54,675 nt of DNA, taken from positions 1-54,675 of the forward strand of contig JAHHIE010000044.1 in the NCBI GenBank assembly GCA_019358945.1, in the 5' to 3' direction. The position numbers and the translations under genes are program-made. Source of the DNA: Stenomitos rutilans HA7619-LM2 (GTDB lineage: Bacteria; Cyanobacteriota; Cyanobacteriia; Leptolyngbyales; Leptolyngbyaceae). Below, one piece after another: positions 1 to 54,675 of this stretch. Within the stretch, counting starts at the first letter, position 1. Each line of letters opens with the position of its first letter. The notes under the pieces were generated by a model. The model saw only the letters and a list, made by a program, of their open reading frames with translations. It was not told where the DNA came from and searched no databases.

Positions 1-2
1 AC

Positions 3-116
3 TTCAACTGGATTTGGCAGCATAGTCGGTTTAAGACGACAGCAGCCCAACGAGCCGGTTTAGCAGTACAACCCTGGACTTGGCATGACCTTTTAACCTA
101 TCCCACCCTTGTCTGA
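3..116 (+). pseudogene. 3' end of an IS1-like transposase (cut by window edge)
   Basis: An open frame enters from the left edge and ends at TGA 114-116. Its 37 residues contain the stretch IWQHSRFKTTAAQRAGLAV followed by WTWHDLL. This resembles the C-terminal tail of IS1-family transposases of cyanobacteria (motif of the type RFKTTAAxRAGLA). A closely similar but degenerate stretch occurs near the other end of the window at about 53776-53880. Only the tail is visible, so the copy could be intact or truncated upstream. The family call rests on recognition of the tail only. Confidence 0.5.
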
Positions 117-392
117 TGCACAACCAAGTTTTGCATTTGATGATACTAGAAGGACATCAGGTTATGTGGGTTTTAAGTATAAGAAGCAAATTGAAGATCT
201 TTTGACAGCATCAATTCACAGGCACCATAACCAACGAATTAAAAAAAGATGAAGAGGAAAAGAGCAGAGTACGATCGCGGCTCTTATAGGGTTCTTTAAT
301 GAAATGTGACACAACAACTCTTTGTTTATTTCTGGTCTGCTACCTACTCTGAGTAACGAAAGATTAAGCAGGTTGCCAAGAACAATTTAAGC
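117..392. other. Intergenic stretch between IS remnant and FAAL gene
   Basis: AT-rich non-coding sequence between the transposase tail and the stop codon of the FAAL gene. I see no convincing gene, tRNA, terminator or transposon end here. Confidence 0.5.
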
Positions 393-3362
393 TCAAACGG
401 CTGAAGCATGATCAGCTTTCTCTAAACAAGCATTCAATTTTTCTGCTAACACTCGGATGTGAGGTTCGCAATGCATCGTAAAGTGATTGCCTGGAACATT
501 GTGTAGGTTAATTCCATTTGCGATCAGGCTGTTCCAGCCCTGCGGTTGCATGGGGTCGAAGTGAAATCCTTCTGTCATACTCTTCTCGGCTGCCAAGTAA
601 ACAACCTGCCCGTAATAGACTTTCGGCGAGTGGTTAATTACGGCTTCAAGAGTTGCGTTAGAAAGCTTGGACAGAAGTTCAACATGATTCAGTCGCCAGA
701 GTTCATCAACTTCTTTTGCCCAATCGGGGATTTGGAGCGCTACCTGTTTACGTAGTGTGTTTATCTCATGTTTTGTCAGGTACGGATTGGGAGTATCAAC
801 CATAACTAACAGTTGAACTTTTTGACCTTGCCTTTGTAACTGCTGCGCTACTTCAAAGGCGATGCTTCCTCCCGCACTGATACCTCCTACAAGATACGGA
901 TCTTCTGGCTGAACAGTCTGTATTTCTTGGATATAGTGAGATACCATCTCTTGCATGTCAGTGTGTGGAGTTTTTTGTGGGTCTACTCCGATTGCTTGTA
1001 CGCCGTACATGGGACGATCTGAATCGATATGACGTGCTAGTGCAAAATTCACATCTGAATTGTAACCAAGTAAACCGTGTATATAAAAGAAAGGTCGCTT
1101 AGATCCACCAGGTTTAACTGGGACAAGAGATCTGATGCCTACGTTCTTGTTTTTCTGACACAGTAGGAATGCTAATTGTTCAATCGTCGGTACGGTTGCT
1201 AAAAGCGCTAAAGGCATCTCCTGCTTCAATAACATTTCGACTTCAGCCGTCACAACTGCCGCTTTGAGCGAATCTCCTCCTAGCTCAAAGAAGTTATCTT
1301 TAGTGCTGATAGATGAAACACCTAAAACTCGTTGCCAAATTTGCACTAACTGAGCTTCTATCTGATTCTGCGGAATAATTCCCCTTTGAATTGATGCACG
1401 ATTGAGCTTCCAAATCGCAAGACTAGCCAAACTACCATTTAGAAACGCAGTTCGACAGGCTTGCCGCTGAATTTTGCCGCTCGAAGTCTTGAGGATGCTG
1501 CCTCGTTTGAGCAGCACGATGCCATAAATCGGTAACTCATAGTTTTCTGCGACGGCATTGCGAATTGCAGCAACTACTTCATCAATATTTAAATTCTTGC
1601 TGGCAGTGCGATCGACCTCAAACGCAATCACCACTTGTTCAACGCCATCAACTTCTACAGCAAATGAGGCCCCATAGCTCGATCGCAAAGCCGGATGGCT
1701 CTTTTCCACCACCCACTCAATATCCTGCGGATAGTAGTTCTCGCCCCGAATAACAATCAAATCCTTCAGCCGACCCGTCACAAACAACTCCCCATCTTTG
1801 AGGAAGCCTAAATCCCCCGTTCGCAGAAATGGACCTTCCCCCGTATCCGCTAAAGCAGCGCAAAATGTCTCCTGCGTGGCATCGGGACGCTGCCAGTAGC
1901 CTCGCGCCACTCCCACACTCGCTACCCAAATCTCGCCAACCTCAACAGGGGCACAACGAGTCAAGGTTTCGGGATGGACAATCACCACCTGGGTTTCTGC
2001 CAACAGCCGCCCCGATCCCGCCAATCGGTGTCCCGTTGGTGTCTCAACCAGCCGATTTTGTGCTGTCGCTTCTACATCAACCGTACAAAAAACCGGAGCA
2101 TCTAATTTTCGGCTTGTCGTCACTAACAACGTGGCTTCTGCCAAGCCATAGGCTGGAGCAAACGCAGATTGACGAAACCCACACGGTTCAAACGTTTGGC
2201 AGAACTCTTCCATCACCTCTGGGTTAATCGGTTCAGCCGCATTTCCCGCTGCTTGCCAACGGCTGAGGTCGAGCGTATCTCGCTCTGCGGTTGTGATCCG
2301 TTTCAAGCAATAAGCATAGGCAAAATTCGGTGCTTGGCTATGGGTCGCGCCATAGTGGGCAATGGCTTTGAGCCAGCGCAACGGTTGCTTGATAAAAGCA
2401 GTGGGCGACATCAAGTAACAGGGCGTGCCGTTATACAGCGGTTCCAGAATGCCCTCCACCAGTCCGTAATCGTGGAAATAAGGCATCCAGGTAACGGTGA
2501 TGCTGTTAGAGTCATACCCAACCGCCTGTTGCAGCGCCGCTAAATGACCCATCAGGTTAACGTGGTCGAGCATCACGCCTTTGGGTGTAGATGTAGAACC
2601 GGAGGTATATTGCAGATACGCCAACGTGTCACCACTGATGTCTGGCGGTTGCCAGTAGGTAGCAAGGTGAGTGGGAATAGTCTCGGTGGCTGTCCAGGGC
2701 AAAGTAGCAAGTTGCGATGTTTCTTGGGCGTTGTGCCGAACTGCCCTCACCCTAGCCCTCTCCCCAGGGGCGAGGGAACAGGAGTTGGAAGCCCTTCTCC
2801 CTGGGGAGAAGGGTTTGGGATGAGGGTGATTCATTCTTTCATGCAGCAACGCCGTCTCTTGAGCGGTTGCTGCCGCTGCCAGATAATAGTGGAGTAGGAG
2901 GGACGATCGCCCCTGAATCCGTCCAACAAAGCTCTTCGCCTGAAAGGTTAAGTTACCGTCTCGTTTGGTGAGCAGGCTTGCAGTGGTCAAGATCAACGAA
3001 GCGCCTGCATCGGCTGCGATCGCCTCTAATCTCGGCAACGTCCGCTTTAGCCGCGCGGTTTCTGGAGCAGGGGCAGGAATGGCAATCATCCCGGCATACA
3101 GGCAACCAAACAACGCCGCGATCGCCTCTAAGCCCTGGGGATAGACCAGCAAAACCCGATCGCCAACGGAGAGTTGAGCTTGCAGATAAGCGGCGATCGC
3201 CCTGGCTTTCTCATCTAGTTGTCGATAGGTGAGCGTATCACTCTCACGCTCCCCATCTTCCAGAAAGGTATAGGCGGTTCGATCGGGATGCTGAGAGGCG
3301 CGTTCCTGGAGAAGATTAACGAGAGTCCGATTCTTGTTCCGAGATGCTAGGCGATCGCTCAT
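393..3362 (-). CDS. Fatty acyl-AMP ligase - carrier protein - thioesterase fusion
   Basis: A 989-residue multidomain protein. Residues 1-600 are an acyl/aryl adenylation domain of the FAAL type, with the core YTSGSTSTPKGVM and later motifs TGDLGFL and GRLKDLIVIRGENYYPQDIE. About residues 650-720 are a carrier domain with LGGDSL, whose Ser698 would take phosphopantetheine. Residues 745-985 are a type I-like thioesterase with GISAGG (nucleophile Ser829), an Asp in VDTPNP and a His in PGNHF. FAALs activate free fatty acids as acyl-AMP and load them on a carrier. Here the thioesterase would then release or transfer the chain. Residues about 178-207 are encoded by a palindromic repeat element inserted in frame (2744-2830). 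The gene lies 12 bp behind an 86-residue ORF, so it is probably co-transcribed with it. The product is unknown. Confidence 0.9.
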   Translation of the reverse strand: MSDRLASRNKNRTLVNLLQERASQHPDRTAYTFLEDGERESDTLTYRQLDEKARAIAAYLQAQLSVGDRVLLVYPQGLEAIAALFGCLYAGMIAIPAPAPETARLKRTLPRLEAIAADAGASLILTTASLLTKRDGNLTFQAKSFVGRIQGRSSLLLHYYLAAAATAQETALLHERMNHPHPKPFSPGRRASNSCSLAPGERARVRAVRHNAQETSQLATLPWTATETIPTHLATYWQPPDISGDTLAYLQYTSGSTSTPKGVMLDHVNLMGHLAALQQAVGYDSNSITVTWMPYFHDYGLVEGILEPLYNGTPCYLMSPTAFIKQPLRWLKAIAHYGATHSQAPNFAYAYCLKRITTAERDTLDLSRWQAAGNAAEPINPEVMEEFCQTFEPCGFRQSAFAPAYGLAEATLLVTTSRKLDAPVFCTVDVEATAQNRLVETPTGHRLAGSGRLLAETQVVIVHPETLTRCAPVEVGEIWVASVGVARGYWQRPDATQETFCAALADTGEGPFLRTGDLGFLKDGELFVTGRLKDLIVIRGENYYPQDIEWVVEKSHPALRSSYGASFAVEVDGVEQVVIAFEVDRTASKNLNIDEVVAAIRNAVAENYELPIYGIVLLKRGSILKTSSGKIQRQACRTAFLNGSLASLAIWKLNRASIQRGIIPQNQIEAQLVQIWQRVLGVSSISTKDNFFELGGDSLKAAVVTAEVEMLLKQEMPLALLATVPTIEQLAFLLCQKNKNVGIRSLVPVKPGGSKRPFFYIHGLLGYNSDVNFALARHIDSDRPMYGVQAIGVDPQKTPHTDMQEMVSHYIQEIQTVQPEDPYLVGGISAGGSIAFEVAQQLQRQGQKVQLLVMVDTPNPYLTKHEINTLRKQVALQIPDWAKEVDELWRLNHVELLSKLSNATLEAVINHSPKVYYGQVVYLAAEKSMTEGFHFDPMQPQGWNSLIANGINLHNVPGNHFTMHCEPHIRVLAEKLNACLEKADHASAV
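2744..2830. repeat. Palindromic repeat inside the FAAL coding sequence
   Basis: GC-rich dyad beginning CCTCACCCTAGCCCTCTCCC and ending GGGATGAGGGTGA. The two halves are approximate inverted copies (TCTCCCCAGG against CCTGGGGAGA in the middle). The same kind of element is common between genes in cyanobacteria. Here it is read through in frame as about 30 Pro/Arg/Ser-rich residues in the FAAL. Confidence 0.75.
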
Positions 3363-3374
3363 GGATTGATTTAC

Positions 3375-3635
3375 TCATTCCTGTTCATCATCATCCGGCA
3401 GTGTTTCCATTTCCTGAGCGATCAGTGTCTGAAAATCCTCTCCACAATGCACATTCAAATGAATAGCAGCCGCTAGCAACTCCGCTAAGATCTCAGCTTG
3501 TTGTCGTGCGCTCAGGTGAGGCGACTGAAGCTGAGCGATGAAGGCGGTAACATTTTGACACTCTAAGCCTAACTCGGTAATTAATGTACTGAGAGTTGGG
3601 CTGGCAACCGGAAGGGTGCGATCGCGAATTTGCAT
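3375..3635 (-). CDS. Small acidic hypothetical protein
   Basis: An 86-residue protein that I do not recognise. It is predicted mostly helical, with an Ala/Leu-rich middle (LLAAAIHLN) and an acidic C-terminus (DDDEQE). It starts 2 bp after the stop of the basic 61-residue ORF upstream and ends 12 bp before the FAAL start, so all three are likely one transcript. An acidic/basic pair of small ORFs could be a toxin-antitoxin-like or accessory pair, but nothing in the sequence proves this. Confidence 0.6.
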   Translation of the reverse strand: MQIRDRTLPVASPTLSTLITELGLECQNVTAFIAQLQSPHLSARQQAEILAELLAAAIHLNVHCGEDFQTLIAQEMETLPDDDEQE

Positions 3636-3637
3636 GA

Positions 3638-3823
3638 TTATTTCCCCAGTCGTTTGAGTGCTTGCTGAATACCCTTGTCAAAGGCTCGAATCTCAGCTTC
3701 CCAATGCCTGATTAAACCGTCATCGGGAGCATCCTTTTTGTACTCTAGTCTAATCTTTTCTTGATGTTCAGCAATGCGCCTGTTCAGTGAGCGAATCGCT
3801 TTCTTATGGTTTTTCTTACCCAT
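3638..3823 (-). CDS. Small basic helical hypothetical protein
   Basis: A 61-residue Lys/Arg-rich protein beginning MGKKNHKKAIRSLNRRIAEH, predicted to be one or two amphipathic helices with coiled-coil character. It lies 33 bp behind the Uma2 gene and 2 bp ahead of the acidic 86-residue ORF in the same direction. No function is recognised. The tight spacing suggests it is translated together with its acidic neighbour. Confidence 0.6.
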   Translation of the reverse strand: MGKKNHKKAIRSLNRRIAEHQEKIRLEYKKDAPDDGLIRHWEAEIRAFDKGIQQALKRLGK

Positions 3824-3856
3824 AAAGTTGCTACGCTACTCTCTCAGTTGCGTTGC

Positions 3857-4480
3857 TTATCGACTCATGGCAAAAATCTGTTCAGCGGTGAGCGTTAAGT
3901 CGGGAAACAACCGAGACTCAATGCGATCGTGCCCTCTAAAGACGTTACCTGGCAGATATTCATCATTCTCCAGTTGGTAAATTGTAATCGTTGGCTGCTT
4001 CGGTGAGCCGATAAACCGAATGCCACCGTAGGCAGCATAGTCCACGATGATGTACTCTAAAACTCCTAAATCTTCGTATTCAGCGAGTTTGGTCAAATAA
4101 TCATCTTTCCAATTAGTGCTCACCACCTCAATCACTCCTGGCGGTGGAATGTAAGCCGCCGCAGAGCTAGAACTGCCTTTCATTCGCTGCCACTCGTCTT
4201 TGGCAAAAATGACAATATCAGCTTTACGGCTTTTTTCTTTTTCGTCTGGTTCGGTTCTGAGCCGTACCTGTTTAGACTGCCTAGAAACATAGGGTAAATT
4301 TGCCTCCAAGCAGTGAGCTTCCAGGTAGGCACAAAGCCGCTGAATGAGATCCTCATGATTTGCATTAGGTTCGGATAATGGCACGGGCACTCCATCCAGT
4401 AACGCAAAGTCTCTACCCGAACCGTCATCCCAGGCGAGAAACTCCTCAAAGGTCAATGGCTTTGTCAGCGCTATGTACAT
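3857..4480 (-). CDS. Uma2 family endonuclease-like protein (DUF820)
   Basis: A 207-residue protein with the typical Uma2 opening (LTFEEFLAWDDGSGRDFALLDG), followed by the PD-(D/E)xK-type core: RKADIVIFAKDEW carrying the Asp, and PPPGVIEVVSTNWKDDYLTK carrying the Glu and Lys. Uma2 proteins are a very large cyanobacterial family related to restriction nucleases, and their cellular role is unproven. This is the first gene of the minus-strand run leading to the FAAL. A second Uma2 gene starts divergently at 4592 and a third lies at 31972-32538. Confidence 0.88.
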   Translation of the reverse strand: MYIALTKPLTFEEFLAWDDGSGRDFALLDGVPVPLSEPNANHEDLIQRLCAYLEAHCLEANLPYVSRQSKQVRLRTEPDEKEKSRKADIVIFAKDEWQRMKGSSSSAAAYIPPPGVIEVVSTNWKDDYLTKLAEYEDLGVLEYIIVDYAAYGGIRFIGSPKQPTITIYQLENDEYLPGNVFRGHDRIESRLFPDLTLTAEQIFAMSR

Positions 4481-4591
4481 GGCGATCGTTGAATCTTTTT
4501 AGTGGAGGGGGTTGACTGACTCAAAGGGATATGATTGTAGAATACCGCAAGATTTTGTTTTAGAAAGAGCGGCGAAACGTTGAGAAGAAGT

Positions 4592-5125
4592 ATGGTAAAG
4601 TCGGTCGCAAAAATTCCGCTGGCAGAGTTTCTCGCTCAACCCAATATTGAGGCTTCTCCCGCATGGGAACTAATTGACGGGCAAGCCATCCAAAAACCAA
4701 TGCCAACCCTCTTTCACTCACGATTACAGCGCAATCTGGTTAATTTCATCAATCGGCATACTGACCAGTTTGAGGCAGTGCAGGAATTGCGCTGCCTGGT
4801 GCCTCCCTACTCACCAGTACCTGATATTTCTGTTGTTCTTTGCGATCGCCTTCCCGCTGAGGACGGTCCTCTGGATGGAGCACCTGACTGGTTGATTGAA
4901 ATTCGCTCCCCGGACCAAAGCACCCTGGATTTGCAAAATAAGATTCTTCATTGTCTTAGCAACGGTACTCAACTCGCCTGGTTAATCGATCTAGCTCGTC
5001 AGCAGGTTTGGGTGTGGCAGGGCGATGCTCTTCCCCTCGTTTATGCAGGTAAAGATATTTTGCCAACATTAGGGGTTCTGCCCGAACTTACTGTGGATGC
5101 TCTCGTTGCGATGACTTGCCGCTAG
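4592..5125 (+). CDS. Uma2 family endonuclease-like protein (DUF820)
   Basis: Uma2-type protein of 177 residues from ATG 4592. An in-frame TTG at 4580 is possible, but the ATG sits just before the conserved opening IPLAEFLAQPNIEASPAWEL. The nuclease-like core shows PVPDISVVLCDRL (Asp) and PDWLIEIRSPDQSTLDLQNKI (Glu and a downstream Lys). It diverges from the other Uma2 gene at 3857-4480. Its 3' end overlaps the convergent glycosyltransferase gene by 57 bp. Function in the cell is unknown for the family. Confidence 0.85.
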   Translation: MVKSVAKIPLAEFLAQPNIEASPAWELIDGQAIQKPMPTLFHSRLQRNLVNFINRHTDQFEAVQELRCLVPPYSPVPDISVVLCDRLPAEDGPLDGAPDWLIEIRSPDQSTLDLQNKILHCLSNGTQLAWLIDLARQQVWVWQGDALPLVYAGKDILPTLGVLPELTVDALVAMTCR

Positions 5126-6079
5126 TGAAAGGGGCTGAGGTATGTGAACTTGCAGTCCTGCTTTCCAGCCCTCACCGACTCCCGCGATCGCCTCTTGCAT
5201 GTATTGCAGCAGCAGCGCAACGGGAAGGCGATGCGTTAGTTTGAGGCGCAGAATTCTGAGCAGGCAGCGGTAAAGCAGAAGGGACGCAAGACGAGCTAGA
5301 AAAACTGGCGAGTACGCGCACTTCTGACAGCCATGCTTCAGGGCAAAGTAGGTTGTATTTTTGGCAAGGGCATACCAGCAGGTCAGATGGCGGCGATCGT
5401 GCCGATTATGGCTGGGCTGCACATAATGATCAACAGTGATAGACGTGTGATGGATGGTGTAGCCTGCATCAAGCAAGCGCAAACAAACGTCAGTTTCTTC
5501 TAAAAAATATTCAAAAAACTCATCAAAGTAGCCAATCTGCATCAGCGCCGCTCGTTTGTAAGACGCATTCGCACCCATCACACCCGAAAACCAACGCGGG
5601 TTAGACAGGTAGCGTTGCTCCGCCGTCTGCGATAGCACCGGGCGAGACTCACTCAAGCGGCTCTGCACGCCCCGTGAGAACTGCAACGGTGCATCCGGTC
5701 TGGTTTTATCTGCTACGGCTCCCGCCACACAGCCACAGCGCGCCCCCTGCTCCTGGTGTGCCCTTACATGAGATTCGACCCACTCAGCCGAAGGAATCAC
5801 ATCATCATCCAGATACAAGATAATCTCTTGAGCAGCGGCTCTCAAGCCCAGATTTCTCGCTACACTCACGTTTTTAAGCGTTGTAACAATTACGTGATCA
5901 ATCAGATGCTTGTTTTCGAGCAGGACAAACTCTGTGTCATCTTGGGTGGGTCCCACAACCACAATGAGTTCTTGAAACGACGATCGCCAGTCTGCGATCG
6001 TACCCAGGACTCGTCGGAGAAAACACCCTCTGTCTACCGTACAGATGATCACAGACACAGAAGGTTTTGATATTCCCAA
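5069..6079 (-). CDS. Family 2 glycosyltransferase
   Basis: A 336-residue GT-A fold protein opening directly with the nucleotide-sugar binding strand (SVSVIICTVDRGCFLRRVL). It has the metal-binding YLDDDVIPSAEWVE at about residues 94-107 and the acceptor-side FFLEETDVCLRLLDAGY (catalytic ED). The start is TTG at 6079, preceded by AAGGA at a good distance, because the domain begins almost immediately. It would transfer a sugar from a nucleotide donor to a lipid or glycan at the inner membrane. Its position beside the FAAL and the giant glycosyltransferase fusion suggests the same pathway. The last 57 bp overlap the convergent Uma2 gene. Confidence 0.88.
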   Translation of the reverse strand: MGISKPSVSVIICTVDRGCFLRRVLGTIADWRSSFQELIVVVGPTQDDTEFVLLENKHLIDHVIVTTLKNVSVARNLGLRAAAQEIILYLDDDVIPSAEWVESHVRAHQEQGARCGCVAGAVADKTRPDAPLQFSRGVQSRLSESRPVLSQTAEQRYLSNPRWFSGVMGANASYKRAALMQIGYFDEFFEYFLEETDVCLRLLDAGYTIHHTSITVDHYVQPSHNRHDRRHLTCWYALAKNTTYFALKHGCQKCAYSPVFLARLASLLLYRCLLRILRLKLTHRLPVALLLQYMQEAIAGVGEGWKAGLQVHIPQPLSLAASHRNESIHSKFGQNP

Positions 6080-6307
6080 TGAACTTGTCCTTGAGCGTTA
6101 CAGGCAGCAGTCAAAACTATTGTATGGTAGGTTGATTCTGCGAGAAGCGAAAAAATACTGAAACCTGGCAGCGGGTGAGCCAAGACCGCTTAAGCTTCTT
6201 AACAAAATGCAAACAAACGTCAAGAGCTCAACATTAGAACCATGATTTTTCTTAAGGCTTGTTCCAATTGCTAAACTGTCATCCTTTCACCGAGAAAAGG
6301 CTTAGCC

Positions 6308-9300
6308 ATGCGTAACGTGTTTCAGTCGGCAGCGCTGCAACAGGAATTTGAACGGAATGGCTATGTCATCATGCCGCTGTTGTCTGCTGAGGAGATCAGT
6401 CTTGTTTTGTCAGAATTACAGTTGATGACACCCGATGACAACTTTAATCCTGATAGATTGCTTGATCAACCTAGCTATCACTTAACCGATATAGATACCA
6501 ATATCGAATACAAACAAACAGCCAAAAACTTCATAGCAGGTGTTTTAGCGCCTTACATTGAACGGGTGTTTGACGATTATAAAATACTTGGTGCTAACTT
6601 TATTGTCAAACCCCCAGGCAAAGGGAGATTTCTTGTTCATCACGACTGGACATTTGTTGCTGATCCGAAAAAACATACTTCATTAACCATTTGGTGTCCT
6701 TTAATAGATACCGATGAAAGTAACGGTACGCTTCAAGTCGTAGAAAGTAGCCACAATATTGTTTCTGATATTGCCACCAGCACAGTAGATTTTTACTGCA
6801 AAAATATTGAATCTACAATTATTGAGAAGTATTCAAAGCCCCTTGATCTTAAAGCTGGTAACTGTGTAATTTTTGATCAAAGCCTGCTGCACCATTCTGA
6901 TATTAATAGAACGGCTCAACCAAGATTTGTAATGCAGGCGATCGTTGTGCCTACTGAAATCAATCCTGTTTTTTATTACTTTGATCGAAACTCACCCGAA
7001 CAAGGGTTTGAGGTTTTTCAGATAGACCCAAGCTTCTTTATTTATGCGGATTTTTCTCAAAGACCTGCTAATGCTAAAAGTTTAGGATTTATTGAAAATA
7101 GAAATAAATATCTGACTGAAAAAGAGTTTGTCGAGAAAATGCAAAAAGGGCAACAGAGCAAGGAAGTTGTCTCTAAATCCCTTATCCCGGTTAAACCAAA
7201 TGGATGCAAGCGTCCTTTCTTTTATATACACGCAGCAGATGGTCACACCGTAGATGCTGTGTTAGGAAAATATATTGATACTGAACGTCCTTTTTATGGC
7301 ATACGGGCAGTCGGACGAGATGGACAGGGAATTCTCCACACTTGCATCCAGGAGACGGCATCTCACTACATTCAAGAAATTCAAGCCGTTCAGCCTGAAG
7401 GACCTTATCTGTTAGGAGGACGCTGCACAGGTGGAAATATTGCGCTTGAAATGGCTCAAGCACTAAAGAAGCAGGGACAACAAGTCTTATTAGTGGTGAT
7501 GGTAGATAGCCCAAAGCCGTTACTTACAGAAGAAGAGAAAACTGAGTATCCGATCGCATTAGCCCGCGACCAAATCAGGTGGAGCGGAAAGCTAACAAGC
7601 AGCGACTCCGACCTTAGCCCAACTGAGATTCACTTCAACCCCAAGGTTTTTGAGTATAACCTCCAAATTCCAGCCAATCATGTCCCACAAGCGTACTTAG
7701 GGCGAGTTGCTTACTTTGCTGCTCAGGAAAAGAGCAAAGATTGGTTCATTTCTAATCTATTAGAACCTGATGCTTGGAATTGTTGGGTTGCCAATGGAGT
7801 GGAGATTTATGAGATTCCAGGCGATCATTTATCGATGACTAAAGAGCCGAATGTTCAGGTTTTAGCGAAAGAATTGAGTCATTGTTTAGATCAAGCAGAC
7901 CGTGAAGAGCAGAAACCAATAGAGGAAAATCTTTATCTCAATAGCCCAATTCATCTAGAAATTGAAACCAAGGGATATGCAGTTATTGATTTTCTCGACC
8001 AAATTGAAGTGCTAAATCTTCTCGACTTCTACAAAAAACAATCCCTTCCTAAAGACTTAGCGGAATTCGAGTTGGCTTTCAGTATCAATAGCTCAGATGC
8101 ATCGTATCGAAAATTTGTTACTCATGAAATACAGAAACTTTTCACTTCAAAACTAACATCTTTAACCCCTGATCATAGAGTAGCTTTTTGTACCTTTGGC
8201 AGAAAGAAGCCTAACGCAGTGCATAGTGACATGCCTCTACATCAAGATCCATCTGTAGTAGACGAATCACTGCTAAAATCTTTTGGGCTTTGGTGTCCGC
8301 TTGTCGACGTTAATGAGCAAAATGGATGTCTTCAGGTAGTTCCAAAAAGCCATTTGCTCAATTCAAAAATGCGCCCACTTTTTGTTTTTAATGGCTTTCC
8401 ATATACCAAAGAAACCCTATCAATTATCCAACAGCAATATCTTACTGCTGTACCAATGAAAGCAGGACAAGCATTGATATATGACAGGCGGCTTCTGCAT
8501 GGCTCTCCTTCAAATTTAACTAACTCTGAAAGAGTGGCAGCGATAGGTATTTTGGTTCCTAAAGATAATCCAATCCATTTCTGCTATAGAGAGACTCAAA
8601 CCCTTAATAAAATAGAAGTATTTGAAGTAGATGATGAATTTTATAATCAATATGTTGTAGGCCGTGCTGGTGGTCAACGACCAGAAGGCGTGAAAAGTTT
8701 GGGTGTGTTTGATTATGAAGTTGAACCACTCACACCAGAAATACTCATCAAAAAACTAGGAGCGGGAAATTCTGCCTTAAACATTCCTGATTGGACAAAG
8801 TGTCAGATTAGTTTTAAGCCTGAATTCTTAGAGAAATTCAACCCATCTGCTCAAAAGATTGCGGTTCTGATCAGCAATGAATTTGAAGGCTTTTCTAAAA
8901 ATGGCGGCATTGGCACCTACACTGCAACCCTTAGTCAAAAACTGGTAGCAGATGGCTGGACAGTCATGCTCCTCCTGTGTCAAACCGACACTGAATTTCA
9001 GGGAGACGCGAGTTTTGAGAGCGTCCATCACGTATTCTCAACTCACGAAATGGCACAGATTTTAACGCTCCAACCCATTCATCAGCAAATTCTGTCTCAA
9101 ACTCGACAAGATGATCTTGCGAATAGTTTTGACCATCAAAGTTTCTGCTGCCTCTACTTCATCCAGGCGATCGCATCCACCTTCCCTGATGCCGTCATCT
9201 ATGCCGAATTTCCAGAGATCTGGGGCTTTGGCTACCGCACCATTCAGGCAAAGCGATCGGGTCTGTTAGGCAATAGTTGTTTAGTTGGTGTCACGGCTCA

Positions 9301-12300
9301 CGGCTCCTTTGAGTGGCTGCATGAGGTGAACAGCCGCTACCGATTAGAGCAACCCCACTGGCGATCGCAGGCATATCACTACGAGCAATTCTCCTACGAG
9401 CACGCCGACATTACCTACTCACCCTCCCATTTCTTGAAGTCCAAGTTTTCCGGGTATGGCTGGAAAACAGCTCATGCCAAGCACTTACCCTACTTTGTCC
9501 CATCGCTAACCTTACAGCCGTTCTCATCTGTAAGCCCCCTCAATCCCCCAATACTGGGGGACTTTGGCTCTTGTCCCCCCCCAAATTGGGGGGCTAGGGG
9601 GGCAAAAACTGCTGTAACTAACGACGGTCAACCCGCCCCGCGTAACGAGACAGGCTGCAACCAAATCTCGATCGTATTTTTTGGTCGGCTCGAAGAACGG
9701 AAAGGGCTGTGTACCTTTGTAGAAGCCGTGCGGTTACTAGATCCCGCAATCGCCCCCCAAATCCACCTTACCTTCATCGGCAAAATCATTCCCCTGCAAT
9801 CCTCCCAACTGGAGCATCTCAACAGCCAGCAGTACATCGATCGCGAACTGGGCAATGCTTTCACCTCCACGTTTCTGTCTGACCTCTCCAGTCAAGAGGC
9901 AATGCAAGCGATCGCGACTTTGCCCCATCCCATCGTTTGCCTCACCAGCCTGCAAGAAAACTTCCCCAACACCGCTTTAGAAATGGGACAGTTACCCGTG
10001 AGCCTTGTGGTTTCAGACACCGGAGGCTTTCGAGAAACCCTGGCTCTGCTGCAACGGTCTGAAGCCGTGCATTGGTTCCAACCTGGAAACGCTCATGCGT
10101 TAGCGCAAGCACTTACCCAAGCCATTCATGCTTATCCTGAAAAGCCAACTACGATTGAACAAACTGCGATCGACTCAACTAATCACCATCTGCTGAACCA
10201 AAGACTGGAATTTATGAGCCAAGCGTTTTTAGAGGCAGCCCCCAAAGAACCGACCACACCTAGCGTGACGATCGCCCTCGTCTGCTGGCACTCTGCAACC
10301 ACTTTGCTGGAATGCTTCACCAGCTTGGCAGCCCAAACCTATGAGCCGCTTGATGTCATTGTGTTGTCTTCAGCCACCGATGCATCGATTCAAAGCGCGA
10401 TCGTCCAGGCACAAACTCAGTTTCCCAGTCACAAATACCTCACCGCAGAGGCACATTGGAGCTTAGGTGAAGCTTACAACCACCTGCTTGAACAATCCAG
10501 TGGGGAGTATATTTTACCCTTCTCACCCGACCAGATTGCAACTCCCAATATGGTCGAGAAGATGATTGCAGCAGCACACGAAGCAAATGCCGTTGCTGTA
10601 GTCTGCCCTCAGCTGGTCGTTGCAGGCGAAGCACCGGAAGCCATTACAACCGTTGACGGTAATCTGCTCAAATTGTTGGAGTTTAATCACCAGTACGATC
10701 TAACAGCCTTATTCTCCAAAGCCTTGCTGAAAGAGTTTCGCTATGCTCAGGAACGTGGCTTGCAGGCGTTGAACTGGCAAATTTTTGCTGCCACGATCGC
10801 GACCGACCAGGCGATCGCCTATTATCCTTATCCCCTCTATGCCATCCGCCCCGATTCTGCCTCCACGATTCCGACCACCAAGCTTGCCCAGGAGCGATAC
10901 TCCCTACGTCAGTATCTCTTTCAAATCAAGCCGGAGCAGTGGAGCCAGCGTCAAATCAACCTCTTGCTGACTGAGCTTGGGCAACTGGTGCAAGCGCCAT
11001 CGCCAAGCCAACGGCAAAACTGGCAACCCATTCTGCCAGCGAACCAACCTTCATCGCCTCAGGATCAAGCCTGGATGATCACGGCTCAGCAGATGCACAA
11101 TGAACTGACTCAGAGCCAAAACCGACTCAAAGAGCTAGAAGACTGGAACCGGGTATTGCAAGCCGGAAAAGATTGGCTGGAATCGCAGTGGCAAGCCTGG
11201 ATGCTGCGAACCCAGAAAGCGGAAGTAGCAGGGGAGCGATCACGGTCTTTAATTCAAGCAATGCAAGGCAGCAAGTTTTGGAAGCTCCGGCAAACCTGGA
11301 TTAAAATCAAGCGCAAGCTCGGCAAAATTAGTGCTGATCCGCTTCAACCTACCGATTACACGTTCACCCTTGGCGTGCAAGAATTTGTGGCTCGTGTTGC
11401 GGGTCAAAAAATCAGATTCTTCAAAGCCGCTGCGACACAAGCGCCCGTTGTTTCCATCATTTCATCCTGCTTTCAGGAGTACCAATACATTGAAACGACG
11501 TACCGCAGCATCATTAACCAGACCCTCCAGAATTTTGAATGGCTCATTGTCGATGATGGTGCAACTGATCCTGAAACTAAAACCTTACTCGCCTCTTTGC
11601 CCCAGAGAACCGCCAAGATCCGCGTACTGTCCCATACGGCTTATCGTGGCGTAGCCGCCAGTTACAACACTGCCATTGCTCAAGCCAGCGGCAAACACCT
11701 GTGCTTCGTTGATATGGGTGGCATTCTCGACCCCACCTATCTTGAGAAGTGCGTTCTCTTTCTAGAGACCCATCCCCAAGTATCCGTCGTCAATGCCTAC
11801 TCGATCGTCTTTCAGGCACAAGAACACTGGTGGCATTCCCATCTGAACCAACCCACTTCCCTGTTCCGTCAAAATGGAGTGATGAGCCATCCCCTCTATC
11901 GCAAAACCGACTTTGACCAACTGGGCGGTTTCGATGAATCGCTGCACGGGTTTGCTGCTTGGGAACGCTGTCTGAAAGCACTTGCTCAGCACCAAAACGG
12001 CTGGACCATTCCTGAATACCTGGATTGCTATCGTGCCACCGACGAAACGGCACCCACGATCGCTCACAATCTTACAGCCGATGTACAGCAAACCATTGAA
12101 ACCATCCACGATCGCTATCAAGTTCTCACCGAACCTCTAGCAGCGATCGCTCTAGAGCCACAGCCGCTCACCTTGAACACGCTGAACGTCAGACTGAACG
12201 TAGAAAATCAGCTAGAACGCTTCAATGCTGGCAAACGGCTCTTATTGTTTTGCAACGCTCTCGACAATAGTGACGCAGCGAAATGGAATTGTGATTTGGT

Positions 12301-12856
12301 CATTTGGCTGGAGCAATGTGGCTATGATGTGACGATCGTTACCACTTCCGCCTCAGACCATTCCTGTCAAGAGTTCGTCTACCGCGCCACTCCCGATATT
12401 TTCCATCTGCCCAACTTCTTTGATCAAGTACACTGGCTAGCCTTCATCCGCTACATTCTGGCATCACGTCAGATTGATGGCGTACTCATTGCTGGCTCTG
12501 AAATTGCTTATTCCTTCTTACCCCTGTTGCGAATCGAATTTCCCAGCGTTGCATTGATTGACTATAGCCATGCTCATCCTGCTACTGAGCAGAGCGATCG
12601 TGCTGTCAACTTCTCCTGTCAGTTCACTGAAGACCTCGACTGTCAAATCGTGCCTTCCCAGCGATCGGCGAAAGCTTACAAAAGTTTTAATACCACCGCT
12701 CACACAGAGATTCAGGTTTGCTACACCCAGGCTCAAGTTGAGGCTATTTTGACGGATGTGATCAGAACTCACCAAACCGTTGTTCCAGCAAGCCCATCGG
12801 TTGAAGTAGAAACTGAAGCCTTACTGCTCATCCTGGAATCTTTGCAGCGTGAGTAA
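6308..12856 (+). CDS. Giant fusion: PhyH - thioesterase - PhyH - GT4 - GT2 - GT2 - partial GT-B
   Basis: A 2182-residue protein. Residues 10-270: phytanoyl-CoA dioxygenase-like Fe(II)/2-oxoglutarate oxygenase (H111-x-D113, distal H195). 288-530: alpha/beta-hydrolase thioesterase similar to that of the FAAL protein, but with GRCTGG, so the nucleophile is Cys373 (with D400 and H507). 546-810: second PhyH domain (H645-x-D647, with a second H639-x-D641; distal H731). 827-1310: GT4 with FFGRLEERKG and ENFPNTALEMGQLP. 1316-1530: GT2-like, DxD degenerate. 1585-1657: charged coiled-coil segment. 1711-1927: second GT2-like, with VDMGG at the DxD site. 1974-2182: N-terminal half of a GT-B fold only. 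The first 2.5 kb has no HIP1 octamer and is AT-richer; the rest has several. A palindromic repeat is read in frame at 9533-9605. Likely role: hydroxylation and glycosylation of a carrier-bound acyl chain (inference). Confidence 0.85.
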   Translation: MRNVFQSAALQQEFERNGYVIMPLLSAEEISLVLSELQLMTPDDNFNPDRLLDQPSYHLTDIDTNIEYKQTAKNFIAGVLAPYIERVFDDYKILGANFIVKPPGKGRFLVHHDWTFVADPKKHTSLTIWCPLIDTDESNGTLQVVESSHNIVSDIATSTVDFYCKNIESTIIEKYSKPLDLKAGNCVIFDQSLLHHSDINRTAQPRFVMQAIVVPTEINPVFYYFDRNSPEQGFEVFQIDPSFFIYADFSQRPANAKSLGFIENRNKYLTEKEFVEKMQKGQQSKEVVSKSLIPVKPNGCKRPFFYIHAADGHTVDAVLGKYIDTERPFYGIRAVGRDGQGILHTCIQETASHYIQEIQAVQPEGPYLLGGRCTGGNIALEMAQALKKQGQQVLLVVMVDSPKPLLTEEEKTEYPIALARDQIRWSGKLTSSDSDLSPTEIHFNPKVFEYNLQIPANHVPQAYLGRVAYFAAQEKSKDWFISNLLEPDAWNCWVANGVEIYEIPGDHLSMTKEPNVQVLAKELSHCLDQADREEQKPIEENLYLNSPIHLEIETKGYAVIDFLDQIEVLNLLDFYKKQSLPKDLAEFELAFSINSSDASYRKFVTHEIQKLFTSKLTSLTPDHRVAFCTFGRKKPNAVHSDMPLHQDPSVVDESLLKSFGLWCPLVDVNEQNGCLQVVPKSHLLNSKMRPLFVFNGFPYTKETLSIIQQQYLTAVPMKAGQALIYDRRLLHGSPSNLTNSERVAAIGILVPKDNPIHFCYRETQTLNKIEVFEVDDEFYNQYVVGRAGGQRPEGVKSLGVFDYEVEPLTPEILIKKLGAGNSALNIPDWTKCQISFKPEFLEKFNPSAQKIAVLISNEFEGFSKNGGIGTYTATLSQKLVADGWTVMLLLCQTDTEFQGDASFESVHHVFSTHEMAQILTLQPIHQQILSQTRQDDLANSFDHQSFCCLYFIQAIASTFPDAVIYAEFPEIWGFGYRTIQAKRSGLLGNSCLVGVTAHGSFEWLHEVNSRYRLEQPHWRSQAYHYEQFSYEHADITYSPSHFLKSKFSGYGWKTAHAKHLPYFVPSLTLQPFSSVSPLNPPILGDFGSCPPPNWGARGAKTAVTNDGQPAPRNETGCNQISIVFFGRLEERKGLCTFVEAVRLLDPAIAPQIHLTFIGKIIPLQSSQLEHLNSQQYIDRELGNAFTSTFLSDLSSQEAMQAIATLPHPIVCLTSLQENFPNTALEMGQLPVSLVVSDTGGFRETLALLQRSEAVHWFQPGNAHALAQALTQAIHAYPEKPTTIEQTAIDSTNHHLLNQRLEFMSQAFLEAAPKEPTTPSVTIALVCWHSATTLLECFTSLAAQTYEPLDVIVLSSATDASIQSAIVQAQTQFPSHKYLTAEAHWSLGEAYNHLLEQSSGEYILPFSPDQIATPNMVEKMIAAAHEANAVAVVCPQLVVAGEAPEAITTVDGNLLKLLEFNHQYDLTALFSKALLKEFRYAQERGLQALNWQIFAATIATDQAIAYYPYPLYAIRPDSASTIPTTKLAQERYSLRQYLFQIKPEQWSQRQINLLLTELGQLVQAPSPSQRQNWQPILPANQPSSPQDQAWMITAQQMHNELTQSQNRLKELEDWNRVLQAGKDWLESQWQAWMLRTQKAEVAGERSRSLIQAMQGSKFWKLRQTWIKIKRKLGKISADPLQPTDYTFTLGVQEFVARVAGQKIRFFKAAATQAPVVSIISSCFQEYQYIETTYRSIINQTLQNFEWLIVDDGATDPETKTLLASLPQRTAKIRVLSHTAYRGVAASYNTAIAQASGKHLCFVDMGGILDPTYLEKCVLFLETHPQVSVVNAYSIVFQAQEHWWHSHLNQPTSLFRQNGVMSHPLYRKTDFDQLGGFDESLHGFAAWERCLKALAQHQNGWTIPEYLDCYRATDETAPTIAHNLTADVQQTIETIHDRYQVLTEPLAAIALEPQPLTLNTLNVRLNVENQLERFNAGKRLLLFCNALDNSDAAKWNCDLVIWLEQCGYDVTIVTTSASDHSCQEFVYRATPDIFHLPNFFDQVHWLAFIRYILASRQIDGVLIAGSEIAYSFLPLLRIEFPSVALIDYSHAHPATEQSDRAVNFSCQFTEDLDCQIVPSQRSAKAYKSFNTTAHTEIQVCYTQAQVEAILTDVIRTHQTVVPASPSVEVETEALLLILESLQRE
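9533..9605. repeat. Palindromic repeat read in frame in the giant fusion
   Basis: C-run/G-run dyad starting AGCCCCCTCAATCCCCCAAT and ending GGGGGGCTAGGGGGGC. It encodes SPLNPPILGDF...NWGARGAK inside the GT4 module. A nearly identical element lies in frame in the alpha-mannosidase gene at 32903-32977. Confidence 0.85.
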
Positions 12857-12946
12857 AGTCAGAGAGATAGGTCTTCACAGATGATTGTCAGGAAGAAATT
12901 AGTGAAGCAAAAACTTTCGATATTAGCGCCTTTGGTATCCACCAGT

Positions 12947-15319
12947 TTAACGATAAGGGATGAACCAGTCACCTCGCTCTAGCCATTCCTCAACCTCAAC
13001 CAGATTCATCCACTCTGAGCGATCGTACTTCGTTCTGGCTTGGCTAAGTTCTGCTTTTGCTCGTTCCACATCGCCCATTTGAATAAAGTACATTACCTTG
13101 ACGGCTGCCACATTTGGCTTCAGTTTCTTGGGTGTCAAAGCCAACGAGTAAGCAAAAGCTGCTTCTGCTTCTGCTTCTGAGAAAGAAGCCAGGGAATAGG
13201 GTTGCAATAATGCTTCTGGAATTGCCTTGACGTATCGAAAAATCTTGGAGCTATAGAGGAAAGGATGCTCTTCAAGCGGCACTAAATAGTCTCGCAAGCG
13301 ATACATAATCAGATGAATCCAAACACAGTAAAAATGAGCGAAGTCTTGATGGACTACGAGCGAGAGACCCGGCACTAAGGATGGGAAAAAGCTCTTGTGA
13401 ATGCTGGTTGCTAAATCCCAACTCTTCATCGCGTCGATAAACAGAAACTCAATTGGGCGTTGATCCCAGCCAATGCGATTCAAATCTCCTGGGTAAACCT
13501 GAATCGAATGACTCCAGGGATGAATGCGCTCAACAAACTCCTCAACAAAGCTGTCTCCTTCTTTATACTTTCCTTCGGAAGCCGTTCCCAGAAGATGCTG
13601 ATCCATATAGGAGGGTCGCCAGATGAAAATGTCATAGGCATGAATGCGCTCTTCCCTTGCTTCTACCTTGAGATTGCTGGCTAAGCCGATCGCTAGAGGA
13701 ATCGTGGATGAACCAAGCCAACAACCCAGATCAACAATCTCTCCGCTGCCTGTATACTCATTCTTTGCATAGCTCTGAAGATAAAAACGCTCCTCAGATG
13801 ACAACATACTTAGCTTGTCAGAAGCTAAGGGAAACAATTCCTGATCGCTTGCTGATAGTTGCTCTTGAGGTCTTTCTAGCTCAGATAGATTCTGTAATGA
13901 TTGAGAGACTTGTCCACTGTTACGAGTAATAGAACTAATAGTTTTTGCTTTGTGAGTGACAAGATTTAAGTATTTAAGTCGTCGATAGAGCAGTAATTGA
14001 TTCGTTTTATAAATGGAGTCTTTGCTTGGAGTTGATGGAGTGTCTGAGTGGGTCGCGATCGCTTGCTTGAGACTTTGTGCCAACGAGTTCTCATCACCGG
14101 GCGCAAACCAACGCACGTCGTGCGATCGCTTAATCAGTTTTAAAGTTTCTCGAAAGCCACCTGTATCTGAAACCACTAAACTAACGGGTAACTGTCCCAT
14201 CTCCAATGCCGCATTCGGAAAGTTTTCTTGGTGGCTGGTGAGACAGACAATCGGATGAGTTAGCTGACTAATTAATTGAATTGCTTCTCGACTGTACAAG
14301 TCAGCAAGAATGTGATAGGAATAACTGCTTCCCAACTCCTGCCGAATGTATTGACCACTATCTAAATGTTTGAGCGCTTCCACCTGAAGCTGCACATTTT
14401 TACCAATGAAAAGAATCTGAATTTTCTCAGCGATCGCAACATCCAACAACTGAAGCGCTTCGATAAACGTGATTAACCCTTTTCGTTCTTCCAACCTGCC
14501 AAAGAAAATGACCGGCATCCTATCCGTCTTGAGCGCCTGCCTTAGGTCATCTCGCAGCGGCTCTAATGCCAACGACTGTTCCACTTCAGGAACAAAGTAA
14601 GGCAAATGTAGCGCATGATCTGTTTTCCAGCCGTAGCGGGCTACTTTGGCTTTCAAAAAATGGGATGGGAAAAACGCCAGGTCTGCCTGCTCAAAAGATG
14701 CTTGTTCATAATGACTAATCTGCAAACTCCAAGCAGGCACGGGAAAGGTGTACTGCCGATGCGCTTCCAGCAGCCACTCCTGTCCACTGTGCAGGGTGAC
14801 GGCAGTAAAACAATGCTTGCCCAAGACACCTGCTCGTTTGGCTTGAACGGTGCGGTGTCCCAACCCCAGTGTTTCTGGGAACTCGATATAGATGAACGAA
14901 CGCTCAAAGGCAACAGCGATCGCCTGAGCAAAGAACAGCGCACAGTAGTTTTCGCGATCGACCCACTCCCACTCTTGGAACTGAGACAGGATTGCCAGAT
15001 GCATGGGCTGTAGCGCCAAAACATCCTGACACTCGCTAGTGGAGAAGATATGCTTCAGCGCCGGGAGATGGGATTCCCCGCCAAACCTCTCTTGACTCTG
15101 GCAAAGCAGCAATACCACAGTCCACCCTTCTGCTGTCAGTTTTTCGCTCAGAGTCCGGTAATAGGTGCCAATGCCTCCATTCCTGAAAATGCCTTCGTAT
15201 TCAGAGGTTACGAGTAACGCCACCCGATGAGCGACTTTTGGAAACTGAGCCAGCAGCTTTGGGTTAAAGCAAACCTCAAAGCTCCCAGAACTAGATTTGA
15301 ACGTTAATTCTCTCGTCAT
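12947..15319 (-). CDS. GT4 glycosyltransferase - SAM methyltransferase fusion
   Basis: A 790-residue protein. Residues 1-440 are a GT4 (GT-B fold) glycosyltransferase, clearly paralogous to residues 827-1310 of the neighbouring giant fusion. Shared blocks include NGGIGTY, FFGRLEERKGL, ENFPN(A/T)ALEMGQLP and SLVVSDTGGFRETL. Residues 510-700 are a class I SAM-dependent methyltransferase with motif I IVDLGCWLGSS (Asp530) and later FLFIDAMKSWD. The C-terminal 90 residues are helical and end WLERGDWFIPYR. It would glycosylate and methylate the product of the locus, at the membrane or in the cytosol. It converges on the giant fusion with 90 bp between the stops and is the gene closest to tnsE. Confidence 0.85.
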   Translation of the reverse strand: MTRELTFKSSSGSFEVCFNPKLLAQFPKVAHRVALLVTSEYEGIFRNGGIGTYYRTLSEKLTAEGWTVVLLLCQSQERFGGESHLPALKHIFSTSECQDVLALQPMHLAILSQFQEWEWVDRENYCALFFAQAIAVAFERSFIYIEFPETLGLGHRTVQAKRAGVLGKHCFTAVTLHSGQEWLLEAHRQYTFPVPAWSLQISHYEQASFEQADLAFFPSHFLKAKVARYGWKTDHALHLPYFVPEVEQSLALEPLRDDLRQALKTDRMPVIFFGRLEERKGLITFIEALQLLDVAIAEKIQILFIGKNVQLQVEALKHLDSGQYIRQELGSSYSYHILADLYSREAIQLISQLTHPIVCLTSHQENFPNAALEMGQLPVSLVVSDTGGFRETLKLIKRSHDVRWFAPGDENSLAQSLKQAIATHSDTPSTPSKDSIYKTNQLLLYRRLKYLNLVTHKAKTISSITRNSGQVSQSLQNLSELERPQEQLSASDQELFPLASDKLSMLSSEERFYLQSYAKNEYTGSGEIVDLGCWLGSSTIPLAIGLASNLKVEAREERIHAYDIFIWRPSYMDQHLLGTASEGKYKEGDSFVEEFVERIHPWSHSIQVYPGDLNRIGWDQRPIEFLFIDAMKSWDLATSIHKSFFPSLVPGLSLVVHQDFAHFYCVWIHLIMYRLRDYLVPLEEHPFLYSSKIFRYVKAIPEALLQPYSLASFSEAEAEAAFAYSLALTPKKLKPNVAAVKVMYFIQMGDVERAKAELSQARTKYDRSEWMNLVEVEEWLERGDWFIPYR

Positions 15320-15647
15320 ATCTAAAAAGCTCTAAGTTTAAGCAGCTACTTTGAACCAATTTCTCATGCTGTTGCAATCACATCTGGTATACATAGCCTG
15401 AAGTGCTAATGCTGCTTGATTTTCTAGCAAAAATGAACACCAAGAATGACAGCCACTTTAGCGGAAGCCCTTGAGCATCAATGTCAATGTAAAAACTTAA
15501 GCGCAAAAGTTTACGTAGCTTCATACGATTCAGCAACGTACAATACTTGAGGGGTATTGGCAGTGGGCGATCGCCTCAACGTTAAAATCTGTCAGACAAG
15601 AATGATCGCTATGGTTCCGAAGGCAGAACTTCAGATATTGCTCAATA
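15320..15647. other. Intergenic region between cargo-like genes and tnsE
   Basis: Holds the presumed promoter of the minus-strand GT4-methyltransferase gene. One stretch near 15493-15525 (TGTAAAA... and AAAAGTTTACGTAGC) weakly resembles the transposon end. It lacks the 20-bp periodicity and the TATCC target repeat, so I do not call it an end. No gene or RNA seen. Confidence 0.45.
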
Positions 15648-17225
15648 CTAGTTTGAGCTTGCAACGTCTTTCGCACTTTTGTATAGCCGCTCACCCCAAT
15701 CTTCTGTTGAGCTATTCGTATGTTTAGCCCACCGAAAATTGAATTTTGCGATCGTCTCAGAGAATTTTTTCAACGGTTTACTATTCCAACCTCCCTCAGG
15801 CTGCAATGCTTCATCTACTATTTTGTTGATAACCGCTTCGAGCGTATTTTCAACCTGATCTTTAGTAAAGGTAAAAATCAGTGTAGAAATAGAATAATTG
15901 TCTGGTCTACCAAACTCTAAGATCCAACAAGGAGGAAATCCTTGAGTCTGTAGCGTGACTAGAGCATACTTTCTAGGGCGATCGGCTACCTTAGCAAACA
16001 GCGTTTCTTTCGTAAGTTCGTGTACTTCCCACTTAACCGTCACATCCCAATGCATTTCTTCTAAGAACCGGATTGCTTCAGCAAAATCATCCAGTCCGTC
16101 ATCGGGTGCAACGAAGATATCAAGCGGCGATCGGAGAGCAAACTCAGCCGCAGGGTTCTCTCCCCCTTGTCCTGTATCGGCGAAGTTAATTTGCTGGCTT
16201 TTTAAGAGTGGTTCAGCGGAACTTTGACCGTCATCCTGCTCCGATTCGTCCTTAGCTCGCTTCGTAGTGATGACCGAGGTCAAACCTGTCTGGCTGATTT
16301 TTAGTTTCTGCTTTTCAATAATTGCCATGCCCAAGCGAGGCAGCCTCCGAATCGGCTTTGGATTTTTAGGTGGTTGAGCTTCGCCCTCGACCAAATACTC
16401 CTTAACAACCTTCTCTTTGGGCGGCCGCTTAGTGGCAGGCTTTTCCACATACTCACGCTTTTTGATACGAGGGTGGGTGAATTCAAGTTCGCTGAAAGGC
16501 AGCGATCGCGTCGGTCTAACTTCAAGAATCTGCTGAACTAGCAGAATTTGCCCTGTCAAAATCCCTCTCACATGCCACGTCGAAGCAAATTTGGGCAGAT
16601 TCGTTGTCAAGGGAATCGAGGTATTCCAGGTCTCTTGGGTTGAACGACTGAGTCGATCGCGGTACACCCTATCCCAGGCGAGACGAAAGGATGAATCATA
16701 GAGCAGGCGAGCAATACGAAAGACAAGCGATCGACTCAAAATTTTCTTCGGCACATCGCCTGAAAAATCTAAAGCCAGCTTCCCTTGACTGATTTCGTTC
16801 CGGGTGATCACTCGCTCAAAATAATTCGGTTCTAGTAACCCAAAGGCAAGTGTTTTATTAGGAAGCAAAAACGCCCGAATACATTCCAGCACTGGAATCA
16901 CAATGGTAACGGTTTGCTCAGTCTGAAATCTGACGCAGTACTCTGCCAAATTGTTTTCACCCTGAAGCAGGTAGTTTGCCAGTGTTGGAATAGTACTTGC
17001 TCTAGCTAAGGTTGCAGTAGACGAATCAGGAATCACCAGCTTAAATACTTTCCCTTCCGCTTCATTCCATACAGGTTGCCCCATCTGAAACACCTGCCCT
17101 AATCGTAACCAGGGCATAAGCCCCCACGGAAAATCAACTTCTCTGAACTCACCTGACTTTTGCTTGAACACTGCTGTCGTTCGCCATTGTCGGTACATAG
17201 ATTCCCGCCAGGGCATCGTAACCAC
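15648..17225 (-). CDS. tnsE: TnsE-like target-selection protein, possibly frameshifted at its 5' end
   Basis: A 525-residue protein in the tnsE position. It resembles Tn7 TnsE in layout: an N-terminal region with QWRTTAVFKQ, a central IPVLECIRAFLLPNKT block, a low-complexity hinge (residues 280-360) and a C-terminal domain ending near DWGERLYKSA. In Tn7, TnsE directs insertion into replicating DNA such as mobile plasmids. The open frame starts at GTG 17225. In another frame, ATG 17287 begins MTEIVRLNEWLFDDDEQVTL, which looks like the missing N-terminus and would overlap the tnsD end by 38 bp, as expected in this tightly packed operon. Joining the two needs a one-base shift near 17215-17225. 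Either the gene is damaged, the read has an error, or the shorter start is used. Confidence 0.75.
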   Translation of the reverse strand: MVTMPWRESMYRQWRTTAVFKQKSGEFREVDFPWGLMPWLRLGQVFQMGQPVWNEAEGKVFKLVIPDSSTATLARASTIPTLANYLLQGENNLAEYCVRFQTEQTVTIVIPVLECIRAFLLPNKTLAFGLLEPNYFERVITRNEISQGKLALDFSGDVPKKILSRSLVFRIARLLYDSSFRLAWDRVYRDRLSRSTQETWNTSIPLTTNLPKFASTWHVRGILTGQILLVQQILEVRPTRSLPFSELEFTHPRIKKREYVEKPATKRPPKEKVVKEYLVEGEAQPPKNPKPIRRLPRLGMAIIEKQKLKISQTGLTSVITTKRAKDESEQDDGQSSAEPLLKSQQINFADTGQGGENPAAEFALRSPLDIFVAPDDGLDDFAEAIRFLEEMHWDVTVKWEVHELTKETLFAKVADRPRKYALVTLQTQGFPPCWILEFGRPDNYSISTLIFTFTKDQVENTLEAVINKIVDEALQPEGGWNSKPLKKFSETIAKFNFRWAKHTNSSTEDWGERLYKSAKDVASSN

Positions 17226-17249
17226 CAGAGAGTGACTTGTTCATCGTCA

Positions 17250-19220
17250 TCAAAGAGCCATTCGTTGAGGCGGACAATCTCTGTCATACTGAGATGAAAT
17301 GTGTTCTAAAGATACTAGTGCTCTACTGATAGCATTTTCTACTGAAGGTAGCAATTCGATCTCTGGACGTAAACCGGCTCGACGGGTAAATCGCCATCTT
17401 AGGGGACAAACGCCTTCTTGCACATAGCACTCTAAAACCCATTGGATGCGTCGAAGCGCAAATGCTTCTCGTGTTTCAGCTAGCTCACTCAATGCCTTCG
17501 ATGTCCAAGGGAGTTTGTCAGCGTGCTTTTGAATCAGTGCTAATTGTCCAAGTTCTCTAGCGATCGCGGCAACTGTTACCTGACACGGTTTCCCTGCCTG
17601 CTTGTATAAATTAGTCGCAACAGATTTCACTGCTTCTGCGAGTTCAATATCTCGGTGCTCCCAGTTAACCCGCAGGAACGGTGAGGCTGCTTGTTTTTTG
17701 GCTGGCATATTAGCTTCCAACCATTCACGATCATTGCGTCGCAGCCATGCGTAAACTCTCTGAAATTGGTTTTTCAGTATAGTTCTTCCTGACGCAGGAT
17801 TGTCTCTTCGCGCAGCTAGCCATTCTGCTCTGTAGTCCTCCAAGCTAACCTTTGAGACTGTTTTCTGAGTCTTTAAGGAAGAAACAAGTACCCGATGACT
17901 TTTGTTAGTCTGCCGCTTGCTCTGACGTGGGAAGGGCAATTCCAGTGCCGCAGCGTGTAATTTGACAGTAGTTGGATCAACGCCAAGCTGCCGTGCCATT
18001 GCTCGCAGACTGACGGTTGAGTCTGCCCAAAGGTTCTTTAGCTTCTCTTCCCAAATGGAGCCAAAAGCTCGAACCTTCGTTATACGGAATGGATCTTCTT
18101 GGGTTTCATCTGGGCCAGTACGGCAATACATGAAGCCACAGGAGCAATAAAATGTACCCACTGGTTTTCCATGATCTTGAGTGTAAGTAATTTCACAAGT
18201 TTGGATTACAGGTTGATGAAAATGAGGAGCCGCTTGATTTAGACAAAGCCAGGGTCCCTTACCAAAGGGCTTAAACTGATGAGGAACCTGGAAGAATGAC
18301 GCGGCTACGTGGTTCAGGAATTGGATCAATAACAGGTGATGTAAAGGATGCTGAGATCCTTTGGGCGATCGTACCAACCGAAACAACCAGCTATGTTGGC
18401 TTTCAGTATCAATTTCACATTGAAGGCTTTGTAGGAAATCGTTTGGATAGAACTGACAGAACTCTCTGAGTAGATCGCTAACCCGTACCCTACCGCTATA
18501 GGTAGCAAGCCCTCGCTCTGCAAGAAGCTCGCGATAGCGTTTCGACAGCACCTCTAATCCCGGTGGGGAGGTGGTCTGTTTTAGCAACCAAGCAGCATCC
18601 TGAGCTATTTTCAGTAGAATCTCATGATGGGGATTCAGCAGACTGAATGAGCGTGACTTTGGCAATTGAATGCCCTGCTCTGCTGCAACAAACTCATGCC
18701 GCGTTTGAGGATTCTGAATCCGAACTTGGCTATCCAGCAGACGAACGTTGTGTTCGGGGCAAACCTCGACTCCTGGTAGTTGGTGAAGACGGTGCCAATA
18801 GGGCTCACCGAATTCTTGTTTATCTTGCCGCACGCAAAGAGGACAAAACCTGAGCCACTCTGGAGGCTGAACGGTGCTTGCCATGACACCAGAACGCATC
18901 TTAATGGCGGGTCCTCGTGCTCCTTCCATATCAGCCAAAAGTTGCTGCGCTTGTTCGGGATGCAAGAAAGGTGCGAAGAACGGGAAAAGCGTATGACGAT
19001 TGATTAAACGTTCAACTGTGTGTGGGCTACCAGGCGGTAAGGCTGAAACGAGACTGCCAACGTTACTGGGTAAATCAACAACCGCGATCGCTGCCTCATC
19101 TCCAAACAACTCTCGTATGGTTCCCTTCTTGTTGGGATACTGCACCCGTTGATGAAAACGAGCACAAATGCTGTACAGCAACTCATCTGGATAAGGATTG
19201 GGAAAGCATCCGATCATCAA
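17250..19220 (-). CDS. tnsD: TnsD/TniQ family target-site protein
   Basis: A 656-residue protein with the TniQ opening (FPNPYPDELLYSICARFHQR). It has a zinc-binding cluster at about residues 126-160: RFCPLCVRQD with C126 and C129, then WHRLHQLPGVEVCPEH. The C-terminal part is helical and DNA-binding-like (SLRAMARQLGVDPTTVKLHA). This is the length of true TnsD rather than the shorter TniQ. TnsD binds the 3' end of glmS and recruits TnsC to attTn7, and the element indeed sits beside glmS. The start overlaps the tnsC stop by 4 bp (ATGA type), indicating translational coupling. Confidence 0.92.
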   Translation of the reverse strand: MMIGCFPNPYPDELLYSICARFHQRVQYPNKKGTIRELFGDEAAIAVVDLPSNVGSLVSALPPGSPHTVERLINRHTLFPFFAPFLHPEQAQQLLADMEGARGPAIKMRSGVMASTVQPPEWLRFCPLCVRQDKQEFGEPYWHRLHQLPGVEVCPEHNVRLLDSQVRIQNPQTRHEFVAAEQGIQLPKSRSFSLLNPHHEILLKIAQDAAWLLKQTTSPPGLEVLSKRYRELLAERGLATYSGRVRVSDLLREFCQFYPNDFLQSLQCEIDTESQHSWLFRLVRSPKGSQHPLHHLLLIQFLNHVAASFFQVPHQFKPFGKGPWLCLNQAAPHFHQPVIQTCEITYTQDHGKPVGTFYCSCGFMYCRTGPDETQEDPFRITKVRAFGSIWEEKLKNLWADSTVSLRAMARQLGVDPTTVKLHAAALELPFPRQSKRQTNKSHRVLVSSLKTQKTVSKVSLEDYRAEWLAARRDNPASGRTILKNQFQRVYAWLRRNDREWLEANMPAKKQAASPFLRVNWEHRDIELAEAVKSVATNLYKQAGKPCQVTVAAIARELGQLALIQKHADKLPWTSKALSELAETREAFALRRIQWVLECYVQEGVCPLRWRFTRRAGLRPEIELLPSVENAISRALVSLEHISSQYDRDCPPQRMAL

Positions 19221-20764
19221 GACGCCTCCTCCAACAGGTATTCAGTAGCAGGACGAATGAGTCCTGCTTGCCGAAGGGCTTCATAGGCACTAAGCTTTTG
19301 CTTTTCTCCCGATGCCGCGATCTCAGGTAAACTTCCTTCCAAGGGAGCAGTTTTTTTACGTCTTCTAGAAACTTTTTGGACGGCTTCAGTGGCCGCTATC
19401 GGCGCTTCTGTTGCATCAACGGCGGTTGGTGGCAATTGCCTGTCGAGATTGTTTATTCGCGTAGCGGTTGATGCTTGACCTTGTTCAGCTCTACTTAATT
19501 GATTTTGGGCATCCTGCAAAAACTGATCGATGTCAATGGGATGAACATCCTCAACGCTGGTAAGAAGCCGAGTGTCTTTGTTTTTTAGGGCTTGTAGAAT
19601 AGGGTACGCCAACCGTAGGCTCTCTTTAGCCACTAGTCGAATTCCTTGCTCGGTTACAGCTTCTTCGCCATTTGTGATCGCCCGAATCTGAGCCAGCATG
19701 TAGACCTTAATGGCAAAGTCAGTAATACCTTGCGTTTCCTCATACAGCGCATCGCGCAGTTCCTGTGTCGAGCGAGATTGCTTTTTAACATACTGGTATC
19801 CCCATAAACATCTCACAATCCATTTCCAATCCTTGTCATTCTTCATCCTGTCCCAGACAAGGTCACCCTGCCCTGTACCTCTACGGGTTTGTCGAAACTC
19901 TCCATTAAGCACAGAAATTGCTTTATAGGTGCCGACAAGCACGACTGGTAACCCAATCGTGTTGATTAACTGAACAAAAAAGTTCAGCATTTTGCTGGAA
20001 CCGCCACTTTTAGCTTGGCTAAGGTGCTGGATTTCATCAATGACTAGTACACCGATCGAGTGAAGAGACGCAACCAGAGCCATACGTGGGAGCAGTTCGT
20101 CTACTGTTTTACGACCCCCCGCATAGTTGTCGTAGTAACGAGTGCCGAGCAGGTCATCTACTGCCTGGAAAAAGTTTAAGCATAAGCCCTTGATTGAACC
20201 ATCGAATGGGCAGTCTAGCTTGAGCCAGACAATTTGTGTGAAACTGAAATCGCGATCGTGATAGTGACTATGGAGGATAACCTGCGGATACAAAGACAGA
20301 ATCGCTTCTATCGCCGTGGTCTTACCAACTCCGCTAATACCAACAATAGTAAATCCTGTTGCAGTTGAACGAGGGGATTGGCGAACTGTGCCTAAAGAGT
20401 GAACCCGCAACTGCACATCTCCCCAAAAACCTGTGATTGCGGGATTCCGTGCCTGGTATCCTAGCCGAATCATCCGGGAAAACCGTTGTTCCAGATCAAA
20501 ATGAATCGGTAAAGGAGCAAAAAACTGCAAAGTATTTTGAATCAAATGTAGCCGAAGATAGGCAGGCATCTTACGATGCTCTTCGTCATACTCTGGATAG
20601 AATGCAAGACGTTCTGCAGTTTCATCCTGGGTGAAGATAGGAGGGAGAGCTTCAATCAGGGGATTACCTTGATAGTTTGGAATGACCGGGTCTAGGTAAG
20701 TTGCCTGTTCAACTCTACCCTTTCCTACCAAAAGAGACGGGATGTGTTGGCTACTCATCATCAT
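19217..20764 (-). CDS. tnsC: TnsC AAA+ ATPase regulator of transposition
   Basis: A 515-residue AAA+ ATPase. Walker A is GISGVGKTTA with Lys148, and Walker B is VLVIDEIQHL at about residues 237-246. Sensor-like VVLVGTYKAI follows. The C-terminal 120 residues are a hydrophilic tail (RRRKKTAPLEGS) that in Tn7 TnsC contacts TnsA/TnsB. TnsC bridges target selectors (TnsD or TnsE) and the transposase, and confers target immunity. It overlaps tnsB by 14 bp upstream and tnsD by 4 bp downstream. Confidence 0.95.
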   Translation of the reverse strand: MMMSSQHIPSLLVGKGRVEQATYLDPVIPNYQGNPLIEALPPIFTQDETAERLAFYPEYDEEHRKMPAYLRLHLIQNTLQFFAPLPIHFDLEQRFSRMIRLGYQARNPAITGFWGDVQLRVHSLGTVRQSPRSTATGFTIVGISGVGKTTAIEAILSLYPQVILHSHYHDRDFSFTQIVWLKLDCPFDGSIKGLCLNFFQAVDDLLGTRYYDNYAGGRKTVDELLPRMALVASLHSIGVLVIDEIQHLSQAKSGGSSKMLNFFVQLINTIGLPVVLVGTYKAISVLNGEFRQTRRGTGQGDLVWDRMKNDKDWKWIVRCLWGYQYVKKQSRSTQELRDALYEETQGITDFAIKVYMLAQIRAITNGEEAVTEQGIRLVAKESLRLAYPILQALKNKDTRLLTSVEDVHPIDIDQFLQDAQNQLSRAEQGQASTATRINNLDRQLPPTAVDATEAPIAATEAVQKVSRRRKKTAPLEGSLPEIAASGEKQKLSAYEALRQAGLIRPATEYLLEEAS

Positions 20765-23030
20765 CGCTCCACATTTTTGGACGCAGTTTATGCAGTTTTT
20801 CGATTAGTTGGGATTGCGAAACATGGGTTGAGTCCTCTTGATTATCAATTGTCTCAGCGTCTGAACCTTCATACTGAGGCTCTTCAGCATCCTTGTCTGG
20901 TTCTGGTTCTGAAGCTTCAGTTGGCACAATCAGAGGAATCACCTTACCGGAATGAGCAGGAAGTGGCTTTTCTCCCAATTTCCAGGCTTGGGCTTCGCGT
21001 TCCATGTCGCGTTCTTCTTGGCGATTCGGACGGATGCCTTTGATGCGCGATCGCTTACTCTGCCCTGTCACCTGCTCCAGCGCTGTCGAGGTTTGTTCCT
21101 GACCTTCATTCATAATCTGCTCCATTTGAGCATTCAGGGCAGCGCTAGATTGCTGCTTGCGGCTTCTAGACAACTCCTTCTGCTGCTTACGGATTTCAAA
21201 GTAGTCAAGAGTTTCGTACCAATCCCGTCCTCGGAAGGCATGTTCTGCGTCAATCAACTGGCAACACTCCAGACGTTGTCCTCCATCAAGACGCAAATAG
21301 ATATCGGTTAGGCTACGAGGATCATAAGCCACATCAATTTTCCAGCCTCCTCGTTCTCTAGCCCTTACAAACCACTGCTCTCGTAAAGCCAAGTCGCAAG
21401 AGTAAAATAAGCCCTGAAACCGAATACCGCGATAAGTAACAGAAACTCGCTCAGAAGGTAAAAGGTTCAAGCGCAGAATGTCACGGGACTTAACCCTCAG
21501 GTGTCCTGCCCGGTTACGAATACCCCAGTTCCATAGGTCTAGGGGATATGGCTCAACGTGCTCTTGGATCATGAACTCATCCATGCGATACCAATCCATC
21601 CGGTGTTCTTTGTTATGGTCTAAAATCGCAAGAATCATGAGCTTCCGGAATTGATGCAAATCCAGCACAGCATCAAGGCGGTAGTCATTCTCTCCACGTT
21701 CACGCGGTTTATAAACAGCCCCTGGCATCCAATGAATGACTTTGTCATTACTCAAGCGGAAGTTGCGCTCTACGATCCCTTTCCAATCTGCACGGTAAGG
21801 AGGGGTATTGGAAATAGTTACATCCAATGCTTTAACGAGGTTATCAGCGTTGTAGCCCTCTAGCTCTCCCCGATCAGCAATGATGACTTCCGACAAATGA
21901 TGGCAAGGCCAGTCTTCCTCCGTAATCTCAACTCCATATTCTTGACAGAACGCGACTTTGTCTACCGCCGCATTTTCTAACGCCTGCATTGCCCCTAGCC
22001 AACTTGGACCTTCCAAGGTGACACTTAGCCCAGTAATCATGCGGCTAAAAACGTCAATCAGAACGTAAATAACAGGGCGACCGATAATGCGGGTGCGATC
22101 AAGCGAACTGACTAGATAAATGTCTCCAATCGTGGCATCTATCTGGTAGATGGAGCCTGGACCGAAAGCCATCTGAGTTGAATCTCCCAGTACCTCACGA
22201 TGGCGCAGATTATAACGGCGTTTTCCTTCTCGTGAAGTCAGAGCATGGGTTGCATCCCGCTCTTTCTCATACCAATAGCGAAATTGACCAAACGTAGGTA
22301 GTTCATGAGCTGGTGGCAGACAAGGAATCAAGGCCCCATCAGAAGAAAGCGTGTAGCCTTTATGAAAATGCTTCTCCAATGTTTTCTGAAATGCATCCTG
22401 CAGCGTTCGTCCCTGAGCATTCTCATAGAATTGGCGAATGCCTCGATTAAACTTCTCTCGTATTTTGCCATCTACATTTACCCCTACGGGCATTTGAGTG
22501 ACTTTACTGATTTTGCTTGGGCGTCCTCGCTTTTTCTGTCGGCTTTGACGTTCTTTCCCAGGCGCACCGCATTTATCAAAGAGAGGTAAGAGCGCATTTC
22601 TGGTCTGTCCTCCCTGCCAGTAACGCCTGAGATACTTATAAAGAGTCATTTTTGTGCAGCCTGTCTTTTCCACCCAGGCATTCAAAAGTGTTCCACGACC
22701 GTGGGAAAAGAAGATACGCCCATCTTTGTCCCCTACCAAAGGGGCAATGACCTCCCACGCTTGGTCTCTCCGTTCTCGGTGCTTTTGGGGGATAGTATCC
22801 TCAGGCTTGAGGAGAGAAGCATAAGGATCAATCTCTAAAACATGAGCTTGCTGTGTCGCGATCGCCTCTTCCAAATCTGTACATTTCTGCCAAATAGGAA
22901 GTGCTTTAGGGTTCAACAGCTCAATTGTGGCTACATCTGTGTAGGAAGGATCAATCCAGAGTAAGCGTTCCACACGCGAAGTTTCAGTATCGTCCTGCCA
23001 TTCCAGAAGCATATTTACAAAAAGCTTCAT
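20751..23030 (-). CDS. tnsB: TnsB DDE transposase
   Basis: A 759-residue transposase with helix-turn-helix N-terminal domains, an rve/DDE catalytic core and a Mu-type C-terminal beta-barrel region. Catalytic residues are readable: Asp298 (YQIDATIGD), Asp386 (VIIADRGE) and Glu421 (WKGIVERNF), giving the DD35E spacing. TnsB binds the 20-bp sites at the transposon ends and cuts and joins the 3' ends. The acidic tail (DAETIDNQEDS...MWSDDDE) probably contacts TnsC. It overlaps the tnsA stop by 4 bp and the tnsC start by 14 bp. Confidence 0.96.
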   Translation of the reverse strand: MKLFVNMLLEWQDDTETSRVERLLWIDPSYTDVATIELLNPKALPIWQKCTDLEEAIATQQAHVLEIDPYASLLKPEDTIPQKHRERRDQAWEVIAPLVGDKDGRIFFSHGRGTLLNAWVEKTGCTKMTLYKYLRRYWQGGQTRNALLPLFDKCGAPGKERQSRQKKRGRPSKISKVTQMPVGVNVDGKIREKFNRGIRQFYENAQGRTLQDAFQKTLEKHFHKGYTLSSDGALIPCLPPAHELPTFGQFRYWYEKERDATHALTSREGKRRYNLRHREVLGDSTQMAFGPGSIYQIDATIGDIYLVSSLDRTRIIGRPVIYVLIDVFSRMITGLSVTLEGPSWLGAMQALENAAVDKVAFCQEYGVEITEEDWPCHHLSEVIIADRGELEGYNADNLVKALDVTISNTPPYRADWKGIVERNFRLSNDKVIHWMPGAVYKPRERGENDYRLDAVLDLHQFRKLMILAILDHNKEHRMDWYRMDEFMIQEHVEPYPLDLWNWGIRNRAGHLRVKSRDILRLNLLPSERVSVTYRGIRFQGLFYSCDLALREQWFVRARERGGWKIDVAYDPRSLTDIYLRLDGGQRLECCQLIDAEHAFRGRDWYETLDYFEIRKQQKELSRSRKQQSSAALNAQMEQIMNEGQEQTSTALEQVTGQSKRSRIKGIRPNRQEERDMEREAQAWKLGEKPLPAHSGKVIPLIVPTEASEPEPDKDAEEPQYEGSDAETIDNQEDSTHVSQSQLIEKLHKLRPKMWSDDDE

Positions 23031-23872
23031 CCCACACCTCCGATCGCCTCGTGCAAGCCTGTTGACAGGGTCGAAAGGAGTTTGAGTGTCTTGCTGGGTT
23101 GGATACGCTGGCTTAGATCAATATGCCATCGTCGATTAGCAATCAAATAACGCACAATTGACAGGCTAGTACCAGGAGAGAGACCTAGCTGGTCATCACA
23201 TGCGTTTGTAATCTTAGTTAGTGCTATTCTCCCTTCCAGAACCTGAGGCGTTAGCACTGTTTCGATCCGTGTGGTATCACCTTGAGTTAATGGAGCAAAA
23301 GCTTCAAGCCAGTAACACGAGCGCAACCATTTGAGGTTTTCAACCAAGGTTTTAGAAATTTCTTTCTCAGTAACAACTCCCCAATCGATGTTTCGGTGCT
23401 TCCAGTAAAGTCGCTCAATCTCCAGCTTCTCTAAAGTGCGTTGTGATTGCAGGTCAGCAGCAGGTTTGATGGCACGAGCTTGTTCTATCTCACGATCGCT
23501 CTGCTTTAAGGTGATCAAAAAATCCGTGGTCATCACTACGGATTGTTGAGTTTCAGGATCAGTAGGATGAGCATACCCGCATTGTTCTGCAATTTGCTGG
23601 GTTTCCTCTAACGGCAGCAAGGGAAACTGCTCCCGGATATCTACCACTAGTTGCGACCAATCTAGAACGAAGAGGTAGCTAGCCTCCAGTTGGCTCATCA
23701 GGTGATGATCTCTGCCGGTCTTCCAGCCTTTGGCTCGACTAGCTAGTCCTTGCGAAGGAACATCCTGAATTCGCAGCCAAGGTTGGTAGTCAGCCCTTCT
23801 CCCCTCCCCTCGGCCTCCCTTCAGTCGTTTTTCAATCTTCTGCTGGTCAGTACCGCGATTACGTTTAGCCAT
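23027..23872 (-). CDS. tnsA: TnsA restriction-enzyme-like endonuclease subunit
   Basis: A 281-residue protein. The N-terminal nuclease domain has Glu63 (HLMSQLEASYLF), Asp117 (VMTTDFLITL) and a Lys at 136 (ARAIKPAADL), matching the E-D-K arrangement of Tn7 TnsA. The C-terminal winged-helix-like half (EIERLYWKHRNIDWGVVTE) matches the TnsC-interacting domain. TnsA nicks the 5' ends of the element and so enables cut-and-paste rather than copy-in. It is a separate gene, not fused to tnsB as in some CRISPR-associated transposons. It is the first gene of the tns operon, 78 bp inside the innermost TnsB-like site. Confidence 0.92.
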   Translation of the reverse strand: MAKRNRGTDQQKIEKRLKGGRGEGRRADYQPWLRIQDVPSQGLASRAKGWKTGRDHHLMSQLEASYLFVLDWSQLVVDIREQFPLLPLEETQQIAEQCGYAHPTDPETQQSVVMTTDFLITLKQSDREIEQARAIKPAADLQSQRTLEKLEIERLYWKHRNIDWGVVTEKEISKTLVENLKWLRSCYWLEAFAPLTQGDTTRIETVLTPQVLEGRIALTKITNACDDQLGLSPGTSLSIVRYLIANRRWHIDLSQRIQPSKTLKLLSTLSTGLHEAIGGVG

Positions 23873-23950
23873 TGGATAAAGTCATTCAGCAAATCTAGAA
23901 ACTCTGAATGTGGGAAATACTCCACTCCTACAACGTTTCCAGCTTACAGT

Positions 23951-24040
23951 AAAAGTATAAGACTTTATTTGCTAGTATCCAACTTTATTTCTCAGTCTAT
24001 GACTTTATTTGCTAGTACCCAACTTTGTTTGCGTTTTACA
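23951..24040 (-). repeat. Right end of the Tn7-like element: four tandem 20-bp TnsB-like sites
   Basis: Reading inward from 24040 on the minus strand: terminal TGTAAAACGC, then four contiguous 20-mers. These are AAACAAAGTTGGGTACTAGC (24030-24011), AAATAAAGTCATAGACTGAG (24010-23991), AAATAAAGTTGGATACTAGC (23990-23971) and AAATAAAGTCTTATACTTTT (23970-23951). The consensus AAAtAAAGTynnnyACT is close to Tn7 TnsB sites (ACAAAATAGTTGGGAACTGG). Four adjoining sites match the known right-end architecture of Tn7. The outermost base is inferred from TGT. Confidence 0.88.
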
Positions 24041-24065
24041 TATCCATGAGCGATGCCCGTAGGGT
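24041..24065 (-). other. attTn7-like insertion point downstream of glmS
   Basis: Twenty-five bases separate the glmS stop codon from the transposon end. In Tn7 the insertion lies at this distance beyond glmS, displacing its terminator. The first five bases (24041-24045, TATCC) should be the target duplication, which would reappear next to the unseen left end. Confidence 0.75.
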
Positions 24066-25979
24066 TTACTCAACTGTAACGCTCTTTGCCAAGTTTCTTG
24101 GCTGATCAACGTCTAAGCCTCTGCGTGCCGCAATGTGATAGGCCAGCAGTTGCAGGGGAATCACCGTGACGATCGGCGATAGCAGTTCATCCACATTAGG
24201 CACTGGAATCAACGTATCGAAGGTTTCAGCGGCTTCGTGTTCATCCATCGGCGTGACCCCAATGAGTCGTGCATCCCGCGCTTTGGCTTCCTGCGCGTTG
24301 GAGAGCACTTTTTCAAATACTGTTCCTGGCATGGCGATCGCGACGACTGGCACCTTGGCATCCAGTAGCGCGATCGGCCCGTGCTTCATTTCACCAGCCG
24401 GATAGCCTTCCGCATGGATGTAGCTGATTTCTTTGAGTTTCAGCGCACCTTCCAGGGCGATCGGGAAGTTGATGCCCCGTCCCAAAAAGATGAAATCTTG
24501 CGTTTCGGCAAAATCGTGCGCAAGTTGCTCAATGTAGCGTTCCTGACCTTCAAGCACCACTTCAATATGGGCTGGGAGTTGCTGCAAGCCCTCCAGTAAT
24601 TGTGCAAGCTGGGTAGGCGCGATCACCTGACGATGCTGTGCCAGATCGATCGCCAGACAGTAAAACGCCATCAATTGCGCGACGAACGTTTTTGTAGCGG
24701 CCACACCGATTTCAATACCCGCATGGGTATCAATAATATGGGGCACCAGATGCCCCAAGGAACTCTCTGGACGATTGGTAATGCCTAACAGCCGCGCTTG
24801 AAAATCGGCTGAGTGCCCCGATCGACGTTCCTTTTCCATTGCCAGTGCCGCCAATGTATCGGCGGTTTCACCCGATTGTGTGACGCCGATGGTGAGGGTG
24901 TGAGGGGTGAGGGGTGAGGGGGCATAGCGAAATTCGGATGCATACTGCACAGAGGTGGGAATCTCAGCAATTTGTTCTAGCAAATACTTACCAACCAGTC
25001 CGGCATGCCAACTGGTGCCACACGCTACGATCTGAATATGTTGCAAATCGGTATACAGGTCAGCAGGCAGGTTCAGGCGAATGGGCGAATGGGTGTGATC
25101 AGCGGCTGTCCAGGCAGTATCAAGGTAGGCTTCCAGGCACGATCGCACGACTCCAGGCTGCTCGTAGATTTCCTTCAGCATGAAGTGCTTAAAGCCCTGC
25201 TTCTCCACCATCACAGGGTTCCAGTTCAGCGTCCGGGGTGTTTTTCGCAGCCGTTGTCCTTCAAAGCTATAGACTTCAACGCCCAGGGGTGTCATCCGTG
25301 CCAGTTCGCCATTATCCAGAGTGAGCACTGCACGGGTATAGGGCACGATCGCAGGCGTATCCGACGCACAGTAAAACTCGCCCTGCCCAAAACCAATCAC
25401 CACTGGAGCCTGTTGCCGCGCCACAATCAATTCATCGGGGTAATCGGCAGAAATAACGGCGATCGCAAACGCTCCTTCCAACCGATTGACCACCTGCCGC
25501 ACCGCTTCTAAAAAGGGCGATGGTTGAATCGAAACTAAAGGGCTGGTTTCCAGGCTCTCAGCCTGCTGTAATACTTCGGCAATCAAGTGTGGCACGACCT
25601 CTGTATCGGTATCAGAGCGAAACTCGCAGCCACGCTCTTTCAGCTCTTCGCGCAATTCGCGGTAGTTTTCAATAATGCCGTTCTGGATGACTGCTATCCG
25701 CATCGACATATCCATATGAGGATGGGCGTTATATTCTTCTGGCTTACCGTGAGTAGCCCAGCGCGTATGGGCAATGCCAATGCGCGCTGGATTCTCTTCG
25801 CCTGCGAGTTTTGATTCGAGGTTGTGCAGTTTCCCTTTGGCACGAACACAGTGGATCTCGCCTTCCAGCACGGTAGCAATGCCCGCAGAATCATATCCGC
25901 GATATTCCAGCTTACGCAGCCCTTCGAGCAAAATACCGCTTGCTGCTTGGGTGCCAATATAGCCAACAATTCCGCACAT
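24066..25979 (-). CDS. glmS: Glutamine-fructose-6-phosphate aminotransferase (isomerising)
   Basis: A 637-residue enzyme making glucosamine-6-phosphate, the entry step to peptidoglycan and amino-sugar lipids. It starts MCGIVGYIG with the N-terminal nucleophile Cys after Met removal. The class II glutaminase domain (1-240) shows HTRWATHG and NGIIENYRELRE. Two SIS sugar-isomerase domains follow, with CGTSWHAGL, TQSGETADTL and EISYIHAEGYPAGEMKHGPIAL, and the conserved tail RNLAKSVTVE. The 3' end encodes the TnsD recognition site used by Tn7-like elements, which explains the adjacent transposon. Confidence 0.98.
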   Translation of the reverse strand: MCGIVGYIGTQAASGILLEGLRKLEYRGYDSAGIATVLEGEIHCVRAKGKLHNLESKLAGEENPARIGIAHTRWATHGKPEEYNAHPHMDMSMRIAVIQNGIIENYRELREELKERGCEFRSDTDTEVVPHLIAEVLQQAESLETSPLVSIQPSPFLEAVRQVVNRLEGAFAIAVISADYPDELIVARQQAPVVIGFGQGEFYCASDTPAIVPYTRAVLTLDNGELARMTPLGVEVYSFEGQRLRKTPRTLNWNPVMVEKQGFKHFMLKEIYEQPGVVRSCLEAYLDTAWTAADHTHSPIRLNLPADLYTDLQHIQIVACGTSWHAGLVGKYLLEQIAEIPTSVQYASEFRYAPSPLTPHTLTIGVTQSGETADTLAALAMEKERRSGHSADFQARLLGITNRPESSLGHLVPHIIDTHAGIEIGVAATKTFVAQLMAFYCLAIDLAQHRQVIAPTQLAQLLEGLQQLPAHIEVVLEGQERYIEQLAHDFAETQDFIFLGRGINFPIALEGALKLKEISYIHAEGYPAGEMKHGPIALLDAKVPVVAIAMPGTVFEKVLSNAQEAKARDARLIGVTPMDEHEAAETFDTLIPVPNVDELLSPIVTVIPLQLLAYHIAARRGLDVDQPRNLAKSVTVE

Positions 25980-26243
25980 CTGGAGTCACTCCTGCCGAGC
26001 CTACATAAGCGCTAATATACTCCGTTTTCTTAACCTCTAGAGGAAGAGGCGTAAGGGGAGAGGCGTGAGGGGATGAGGATGAGGGATGAAAGGCTATAAG
26101 GATGAAGGGAAGAGTTTTGAGTTTTGAATTGCGCCCTCTGCTTCCCCTGCCTTCTTGACCCGACACCTAACGGTTGCTTGAGCGGCTGTAAACAACCTCG
26201 AACTCAGAACCAGCCAGTTAAGCAGTGCGCTCCAAACGAACGA
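25980..26243. other. Upstream region of glmS with purine-rich low-complexity DNA
   Basis: Contains the presumed glmS promoter, then at about 26038-26115 a G/A-rich run of repeated GAGGGATGA-like units typical of cyanobacterial intergenic DNA, and a hydrophilic remainder without a gene. No riboswitch or glmS-type ribozyme pattern was recognised. Confidence 0.4.
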
Positions 26244-27017
26244 TTATGCACGTTTGCAGGCGGAGACAGCAGAGGGCGCGAAACTACCAAACGTGACTGC
26301 TTTAAGCCCTAAATCTCGAATTGAATTGTTATGAAGCTGAACGTTTGTCATGCCATGATGCTCAAAATAGTTTGCATATTCAACTTGATAGACGATATCT
26401 GACAAAACGACCGTACCATTTGGTTTGAGGACTCTGACAATTTCATCGAGTGCTTTTCTGCGATCGCTTTCGGCTTCTATGTTATGAACCGCCCAACTTG
26501 AGAGCACTACATCAAAGTAGTTTGCTGGAAAAGGTAACTGACGCATATCGGCTGTTTTGACTTCAACACGCTCTGTAACCCCTTCGGTCGCCGCATTTGA
26601 TAGTGCAGCAGCAGCACTATTGCTAGCTTGATCATGCTGTTGCCATACGTCGATACCGATAGCCTTGCCAGTCGTAAGGCGGTTTGCAGCCCCGATCATC
26701 ATTAAACCTCGTCCGCAACCGACATCAAGCACAAGCTCATAACCTGACCACTGCACAAGATTCAGGAGTTTATCTCTGTCTTTTAACTTCATGACCTTAC
26801 TGCCATACAGCATGAAGCAACCCATGCCAAGCAAGTAGGTGGCTGTCATACCCAATAAAGTACTGACGGCTATTTTGGGAGTTTGCCCTAAGATTGATGA
26901 GAACAGTACGACAAGTAAGAGTACGAGTGACACTGTACCAGCGCCAAAAAAGAAGCGCACAAGACCGGGCGCATCAATGCCGTAATCCGGGTTGCTTTGA
27001 ACACTTTCAGCCGCCAT
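26244..27017 (-). CDS. Membrane-anchored class I SAM-dependent methyltransferase
   Basis: A 257-residue protein. Two transmembrane segments come first (about residues 26-46 and 50-72, TVSLVLLLVVLFSSILG and TYLLGMGCFMLYG). A Rossmann methyltransferase follows, with motif I LVLDVGCGRGLMM at about residues 95-107, IGIDVW, and motif IV/VI-type FDVVLSSWAVHNI and VLKPNGTVVLSDI. It probably methylates a small molecule or lipid at the membrane. It lies 137 bp behind the COQ4-like gene in the same direction and may form an operon with it, next to the divergent ketosynthase gene. Confidence 0.88.
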   Translation of the reverse strand: MAAESVQSNPDYGIDAPGLVRFFFGAGTVSLVLLLVVLFSSILGQTPKIAVSTLLGMTATYLLGMGCFMLYGSKVMKLKDRDKLLNLVQWSGYELVLDVGCGRGLMMIGAANRLTTGKAIGIDVWQQHDQASNSAAAALSNAATEGVTERVEVKTADMRQLPFPANYFDVVLSSWAVHNIEAESDRRKALDEIVRVLKPNGTVVLSDIVYQVEYANYFEHHGMTNVQLHNNSIRDLGLKAVTFGSFAPSAVSACKRA

Positions 27018-27154
27018 TAGCTTTGTGTCTCATTAGAAACAACTGAGATAAAAATAGTACATTTGCTCACATTGTTCAAGTGCTATCAGACGCGATTTCT
27101 ACCTGGTTTTTCAAATTCTTGCGGCGTAACATCTGTACGATACTTCACTCGGTT

Positions 27155-27664
27155 TTAATCCCAAGCACCAGCGTTGTGGATGCCATATTCCGATCGCAGC
27201 GATGCCAGATCACGATCGAGCACCGTTTCAGGATCGATCGCGGCATCGATTTTTTTGTGTACTGTAAAACCCTGCTTGACTCCCTTCAGGTACAGTTGGC
27301 AGACCTGCACAGGATTGTGATAGATGCCGCCCCAAGCTTTTCCTTGAATTGATTGCCACAACAGTTCTAAAAACACCACAAAGCTTTGGGCGTAGTAGTA
27401 CCAGGGACGTTTCCAGGTCAACGAGGTGAGCAAAAAGCCGATGAGTTGGAGTTCTTGTTCTAGCGCCGTGCTGTAGCCCGTAACGACGTGCATGATGTCG
27501 TGCCGTTGCATATCGCACCAGGGAATACACATAATGCCAACCCAGAGATCCTGGTCGCGCACAAAGTCGGGGTTTGCCTGGTAGTAGCGTTCTAGCCCCT
27601 GTCGTAATGTGGTTGCTTGTTGAGGTGGTTCAATGGGCAAACTGAGGGTATCGATCGTGTCCAT
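27155..27664 (-). CDS. COQ4-like protein
   Basis: A 169-residue protein carrying the COQ4 metal motif HDxxH-x11-E exactly (H55, D56, H59, E71) within CDMQRHDIMHVVTGYSTALE. In ubiquinone-making organisms COQ4 acts on the quinone head group. Cyanobacteria make plastoquinone, so a different substrate is likely. It is transcribed away from the ketosynthase-diiron gene (395 bp between starts) and towards the methyltransferase gene. No signal peptide. The C-terminus (DLASLRSEYGIHN) also fits the family. The homology call rests on the motif and overall layout. Confidence 0.75.
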   Translation of the reverse strand: MDTIDTLSLPIEPPQQATTLRQGLERYYQANPDFVRDQDLWVGIMCIPWCDMQRHDIMHVVTGYSTALEQELQLIGFLLTSLTWKRPWYYYAQSFVVFLELLWQSIQGKAWGGIYHNPVQVCQLYLKGVKQGFTVHKKIDAAIDPETVLDRDLASLRSEYGIHNAGAWD

Positions 27665-28059
27665 TGTCTGATTTTAATTGAGCATTATGATTAGTCTGCT
27701 CAAAATCAGTTGAGAAGTCATTGCATTTGTGACAGCGGATAAAACTGGCACAGATTTATGTCAAGATCTACGCAGAATTACTAGAGTCAATTTATCGAAT
27801 TTATGGTTAAGTTAGAGCTTTTTGAAAGCGATGAAGCTGGTTTTTAGGCTTCACCGATCAGTCTGTTTTACTTTAGCCATCTTTGGGCATCTTTTCTACA
27901 GGATACTTGATTCACTGGCTTCCAAAAAGTTCCGAAGTAATCAGACCTGTTGGCGATGCCATGTAGAAGTGAGTGTTTCAGACTTAGAGAAACTTCTGAG
28001 TGTTTAAATTGGGGCGCGATCGCCCCTGAAACTTAACCTTTTCACAAAACGAGTCACAT
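27665..28059. promoter_or_regulatory. Divergent intergenic region between COQ4-like and ketosynthase genes
   Basis: 395 bp that should hold promoters for both directions. It is AT-rich in the middle, with a near-palindromic GGGGCGCGATCGCCCC at 28012-28027 (HIP1-like) about 32 bp ahead of the ketosynthase start. No clear sigma-70 box pair, tRNA or small gene stands out. Confidence 0.4.
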
Positions 28060-30027
28060 ATGCACGGTGTATTCATTAATAGCATCGGCAAGTTTTTGCC
28101 TGGAAATCCGATCACTAATGACCAAATGGAAGACTATTTAGGAAAGGTGAATGGTCGCCCTTCCAAAGTCAGACATCGCATTCTCAAAAGTAATGGTATT
28201 CAGCAGCGCTATTATGCTCTGGATCAGCAACAGCAAACCACTTACAGCAATAGTCAGATGGCCGCGATCGCCGTTCGTGATGCGATTGCAAGCGCTAATT
28301 TGGAACCCGGTGCGATCGACCTCCTAGCGACTGCAACCAGTTGGTCAGACCTGCTCGTTCCTGGCTTTGGCAGTATGGTACACGGCGAATTGTCGGAGTT
28401 GCTGCCCATCGAGATTACGTCTAACCAGGGTGTGTGCTGTGCAGGAGTAGCAGCGCTGAAATATGCGGCATCACAAGTGAAATTGGGTGAAAAGAGAGCG
28501 GCGATCGCGGTTGCATCTGAACTGCCATCGCGTCTTTTCAAACACACTCATTTTGAAGCAGAAGCAAGCGTTAAAGCAGGAAAACCCCTTAGTTTTGATA
28601 CCGAGTTTCTGCGCTGGATGCTGTCGGATGGTGCAGGTGCTTTCCTGATTCAAAGTCATCCAAATACTTCAGGAATTAGTTTGAAAATTGAGTGGATTGA
28701 ACTCATTTCCCATGCCAATGCTTACCCTGTTTGCATGTATGCTGGAACCGAAAATGAGACCACTCAAAAAAGTTGGATGGACTATCCATCTTATCTGCAA
28801 GCGGCGGCGGCGGGCGCCATAAACCTACGCCAAAATATTCGACTCTTAGATAATGTCATCAAGCTGGGTGTGGAAGGTTGGCTGAAATTAATCGAACGGG
28901 GTCGCGTGCAGCCTGATGAAATTGATTGGCTTCTGTGTCACTACTCCTCTCACATTTTTCGAGGGCAAATCGTTGAGCTGCTGGAAAAAGCAAACTGCAT
29001 GATTCCTGAAGAGAAATGGTTTACCAATCTCTATACTCGCGGCAATACAGGCTGTGCATCCATTTATTTGATGCTGGAAGAATTGTTTCACTCTGGCAAA
29101 CTGCAACCGGGTCAAAAAATCTTCTGCTTTGTGCCCGAAAGTGGACGGTTTACGACGGCGTATATGATGTTGACGGTAGTGGGGCAGAAGGCAGAGGGGA
29201 CAGGGGAAGCAAGGGAAGCAGAGGAGGCAGGGGAAGCAGAGGAAGCAAGAGAGGCAGAAGATAACAACATTAGAAGGAATCAAGATTCAGGAGTCACTCA
29301 AGTGTTAACAACTAACAACCAACAACTGGCAACTACATCCCCCACACCCCACACCCCATACCCCATACCCGAAGAACCCGTCTCCGCCTACCTGTTGCGT
29401 CAACTGGCTCTCATCTGGTTGGAGTTTGAGCGTGAGATTCGTTCTGTGCCCATTGTGCGCAAATTGCATCGGGGTGAGTTTACGGTAGATGACTACAAAG
29501 CGATGTTGCGAAATCTGCGTCCGCAGGTAGTGGAAGGAGCACGGTGGATTGCCCGTGCTGCATCGAATATGACGGATTTTCGGTTGCGATCGACCTTCAT
29601 TGGTCATGCTCAGGATGAACACCGTGACTATCAAATGTTAGAGCGCAATTACGTTTCGGTTGGCGGAGTGTTGGAGGAGATTGTGAATGCGGAAAAGAAC
29701 ATTGGCAGTGAGGCACTGTCGGCGTTTATTTTCCATCAGGCATCGCGCGAAAATCCGGTAGACCTGTTGGGCAGCATGTTTATCATTGAAGGGCTAGGCA
29801 ATAACTTAGCCGCGAAGTGGGCAGAGCAGATCAAAGAAACACTGGGGCTAAAGGATGAACAAGTGTCGTTTTTGGGCTATCACGGCGCAAATGACGAAGC
29901 GCATCTGGGCAAGCTGAATGAATTGATTAACGCGGAATGGATGACGCAGGAAATTGCCGATCGCATTCTGAAAACGGCGCGAGTGACTGCCCGACTCTAC
30001 CGACTGCAACTTGAGGAGATTCGCTAA
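28060..30027 (+). CDS. Ketosynthase III fused to a haem-oxygenase-like diiron domain
   Basis: A 655-residue fusion. Residues 1-375 are a beta-ketoacyl-ACP synthase III-like thiolase fold with the Cys-His-Asn triad: Cys127 in GVCCAG, His294 in LLCHYSSH and Asn329 in RGNTGCAS. Residues 376-440 are a low-complexity linker rich in Glu/Ala, then Asn/Gln, then Pro/Thr, built from repeat-like DNA. Residues 441-655 are an all-helical haem-oxygenase-like domain with candidate iron ligands Glu492, Glu520/His521, Glu577 and a C-terminal H608-x3-D612-x2-H615, the HxxxDxxH signature of diiron oxygenases such as CADD. It would condense an acyl unit and then oxidise the chain. The stop codon overlaps the next start by one base. 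Confidence 0.85.
   Translation: MHGVFINSIGKFLPGNPITNDQMEDYLGKVNGRPSKVRHRILKSNGIQQRYYALDQQQQTTYSNSQMAAIAVRDAIASANLEPGAIDLLATATSWSDLLVPGFGSMVHGELSELLPIEITSNQGVCCAGVAALKYAASQVKLGEKRAAIAVASELPSRLFKHTHFEAEASVKAGKPLSFDTEFLRWMLSDGAGAFLIQSHPNTSGISLKIEWIELISHANAYPVCMYAGTENETTQKSWMDYPSYLQAAAAGAINLRQNIRLLDNVIKLGVEGWLKLIERGRVQPDEIDWLLCHYSSHIFRGQIVELLEKANCMIPEEKWFTNLYTRGNTGCASIYLMLEELFHSGKLQPGQKIFCFVPESGRFTTAYMMLTVVGQKAEGTGEAREAEEAGEAEEAREAEDNNIRRNQDSGVTQVLTTNNQQLATTSPTPHTPYPIPEEPVSAYLLRQLALIWLEFEREIRSVPIVRKLHRGEFTVDDYKAMLRNLRPQVVEGARWIARAASNMTDFRLRSTFIGHAQDEHRDYQMLERNYVSVGGVLEEIVNAEKNIGSEALSAFIFHQASRENPVDLLGSMFIIEGLGNNLAAKWAEQIKETLGLKDEQVSFLGYHGANDEAHLGKLNELINAEWMTQEIADRILKTARVTARLYRLQLEEIR
29190..29370 (+). 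repeat. Repeat-derived low-complexity linker DNA
   Basis: Within the ketosynthase-diiron gene, a purine-rich GAAGCAGAGG-type run (29195-29262), an AACAACTAACAACCAACAAC-type run (about 29306-29334) and a CCCCACACCCCA-type run (29338-29369). Each resembles short repeats seen between genes elsewhere in this window. Together they encode the interdomain linker. Confidence 0.6.
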
Positions 30028-30539
30028 TGGAACCGGAGTACTGGCTGACACCGTTTAAGCTTTGTCTGGCTATCAGTTGTACTCTGGTGCAGCCTGAGGT
30101 TGGGCGATCGCAACGCCCGGTGCTTAAACCACCTTCAGTCAATACTCCTGGAACGATTGCAGTCCCTACCGAGGTCGTTGAACTGAGCAATGCTCGCAAG
30201 GAGTATCAACGCTACCAGCAGTTATATCAGGAAGGTGCGGTTTCTCGTCAACAGCTTGATCAAGCCGAAAGTAATTACAAAGCGGCTCAGAGGCGATACA
30301 ACCAACGACAGCAGTCTCAACGTCTGCAACGCTCTGAATTAGAGCGGGCATCGCTTGAAGCCGAATTAGCACAGGCAGAAGCCTACTTTCAAGAACGACA
30401 ACGTATTTATCAGCGTGCTCAATCGTTATATCAGGAAGGCGCGATTGAGCGTCAGCAGTTGATACGGGCGGAGCAGTACTACAAAGACGCGTTGACCAGC
30501 CGCGAAACGCTACGCCAAAAGCTACGATCGCAACCTTAA
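30027..30539 (+). CDS. Coiled-coil protein with HlyD-like hairpin repeats
   Basis: A 170-residue protein whose start codon shares one base with the stop of the ketosynthase-diiron gene, so it is translationally coupled. A weak N-terminal hydrophobic segment (FKLCLAISCTLV) may be a signal or anchor. The remainder is helical with two copies of a motif, LYQEGAVSRQQLDQAE and LYQEGAIERQQLIRAE. These are typical of the coiled-coil hairpin of HlyD/RND membrane-fusion proteins, but the lipoyl and barrel domains are missing. It may be a periplasmic accessory protein. The role is unknown. Confidence 0.65.
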   Translation: MEPEYWLTPFKLCLAISCTLVQPEVGRSQRPVLKPPSVNTPGTIAVPTEVVELSNARKEYQRYQQLYQEGAVSRQQLDQAESNYKAAQRRYNQRQQSQRLQRSELERASLEAELAQAEAYFQERQRIYQRAQSLYQEGAIERQQLIRAEQYYKDALTSRETLRQKLRSQP

Positions 30540-30587
30540 TTCAGGTGCGTCTACTAACACCTACTTCTACATTTTTTGATCACTGCT

Positions 30588-31529
30588 ATGAGCCAAGCCG
30601 AACTGATCTCACAAGCGTTAGATACTGCCGTCTCTTCGCAGGCTGCACAACCATATATCCCAAGACCGCACGATCGCCAGAATCCCAATGCGTGGGATGC
30701 GCTCTATGTGGATCAGGCAATTCCGGTAGACCCGATCGCCAAAGGTTACATGATTCGGGATTTGCGAAATTGGACGCGCAGTTATTTATTAGTGCCGATC
30801 GCGTTTATTGCAAATGTGCTGCTGGCGATCATTATGACGGTAAAGCGACTGTTGCCCTTTCAGTTCAGCAACTATACGCTGATGCATCGATCGGCAGCCT
30901 GGTTTCTCAATACCTTCGTGTCGCCGGAAGCCTGCTATCTCATCGTGCGGCATATCTGCCTCGGTTCCAATATCGTCAATTTCTTGATTGACAATGGCCC
31001 TGATACCAACATTGAAAAATCCCAATTGTATCCCTGCACTATTGATGATTTGGCAAACAATGCGTTTTTAGAACACGATCTGATTCTCTACAACTTCGTG
31101 CTGGATTACAGCAAGGCGCAGCGCGAAAACCCTCATTGGATACAGCAGGTACAGGCACGCGGATTGAATTTTGACAGCATCAAACCCGTCCAGGTAAATG
31201 TGTATTTCACAAAGCGTCGCTGGTTACGCATATTGGATCTGGAATCAGCGATCGAACTGTTCAAGGTCTTCTATTCGCTCTGTCTCACCAGCGATGAATT
31301 TGAACGGGCTGTGCTGTCTCTGGAATTTGACGAAAACTTTGGTTGCTACATCAGTGCCCTCACCGGGGACTACAACTGGAACCACGTCATCACCAACCGT
31401 CATCCGCTAGCTCCCGAAAGCCCCTTTGCAGCAGCACGCAATCTTTTACTGCACGGCATCATTTCAGAATATTTGCACCGTTACTTGGAGTTAAGAAAGG
31501 AGATGGCGCAAACGGCTAGCGATCGCTAA
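30588..31529 (+). CDS. Uncharacterised membrane-associated protein of the ketosynthase locus
   Basis: A 313-residue protein from ATG 30588 (an in-frame TTG lies 12 bp upstream). One clear membrane segment is SYLLVPIAFIANVLLAIIM at about residues 65-83. The rest is helical with conserved-looking blocks such as SPEACYLIVRHICLGSNIVN and FLEHDLILYNFVLDY, whose His, Glu and Asp residues could bind metal. I do not recognise the family with certainty. It follows the coiled-coil gene by 48 bp and is probably in the same transcript. It overlaps the convergent LapA-like gene by 14 bp. Confidence 0.7.
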   Translation: MSQAELISQALDTAVSSQAAQPYIPRPHDRQNPNAWDALYVDQAIPVDPIAKGYMIRDLRNWTRSYLLVPIAFIANVLLAIIMTVKRLLPFQFSNYTLMHRSAAWFLNTFVSPEACYLIVRHICLGSNIVNFLIDNGPDTNIEKSQLYPCTIDDLANNAFLEHDLILYNFVLDYSKAQRENPHWIQQVQARGLNFDSIKPVQVNVYFTKRRWLRILDLESAIELFKVFYSLCLTSDEFERAVLSLEFDENFGCYISALTGDYNWNHVITNRHPLAPESPFAAARNLLLHGIISEYLHRYLELRKEMAQTASDR

Positions 31530-31908
31530 TCGCTCCGTCTGAGTCGATCGCTTGAACCTCGATCGTTTGTTTCACATTCTCCAACTGGTCGTTTCGCTCT
31601 TTCAACGCCGCATTTTCTTGCTCCAGCGATGTTTTCAAGCGTTCAAGCTCGCGATTGCGCTCTTCTAAACCAGCTAATTGTTTATTCGCCCGCATACGGC
31701 GGATGCCGCGTCGTGCACTGTTCCACAGGCTGAGTAACCCGATCAATGCTGCGCCAACGAGGGCAGACACCACAATGACCAGAGACAGCGAGATGTTACC
31801 GCTTTCGAGGGTGAAGAATCGGACATTCACAGGCTGGGGGTTTTGCACCCCAAAGAGAACCATGATGATGGAAAGCGCAATCATCAGAATGAGTACGAGA
31901 ATGCCCAT
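31516..31908 (-). CDS. LapA-domain (DUF1049) inner-membrane protein
   Basis: A 130-residue protein with two transmembrane helices. The first holds the LapA/DUF1049 pattern ILMIALSIIMVLFGVQNPQPVNVRFF, the second is SLVIVVSALVGAALIGLL. A basic segment and a long coiled coil follow (LEERNRELERLKTSLEQENAALKER, about residues 80-112). In proteobacteria LapA proteins help control lipopolysaccharide synthesis. In cyanobacteria the role is not established. Convergent with the preceding gene, overlapping 14 bp. Confidence 0.8.
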   Translation of the reverse strand: MGILVLILMIALSIIMVLFGVQNPQPVNVRFFTLESGNISLSLVIVVSALVGAALIGLLSLWNSARRGIRRMRANKQLAGLEERNRELERLKTSLEQENAALKERNDQLENVKQTIEVQAIDSDGAISDR

Positions 31909-31971
31909 AGCAGCGACTTAGTGAGGACTGAGGATAGAGTCGATCGTACCACTCTGTGCTAAAGGCGTTGG

Positions 31972-32538
31972 TTAAGCAAACAACTCTGCAACGGGAATGG
32001 TGAAGCCTTGCAGGATGGTTTGAGTGTTCACAGTTTCAGCTTCGGTGAAGATCAGAGACTTCTCGGCTGTGATGATAATGACGATCGCATTCTCAGGAAA
32101 CAGTAACCAGACCTCCTCACAGCCCGATCGCAAATACTCCCGCGCCTTGCTAAATAGTTCTTCTGCCTTGTCATCTGGTGAAGCGACTTCTCCAATCAAT
32201 GGATAGCTCTGAGGAAAAATATTTGGTTGTCCATATTGCGCTAGCAGTTCAGCCGTGAGATATGCCACATCGGGGCGGCGCTTTTGCTGATCCGTTCGGC
32301 AAGGTGCTTCTGGATAAGGCTTTCCACCTTGTCCACTGGAAATGATGTAACTTCTCCAGGCATAAACCAGATTTCCCTGCGCGGCTGCATGATTTATTGT
32401 CACGTCTGTTTTCTCAACTAGCTCCCCATCAACTTTTTCCATACCTTCTGGTACTTCGTCGTAGCGATCGAGCGGTAACGCTGGAGCATCAAAGTCTGCT
32501 TCGTCGATCGCGGCAGAGGTGGTCGGAGTTGTCGCCAT
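31972..32538 (-). CDS. Uma2 family endonuclease-like protein (DUF820)
   Basis: A 188-residue Uma2 protein: LPLDRYDEVPEGMEKVDGELVEK, then RRPDVAYLTAEL with the Asp, and YPLIGEVASPDDKAEELFSKAREYLRSGCEEVWLLFP with the Glu/Lys pair and conserved helix. It is the third Uma2 gene in the window. It diverges from the alpha-mannosidase gene with 61 bp between the starts. Family function is unproven. Confidence 0.9.
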   Translation of the reverse strand: MATTPTTSAAIDEADFDAPALPLDRYDEVPEGMEKVDGELVEKTDVTINHAAAQGNLVYAWRSYIISSGQGGKPYPEAPCRTDQQKRRPDVAYLTAELLAQYGQPNIFPQSYPLIGEVASPDDKAEELFSKAREYLRSGCEEVWLLFPENAIVIIITAEKSLIFTEAETVNTQTILQGFTIPVAELFA

Positions 32539-32599
32539 GTTCTAGACCTGCATCGCTGAACTCTGTCCCTCTATTATGTAAGGTGCAGTCAGTGAATAG

Positions 32600-35500
32600 A
32601 TGACAGTGGTAAGCAATCCCGTTTCAACCCCAGCCGATCGGCTTTCAGAAGCCATTACGCAACTCCGTAGCCTTACCCAACGCAGCATTCAAGCCGATTG
32701 GCGCTACTGCGATGACGATCTCCCGATCGCCCAGGCAACCCAACCTGGCACCTGGCAGAATTGGTCGATCGCGCCCCTCAACGAGAAAGACCACATCGTT
32801 TGGGCGAAGGGCAAACACGTCCGCTGGCTCGGTCAAGTTATTACGGTGCCCCATTATTTACAGCAGTTTTCAGATGAATACGCCACGCTTGCAGATTTTC
32901 TCAGCCCCCTAAATCCCCCAATTCTGGGGGACTTTGACTCTGATTCCCCCCAGAATTGGGGGGCTAGGGGGGCAAAAGCGGCTATGACAGGCTACCCACT
33001 TGCAGGGCTGACCCTCCGCCTCGCTGTCACCTGGTGGGCAAACAAAGCCGCACTCTTCGTCAACGGTGAACTCGTTCAGGAAGGCGACATCTTCGATTGC
33101 GTCACTCGCATCCTGCTCAGCGAAGCCGTCACACCAGGAGATACCTTCGCGATCGCCATTCGCCTCGTCAGCCCCGGACACGACGACGGTGCCCTCGTGC
33201 GATCGGTCTGCCATTACGAGTCCTCCACCAACATTCCTGAACCCAGCTTCATCGCCGACGAACTCAACATTCTCCGCCTCTACCTCCAAACCTTCGCCCC
33301 CGAAAAACTCAATCTCCTAAACGAAGCCATCACCACGATCGACTGGTCATCTCTCCTCCCCCACACCCCACACCCCACACCCTACACCCCTTCTCTCTTC
33401 GATCAATCCCTGGCAAACTTACGCGATCGCCTCCTCCCCCTCTCCCCCCTCCTCAAACAGCGCCGCATTCGTCTCCTCGGACACGCCCACCTCGACATGG
33501 CATGGCTCTGGACAGTCGCCGAAACCTGGAACGCTGCCGAACGCACCTTCGAGTCTGCCCTGAACCTGCAAAACGACTTTCCCGAACTCACCTTCTGCCA
33601 TTCCACCCCCGCTCTGTACGAATGGATCGAGCAGAATCGCCCTGCAATGTTCGAGCAGATACGACAGGCGATCGCAGCCGGATGGTGGGAACCCGTCGGC
33701 GGACTGTGGGTCGAGCCAGAACTCAATATCATCAGCGGTGAATCAATGGTGCGGCAGGTGCTCTACGGTCAGCGCTACTTTCAGGAGAAGTTTGGCAGCA
33801 TCAACCGTATGGCGTGGCTACCCGATAGCTTTGGCTTCACCTGGCAGCTCCCGCAAATCCTCAAGCAGGGCGGCATCGATTACTTCGTCACGCAAAAACT
33901 ACGCTGGAACGACACCACAAAATTCCCCTACGAAGTCTTCCAGTGGCAGGCACCCGATCGCACCGAAATCTTCAGCCTCATGTCCGCCCCGATCGGTGAA
34001 GGCATCGATCCCATCAAAATGGCAACCTACGCCTGCGACTGGGAAACCAAAACAGGCATTCCCGACGTTCTGTGGCTCCCCGGAGTCGGCGATCATGGCG
34101 GCGGACCCACCCGCGATATGCTCGAAATCGCCCGTCGCTGGCAGCGATCGCCCTTCTTCCCCCAGCTAGAATTCTCCACGGCTCTCGACTATCTGCAAGA
34201 CCTCGAAGCACATTACACGCCTAGTGTAACCACAGACTTGAGGGGTAAAGCGCAACGCGCGATCGCTCAAGCTCAAACAGTCATAAACGAGCCTCTAATA
34301 CTCACTAACGAGTCTTTGATACTCTCGAACGAGCCTTTGACACTCTCAAACGAATCTTTGAACCTCAACCACGAGGCTCCAACACTCTCCAACGAGGCTC
34401 CAACACTCTCGAATGAGTCTTTACTACTCTCGAATGAGTCTCCAAACCTCATTAACGAGTCTTTATCACTCAATCAGGAGGCTTCAACACTCTCGAATGA
34501 GTCTTTAACACTCTTGAATGACTCTCAAATACTCAACGACGAGTCTCAAACACTGACCAACGAAGCTCAGAACTCCAACGCCCAACCTCCCCACTCCCCA
34601 CTCCCTACACCCCACTCCCTCCCCCTCTGGCACTCCGACCTCTACCTCGAATTCCATCGTGGTTGCTACACTACCCATGCTGATCAAAAGTGGTGGAATC
34701 GACGGTGCGAACAATGGCTTTACTGGGCAGAACTCTATGCATCGCTGGCGACGATCGCCACTCATGCTCCCTATCCCAAAGCAGAGATAGAGACGGCATG
34801 GGAAAAAACTCTCTTCAATCAATTCCATGACATTCTCCCTGGTTCCTCAATTCAAGCGGTATTTGAAGATGCGAATAAAGCATGGGCTGACGTTGCTAAA
34901 TTAACAGACATCAGAGAAGAGGCACTGAAAGCGATCGCATCCCAAATTTCTCTGCCATCACCACCACACCCCAGCGCTAGAGCAATTGTTGTTTTTAACC
35001 CTTGTAATTGGGAACGTTCCGCGATCGTTCACACCTCACTTTCAGAACGATTCACAACAGATGAGGAAATGCTGGCAGCGTATGAAAAGTATGGACAGGA
35101 TAACGTTTATCCCTGGCAGATTTGTGATTTAGACGGTCAGAAAGTCGAAACTCCCTACTGTTCTTTTCACAAAAATCCTGATTCCTACGGTTGGGGGGTA
35201 AACTTTCTGGCTGAAGACATTCCCGCGCTTGGCTACCGCTGCTTCTGGATGTACCCTTGCTTCGATCGACGTACTGGCAGACCGCTTGACAAACGACGGA
35301 CTCTAGAAAATAAATTTCTACGGATTGTCATTGACACAAGCACAGGTGATTTAGCCAGTGTTTTTGACAAAATCAATGAGCGCGAAGTTCTTAATGGGGC
35401 AGGAAATCAGTTACAAGCCTTTTGGGATGAAGGGCAATATTGGGATGCCTGGAACATTGACCCAGATTACGAGAAGCATCCTTTACCACCTGCCGAACTC

Positions 35501-36385
35501 TTACACATTAGTCCTTCTGATGAACTGCGCGTAGGCGGAACAGCACTTCACAGTTCATTAGTGGCAAGCATCACCGTTGAGCGCAAAATTGGTCGATCTG
35601 TTTTTATGCAAACCTATATTCTCGAACGAGAATCTCCCGTTCTGAGAATCAACGCATCTGTCGAGTGGCACGAGCGACATACCTTAGTCAAAGTTGCCTT
35701 TCCGTTAAATCTGGAAGCAAACCACGCGACTTACGAAATTCCTTGCGGAGTGATTCAGCGAACCACGAAACCGGAGACTGAGGCTGAAAAAGCCCAATGG
35801 GAAGTCCCTGCCATGCACTGGGCAGACCTCAGCGACGGCAACTATGGCGTGAGCCTGCTCAACGACTGCAAATACGGCTACGACGCAAAACCCAACCAGC
35901 TACGACTTACCCTACTGCGAGGCTCCGAATTCCCCGATCCAGATGCAGACAAAGGGCAGCACTCGTTCACCTATGCCCTCTATCCCCATGCAGGCGACTG
36001 GAAAGCCGCTCAAACCGTTAAGCATGGCTACGAGCTAAATATGCCGCTCATGGCACAGGTTATCCCTACGAACGGAGACTCTAGCGCTAAAACCTTGCCA
36101 CCCACAGCCTCCCTTCTAAACCTGGGAGCCGACAACCTCGTACTGATGGCATTCAAGCAGTCAGAAGACTCGCCCGATGAGTGGATTCTGCGCTGCTACG
36201 AGTCTCATGGCGAAGAGGCACAGCTAAACCTTCAGAGCGATCTGGGTTTGAAGTTAGGAGAGCGGGTTGATGTGCTGGAGCGATCGATGGACTCCGATCT
36301 GTCCCAAATACCAGATACAAGGATACAGCCCTGGGCGATCGCCAACTTCAAAGTCACAACTCATTCAGCCGATGCTGACTGCTAA
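32600..36385 (+). CDS. Alpha-mannosidase, glycoside hydrolase family 38
   Basis: A 1261-residue GH38 enzyme that hydrolyses alpha-mannosides. The catalytic barrel has H295-A-H297-L-D299 (zinc site, in LLGHAHLDMAWLW) and the nucleophile Asp409 in WLPDSFGF. The metal-site continuation FHRGCYTT and the beta-domains of the C-terminal half are present. The core is longer than usual because of three insertions: a palindromic repeat read as SPLNPPILGDF (32903-32977), a Pro/Thr/His stretch (33358-33395), and about 100 residues of heptapeptide repeats (34286-34579) followed by another Pro-rich stretch. The repeat array lies in a loop between the barrel and the LYLEFHRG block, so the enzyme may still fold. 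Soluble; no signal peptide is seen. Confidence 0.92.
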   Translation: MTVVSNPVSTPADRLSEAITQLRSLTQRSIQADWRYCDDDLPIAQATQPGTWQNWSIAPLNEKDHIVWAKGKHVRWLGQVITVPHYLQQFSDEYATLADFLSPLNPPILGDFDSDSPQNWGARGAKAAMTGYPLAGLTLRLAVTWWANKAALFVNGELVQEGDIFDCVTRILLSEAVTPGDTFAIAIRLVSPGHDDGALVRSVCHYESSTNIPEPSFIADELNILRLYLQTFAPEKLNLLNEAITTIDWSSLLPHTPHPTPYTPSLFDQSLANLRDRLLPLSPLLKQRRIRLLGHAHLDMAWLWTVAETWNAAERTFESALNLQNDFPELTFCHSTPALYEWIEQNRPAMFEQIRQAIAAGWWEPVGGLWVEPELNIISGESMVRQVLYGQRYFQEKFGSINRMAWLPDSFGFTWQLPQILKQGGIDYFVTQKLRWNDTTKFPYEVFQWQAPDRTEIFSLMSAPIGEGIDPIKMATYACDWETKTGIPDVLWLPGVGDHGGGPTRDMLEIARRWQRSPFFPQLEFSTALDYLQDLEAHYTPSVTTDLRGKAQRAIAQAQTVINEPLILTNESLILSNEPLTLSNESLNLNHEAPTLSNEAPTLSNESLLLSNESPNLINESLSLNQEASTLSNESLTLLNDSQILNDESQTLTNEAQNSNAQPPHSPLPTPHSLPLWHSDLYLEFHRGCYTTHADQKWWNRRCEQWLYWAELYASLATIATHAPYPKAEIETAWEKTLFNQFHDILPGSSIQAVFEDANKAWADVAKLTDIREEALKAIASQISLPSPPHPSARAIVVFNPCNWERSAIVHTSLSERFTTDEEMLAAYEKYGQDNVYPWQICDLDGQKVETPYCSFHKNPDSYGWGVNFLAEDIPALGYRCFWMYPCFDRRTGRPLDKRRTLENKFLRIVIDTSTGDLASVFDKINEREVLNGAGNQLQAFWDEGQYWDAWNIDPDYEKHPLPPAELLHISPSDELRVGGTALHSSLVASITVERKIGRSVFMQTYILERESPVLRINASVEWHERHTLVKVAFPLNLEANHATYEIPCGVIQRTTKPETEAEKAQWEVPAMHWADLSDGNYGVSLLNDCKYGYDAKPNQLRLTLLRGSEFPDPDADKGQHSFTYALYPHAGDWKAAQTVKHGYELNMPLMAQVIPTNGDSSAKTLPPTASLLNLGADNLVLMAFKQSEDSPDEWILRCYESHGEEAQLNLQSDLGLKLGERVDVLERSMDSDLSQIPDTRIQPWAIANFKVTTHSADADC
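32903..32977. repeat. Palindromic repeat read in frame in the mannosidase
   Basis: Near-identical to the element at 9533-9605: AGCCCCCTAAATCCCCCAAT at the start and GGGGGGCTAGGGGGGC at the end. It encodes SPLNPPILGDF...NWGARGAK in the N-terminal domain. Confidence 0.88.
34286..34579. repeat. 21-bp tandem repeat array, 14 units, coding
   Basis: Fourteen contiguous 21-bp units of the type AACGAGTCTTTGACACTCTC plus one base. Each encodes a heptapeptide close to NESLTLS, at residues 563-660 of the mannosidase. Units differ at several positions but none breaks the frame. The array is flanked downstream by C/T-rich repeats (34580-34625). Confidence 0.9.
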
Positions 36386-36424
36386 ATTAGACCTGAGATC
36401 TGCTCACTTAAAAGGAGAAGGGCT

Positions 36425-36652
36425 GTGATCACGATCGAAGCCATTGCAACCGTTACACCAGAGGGCAAAGTGACGATTCAACTGCCAGCCACCGTTCCAC
36501 CGGGGAACCACAAGCTGGTGCTGGTCATTGACGAACAACCCGTTACCGCTGAGCAACGCCCACCGTTTGATTTTCCAGTGCATCACGTTGGGGTCTGGCC
36601 AGAAAATCTTTCTCTAAGGCGTGAGGATATGTACGATGACTGGGGACGTTAA
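36425..36652 (+). CDS. VapB-type antitoxin-like protein
   Basis: A 75-residue protein from GTG 36425, preceded by a strong AAAAGGAG site. The N-terminal half looks like a beta-strand DNA-binding antitoxin module (ATVTPEGKVTIQLPATVPPGNHKLVLVI). The C-terminal tail is acidic and aromatic ([21 protein letters not shown]), typical of the part that covers a PIN toxin. It overlaps the PIN gene by 17 bp, the usual coupled arrangement of VapBC pairs. It lies 39 bp after the mannosidase stop. Confidence 0.75.
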   Translation: MITIEAIATVTPEGKVTIQLPATVPPGNHKLVLVIDEQPVTAEQRPPFDFPVHHVGVWPENLSLRREDMYDDWGR

Positions 36653-37289
36653 GCCAGTCTTTATCGATACCAATATTCTGGTCTATGCCAGTACAGCACG
36701 ATCGCCCTTACACCAGGTTGCCCGACAAGCCCTTCAGCAACAGTATGATGCTGGCGCAGAATTGTGGATTAACCGCCAAATTTTGCGTGAGTATTTAGCC
36801 ACGCTGACTCGAAGCCAGTCTTTTACCGATCCACTACCGATCGAAACATTGCTTGAAGAAATTCAGCTATACCAGTCTCGCTTTCGGATAGCGGAGGATA
36901 ACGCCCAAGTAACAGCAAGCTTGTTGGCGCTGACGCAGCAAGTATCAGTGGGCGGTAAACAGATACACGATGCCAACATTGTGGCAACGATGCAGGTGTA
37001 TAGCATTGACCAGTTGTTGACCCGTAACACGATCGACTTTGCACGCTTTGCTGCCTTCGTCACGATTCTGCCGCTGGTGAAGCTCAGGCGTAAGTTACGT
37101 GCTCATACCCTACACGTTGGTGCGTTAGCGATCGCAAACTACCGCCTGAAAGCTAAAAGCTGCCTTCTGACCGCTCCTAATCTTCGTGATCTTCAAATGG
37201 GTCATCCAACGCCTTCGACGGTGGCCCAAACGCCGTGTAGATGGCATATGCCGTCAGACCAACCAGCGTCGCGCAGATCGAAATATTAA
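36636..37289 (+). CDS. PIN-domain (VapC-like) ribonuclease toxin with extended C-terminus
   Basis: From ATG 36636 (a GTG at 36621 is also in frame), 217 residues. The PIN domain covers about residues 1-145, with the acidic residues of [11 protein letters not shown], the Glu of ILREYLATL and the Asp of [14 protein letters not shown], then the terminal [10 protein letters not shown]. VapC proteins cleave RNA and are held by the partner antitoxin, here the gene just upstream. VapC is usually about 130-150 residues. The last 65-70 residues look unconstrained and run antisense across most of psbN (37177-37308). The original stop was probably lost. Alternatively this is a naturally longer variant. 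Confidence 0.8.
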
Positions 37290-37308
37290 GAGCTGTTGCG
37301 GGTTCCAT
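37177..37308 (-). CDS. psbN: Photosystem II assembly protein PsbN
   Basis: A 43-residue protein not obvious among longer frames. It reads [18 protein letters not shown], then a membrane segment and the conserved tail YTAFGPPSK followed by DPFEDHED. PsbN is a thylakoid-associated protein needed for assembly and repair of photosystem II. It is divergent from psbH (81 bp between starts), the usual cyanobacterial arrangement. Most of the gene is overlapped on the opposite strand by the 3' extension of the PIN-toxin gene. Confidence 0.93.
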
Positions 37309-37337
37309 ATGCGAGAAAAATTATGAGTGCGTTGCCA

Positions 37338-37343
37338 TATAAT
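37338..37343 (+). promoter_or_regulatory. Probable -10 element of psbH
   Basis: A perfect TATAAT in the 81-bp psbN-psbH intergenic region, 46 bp ahead of the psbH start. No good -35 box at standard spacing, as is common in cyanobacterial light-regulated promoters. Confidence 0.4.
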
Positions 37344-37389
37344 GTTACAAACAATATACATGTTCTGTCGAGCTAAATATAGGTGACTC

Positions 37390-37593
37390 ATGGCACAGCG
37401 GACTCGGTTAGGAGACGTTCTTAAACCCCTGAACTCTGAATACGGTAAGGTTGTACCCGGTTGGGGCACCACAACGTTGATGGGTGTTTTTATGCTGCTT
37501 TTTTTGGTATTCCTGCTGATTATCTTGCAGATTTACAACTCTTCGCTTCTGCTAAATGACGTTGACGTGAATTGGACGGGACTGGGCGGCTAA
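37390..37593 (+). CDS. psbH: Photosystem II protein PsbH
   Basis: A 67-residue single-span thylakoid protein with the characteristic opening [20 protein letters not shown], then [35 protein letters not shown] and the lumenal end [10 protein letters not shown]. PsbH stabilises the reaction centre and the QB site. It lies divergent from psbN. The downstream hairpin at 37631-37653 ends its transcript. Confidence 0.98.
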
Positions 37594-37630
37594 CGACGCT
37601 CGATTAACCAATCCGAATGACACTTCGGTT

Positions 37631-37653
37631 TCCCGGCTTGACCGGGATTTTTT
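37631..37653 (+). terminator. Rho-independent terminator after psbH
   Basis: Perfect 6-bp stem TCCCGG/CCGGGA with a 5-base loop (CTTGA), followed by TTTTTTA. It lies 37 bp after the psbH stop. Confidence 0.85.
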
Positions 37654-37818
37654 ATAGCAGTCTAGACTGAGCAGCACGGAACGGAGTAGCACAGAGGACT
37701 GAGGACGATAGACTAGACGTTGTAGGTTACGTAATGATGGCGTGATTCCTACAGGTCTATTTTTAATGCTGTAGAATCTACTCTCTCAGTCCAGCAAGCA
37801 TTTGCAGGAGGCGGTACG

Positions 37819-38166
37819 GTGAATATCTTTGGAATTGGGTTGCCAGAAATGGCAGTAATTATGGTTTTGGCGCTGCTTGTTTTTGGACCCAAGAAATTGC
37901 CAGAAATTGGTCGCAGCATGGGTAAGGCGATTCGTGGCTTCCAGGATGCCTCCAAAGAATTTGAGGCAGAGTTTAAGCGCGAAGCTGAACAGATCGAACA
38001 GGCGGTGAAAGCCTCGATGGAAGCAACCCTCGAACCACCCTCTCAGCCGACCCTATCGCCAGCATCAGAGACAACGTCGATCGCAGAACCAGACTCGGAT
38101 GACCACACAACCGTAGCTGAAGCAGAAACGCCTAGAGAAGCTGCTTCAACCGAAATTGCAAGCTAA
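37819..38166 (+). CDS. tatA: TatA/E family twin-arginine translocase subunit
   Basis: A 115-residue protein from GTG 37819, with AGGAGG about 10 bp upstream. A short N-terminal membrane helix (LPEMAVIMVLALLVFGPKKL) with the hallmark FGPKKLPE is followed by the amphipathic helix (IGRSMGKAIRGFQ). A long acidic, disordered tail rich in Glu/Ala/Thr completes it. TatA forms the protein-conducting element that moves folded proteins across the thylakoid or plasma membrane. It precedes pth, a common neighbour in cyanobacteria. Confidence 0.94.
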   Translation: MNIFGIGLPEMAVIMVLALLVFGPKKLPEIGRSMGKAIRGFQDASKEFEAEFKREAEQIEQAVKASMEATLEPPSQPTLSPASETTSIAEPDSDDHTTVAEAETPREAASTEIAS

Positions 38167-38194
38167 GCTCGATTGATCTGCCTGGACGAAGCCA

Positions 38195-38824
38195 ATGATA
38201 GAGGCAACCACTGTACAACCCGTTATGCCTCAGTTAATCGTCGGGTTGGGCAATCCCGGCGCAAAGTACGATCGTACTCGTCACAATATTGGCTTTGAGG
38301 CGATCGACGCTTTGGCAAAAGTCTGGCAGATCAGTCTGGCAGAAAATCGGAAGTTTCAGGGATTCTTTGGCGAGGGCATTGCAGCGGGACAAATCAAGAT
38401 CCGTTTGCTCAAGCCCACTACGTACATGAACAACTCTGGGCAGGCAATTCGCGCAGTTACAGACTGGTATAAGCTGCCACCGGAATCTGTATTAGTCATC
38501 TATGACGACATGGATCTGCCTGTGGGCAAATTGCGACTACGCTTGTCTGGTTCGGCGGGTGGGCAGAATGGGATGAAGTCAGCGATCGCCCACCTCGGCA
38601 CCAAAGCCTTCCCCCGTTTGAGGATTGGCATTGGCAGTGCTAAAGGCAATGAAGCGTCTGATGAGGCCATTTCTCACGTACTGGGGCGCTTTTCAGCGCG
38701 TGAAGCTGAGACCATCGCAGAGGTAATGCACCTTGTCGTTGGTGCGGTAGAACTCAGCCTCAAGCAAGGCATAGACAAGGCAATGAGTTTGTACAATAAC
38801 CGGATGATTACGCCTGCTGACTGA
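38195..38824 (+). CDS. pth: Peptidyl-tRNA hydrolase
   Basis: A 209-residue enzyme that releases peptides from prematurely dropped peptidyl-tRNAs. Conserved features: LIVGLGNPGAKYDRTRHNIGF with the catalytic His, PTTYMNNSGQAI with the Asn, and VIYDDMDLPVGKLRLRLSGSAGGQNGMKS with the Asp and the GGHNG-like loop. It follows tatA by 28 bp and is probably co-transcribed with it. Confidence 0.97.
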   Translation: MIEATTVQPVMPQLIVGLGNPGAKYDRTRHNIGFEAIDALAKVWQISLAENRKFQGFFGEGIAAGQIKIRLLKPTTYMNNSGQAIRAVTDWYKLPPESVLVIYDDMDLPVGKLRLRLSGSAGGQNGMKSAIAHLGTKAFPRLRIGIGSAKGNEASDEAISHVLGRFSAREAETIAEVMHLVVGAVELSLKQGIDKAMSLYNNRMITPAD

Positions 38825-38914
38825 CGTCTGCAAACTGAAGATTAGCGTATGGTGAGACTTGAGCGTTGAGTTTTGAGTCAAGAGGTACCATTGCTGCTTG
38901 AAAAATAAGATAAG

Positions 38915-39331
38915 ATGCCATGCAATTGCTTAACGAGCAGGTCTATGACTGGGTCGCCATCTTCAGACAACCAACAACTACTCACAACACTGGTGCGAGC
39001 AACTGCCGAACTAGCGCAGTTAAACAAGCAGTACAGCCAAAAGCTCGACACAGTAGAGACAAGAGTCGAAATCTTTAACGCAAAGCTCGACACGGTAGAG
39101 ACAAAAATCGACACCTTTGGCACAAAGCTCAGTAATTTTGACGCGAAAATTGAAGCCATTGCAGACCAAATTGGTAAGTTGTCGGAGTCTATGACTGCAT
39201 TTCGCTTGGATCTTGATGAGATTAAAGAGACAACGCGACAGCAAGCTGAAACTGCAAAAGCTCAAGCTGAAACTGCAAAAGCTCAAGCTGAAAGCGTTTC
39301 ACAATTGATTGCGCTGCTAGGGAACAAATAA
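38915..39331 (+). CDS. Coiled-coil protein with internal repeats
   Basis: A 138-residue protein. After a polar N-terminus it is a continuous coiled coil with repeated units KLDTVETRVEIFNA / KLDTVETKIDTFGT / KLSNFDAKIEAIAD. Near the C-terminus a tandem AQAETAK repeat is encoded by a duplicated 21-bp unit at about 39243-39290. No catalytic motif. Proteins of this kind are frequent in cyanobacteria, often called t-SNARE-like or hypothetical, and the function is unknown. Confidence 0.7.
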   Translation: MPCNCLTSRSMTGSPSSDNQQLLTTLVRATAELAQLNKQYSQKLDTVETRVEIFNAKLDTVETKIDTFGTKLSNFDAKIEAIADQIGKLSESMTAFRLDLDEIKETTRQQAETAKAQAETAKAQAESVSQLIALLGNK

Positions 39332-39393
39332 GGGATGCCATTAAGGTTCGATCGCGCTCTGTCACAATGCACTTCTAGCCAACCGATAATACT

Positions 39394-39657
39394 GTGGGTT
39401 CTCGCCGCTTACCTGAAACTACCGCCTATGTCCGCGTCCTTCGTCAGTCCTGGCAACAGGGCATACTGGAAGGCGAGGTAATTGCCAACCAATTTGAATG
39501 GCAATTTCAATGGTGCTTTCAGCGCGGCGAATTGTCGGTCGAACCATCTCTTGGTCGCGCACTCATTAAAGAACCGTTGGGTCGTTTCTTAGAACAGCGT
39601 GATTATCAATTGGAGCCTGGAGCCGACTATTCGTTTACGATTCGAGCTGATGTTTAG
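39394..39657 (+). CDS. Small conserved cyanobacterial protein (probably DUF3146)
   Basis: An 87-residue soluble protein from GTG 39394. The sequence RVLRQSWQQGILEGEV, then FEWQFQWCFQRGELSVEPSLGRALIKEPLGRFLE, is characteristic of a small beta-rich family restricted to cyanobacteria that I recall as DUF3146. Its function is unknown. It stands alone between the coiled-coil gene and an SRPBCC protein. Confidence 0.75.
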   Translation: MGSRRLPETTAYVRVLRQSWQQGILEGEVIANQFEWQFQWCFQRGELSVEPSLGRALIKEPLGRFLEQRDYQLEPGADYSFTIRADV

Positions 39658-39821
39658 CGGTCATGAGGCTTAGCAATAACGTAAAAGCGCGCTTTCTGCG
39701 AGGGGCTATTCGAGTTTGCATGAGAGCGCTAGGCTATGAATGGTTCGTAGATAGATGTAAGCTACTTGACACCTGCTGTATCAGTAGCTAAGCCAAGGTT
39801 TGCTATAGGAGCGATCGTGCC

Positions 39822-40346
39822 ATGTTTGGCTTTGTGTCCAGATTCATCCGTTATAAACAGCGCCGCTTCCAATGTTCCTTAGCGAGAACCTATCAGGCGC
39901 TTAGTTCCGCCTCAGTAGACGATCTGTGGCAGAAAATTGTTGATTTAAGGGACGTATCGTGGCATCCGCTACTTGCAAGCACAAACGTCCCTCGTGGGCT
40001 AGTGGCGAAACCAGGGCTGATTTATCAAGCCGTAACGCGGATGAGTCCCATCCCGATTCAAATTTTTGTGGAGCGGGTGCGCCCCGGTGAGTTGCTGAGT
40101 GTACGCATTTTGGTGCTACCAGGCTTAGAAGAGCAGGTCACTTATCAAGTGAAATCAACCGTCTGCGGCACTTGTGTGTCCTACTCGGTAACGCTAAGAG
40201 GCTGGCTTTCACCCCTTTTCTGGTCGTTTATTCGTCCCTATGCAGCACGAGTTGCTTCTGATTTGGTGCAGGCAGCCGAACAAAAAGCCTTGCAAGCGGT
40301 GCCAGGAAAGTTGGCACGATCGGAGCAAAGCTGTCTGGATTTCTAA
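39822..40346 (+). CDS. SRPBCC (START-like) family protein
   Basis: A 174-residue protein with the helix-grip layout: an N-terminal strand and ASVDDLWQKIVDLRDVSWHPLLAS, central strands around VERVRPGELLSVRILVLPGLEEQVTYQV, and a long C-terminal helix (ARVASDLVQAAEQKALQAVP). Such folds bind hydrophobic ligands such as lipids or pigments. No specific ligand can be assigned. It starts 95 bp before mrp and is in the same direction. Confidence 0.8.
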   Translation: MFGFVSRFIRYKQRRFQCSLARTYQALSSASVDDLWQKIVDLRDVSWHPLLASTNVPRGLVAKPGLIYQAVTRMSPIPIQIFVERVRPGELLSVRILVLPGLEEQVTYQVKSTVCGTCVSYSVTLRGWLSPLFWSFIRPYAARVASDLVQAAEQKALQAVPGKLARSEQSCLDF

Positions 40347-40440
40347 GTATTTAATTTTACTCGTGCGACGGGTGTGATCGCTTAACGGTAAGATCGTCCT
40401 CATACCCATTGATTTTTTGCGCTGGAGCCAAGGGTTAACT

Positions 40441-41514
40441 ATGCCGACATGCCTTGATACCAGTTCTGTTCTTGAAGTCCTCAGACCTGTACAAGACCCT
40501 GAACTCAACAAGAGCCTGGTGGATCTAAATATGATTCGCAACGTGGCGATCGCCGATGGCAACGTGAGTTTTACGCTCGTATTGACTACCCCAGCTTGCC
40601 CCTTGCGCCAATTCATTGTGGATGAGTGCGAACGAGCGGTCAAAACACTACCCGATGTGAAAACTGTAAGCGTTGACGTGACGGCAGAAACACCGCAGCA
40701 GAAGAGTTTGCCCGATCGTACAGGTATTGACCGCGTTAAAAACATTCTGGCGATCTCCAGCGGTAAAGGTGGCGTGGGCAAAAGCACCGTTGCAGTGAAT
40801 GTCGCCGTTGCCCTGACGCAGTCCGGGGCAACGGTTGGGCTGATTGATGCGGATATTTACGGCCCCAACGCGCCAATGATGCTGGGGCTTGAAGGTGCTC
40901 AGGTGATGGTACGGCAAGCGGGGTCTCAGGGAGAAGTGCTGGAGCCTGCCTTTAATCATGGCGTGAAGCTGGTATCGATGGGCTTTTTAATTGACAAAGA
41001 CCAGCCCGTCATTTGGCGCGGCCCCATGCTGAATGGGGTGATTCGTCAGTTTCTCTACCAGGTGGAGTGGGGCGATCTGGATTACCTGATTGTGGATATG
41101 CCCCCCGGCACAGGTGATGCTCAGTTAACGCTAGCGCAAGCCGTGCCGATGGCAGGTGCCGTGATTGTCACGACACCTCAAAGCGTGGCGTTGCTTGATT
41201 CTCGTCGGGGCTTAAAGATGTTCCAGCAGCTTGGCGTACCTGTGCTGGGCATCGTCGAAAACATGAGCTACTTCATCCCACCTGACATGCCAGACAAGCA
41301 GTACGACATTTTTGGCTCTGCTGGCGGCGAAAAAACCGCCCAAGAACTTCAGGTGCCGCTGTTAGGCTGCATTCCGCTAGAGATTTCGCTGCGTGAAGGC
41401 GGCGATCGCGGCGTTCCCATTGTTCTAGCCGCACCCGAATCTGCTTCTGCTAAGGCACTGACAGCGATCGCTGAGCGGATCGCGGGCAGAGTTTCGGTGG
41501 CAGCGTTAGCATAA
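40441..41514 (+). CDS. mrp: Mrp/NBP35-type ATP-binding iron-sulfur carrier
   Basis: A 357-residue P-loop ATPase from ATG 40441; an in-frame TTG 24 bp upstream is less likely. The N-terminal MIP18/DUF59 domain (VLRPVQDPELNKSLVDLNMI, with TPACPLR) is followed by the deviant Walker A ISSGKGGVGKSTVAVN, IDADIYGPNAPMMLG and DYLIVDMPPGTGDAQLT. It transfers iron-sulfur clusters to apoproteins. The CxxC motif of many Mrp proteins near NMSYF is absent; the region reads NMSYFIPPDMPDKQYD, as is typical of cyanobacterial homologues. Confidence 0.95.
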   Translation: MPTCLDTSSVLEVLRPVQDPELNKSLVDLNMIRNVAIADGNVSFTLVLTTPACPLRQFIVDECERAVKTLPDVKTVSVDVTAETPQQKSLPDRTGIDRVKNILAISSGKGGVGKSTVAVNVAVALTQSGATVGLIDADIYGPNAPMMLGLEGAQVMVRQAGSQGEVLEPAFNHGVKLVSMGFLIDKDQPVIWRGPMLNGVIRQFLYQVEWGDLDYLIVDMPPGTGDAQLTLAQAVPMAGAVIVTTPQSVALLDSRRGLKMFQQLGVPVLGIVENMSYFIPPDMPDKQYDIFGSAGGEKTAQELQVPLLGCIPLEISLREGGDRGVPIVLAAPESASAKALTAIAERIAGRVSVAALA

Positions 41515-41585
41515 GCAAGATAAAAGGGAATCGAGAGTCGGGAATCGGGAGTCGGGAAGCTGATAGCTGGTAGCCAGTCATATCT

Positions 41586-41625
41586 CATTCTTTACCCCTC
41601 ACTCCTCACTCCTCACTCCTAACCT
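41586..41625. repeat. Short tandem CTCACTCCT repeats upstream of rodA
   Basis: Three to four near-perfect copies of an 8-base ACTCCTCA unit just before the rodA start, preceded by GGGAATCGGGAGTCGGGA repeats at 41529-41560. This is typical cyanobacterial intergenic low-complexity DNA. Confidence 0.6.
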
Positions 41626-41634
41626 CCTTCAAGC

Positions 41635-42912
41635 ATGTTGCAAAAGTCACCTCGTCGTATTCGTTGGAAGTCGTTAGTGCAGCCTTGGCAGCATACCGAT
41701 TGGTTGCTTTTTCTGCTGCCTGTTGGCTTAACGGCGTTTGGGGGCTTGATGATCCGCAGTACGGAGCTTAATCAAGGCTGGACTGATTGGTATCAGCACT
41801 GGATTATTGGCGCGATCGGCTTTGTGATGGCTCTGGCGATCGCGCGGGTGCGGTACGACAATTTGCTTCAGTCTCGCTGGATCGTGTACGGCATCACCAA
41901 TCTTTCGCTGCTGGCAGTCATCTTTCTTGGTACCTCAGCGTTAGGAGCACAGCGTTGGATTACGATCGGCGGCTTCAATATTCAGCCTTCAGAATTTGCC
42001 AAGTTGGGTGTCATTATTATACTGGCAGCCATTTTGAGTGATCGAGCAGCCTCGACGCTTCCCGTTTTAGTAAGAGCCTTAGCCATTACTGCGGTACCCT
42101 GGGCCTTGGTCTTTATTCAGCCAGACTTAGGAACATCGCTGGTTTTCGGCGCGATTACGCTAGGAATCCTCTACTGGGGGGATGCCAATCCAGGCTGGCT
42201 ACTGCTGCTAGTCTCACCGCTGTTTTCAGCCATCTTGTTTAATCTCATCGGGCTGTCACCCTGGTTTATTGGGTTACTTGCCATTTGGATTGTGCTAACA
42301 GGGGTTGTTGGCTGGCGGACGTTGCCCTGGCATCGGTTTGGGGCAGCAGGTGCGCTGGTCGTCAATCTGGTTGCAGGCGAACTAGGGCATCTCGCTTGGG
42401 GCATTTTAAAGGACTATCAAAAAGATCGGCTCACGCTCTTTCTTGATCCTGACAAAGATCCACTGGGTGGTGGTTACCATCTCATCCAATCACGTATTGC
42501 GATCGGGGCAGGCGAACTCTGGGGACGGGGACTCACACAGGGCACCCAAACTCAGCTAAACTTCATTCCTGAACAGCATACTGATTTCATTTTTTCGGCA
42601 ATCGGCGAAGAACTAGGCTTTGTAGGCTGCCTTATCGTGCTGTTGGTTTTTTGGGTCATTTGCCTGCGCATCATCATCATCGCTCAGAATGCGCGAGATG
42701 ATTTTGGCTCTCTGCTGGCGATCGGCGTACTGTCGATGCTCGTTTTTCAAGTCGTCGTTAACGTTGGCATGACCATCGGCCTCGCCCCGGTTACAGGCAT
42801 TCCCCTGCCGTGGATTAGCTATGGCCGCTCGGCTCTGCTCACAAACTTTGTGGCGATCGGACTGGTGCAGTCTGTTGCCAACTTCCGCCAGCGCTTGAAC
42901 TTTAGAGATTAA
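41635..42912 (+). CDS. rodA: RodA/FtsW-type peptidoglycan polymerase
   Basis: A 425-residue SEDS family membrane protein with about ten transmembrane helices. Signature residues: SALGAQRWITIGGFNIQPSEFAKLG, the long loop with YQKDRLTLFLDPDKDPLGGGYHLIQSRIAIGAG, FIPEQHTDFIFSAIGEELGF and the C-terminal GIPLPWISYGRSALLTNF. The family polymerises glycan strands during cell elongation, together with a class B penicillin-binding protein. The closeness to RodA rather than FtsW is judged from overall length and motifs. Confidence 0.92.
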   Translation: MLQKSPRRIRWKSLVQPWQHTDWLLFLLPVGLTAFGGLMIRSTELNQGWTDWYQHWIIGAIGFVMALAIARVRYDNLLQSRWIVYGITNLSLLAVIFLGTSALGAQRWITIGGFNIQPSEFAKLGVIIILAAILSDRAASTLPVLVRALAITAVPWALVFIQPDLGTSLVFGAITLGILYWGDANPGWLLLLVSPLFSAILFNLIGLSPWFIGLLAIWIVLTGVVGWRTLPWHRFGAAGALVVNLVAGELGHLAWGILKDYQKDRLTLFLDPDKDPLGGGYHLIQSRIAIGAGELWGRGLTQGTQTQLNFIPEQHTDFIFSAIGEELGFVGCLIVLLVFWVICLRIIIIAQNARDDFGSLLAIGVLSMLVFQVVVNVGMTIGLAPVTGIPLPWISYGRSALLTNFVAIGLVQSVANFRQRLNFRD

Positions 42913-42928
42913 GGTGAAAGGATGAGGT

Positions 42929-42975
42929 ATAAAGGCTAAAGGATCAATTAAGAAGTTTTAGCTTTTAGCCTTTAT
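42929..42975. repeat. Inverted repeat between rodA and ndhS
   Basis: A perfect 12-bp stem, ATAAAGGCTAAA with TTTAGCCTTTAT, and a 23-base loop. It could form a hairpin 3' of rodA. There is no T-run, so a classical terminator is not supported. Confidence 0.6.
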
Positions 42976-43012
42976 CCTTAAACCTACGTACCCCATCACA
43001 GCGTAAACCGCC

Positions 43013-43210
43013 ATGATTTTGCCAGGTTCAGCCGTTAAAGTCATTAATGCCGAAGACACGTACTACGCGTTTCAAGGTTTAGTCCAGCGTGTGAGTGACG
43101 GTAAAGCTGCCGTTCTCTTTGAGGGCGGCAATTGGGATAAGCTTGTGACTTTTCGTTTGGCAGAGCTAGAAGAAGTTGATGTCACGGCTGGTAAGAAAAA
43201 AGGAAAGTAA
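43013..43210 (+). CDS. ndhS: NAD(P)H dehydrogenase-like complex subunit S
   Basis: A 65-residue SH3-like protein: [20 protein letters not shown], then [32 protein letters not shown] and a Lys-rich tail. NdhS sits on the cytosolic face of the photosynthetic NDH-1 complex and helps dock ferredoxin for cyclic electron flow. The length and nearly all conserved residues agree with the family. Confidence 0.94.
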
Positions 43211-43303
43211 GGCAATGAAAGTTTTATGTGTTGAGTTATGAGTTATGAATTAAAGACAGCTCAAAACAACTCGAAACTCAACACTCAACACTCATCACTC
43301 TTC

Positions 43304-43972
43304 ATGCGTCTTCCTCTGCCTCAATTTGCCGGTCAACATCGTCCACCAGGTCACATTGCGGAAGTCATTGAGACGGCAACAACCGAGTTCCTGGCGCAAT
43401 GTTTAGAACCGGAGAACCTGAGCTTTCCCGTGATGCCACCATTTGGTAGCTGGGTTAAGTCGGTGGATGAAGAGTCGGGCAACCAGATTTATGCGGTGGT
43501 ATATCACGCCACTACCAGCCCGATCGATTCAGTTCATCGGGCACGGGCATTGGGTCTATCGCTGCAAGATCTGCGCGAACAGCAACCCCAAATTTTTGCC
43601 ATGCTGAAAACAGAGTTTCGAGCCGCGATCGTGGGGTTTCAGCCACCGCCTGATGGTAGAGCCAACGAACTTACCGAGCCAGCCACCGTTTATCAGCATT
43701 TACCGCCACGACCACCGCAAATCCATCAAGCGGTTTATGTCTGTGACGTGGCTGAGATTCTTCACTTCAGCGAGCAACTAGATTTTCTACGAACCTTGCT
43801 GCAAATGCCTGGTGCTCCAGTAGATGCCCTTGCCGCTGCCACAATCCGCGAAATTTATCAACTGCGGCAGGCCGATCGTTCCTGGTTAGTGCAGGCCGGA
43901 CGATCGCTCAGCTTGCTGTTAAAGGACGATTACGATCGTCTACGCATTATCCTGAGCCAAATTCACCTTTAA
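43304..43972 (+). CDS. HAS-barrel domain protein
   Basis: From ATG 43304, 222 residues beginning MRLPLPQFAGQHRPPGHIAEVIETATTEF. The open frame reaches 22 codons further, but those residues (LNTQHSSLF...) come from intergenic repeat DNA. The middle has the barrel pattern FGSWVKSVDEESGNQIYAVVYHATTSPIDSVHRARALG, as found at the N-terminus of HerA-type ATPases. The ATPase part is missing, so this is the stand-alone cyanobacterial form. Function unknown; soluble. Confidence 0.78.
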   Translation: MRLPLPQFAGQHRPPGHIAEVIETATTEFLAQCLEPENLSFPVMPPFGSWVKSVDEESGNQIYAVVYHATTSPIDSVHRARALGLSLQDLREQQPQIFAMLKTEFRAAIVGFQPPPDGRANELTEPATVYQHLPPRPPQIHQAVYVCDVAEILHFSEQLDFLRTLLQMPGAPVDALAAATIREIYQLRQADRSWLVQAGRSLSLLLKDDYDRLRIILSQIHL

Positions 43973-43989
43973 ACCAAGGCTGAAAGCCA

Positions 43990-44532
43990 CTACGGGCGCT
44001 TAACGCCAAAATCCAACGCCCGCTCAGGTTGACGCGATGACGGCCTTGGTAGCAGTGCGCCTGTGAGTGTGGCCGATAAAAGGTTCACACCGTATAGCTC
44101 CACTTGTCGTAAATCAACATTGCTCAAATCCGCGCCTTGAAGATCGGCAAAGAGTAAGGTTGCGCGTTGTAGGGCTGCATTCTGCAAATTTGTGCCAATG
44201 AGACTACTTCCACTCAGATTTGTCGAGCGTAAGTTCGCTCCCATCAAATTAGCATTGGTCAAGTTACTTAAACTCAAATCCGCCTGCTCGAGGGTTGCCT
44301 CTGCTAAATTACTACCCTGAAGATTCGCCTCACTCAAACTCGCCTGACGCAAGTCCGCCGACTGCAAATTTGCGCCCTGTAAATTAGCTCCAAATAGGTA
44401 AGCCCCTTCGAGATTGCAGTTTGGACAGCTTTTGGTGAACAGCAACCAGGCAACTAATACCTCTCGTCGATAGTGCAGCATTAACCAGCCGACAAGCAAA
44501 GTAGCGGCAAGTGCAACCCACTTTAGTTTCAC
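43990..44532 (-). CDS. Pentapeptide repeat protein with N-terminal membrane anchor
   Basis: A 180-residue protein. One N-terminal hydrophobic helix (LKWVALAATLLVGWLML) is followed by about 20 pentapeptide repeats of the form A(N/D)LxxA (GANLQGANLQSADLRQASLS and onward to residue 160). These fold into a right-handed quadrilateral beta-helix. A Cys pair (SCPNCN) precedes the repeats. Such proteins are abundant in cyanobacteria and mostly of unknown function. It converges on the HAS-barrel gene. Confidence 0.88.
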   Translation of the reverse strand: MKLKWVALAATLLVGWLMLHYRREVLVAWLLFTKSCPNCNLEGAYLFGANLQGANLQSADLRQASLSEANLQGSNLAEATLEQADLSLSNLTNANLMGANLRSTNLSGSSLIGTNLQNAALQRATLLFADLQGADLSNVDLRQVELYGVNLLSATLTGALLPRPSSRQPERALDFGVKRP

Positions 44533-44818
44533 GGCGTTTCCCCTTTCATGTCCTCCCTACTCTAACGATTCGCGTTCCTGATGCTGGTTGAAACCGCTCG
44601 TGTGATCAATGCAGACTGTTATCAGGAAGTGTGAAAGGACACTGGGCGATCGCGCCTTCATTGGTCTGACGATCGCAGGGACAGTCTTTCATAGCGGGTG
44701 GAAGACTCGGAGCACGAGCGAGCGTGAAGAAGGAGGGCGTCTAATGGGATAGCTTAAACGCCCCAAACACGCTAGGTTAAATTCAACGATCGTTTTGCTC
44801 ATCCCTGCTGACGTTGCT
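44533..44818. other. Intergenic region ahead of the DUF4168 gene
   Basis: Divergent promoter region. Contains a hairpin AGTCTT...AAGACT (44683-44707) and an A/G-rich part. No small gene or RNA was recognised. Confidence 0.4.
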
Positions 44819-45259
44819 ATGCGCTTACTTCGTCGTCTTCGGCATACGCTGGTCTTTTTACTGACAACCCTTTTGTTCTGGTTTGCCGCGATTGATCATT
44901 CTCCCCTCTTGGCGGTTGAACTACCCACCCTCAAAAATTTCCCTTCCGCCTCAGACTTGATCGCGCCAAGCCGACCATTGATTGATCCCAGTAGCATTCC
45001 CTCAGAGAAAGTCAGCGAATTTGTCCACGCATGCCTTCAGGTGGTTGCTCTGATTGAACGCCGCGAAGGAGAACTCCAGGGATCGGAAACCGAGACAGAA
45101 TCGTTGCGGGTTGAGCAAGAGATTGAATCTGAGGCCCTAGCCATCATCGAAAAAGCAGGCTTAACGCGCCAAGAATACCTACAACTCCTGGGGCTAGCCA
45201 ATACTGATCCAGAATTTGGTGAGCGCATTGCTGTGCAGCTTCAAGAAGCGACGAGTTGA
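44819..45259 (+). CDS. DUF4168 family exported protein
   Basis: From ATG 44819, 146 residues: a cleavable-looking signal peptide (MRLLRRLRHTLVFLLTTLLFWFAA), a Pro/Ser linker, and a helical DUF4168 domain (KVSEFVHACLQVVALIERRE, then ALAIIEKAGLTRQEYLQLLGLANTDPEF). The family is common in cyanobacteria and other bacteria and its function is unknown. A TTG 24 bp upstream is in frame, but the ATG gives a proper signal peptide. It is probably in the periplasm or thylakoid lumen. Confidence 0.85.
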   Translation: MRLLRRLRHTLVFLLTTLLFWFAAIDHSPLLAVELPTLKNFPSASDLIAPSRPLIDPSSIPSEKVSEFVHACLQVVALIERREGELQGSETETESLRVEQEIESEALAIIEKAGLTRQEYLQLLGLANTDPEFGERIAVQLQEATS

Positions 45260-45490
45260 GAGAAAGGAGAAGGGGGAAGGAGGGGAGTTTTAAGTTTTGA
45301 GTTAATTCTGCCTTCTGCTTCCTGTCTTCTGCCTTTTACCTCCTGCCTTTTATCTCCTGCCTTTACCTTCCGCCCCTTACCTTCTACCGTCCTAACGAAT
45401 TGCCAAAACAGACTTGCAGAAATGGGGATGAGTGATTAAATGGAAAGCAGCAAAGCGACTCGGTTGCAAGTCGAATCAAGCATTTGAGGT
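45260..45490. repeat. Pyrimidine-rich low-complexity repeats
   Basis: A run of CTTCTGCCTTCTGCTTCCTG-type units at 45308-45392, preceded by GGAGAAGGGGGAAGGAGGGG. This is a typical cyanobacterial intergenic repeat tract. No gene visible. Confidence 0.6.
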
Positions 45491-45628
45491 ATGCGACTGT
45501 CATCGTTAACTGTGAGGTTGATGCGTCGCTTTGAGGATGGTGGTTCTCAAGCTGCTTGCAAGGTCAGCAACGTTAGTAAAACCTTAAGCATTGCCGAGAT
45601 GGTTCGTCTCCAAAATCGGGTATCTTAA
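45491..45628 (+). CDS. Possible 45-residue protein upstream of ftsQ
   Basis: ATG 45491 to TAA 45628, with a GAGGT six bases upstream. The product is basic with one short helix (KTLSIAEMVRLQNRVS). I recognise no family and the frame may be chance. It lies 44 bp before ftsQ in the same direction. Confidence 0.25.
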   Translation: MRLSSLTVRLMRRFEDGGSQAACKVSNVSKTLSIAEMVRLQNRVS

Positions 45629-45672
45629 GAGACTAATTCGATCGCACGCAGAATTAGTAAACAACTATTTGG

Positions 45673-46521
45673 ATGACTAGCAGTATCGCTTCCGTATCCC
45701 AAACTGAGTTAGCACAGCGGCGACAAAAACTTCGCCAGCGCAGGCGTGTCCGCTTTTTACAGGCGGGCTGGAGGGTGCTGGCCGTTTGTGGGTTAACGGC
45801 TGGGGTCGTTTGGGCGGCCACATTACCCACCTGGGTCATTCGGCGTCCAGAGCAGGTGCAGATTGAAGGTAATCACTTGATCCCAGTGCGGACGCTGCGA
45901 TCGCTGTTGCCCATTCCTTACCCGCAGTCGCTCTTTCGAGTGGAGCCACAAGTGATCGCACGCGAACTTCAAGCCAGAGCGCCGATCGAAGACGTGATTG
46001 TAAACCGTCAGCTTTTTCCGCCAGGGCTGGTTGTGCAGGTGAAAGAGCGCTTGCCTGTGGCGATCGCCCTGATGACCGAGGGCAATTTACAAGGAACCGC
46101 CAAGACCACGCCTAATAACGGCCTGCTTGACGAAAACGGCATGCTCATTCCACTAGAAAGCTATACAGCGCTAGATCAATCGCTCAAGCTGCCTTCCCTA
46201 AAAGTCATGGGCAATCCAACAGCCTACCGTCCGTATTGGTCAAAGTTGTATCACGAGCTGACTCAAGGGCCGCCTGTAAACGTCTCTGAAGTTGATTTGC
46301 GCAACCCAAGCAATATGATTTTGAAAACAGACTTGGGGCTGGTGCATCTGGGTGCCTATAGTGCCCGCTTTTCGTCACAGCTGCAAACCCTCGATCGCAT
46401 GCGCAGGCTCTCCACCCATTCGAGCTTTAGCCAGATCACCTATATTGATCTCCGTAACCCAGAAGCACCAACCATTCAGGTGGGCAAACCCAAAGACCTT
46501 GTAAAATCTGGTACGCCTTAG
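45673..46521 (+). CDS. ftsQ: Cell division protein FtsQ/DivIB
   Basis: A 282-residue protein: a basic cytoplasmic N-terminus (RRQKLRQRRRVRFLQAGWR), one membrane span (LAVCGLTAGVVWAATLPTWV), then a POTRA domain (IRRPEQVQIEGNHLIPVRTLRSLLP...VIVNRQLFPPGLVVQVKERLPVAIA) and the FtsQ domain. FtsQ links the cytosolic Z-ring to septal wall synthesis. It lies just ahead of ftsZ, the conserved cyanobacterial order. Confidence 0.94.
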   Translation: MTSSIASVSQTELAQRRQKLRQRRRVRFLQAGWRVLAVCGLTAGVVWAATLPTWVIRRPEQVQIEGNHLIPVRTLRSLLPIPYPQSLFRVEPQVIARELQARAPIEDVIVNRQLFPPGLVVQVKERLPVAIALMTEGNLQGTAKTTPNNGLLDENGMLIPLESYTALDQSLKLPSLKVMGNPTAYRPYWSKLYHELTQGPPVNVSEVDLRNPSNMILKTDLGLVHLGAYSARFSSQLQTLDRMRRLSTHSSFSQITYIDLRNPEAPTIQVGKPKDLVKSGTP

Positions 46522-46683
46522 CTTTATAAGTATGAGATTATGAATAACCAGCAACCAGGCAGATTAGATTTACCTAGATGAATTAGAATTTCAGTCTGTT
46601 GTCTATCTGTTCCTGAAGTTGGTTTTTTGTATCGCTTCCTTTATAGTTGACCCGCTGAGCACTGAAACTTAGTTTATAACCGC

Positions 46684-46731
46684 TGCAATTCCAATGACTC
46701 TTAATAGTAATTCGGCTGCAATTCCAATGGC
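46684..46731 (+). repeat. Short direct repeat at the ftsZ start
   Basis: GCTGCAATTCCAATG occurs twice, at 46683-46697 and 46719-46733 approximately. Each copy ends in an in-frame ATG (46694 and 46730), so ftsZ has two equivalent start contexts 36 bases apart. Confidence 0.6.
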
Positions 46732-47989
46732 GCTCAATGAAAATTTGGGAGAGTCTCACGATGGCTCTCATCCCGAAGGGCAGAATAACTTTTCACGGTC
46801 AGTGGAAACGTCAAACCCCTTTGGCAACTCCGGACTACACTTAAGTCAACCTGCAAACGCAAAAGGTCAACCGGGGGAAGATTCCAAGAGGGGTGATATT
46901 GTGCCAAGTAGCGTAGCCAAAATTAAGGTGATTGGTGTTGGCGGTGGCGGTGGCAATGCAGTCAACCGCATGATTGCCAGTGATGTGGCAGGCGTTGAGT
47001 TTTGGTCGATTAATACAGATGCCCAGGCGCTGACCTACGCAACCGCTATCAATCGTCTGCACATTGGGCAAAAGCTAACGCGCGGTCTAGGAGCAGGTGG
47101 TAACCCAGCGATCGGCCAAAAAGCCGCCGAAGAATCGCGTGACGAAATTGCGACAGCGCTGGAAAATTCGGATCTGGTGTTTATCACAGCGGGTATGGGC
47201 GGCGGCACAGGCACGGGAGCAGCGCCGATCGTGGCAGAAGTCGCCAAAGAAATGGGAGCGCTCACGGTTGGCGTTGTCACTCGTCCCTTTACCTTTGAAG
47301 GCCGACGACGCACCAGTCAGGCAGAAGAAGGAATCGCCGCGTTACAAAGCCGAGTTGACACCTTGATCGTGATTCCCAATGACAAGCTGCTGTCGGTGAT
47401 TTCAGAGCAAACGCCTGTTCAGGAAGCGTTTCGCGTTGCGGATGACATTCTGCGTCAGGGCGTACAGGGCATTTCAGATATCATTACGATCCCAGGGCTG
47501 GTGAACGTTGACTTTGCCGATGTGCGTGCGGTAATGGCAGATGCAGGCTCCGCACTCATGGGCATTGGCATCGGTTCTGGAAAGTCTAGAGCGCGGGAAG
47601 CAGCCGTCGCCTCAATTTCGTCGCCCTTGCTGGAATCGTCGATCGAAGGGGCGCGTGGGGTCGTCTTTAACATTACTGGAGGCACCGATCTGACGCTGCA
47701 TGAAGTGAACGCAGCAGCGGAAATTATTTACGAAGTGGTTGACCCTGAAGCGAACATTATCTTTGGCGCGGTGATTGACGAGCGGATGCAAGGCGAATTG
47801 CGGATCACGGTGATTGCTACAGGCTTTACCCATGAGGTCAGACAGCAAACGTTGTCTAAGCCGACCACAGCACGGCGACCCATGACACCACCTCCCGTAG
47901 GCAATCCGTCACCGCCAACCGATCCTAAAAACAAACCGACAGGCTTAGACATTCCTGAGTTTTTGCAGCGGCGCAGACCCCCTCGCTAA
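46694..47989 (+). CDS. ftsZ: Cell division GTPase FtsZ
   Basis: A 431-residue tubulin-like GTPase that forms the Z-ring. An N-terminal unstructured extension of about 75 residues is followed by [16 protein letters not shown], the T3-T4 loops, the tubulin signature [20 protein letters not shown] and the synergy loop region [20 protein letters not shown]. The C-terminal tail ends with the conserved anchor peptide [14 protein letters not shown]. The exact start is uncertain because ATG 46730 gives only a 12-residue shorter protein in the same sequence context. Confidence 0.98.
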
Positions 47990-48026
47990 AAGGGTTTCTT
48001 GGCCAAGCTCTTATGGCTAAACACTC

Positions 48027-48060
48027 AAAAGGCGCAGAGCATTAAGCTTTTGCGCCTTTT
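48027..48060 (+). terminator. Rho-independent terminator after ftsZ
   Basis: Perfect 10-bp stem AAAAGGCGCA/TGCGCCTTTT with a 14-base loop, 38 bp after the ftsZ stop. The stem ends in TTTT. It may serve both strands, as nblS approaches from the right. Confidence 0.8.
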
Positions 48061-48113
48061 GCATGGATGTTGTCCAGAAATGAAGCATCCTTGGTTCAAG
48101 CAACGACTGGGGT

Positions 48114-50297
48114 TCAAGCAACGGCTGGGCTGATTTGAGTTTCTGTTGTAGATGAAGTGATTTCTAATGAACTTGCTTCAACTGCATGAATCTCGATCGT
48201 CCCTTGGCTTTCGTCGTGCTGGGTATCGTGGCTAGCTTCACCCGACTCGACCGTTGCCTCTTCTTGAAACACTTTGAGATCAAACCAGAATGTCGTGCCA
48301 ATGCTCACTTCGCTGACAAGGCGGACACGGCTCCGATGCTTCTCAATGATGTTTCGTACAATGGATAGCCCCAAGCCAGTGCCTTCAAGGGTATGCACCC
48401 GATTTTCGACGCGAAAGAAGCGATCAAAGATAGCAACCTGATCCTCGATATCAATGCCAATGCCCGTATCGGCTACCTCAATGCGAACCTGTTGGAAGTC
48501 AGTTGGCGCGTCTGCGATCGCAGCTTTATCAACGGGTGGGCAGAGAAACGGGCGCGACTGATGGTTGTCAGTCAACACATCTGCGTTCAGCAAATAGGCA
48601 CGGATCGCCACTTTGCCGCCTGTTTCGGTAAATTTCAGCGCGTTACCCACCAAATTGGTGAAGACCTGAAGCAGTAAATCGTAATGACCAAACACAGGGG
48701 GCAGATCGGGTTGAATCTCTTGAATCAGTTCAATGCCCTTATCCCGTGCATTTAAGCGGTAAGTACGCAGGGTTTGCTCGATCGGCTGCGCCAGATCCAC
48801 CGATTCAAAATTGTAGAGTTTGAAGGACTCTAACCGCGACAAATCCAGTACGTCGTTGACCAGACGCGTGAGGCGATCGGTTTCACGATTAGCCGTTTCC
48901 AAAAATTCGCGTTGTTCTGTCACGCTCAGGTCTTCGCCGTACTCGTGGAGCGTTTCGATAAAGGATTTGATGTTAAACAGCGGCGTTCTCAGTTCATGAG
49001 AAACGTTGCTAATGAATTGGCTCTTCGCTTCGTTGAGTTCGGCTTCGCGGGTAATGTCCTGCACCGTCATCGCAATGCCTTTGATATTCTCCCGCGAGAG
49101 GTCAAGCACCGTCGTCAGCAGAATCCGCACGGTGCGATCAAGGGGTTCCTTCAGCGCAATGCGAAATTCTGCCCCTTCGCGCAGTTCATCCCTGGCAATC
49201 TGATAAAGCGGACGGGTGATTTCGGCCTGCACGGGTGAGGGCAACAGGCGCAGCAAGTTGGCTCCTTCCAGGGGCTTTCCCTCCCAACCAAAAAGACGAC
49301 GCGCCGTGGGGTTAACCAGGACAATTTGCATGTCCATATCTAGCAATACCGCGCCATCGGCGATCGTCGAAACGAGGGTTTCAAGCTTGGCTTTTTCAGC
49401 CGTCAATTCTTCAATATTTTGCTCTTCGTAGCGCTCTAGCTTTTCCGTCATTTCGTTAAAGCTAGCAATCAGTTCACCCAGTTCTCCGCCTAGCGGCAGG
49501 TCAACCCGTTGCTTAAAGTTCCCAGACGCAATATTTTTGACCCCAACCAACAGTTCTTTAATGGGTTTGGTAATGGTCAGTGCATTGAAAACGGCACCCA
49601 AAATCACCATTACCCAGATAGAGACAAACACGGCGATCGTCACATCGCGCGTCAGGTGAGAGGATGTAACCACCGTGGGATTAGGGTTCGTGCCGATCGC
49701 CAGCACGCCTTTGTAGAGGCCTTCGTCAATTAGGGGTACAAAGACATCTGTGACTTCACCATCCGGCGTCATGTGCTGCCGTACCATCGGCACGTCAGTA
49801 TTTTCAGCGTAATTGTCGGGCAGATGAATTTTACGGCGAATCGTCAGTGAGTTTTGCACCTCTGACTCGGAAAACGGAATGCCGAAAAAGATGTTCCCTT
49901 CTGCATCGGCGTACAGCATGTAGCGAATGCTGGAGGTGCTGCTGTAAAAGCGATGGGAAAATCGCGCCAGCTCGGTACGATTTTCATCAATCAGCGGAGC
50001 CACATTCGCTGCCAGCAACAAGCCCAGATCTCGCCCGAAGCGCGTATCGTTGAGGCGAGCATCAGCCTGAATCGTGTTAACTGCCCAAAAGGTTAGCCCA
50101 CTCATGATTAAGGAGACAACCAGCGTTGCCGCTGCCATCAGTTTGGTCTGGAGTGTAAACTCTGACCACCAATTGACAATAGCGGCGCGGATTTGGCTTA
50201 AGAAGGCAAACAAGGGCGTGAGATTGGTTAGTTTTTGGTTGTTAGTGGTCAGAGTCTGGCTATTTTTGTCTAACAACCAACCCCTAAAAACTAACAA
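48114..50297 (-). CDS. nblS: Sensor histidine kinase NblS (Hik33/DspA type)
   Basis: A 727-residue membrane kinase for high-light, nutrient and stress responses. Order: membrane helix (LMAAATLVVSLIMSGLTFWAV), periplasmic sensor region to about residue 215, second helix (IAVFVSIWVMVILGAVFNAL), HAMP (TKPIKELLVGVKNI), coiled coil, PAS (about 305-420), the H-box SHELRTP with His434, the N-box NLVGNALKF and the G-boxes DTGIGIDIED and GTGLGLSIV. Its usual partners are the RpaB/SrrA-type regulators. The first 25 residues (LLDKNSQTLTTNNQKLTN) are encoded by an intergenic-type inverted repeat (50228-50303), so the true start is probably further inside. The gene follows purD by 16 bp. Confidence 0.93.
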   Translation of the reverse strand: MLVFRGWLLDKNSQTLTTNNQKLTNLTPLFAFLSQIRAAIVNWWSEFTLQTKLMAAATLVVSLIMSGLTFWAVNTIQADARLNDTRFGRDLGLLLAANVAPLIDENRTELARFSHRFYSSTSSIRYMLYADAEGNIFFGIPFSESEVQNSLTIRRKIHLPDNYAENTDVPMVRQHMTPDGEVTDVFVPLIDEGLYKGVLAIGTNPNPTVVTSSHLTRDVTIAVFVSIWVMVILGAVFNALTITKPIKELLVGVKNIASGNFKQRVDLPLGGELGELIASFNEMTEKLERYEEQNIEELTAEKAKLETLVSTIADGAVLLDMDMQIVLVNPTARRLFGWEGKPLEGANLLRLLPSPVQAEITRPLYQIARDELREGAEFRIALKEPLDRTVRILLTTVLDLSRENIKGIAMTVQDITREAELNEAKSQFISNVSHELRTPLFNIKSFIETLHEYGEDLSVTEQREFLETANRETDRLTRLVNDVLDLSRLESFKLYNFESVDLAQPIEQTLRTYRLNARDKGIELIQEIQPDLPPVFGHYDLLLQVFTNLVGNALKFTETGGKVAIRAYLLNADVLTDNHQSRPFLCPPVDKAAIADAPTDFQQVRIEVADTGIGIDIEDQVAIFDRFFRVENRVHTLEGTGLGLSIVRNIIEKHRSRVRLVSEVSIGTTFWFDLKVFQEEATVESGEASHDTQHDESQGTIEIHAVEASSLEITSSTTETQISPAVA

Positions 50298-50313
50298 CTG
50301 TTTTAACTATAAG

Positions 50314-51606
50314 TTAACTAGAGGCTGACTCGGCAGTTCTCACTCGATCGCCAATGTCGTGGCGGTAGTAAGCTCCTTCAAAATGAATGGCGTTAACAGC
50401 GGTATATGCCTGGGCGATCGCGGCATCAAACGTCTCGCCCGTCGCGGTTACGCCTAACACACGTCCACCATCCGTCACCAGAATTTGCTGCTTGAGTTGA
50501 GCGCCTGCATGAAACACCACAGCCCCTTGTTCTTCTGCGTCACTGATGCCCGTGATGCGATCGCCCTTACGGAACGCTCCCGGATAGCCGTTAGCCGATA
50601 GGACGACGCAGGCAGCGGCTCCCGCTTTCCAGATGATCGGGGGCTGGGCGGCTAGCCGTTTCTGGACACAAGCTAACAACAGTTCATCCAGTGGGGTTTC
50701 CAACAGCGGCAGGATGGCTTGAGTTTCGGGATCGCCAAAACGGCAATTGAACTCAATCACTTTTGGGTCGCCTTCGGGCGTGATCATCAAGCCCGCATAT
50801 AGCACGCCACAGTAGTCGATCTTGCGGTTTTGCAACGCGGCGATCGTCGGCTCAAGAATTTCCGTTTGAATGCGCTGCATCAGAGCAGGCGTGACGATCG
50901 GTGCGGGAGCGTAGGCACCCATACCCCCCGTATTCAGTCCTGTATCACCATCACCAATGCGTTTGTGGTCTTGGGCTGGCAAGAGTGGACGAATCGTGAT
51001 GCCATCCGTCAACGCCAGCACCGAAACTTCCTGTCCGGTCAAGCATTCTTCAATGACGACGCGTTCCCCTGCTTTGCCAAACTGCCCCTCAAAAATGGCG
51101 GCGATCGCGGCTTGGGCTTCTACAACTGTGGCTGCAACTATGACCCCTTTTCCAGCCGCCAGTCCGTCTGCTTTAACGACGATCGGTGCACCTTGAGCCT
51201 GCACATACGCCTGAGCCGCTTCTTTTTCCGTAAAAACGGCTGCTTGTGCAGTGGGGATATTGGCTTCTTGCATCAGCGCTTTGGCCCAAGCTTTACTCGC
51301 TTCAATTTGGGCACCTAAGCGTGTGGGACCAAACACTTTGAGATGTTGATGCCGCAAATAGTCTGTGATACCGGCTGCAAGTGGGGCTTCAGGCCCAACA
51401 ACCACCAGGGCAATGCCGTTTACTAAGGCAAATCGTCCAATGCCTTCAAAATCTTGAAGGCTCAACGGCAAGTTGTGGCAGTGTGCTAGCGAAGCGGTTC
51501 CTCCATTGCCAGGAATACACGTCACCTGCTGAACTTTAGGAGATTGCAGTAGCTTCCAAGCCAACGCATGTTCACGACCACCATTGCCAACGACCAAAAC
51601 TTTCAC
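50314..51606 (-). CDS. purD: Phosphoribosylamine-glycine ligase
   Basis: A 430-residue ATP-grasp enzyme making glycinamide ribonucleotide in purine synthesis. Start chosen at GTG 51606, giving the family's VKVLVVGNGGREHALAWKL; the frame extends 21 codons further without conserved sequence. Conserved blocks: VVGPEAPLAAGI, APIVVKADGLAAGKGV, TGGMGAYAPAP, EFNCRFGDPETQAILPLL and VVLSANGYPG. It lies directly upstream of nblS, a conserved cyanobacterial pairing. Confidence 0.96.
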   Translation of the reverse strand: MKVLVVGNGGREHALAWKLLQSPKVQQVTCIPGNGGTASLAHCHNLPLSLQDFEGIGRFALVNGIALVVVGPEAPLAAGITDYLRHQHLKVFGPTRLGAQIEASKAWAKALMQEANIPTAQAAVFTEKEAAQAYVQAQGAPIVVKADGLAAGKGVIVAATVVEAQAAIAAIFEGQFGKAGERVVIEECLTGQEVSVLALTDGITIRPLLPAQDHKRIGDGDTGLNTGGMGAYAPAPIVTPALMQRIQTEILEPTIAALQNRKIDYCGVLYAGLMITPEGDPKVIEFNCRFGDPETQAILPLLETPLDELLLACVQKRLAAQPPIIWKAGAAACVVLSANGYPGAFRKGDRITGISDAEEQGAVVFHAGAQLKQQILVTDGGRVLGVTATGETFDAAIAQAYTAVNAIHFEGAYYRHDIGDRVRTAESASS

Positions 51607-52098
51607 GATTTCTTTCACCCTTAGACTAGCTGAACTATAGCCAAACGTTGAAGTCCAAAGCGACATCAAATTTTAGAACCACCTTAAACCTTAGGTGGGA
51701 GACAACCTATCGATAGATTGCTACTACCACCTCAATGGGGACTATTTTCATAGCGCCCGTAGTTCTAAAGTGTCTGGTCTCACGTTTACACCAAGGCACA
51801 CAGCTAAGTGCAACTCATTATGCCACCTTCGATTACGTAATTGTTATCAAGTGGACACAAACGCCGCAGGCACTTTATAACAGAGGCGTTAGTCAACGAC
51901 ACGATCGCCAAAATCGGCGCGATCGCAACGTTAGATTTCTGTAAGGTTGTTTAGTGAGTGCCATTGCTGCGATCGTCATTGCAGCAAGATCAGGCGCTAG
52001 TTCAAGCGTTGATGCAGTCGGTTTGTGGAGAAGTAGGTATGCCAGCACCTGGAGACGCTACGCAAGGATGGGAAGCACCGCGAGTGGAAAGCAAGCAG
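51607..52098. other. Divergent region between purD and the TPR gene
   Basis: Holds a small hairpin CCACCT/AGGTGG (51679-51698) and an 18-bp near-palindrome centred on TATCGATA (51703-51720), possibly operator sites, although no function is proven. The rest is AT-moderate, with one HIP1-like site near 51920. An open frame enters from 51958, but the better start of the next gene is 52099. Confidence 0.4.
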
Positions 52099-53487
52099 AT
52101 GTCACAGATTCAGGTATCCTGGCTTACCTCTCCCTTTTTGTTGCTCGTGCTGCCGTTGCTGATGGGCAGCGGTTTGGCATCGCGAACAACAGCACAAACG
52201 ACACCAACAGCACCAGCCCTCGTTCTAACAGCACCTGCATCGGCGAACCCATCTGAGCCTAAACCAGCCGCGCCACCATCGCCACGACGCAATCCTGACG
52301 AGTTTCCCCCCAACCCATTGGAAATTAAGGCTCCAGACCCGCTGCTGCCCCAGACGTTGAATCAACGTCCGCTCTCTGAGGCAGAACGTAAGCAGTTGGC
52401 GATCGCCTTAGACGGACTCAACAGTCAGGCTGCCGAAAAGCTGAAGCGACGCGATCGCGTTGGAGCCTTTGACCTGTGGTACCGCGAGCTACGATTACGA
52501 CGATCGCTCGGTGTCCTGGAAGAAGTGAAAGCGCTGGGACGAGTCGGCGAAATTGCCTGGAAGGAAAACCTCGCGCCTAACGTGCGCTGGATCACTAAAC
52601 GGCTTGATGCCATCCTGACGGAGAACCAGCTACCAGCCGCCACTACCGACCCAGCTAGCGATCCCGCTTCCCAAATAGCTTCACCCCTCTCATCCACACC
52701 AACCGCTTTGAGCGCCAGCGATCGCGCGAGCCGCATTGCGATTTTAGAAGCACTGGGGTTGGCGTACCAGCAAATCAGGCTGCCGCAAACTGCCACCAGC
52801 ATTTACCAGCAGATTTTAGCGGATGCAAAACAGCGTCGGGATGAACGCAAGATCGATGCCACGCTGATCACGCTCGGTCAACTGTATCTCAACTGGTTGA
52901 ATTACCCCAACGCGGCCTCAACCTATCGGGAACTGGCAAACCGAGCCAAAGCACGGAACGATCGCCCCAATGAAATCATTTATCTGACCCAACTGGCTTA
53001 CGTCCACGAACAGGCAAAGCAGCCCGAACAGGCGATCGCTGCCCAACAGCAACTCGTCGCACTCTACGAAAAAGTGCCCAATCCCAAACTCATTCCAGCT
53101 TTAAAAATCAGAATTGGCGATAACTATCAGTTGCTTGCACGCCCTGACCAGGCAGAGCAAAACTACCAGTCTGCCTATCAACTGGCGCAATCGATCCTCC
53201 AGCTTGCCTACGCTAGCGAAGCGCTGCAAAAGCTCGGTGCTCTCTACCGCGCCAACGATCGCCTCGATGCTGCCCTCAAAGTCTTCGCTTACCTGGTCAG
53301 CCTTGAACAGCAGTCCTACAACCTCTACGGCATGATGAATGCCTATGACCAGATCGGACAAATCCAACTCGCCCGCAAGCAAAATCAACAGGCATTAACT
53401 GCCTTTCAAAAAGGGCTTGGCTTGGCAAAACAGCTTAAATATCGACAAGACTACTTCACCGCGCAGATTCAGAAGATTGGTAAGTAA
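52099..53487 (+). CDS. Exported tetratricopeptide-repeat protein
   Basis: From ATG 52099, 462 residues. The signal peptide is SWLTSPFLLLVLPLLMGSGLASRTTA. A Pro/Ala-rich linker, a domain with GLNSQAAEKLKRRDRVGAFDLWYRELRLRR, and then about five TPR units follow (residues 220-450, for example LGQLYLNWLNYPNAASTYRELANRA and LQKLGALYRANDRLDAALKVF). TPRs mediate protein contacts, and the protein probably acts in the periplasm or thylakoid lumen. The frame could start earlier at GTG 51958, but that would hide the signal peptide behind 47 residues. Confidence 0.82.
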   Translation: MSQIQVSWLTSPFLLLVLPLLMGSGLASRTTAQTTPTAPALVLTAPASANPSEPKPAAPPSPRRNPDEFPPNPLEIKAPDPLLPQTLNQRPLSEAERKQLAIALDGLNSQAAEKLKRRDRVGAFDLWYRELRLRRSLGVLEEVKALGRVGEIAWKENLAPNVRWITKRLDAILTENQLPAATTDPASDPASQIASPLSSTPTALSASDRASRIAILEALGLAYQQIRLPQTATSIYQQILADAKQRRDERKIDATLITLGQLYLNWLNYPNAASTYRELANRAKARNDRPNEIIYLTQLAYVHEQAKQPEQAIAAQQQLVALYEKVPNPKLIPALKIRIGDNYQLLARPDQAEQNYQSAYQLAQSILQLAYASEALQKLGALYRANDRLDAALKVFAYLVSLEQQSYNLYGMMNAYDQIGQIQLARKQNQQALTAFQKGLGLAKQLKYRQDYFTAQIQKIGK

Positions 53488-53958
53488 CGGTGGGAAAGGC
53501 AGGAGGTAGTGACCAGTTTTCAGTCGTCAGTCTTCAGCCAAGCCATGTTGATTCACTAGCGACTGGTTCACTGAATCACTGGAGACCGATCACGGCTCAA
53601 AACGTCCCTGCTCCCCCTACCTCCTCCGCTCCCCCGCCGCCTCAGTTGGAGTCAAAGCTAAGACAAAAAGGCTGGCTGGGACGATGCTTATCTTATCCAG
53701 GTACTCACTCAACCATAATGCGTTTGCCCTAGTGCACCACTAAACTGCTTGACCTACGGCAACGATTAGTCGGAAGCTATTTCAGTAGGATATGGCAAGC
53801 ATAGCTGGAAGCCAACAGCGGCTCAACGAGCAGGGATTAGCTCTTCAAGCTCTTGGTTCAATAAACTGCAATTGTCCCAACAACAAGATGCTTTACTTTG
53901 TTCGGCAGTTAGCAATAAGATATCGATCTTATTGCTAGTAACTACTGTTGAGAATAAT
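53488..53958. other. Intergenic stretch with IS1-like debris
   Basis: Contains a C/T-rich tract (CCCCTACCTCCTCCGCTCCC at 53613-53633) and, from about 53776, the degenerate transposase tail described separately. An open frame from 53872 runs into the methyltransferase, but its first 29 residues belong to this debris. Confidence 0.5.
53776..53880 (+). pseudogene. Degenerate IS1-like transposase tail
   Basis: Reading with one frameshift, the DNA encodes FSRIWQ then SWKPTAAQRAGI. This matches the tail at 3-116 (IWQHSRFKTTAAQRAGLA) at the DNA level: TGGCAAGCATAGCTGG against TGGCAGCATAGTCGG, with one extra A. The frame is broken, so this is a remnant. Confidence 0.6.
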
Positions 53959-54564
53959 ATGGGTACAGATCAAGAATGGGAGAAATGGGGTCAGGTAGAT
54001 CCTTACTTTGCAGTTCTTACTCATGCTAAATTCCGGACTGGAAACCTCACTCAAGAAGCAAAAGCAGAATTTTTTGAGTCTGGCAAAGACCACATCAGAC
54101 ATGTACTAGAAGTTTGTAGGCAACATCTTGATCAGGGATTTACCCCCAAACGGGCTTTAGATTTTGGATGCGGCACCGGGAGGATCGTCATACCGCTTGC
54201 AAAGATTGCTGAGCAAGTTGTTGGACTTGATGTCTCCGACTCAATGCTGGGTGAAGCATCTCAAAATTGTGAAGAATATTCTATGAACAATATTATCTTG
54301 ATCAAGTCTGATGACAGCCTTTCATCTTTGAGTGGAAAATTTGATTTTATTCATTCATTTCTTGTCTTTCAACACATTGCTCCTAGTAGAGGAAAGCATA
54401 TCTTAATAAATCTTCTTAAGCATTTAGAGGATGGGGGAATTGGTGCCTTACATTTTACTTATGCCAAGCTAAAATATGAAAAAAATTATGGATTAGAGAC
54501 AACGAGAGAAAATTTGTTGAACCCACTCAAAAAATTTGTTAAAGCTTTTTGGCTCAATAGGTAA
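53959..54564 (+). CDS. Class I SAM-dependent methyltransferase, possibly 3'-truncated
   Basis: From ATG 53959, 201 residues: MGTDQEWEKWGQVDPYFAVL, then motif I ALDFGCGTGRIVIPLAK, VGLDVSDSML with the acidic ribose-binding residue, and FDFIHSFLVFQHIAPSRG. Members of this group usually continue for some 40-60 residues beyond the strand GALHFTYAK; here the protein stops after LKKFVKAFWLNR, 9 bp before another coding end. It may therefore have been cut by an insertion. Substrate unknown. Confidence 0.8.
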   Translation: MGTDQEWEKWGQVDPYFAVLTHAKFRTGNLTQEAKAEFFESGKDHIRHVLEVCRQHLDQGFTPKRALDFGCGTGRIVIPLAKIAEQVVGLDVSDSMLGEASQNCEEYSMNNIILIKSDDSLSSLSGKFDFIHSFLVFQHIAPSRGKHILINLLKHLEDGGIGALHFTYAKLKYEKNYGLETTRENLLNPLKKFVKAFWLNR

Positions 54565-54573
54565 TTCAGGGAG

Positions 54574-54675
54574 TTAAGGGAGAAGAGTGTCCAATAAAGC
54601 ACTGAGCAAGGCTTTGCCTCGTTTTTTGGTATTGTGGACAAACTCAAAGAAAGCTAAATATAGCGGCAACTTTTC
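54574..54675 (-). CDS. C-terminal fragment of an unrecognised protein (cut by window edge)
   Basis: A minus-strand frame enters from the right edge and ends with TAA at 54574. It encodes 33 residues including YLAFFEFVHNTKKRGKALLS and ending DTLLP. It is basic and helical. I do not recognise it. The closeness to IS debris and a possibly truncated gene suggests mobile-element origin, but that is inference. Confidence 0.4.
   Translation of the reverse strand, partial: EKLPLYLAFFEFVHNTKKRGKALLSALLDTLLP

Follow-up and report, generated by a model that had tools for sequence, protein, structure and literature searches.

Results

Gene organisation of the locus

The window, by which we mean the whole stretch of DNA that was analysed, is the 54,675-nt contig JAHHIE010000044.1 of assembly GCA_019358945.1, from Stenomitos rutilans HA7619-LM2 (Leptolyngbyaceae). 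The open reading frames of an earlier note, made from the sequence alone, are present at the positions given there (Table 1). Its central observation, that a KASIII-type ketosynthase (KS) half and a haem-oxygenase-like (HDO) half lie in one chain, is real: a single open reading frame encodes the two, and both are matched by profiles. The linker between them is of low complexity and hypervariable across relatives (alignment A1), and is partly predicted with low confidence (pLDDT < 50 at residues 404–436). The coiled-coil reading frame overlaps the fusion stop codon by one base; for the DUF6999 gene that follows it, the in-frame ATG is a likelier start than the upstream TTG.

Table 1. Features of the fusion locus, with positions in the window
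Feature	Position	Strand	Length and basis
Methyltransf_11 protein, hydrophobic N-terminal part	26244–27017	−	PF08241, 3.3e-20
COQ4-like protein, divergent	27155–27664	−	169 aa; sub-cut-off Coq4 match; HDxxHx11E
KS-HDO fusion ORF	28060–30027	+	655 aa
KS domain, residues 1–376, StlD/DarB family	28060–29187	+	NF005293; StlD structures; triad C126, H294, N329
Interdomain linker, about residues 377–436	29188–29367	+	alignment A1; pLDDT
HDO domain, residues 437–655	29368–30027	+	PF14518; 3dde profile match; eight candidate ligands
Coiled-coil protein, HlyD-like helix	30027–30539	+	sub-cut-off family matches
DUF6999 protein	30588–31529	+	PF22523; 313 aa from ATG 30588, 317 aa if TTG 30576

Spread of the fusion

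The fusion is known from at least six bacterial phyla, represented by 51 aligned proteins that reach down to 50% identity (alignment A2, the window protein and 50 of the 79 named fusions that are unbroken). The named loci number 80, 40 cyanobacterial and 40 from other phyla; because they were the top matches to the fusion at full length, the sample favours intact fusions. The fusion at L112, broken over three frames, was excluded from the alignments, and those at L095, L099 and L102 were recovered among the named loci. Twenty relatives' loci served as a separate comparison set. Eight of 292 cyanobacterial genomes carry the fusion, one of them with a stop-broken, truncated gene. A survey of 148 Bacteroidota genomes found a StlD/DarB ketosynthase in nine, eight of them unfused and without DUF6999 and the ninth in the survey's centre genome; because it drew few fusions, this survey is a poor guide to fusion frequency.

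The ketosynthases of the fusions (n = 44) form a clade separate from six DarB ketosynthases (support 100/100), a topology compatible with a single origin of the fusion ketosynthases. Adding a FabH outgroup lowers the support of the fusion clade to 65/16, and the very long outgroup branches, of 8–10 changes per column, mean that this rooting is not trusted.

A ketosynthase of the StlD/DarB family

The earlier label of the ketosynthase half as KASIII-like holds for its fold, but the domain is not a generic KASIII; it belongs to the StlD/DarB family, for which the window protein scores 451.9 bits against NF005293, a margin of 1.9 bits over the cut-off of 450, and two fusions scanned from other phyla fall slightly below it (431.5 and 429.5). 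Its match among PDB sequences is StlD (5gk0/5gk2, E 4.3e-92), and structure comparison with StlD gives Z 53.7 and 1.6 Å over 368 residues, the next entry shown standing at 39.2. Identity to the StlD entries (5gk0, 5gk1, 5gk2) is 41–43%, and H294 aligns with the histidine altered in the H302A entry, a numbering worked out from the alignment; unlike the fusion, StlD is a single ketosynthase domain of 402 residues without an HDO domain. The more specific DarB model, NF053539, is not reached by the window domain (400.1 bits against a cut-off of 550), and of two unfused DarB proteins the Bacteroidota one scores 694.1 and the cyanobacterial one 505.1, also under the cut-off. The catalytic triad had been read as Cys127/His294/Asn329. 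The histidine and asparagine stand, but the catalytic cysteine is C126, present in 51/51 fusions, whereas cysteine occurs at 127 in just 17/51; the triad C126/H294/N329 is invariant in all 51 fusions and in 6/6 DarB proteins.

Because membership in the StlD/DarB family predicts a skeleton of the dialkylcyclohexanedione or resorcinol type, the earlier opinion that the product is not predictable was too pessimistic. On family membership, the ring is probably of the cyclohexanedione/resorcinol type.

The HDO domain

The C-terminal half matches Pfam PF14518 (Haem_oxygenas_2) with 35.0 bits against a cut-off of 28.9, and a profile match to 3dde has E 2.5e-08; since ketosynthase matches took up the structure search made with the full-length fusion, the HDO fold was tested by sequence alone. 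The HxxxDxxH motif pointed out in the earlier note corresponds to H608/D612/H615 and is invariant in 51/51 fusions, as are all the candidate ligands, H516, E520, H521, D523, E577, H608, D612 and H615. Homologues lacking the ketosynthase or diiron residues, which the note had named as grounds for rejection, were not encountered among the 51, in which every catalytic residue tested is conserved.

Known HDOs (UndA, CADD, SznF, BesC, AetD, PolF, FlcD) share with the fusion PF14518, a helix-2 glutamate and a helix-3 His-x3-Asp-x2-His, and E577, H608, D612 and H615 occupy the same columns as the helix-2 Glu and helix-3 His-(D/E)-His ligands in 7/7 usable HDO rows. Four further sequences lie outside these seven rows, two not extracted (L143, L149) and two misaligned, probably through a wrong frame (L150, L152), and one of the seven (L147) scores below the Pfam cut-off. 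Besides being joined to a ketosynthase, the fusion domain differs from the compared HDOs in helix 1, which reads H516-x3-E520-x2-D523, with D523 in the column where all seven usable rows and 3dde have histidine. This replacement makes metal binding and the nuclearity of the site uncertain; H516, E520 and H521, invariant residues of the same helix, could supply the helix-1 ligand pair, a Glu and a His in the E-H-E-H-(D/E)-H motif. A relationship of the HDO domain to DarA was rejected by profile comparison (probability 1.6%).

DUF6999 is the conserved partner

Two genes of unknown type had been described as coupled to the fusion, and the two differ in conservation. The 317-aa one belongs to Pfam DUF6999 (PF22523; 355.9 bits, cut-off 27, 1.5e-106) and is near-universal, but the coiled-coil gene is not conserved. 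Of the 80 named loci, 74 have DUF6999 downstream of the fusion, with a gap of at most 100 nt in 63 of the 71 measured (median 8), and DUF6999 exceeds the cut-off in 7/292 cyanobacterial genomes, all seven fusion-bearing. It was not found in the eighth cyanobacterial fusion genome, the one with the stop-broken, truncated gene; at L075 the fusion lacks it across about 8 kb downstream, and none was seen at L045, a locus of the first set. The idea of one chain with condensing and oxidising halves and a conserved partner gene is thus supported.

The DUF6999 model is all-helical (pLDDT 90.4), and many His, Asp and Glu residues are invariant in alignment A3, which comprises the window protein and 44 others, a subset of the DUF6999 proteins found. 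A Foldseek search of the PDB with this model returned nothing with an E value of 0.001 or below (best 1.1), and VIA gave a best Z of 3.3 among 686 chains, an absence of matches to a predicted model that does not establish a new fold. Remote kinship of DUF6999 with Coq4, HDOs or DarA was rejected by profile comparisons (probabilities of 0.2% or less), and a literature search for DUF6999 found no paper.

COQ4-like gene and other neighbours

The remaining neighbours proposed as pathway members fared unevenly. The COQ4-like gene is present in 14/20 relatives' loci and 8/40 named cyanobacterial loci, but in 0/40 loci of other phyla; it was not found in 32/40 named cyanobacterial loci, some of them ended by contig ends, and it occurs in 3/292 cyanobacterial genomes, each of which carries the fusion. 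It is an accessory of some cyanobacteria. Like Coq4, its protein carries HDxxHx11E, which we take to be the Coq4 motif; unlike Coq4, it stays under the Pfam cut-off (PF05019; 15.7 bits against 22.9, with 23 profile positions matched), is short and is confined to fusion genomes among the 292. The Coq4 profile reaches E 0.1 or better on 9/12 COQ4-like members (best 0.0024), and a comparison with PDB sequences gave nothing at E 1 or better. The methyltransferase, present in only 2/20 relatives (both of one genus) and 2/80 named loci, and the coiled-coil gene, in 1/20 relatives (40.6% identity) and 0/80 named loci, do not belong to the conserved set. Conservation of the neighbours, which the note had put forward as a check, therefore extends to DUF6999 and, in some cyanobacteria, to the COQ4-like gene, but not to these two. 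A fatty-acid hydroxylase is added at half of the non-cyanobacterial loci, and in other phyla the operon repeatedly includes enzymes of this kind or desaturases.

DarA and the fusion

DarB was reportedly first described by Fuchs in 2013 in Angew. Chem. The partner of unfused DarB, the flavodoxin-like aromatase DarA, adjoins it in 6/6 loci examined, these neighbourhoods coming from 6 of the 10 unfused-DarB genomes found (4/8 Bacteroidota, 2/2 cyanobacteria). The DarA profile that recovers all six found no open reading frame at the window locus, the 20 relatives' loci, the 80 named loci or five further fusion loci. In whole-genome searches DarA was present in 6/6 unfused-DarB genomes vs 1/35 fusion genomes (Fisher p 1.6e-6, uncorrected for kinship), and it was not found in the window's own genome. 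DarA and the fusion are thus nearly mutually exclusive in the genomes searched; the one fusion genome that also has DarA is G336. The 35 leave out G004, G015, G032 and most named-locus genomes, and include three with broken fusion genes (G019, G041, G149).

Discussion

In the available parts of the sources, darB is listed as a DAR-cyclase and darA as a DAR-aromatase (PMC3949708), expression of darB and darA from C. pinensis gave a DAR (PMC3992019), and cyanobacterial clusters with DarA and DarB homologues are described (PMC8406957). The DarA-DarB pathway (flexirubin, arcuflavin and bartoloside-like cyanobacterial clusters) and the fusion have in common the ketosynthase family, its triad and a second enzyme acting after the ketosynthase; the fusion differs in having no DarA at its locus, an HDO domain in the same chain, a DUF6999 partner and a score under the NCBIfam DarB cut-off. 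We tentatively propose, from these sequence comparisons, that the fusion first condenses and then oxidises in the making of ring lipids, and that HDO and DUF6999 take the place of DarA. The StlD/DarB-type ketosynthase would load an acyl chain on C126 and condense a pair of acyl thioesters to a 2,5-dialkylcyclohexane-1,3-dione or the corresponding carboxylate, as expected from its family, and the tethered HDO domain would then oxidise the ring with O2 and a two-metal centre, doing DarA's job. Such a replacement of DarA's oxidation is suggested by the presence of DarA beside unfused DarB and its near absence from fusion genomes, and we regard it as quite possible, somewhat short of probable. In one economical variant of the chemistry, which by analogy with UndA is conceivable but unlikely, oxidative decarboxylation of the ring carboxylate would yield the dialkylresorcinol directly. 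The last and weakest step would be taken by DUF6999, perhaps a membrane-associated helical metalloprotein, acting on the ring or its release, with tailoring that would vary by lineage, falling to the COQ4-like protein in some cyanobacteria and to fatty-acid hydroxylases or desaturases outside that phylum. Lacking DarA, the product could also remain a cyclohexanedione or be oxidised by another enzyme.

C-C cleavage and N-oxygenation are among the reactions of known HDOs, according to the available text of two sources (PMC11363339, PMC13108848), and the domain might accordingly go further than aromatisation and hydroxylate or cleave the ring. The product would then be a hydroxylated resorcinol, quinol or quinone lipid with a redox or antioxidant role, and a Coq4-type ring oxidation would take place where the COQ4-like gene is present. 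The restriction of that gene to fusion genomes and its HDxxHx11E fit this route, but its absence from all 40 other-phylum loci and from most cyanobacterial ones (some contig-ended), together with its sub-cut-off Coq4 scores, speaks against it, and we judge it unlikely. The HDO domain might instead act before condensation, an UndA-like desaturation or trimming of the acyl chain supplying the ketosynthase's unsaturated partner in place of enoyl thioesters. UndA acts on a fatty acid (PMC11363339, in the part available), and the hydroxylases and desaturases recurring in the operon would place acyl-chain oxidation within its theme; this order of events leaves the near absence of DarA (1/35) unexplained and seems distinctly improbable. 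Loss of catalysis, with the domain kept for a structural or substrate-holding role, would accord with the non-canonical helix 1, but is very hard to reconcile with eight metal-ligand-type residues that do not vary across the 51 homologues. Least credible is the pathway of the earlier note, in which all five genes would act together with methylation and COQ4-like steps; the five do lie next to one another in the window, and the COQ4-like gene goes together with the fusion, but for the methyltransferase and the coiled-coil gene the idea is largely refuted by their rarity at other loci.

Among the literature matches listed on the fusion or its families, no description of a KS-HDO fusion was found. 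Just about a dozen HDOs are described as functionally validated in a 2026 review, the available main text of which does not contain the words 'ketosynthase', 'polyketide' or 'fused' (PMC13108848). Many bacteria carrying the fusion with a near-constant DUF6999 partner point to an undescribed ring-lipid route. To go on from the DarA-replacing reading to its furthest reach, it is possible, if rather doubtful, that an O2-dependent ring-lipid pathway of at least six phyla, undescribed among those matches, uses an HDO whose helix-1 acid and histidine are apparently swapped to make a new product or perform a new reaction (e.g. oxidative decarboxylation to an arene), and that DUF6999 forms a second metalloenzyme family that is wholly new. 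A part in the proposed ring-lipid route would be the first role given to DUF6999. DarA and the HDO domain would offer a direct comparison of two ways of oxidising what may be one ring, and because the HDO shares a chain with the presumed producer of its substrate, the substrate class and an assay can be predicted. Caulobacter vibrioides has matches to all three families (DUF6999, StlD/DarB and PF14518), each scored singly, so that a laboratory model may exist.

The fusion and its ketosynthase

The reading frames called by an earlier note were present where it had placed them, in a 7.28-Mb genome whose nearest named relatives are cyanobacteria. The 655-aa fusion product consists of a KASIII-type half (PF08541) and a haem-oxygenase-like half (PF14518), each above cut-off. 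By NCBIfam models the ketosynthase (KS) half is a member of the family that unites StlD and DarB, with 451.9 bits against a cut-off of 450; it falls below the models for DarB proper (400.1 bits; cut-off 550) and for ordinary FabH (71.9 bits; cut-off 292.1). StlD is the closest solved relative of the KS (E 4.3e-92), and the AlphaFold2 model of the fusion (mean pLDDT 87.8) superposes on it over 368 residues at 1.6 Å (Z 53.7; the next entry shown is AbyA1, Z 39.2). Catalytic C126, H294 and N329 are invariant in all 51 aligned fusions and all six unfused DarB proteins; Cys127, which the earlier note had named, is the neighbour of the true residue and is Cys in only 17 of the 51.

Features of the fusion locus and its surroundings
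Feature	Position	Strand	Remark
989-aa AMP-ligase/carrier/thioesterase protein	393-3362		Beyond the transposition genes
2182-aa protein: PhyH, thioesterase, several glycosyltransferase domains	6308-12856		Beyond the transposition genes
TnsD/TniQ	17250-19220		Tn7-like transposition gene
TniB/AAA protein	19217-20764		Tn7-like transposition gene
Mu-transpos_C protein, TnsB-like by position	20751-23030		Tn7-like transposition gene
TnsA	23027-23872		Tn7-like transposition gene
glmS (presumed)	24066-25979
Methyltransferase	26244-27017	-
COQ4-like	27155-27664	-
Fusion	28060-30027	+
Fusion linker	29188-29367
Coiled-coil protein	30027-30539	+
DUF6999	30588-31529	+
1261-aa protein, presumably alpha-mannosidase-like	32600-36385

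Candidate ligands of the oxidase domain

Within the PF14518 match (residues 437-655), H516, E520, H521, D523, E577, H608, D612 and H615 are invariant in 51/51 homologues, at identities down to 50%. The ligand motif of haem-oxygenase-like dimetal oxidases (HDOs) is given in PMC11363339 as E-H-E-H-(D/E)-H. E577 and H608-x3-D612-x2-H615 match its helices 2 and 3, and a MAFFT alignment puts them in the same columns as their counterparts in all seven usable HDO rows. Helix 1 deviates: the column of D523 holds His in 7/7 usable HDO rows and also in 3dde (profile alignment), and Glu stands in the columns of H516 and E520 in four and two of the seven rows, respectively. Because H516, E520 and D523 sit at positions i, i+4 and i+7 of one predicted helix (507-533), acid and histidine may have been swapped in this gapped stretch of the alignment, with the count of His/carboxylate ligands kept.

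A possible substitute for DarA

DarB-type KSs reportedly form cyclohexanediones, judging by the title of the founding DarB paper, and the fusion KS would make a cyclohexanedione or its carboxylate. In PMC4414361, cyclohexanediones figure as intermediates on the route to dialkylresorcinols and are attributed to the Dar enzymes. In six unfused-DarB loci (two cyanobacterial and four from the Bacteroidota survey, out of ten such genomes found), a gene for a ~300-aa protein invariably adjoins the KS gene. Its Flavodoxin_4 match was weak and below cut-off in three of four tested (best E 0.0082); we provisionally name it DarA, going by where it lies and by the arrangement in PMC3949708, in which darA adjoins darB and is given as 'DAR-aromatase'. 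A DarA profile recovered all six of these genes and no ORF at the window, at 20 relatives' loci, or at 80 named and five further fusion loci. Searched across whole genomes, it found DarA in 6/6 unfused-DarB genomes versus 1/35 fusion genomes (G336, Aureibaculum flavum), and none in the window's own genome.

That the KS carries an HDO domain where DarA is absent is the main ground for proposing that this domain would oxidise the dione in DarA's place, a reading to which we give slightly less than even credence. UndA acts on a fatty acid by oxidative decarboxylation (PMC11363339), and by analogy the domain might decarboxylate a ring carboxylate, leading straight to the resorcinol, which we consider unlikely.

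Distribution of the fusion

A KS-pattern scan in which each species was represented by one genome confirmed at least 589 related stretches, unfused KSs possibly among them; the best 80 were kept as named loci (L-numbers) and, being ranked by whole-fusion match, give no measure of how commonly the KS is unfused. Half of these best 80 are cyanobacterial, and the other 40 bear the labels Bacteroidota, Acidobacteriota, Myxococcota, Planctomycetota or Verrucomicrobiota, apart from one assigned to Rickettsiales, whose fusion nests among Planctomycetota in the tree and whose genome may be misbinned. The fusion is one open frame in 79/80, L112 being broken. Since 44 fusion KSs and six unfused DarB proteins lie on opposite sides of a single branch (100/100 support), the tree is compatible with one fusion event.

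Among broken fusion genes, the KS of L048 is interrupted by ~0.9 kb, and L044, L049 and L112 carry frame breaks (assembly errors possible); L137 has two stops and has lost DUF6999, again possibly through assembly error. Flagellimonas algicola carries two fusion and DUF6999 pairs in one genome (L124, L125). The Caulobacter vibrioides control genome matches DUF6999, the StlD/DarB KS and PF14518, each scored separately.

Neighbouring genes

Of the neighbours that the earlier note had joined to the fusion in one locus, DUF6999 held up in a first set of 20 relatives' loci (18; missing in L045, with L050 cut by the contig end) and the COQ4-like gene did so in part (14), whereas the methyltransferase (2) and coiled-coil (1) genes are not conserved with it. 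In 74 of the 80 named loci DUF6999 follows the fusion in the same orientation (71 by a first script, plus L069, L102 and L109; cut by the contig end in L069 and L109), at a gap of 100 nt or less in 63 of 71 measured (median 8). Elsewhere the contig stops within 161 nt of the fusion (L065, L083) or within 460-580 nt (L095, L099, L100); the contigs of L095 and L100 break off in a histidine-box ORF comparable to one lying between fusion and DUF6999 in L118 and L128. L075 has no DUF6999 across ~8 kb.

Among 292 cyanobacterial genomes, the window's included, the fusion occurs in eight and DUF6999 above cut-off in seven of the same genomes, an eighth DUF6999 match falling below. In the remaining fusion genome (G149) two stops interrupt the gene, its HDO part is truncated and DUF6999 is missing; two genomes with an unfused KS (G127, G143) are without DUF6999. 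The COQ4-like profile matches three of the 292, all with an intact fusion. Hypergeometric p values, which ignore kinship, are 2.4e-13 for DUF6999 and 8.5e-6 for COQ4-like co-occurrence with the fusion.

The DUF6999 protein is modelled as all-helical (pLDDT 90.4), with no convincing likeness to solved folds. H100, R121, H122, N136, H163, D164, N169, D217, R240, D248, E249, H289 and E294 are invariant in 45/45. The protein may plausibly have an active site of metal-binding or polar type. In the window's protein a single helix is strongly hydrophobic; two members checked from other phyla hardly show this, so membrane attachment is uncertain.

A fatty-acid-hydroxylase-type gene lies directly upstream in 20 of the 40 non-cyanobacterial loci (one cut by the contig end; PF04116 confirmed for two), the L111 and L128 operons include a fatty-acid desaturase (PF00487), and those of L095, L100 and L118 include histidine-box ORFs, recognised by pattern only. 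No neighbour of these kinds was found from -3.5 to +4.5 kb in the 40 cyanobacterial loci, where the sole pattern match (L077) is the locus's own DUF6999 protein.

Both halves of the fusion belong to known families; what is new, as far as searched, is that they are covalently joined, accompanied by DUF6999 and lacking DarA. A description of the fusion was not found in the open-access literature, which is weak evidence, as subscription papers could contain one; by word search, the main text of a 2026 HDO review (PMC13108848) lacks 'ketosynthase', 'polyketide' and 'fused'.

Linker, repeats and adjoining regions

The linker (residues ~377-436) is highly variable in length and sequence, even inside the window's genus, and residues 404-436 are modelled at pLDDT <50. 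Its EAEEAGEAEE-type sequence by itself matches many places in its own and sister genomes, and it looks as if invaded in frame by a mobile or expanding repeat. The 1261-aa neighbour contains an in-frame run of NESLTLSNE-type repeats, apparently a repeat expansion like that of the linker. The Tn7-like transposition genes (17250-23872) adjoin the gene that we take to be glmS, and in a sister genome (L033) a TnsA relative of 56% identity also adjoins glmS.
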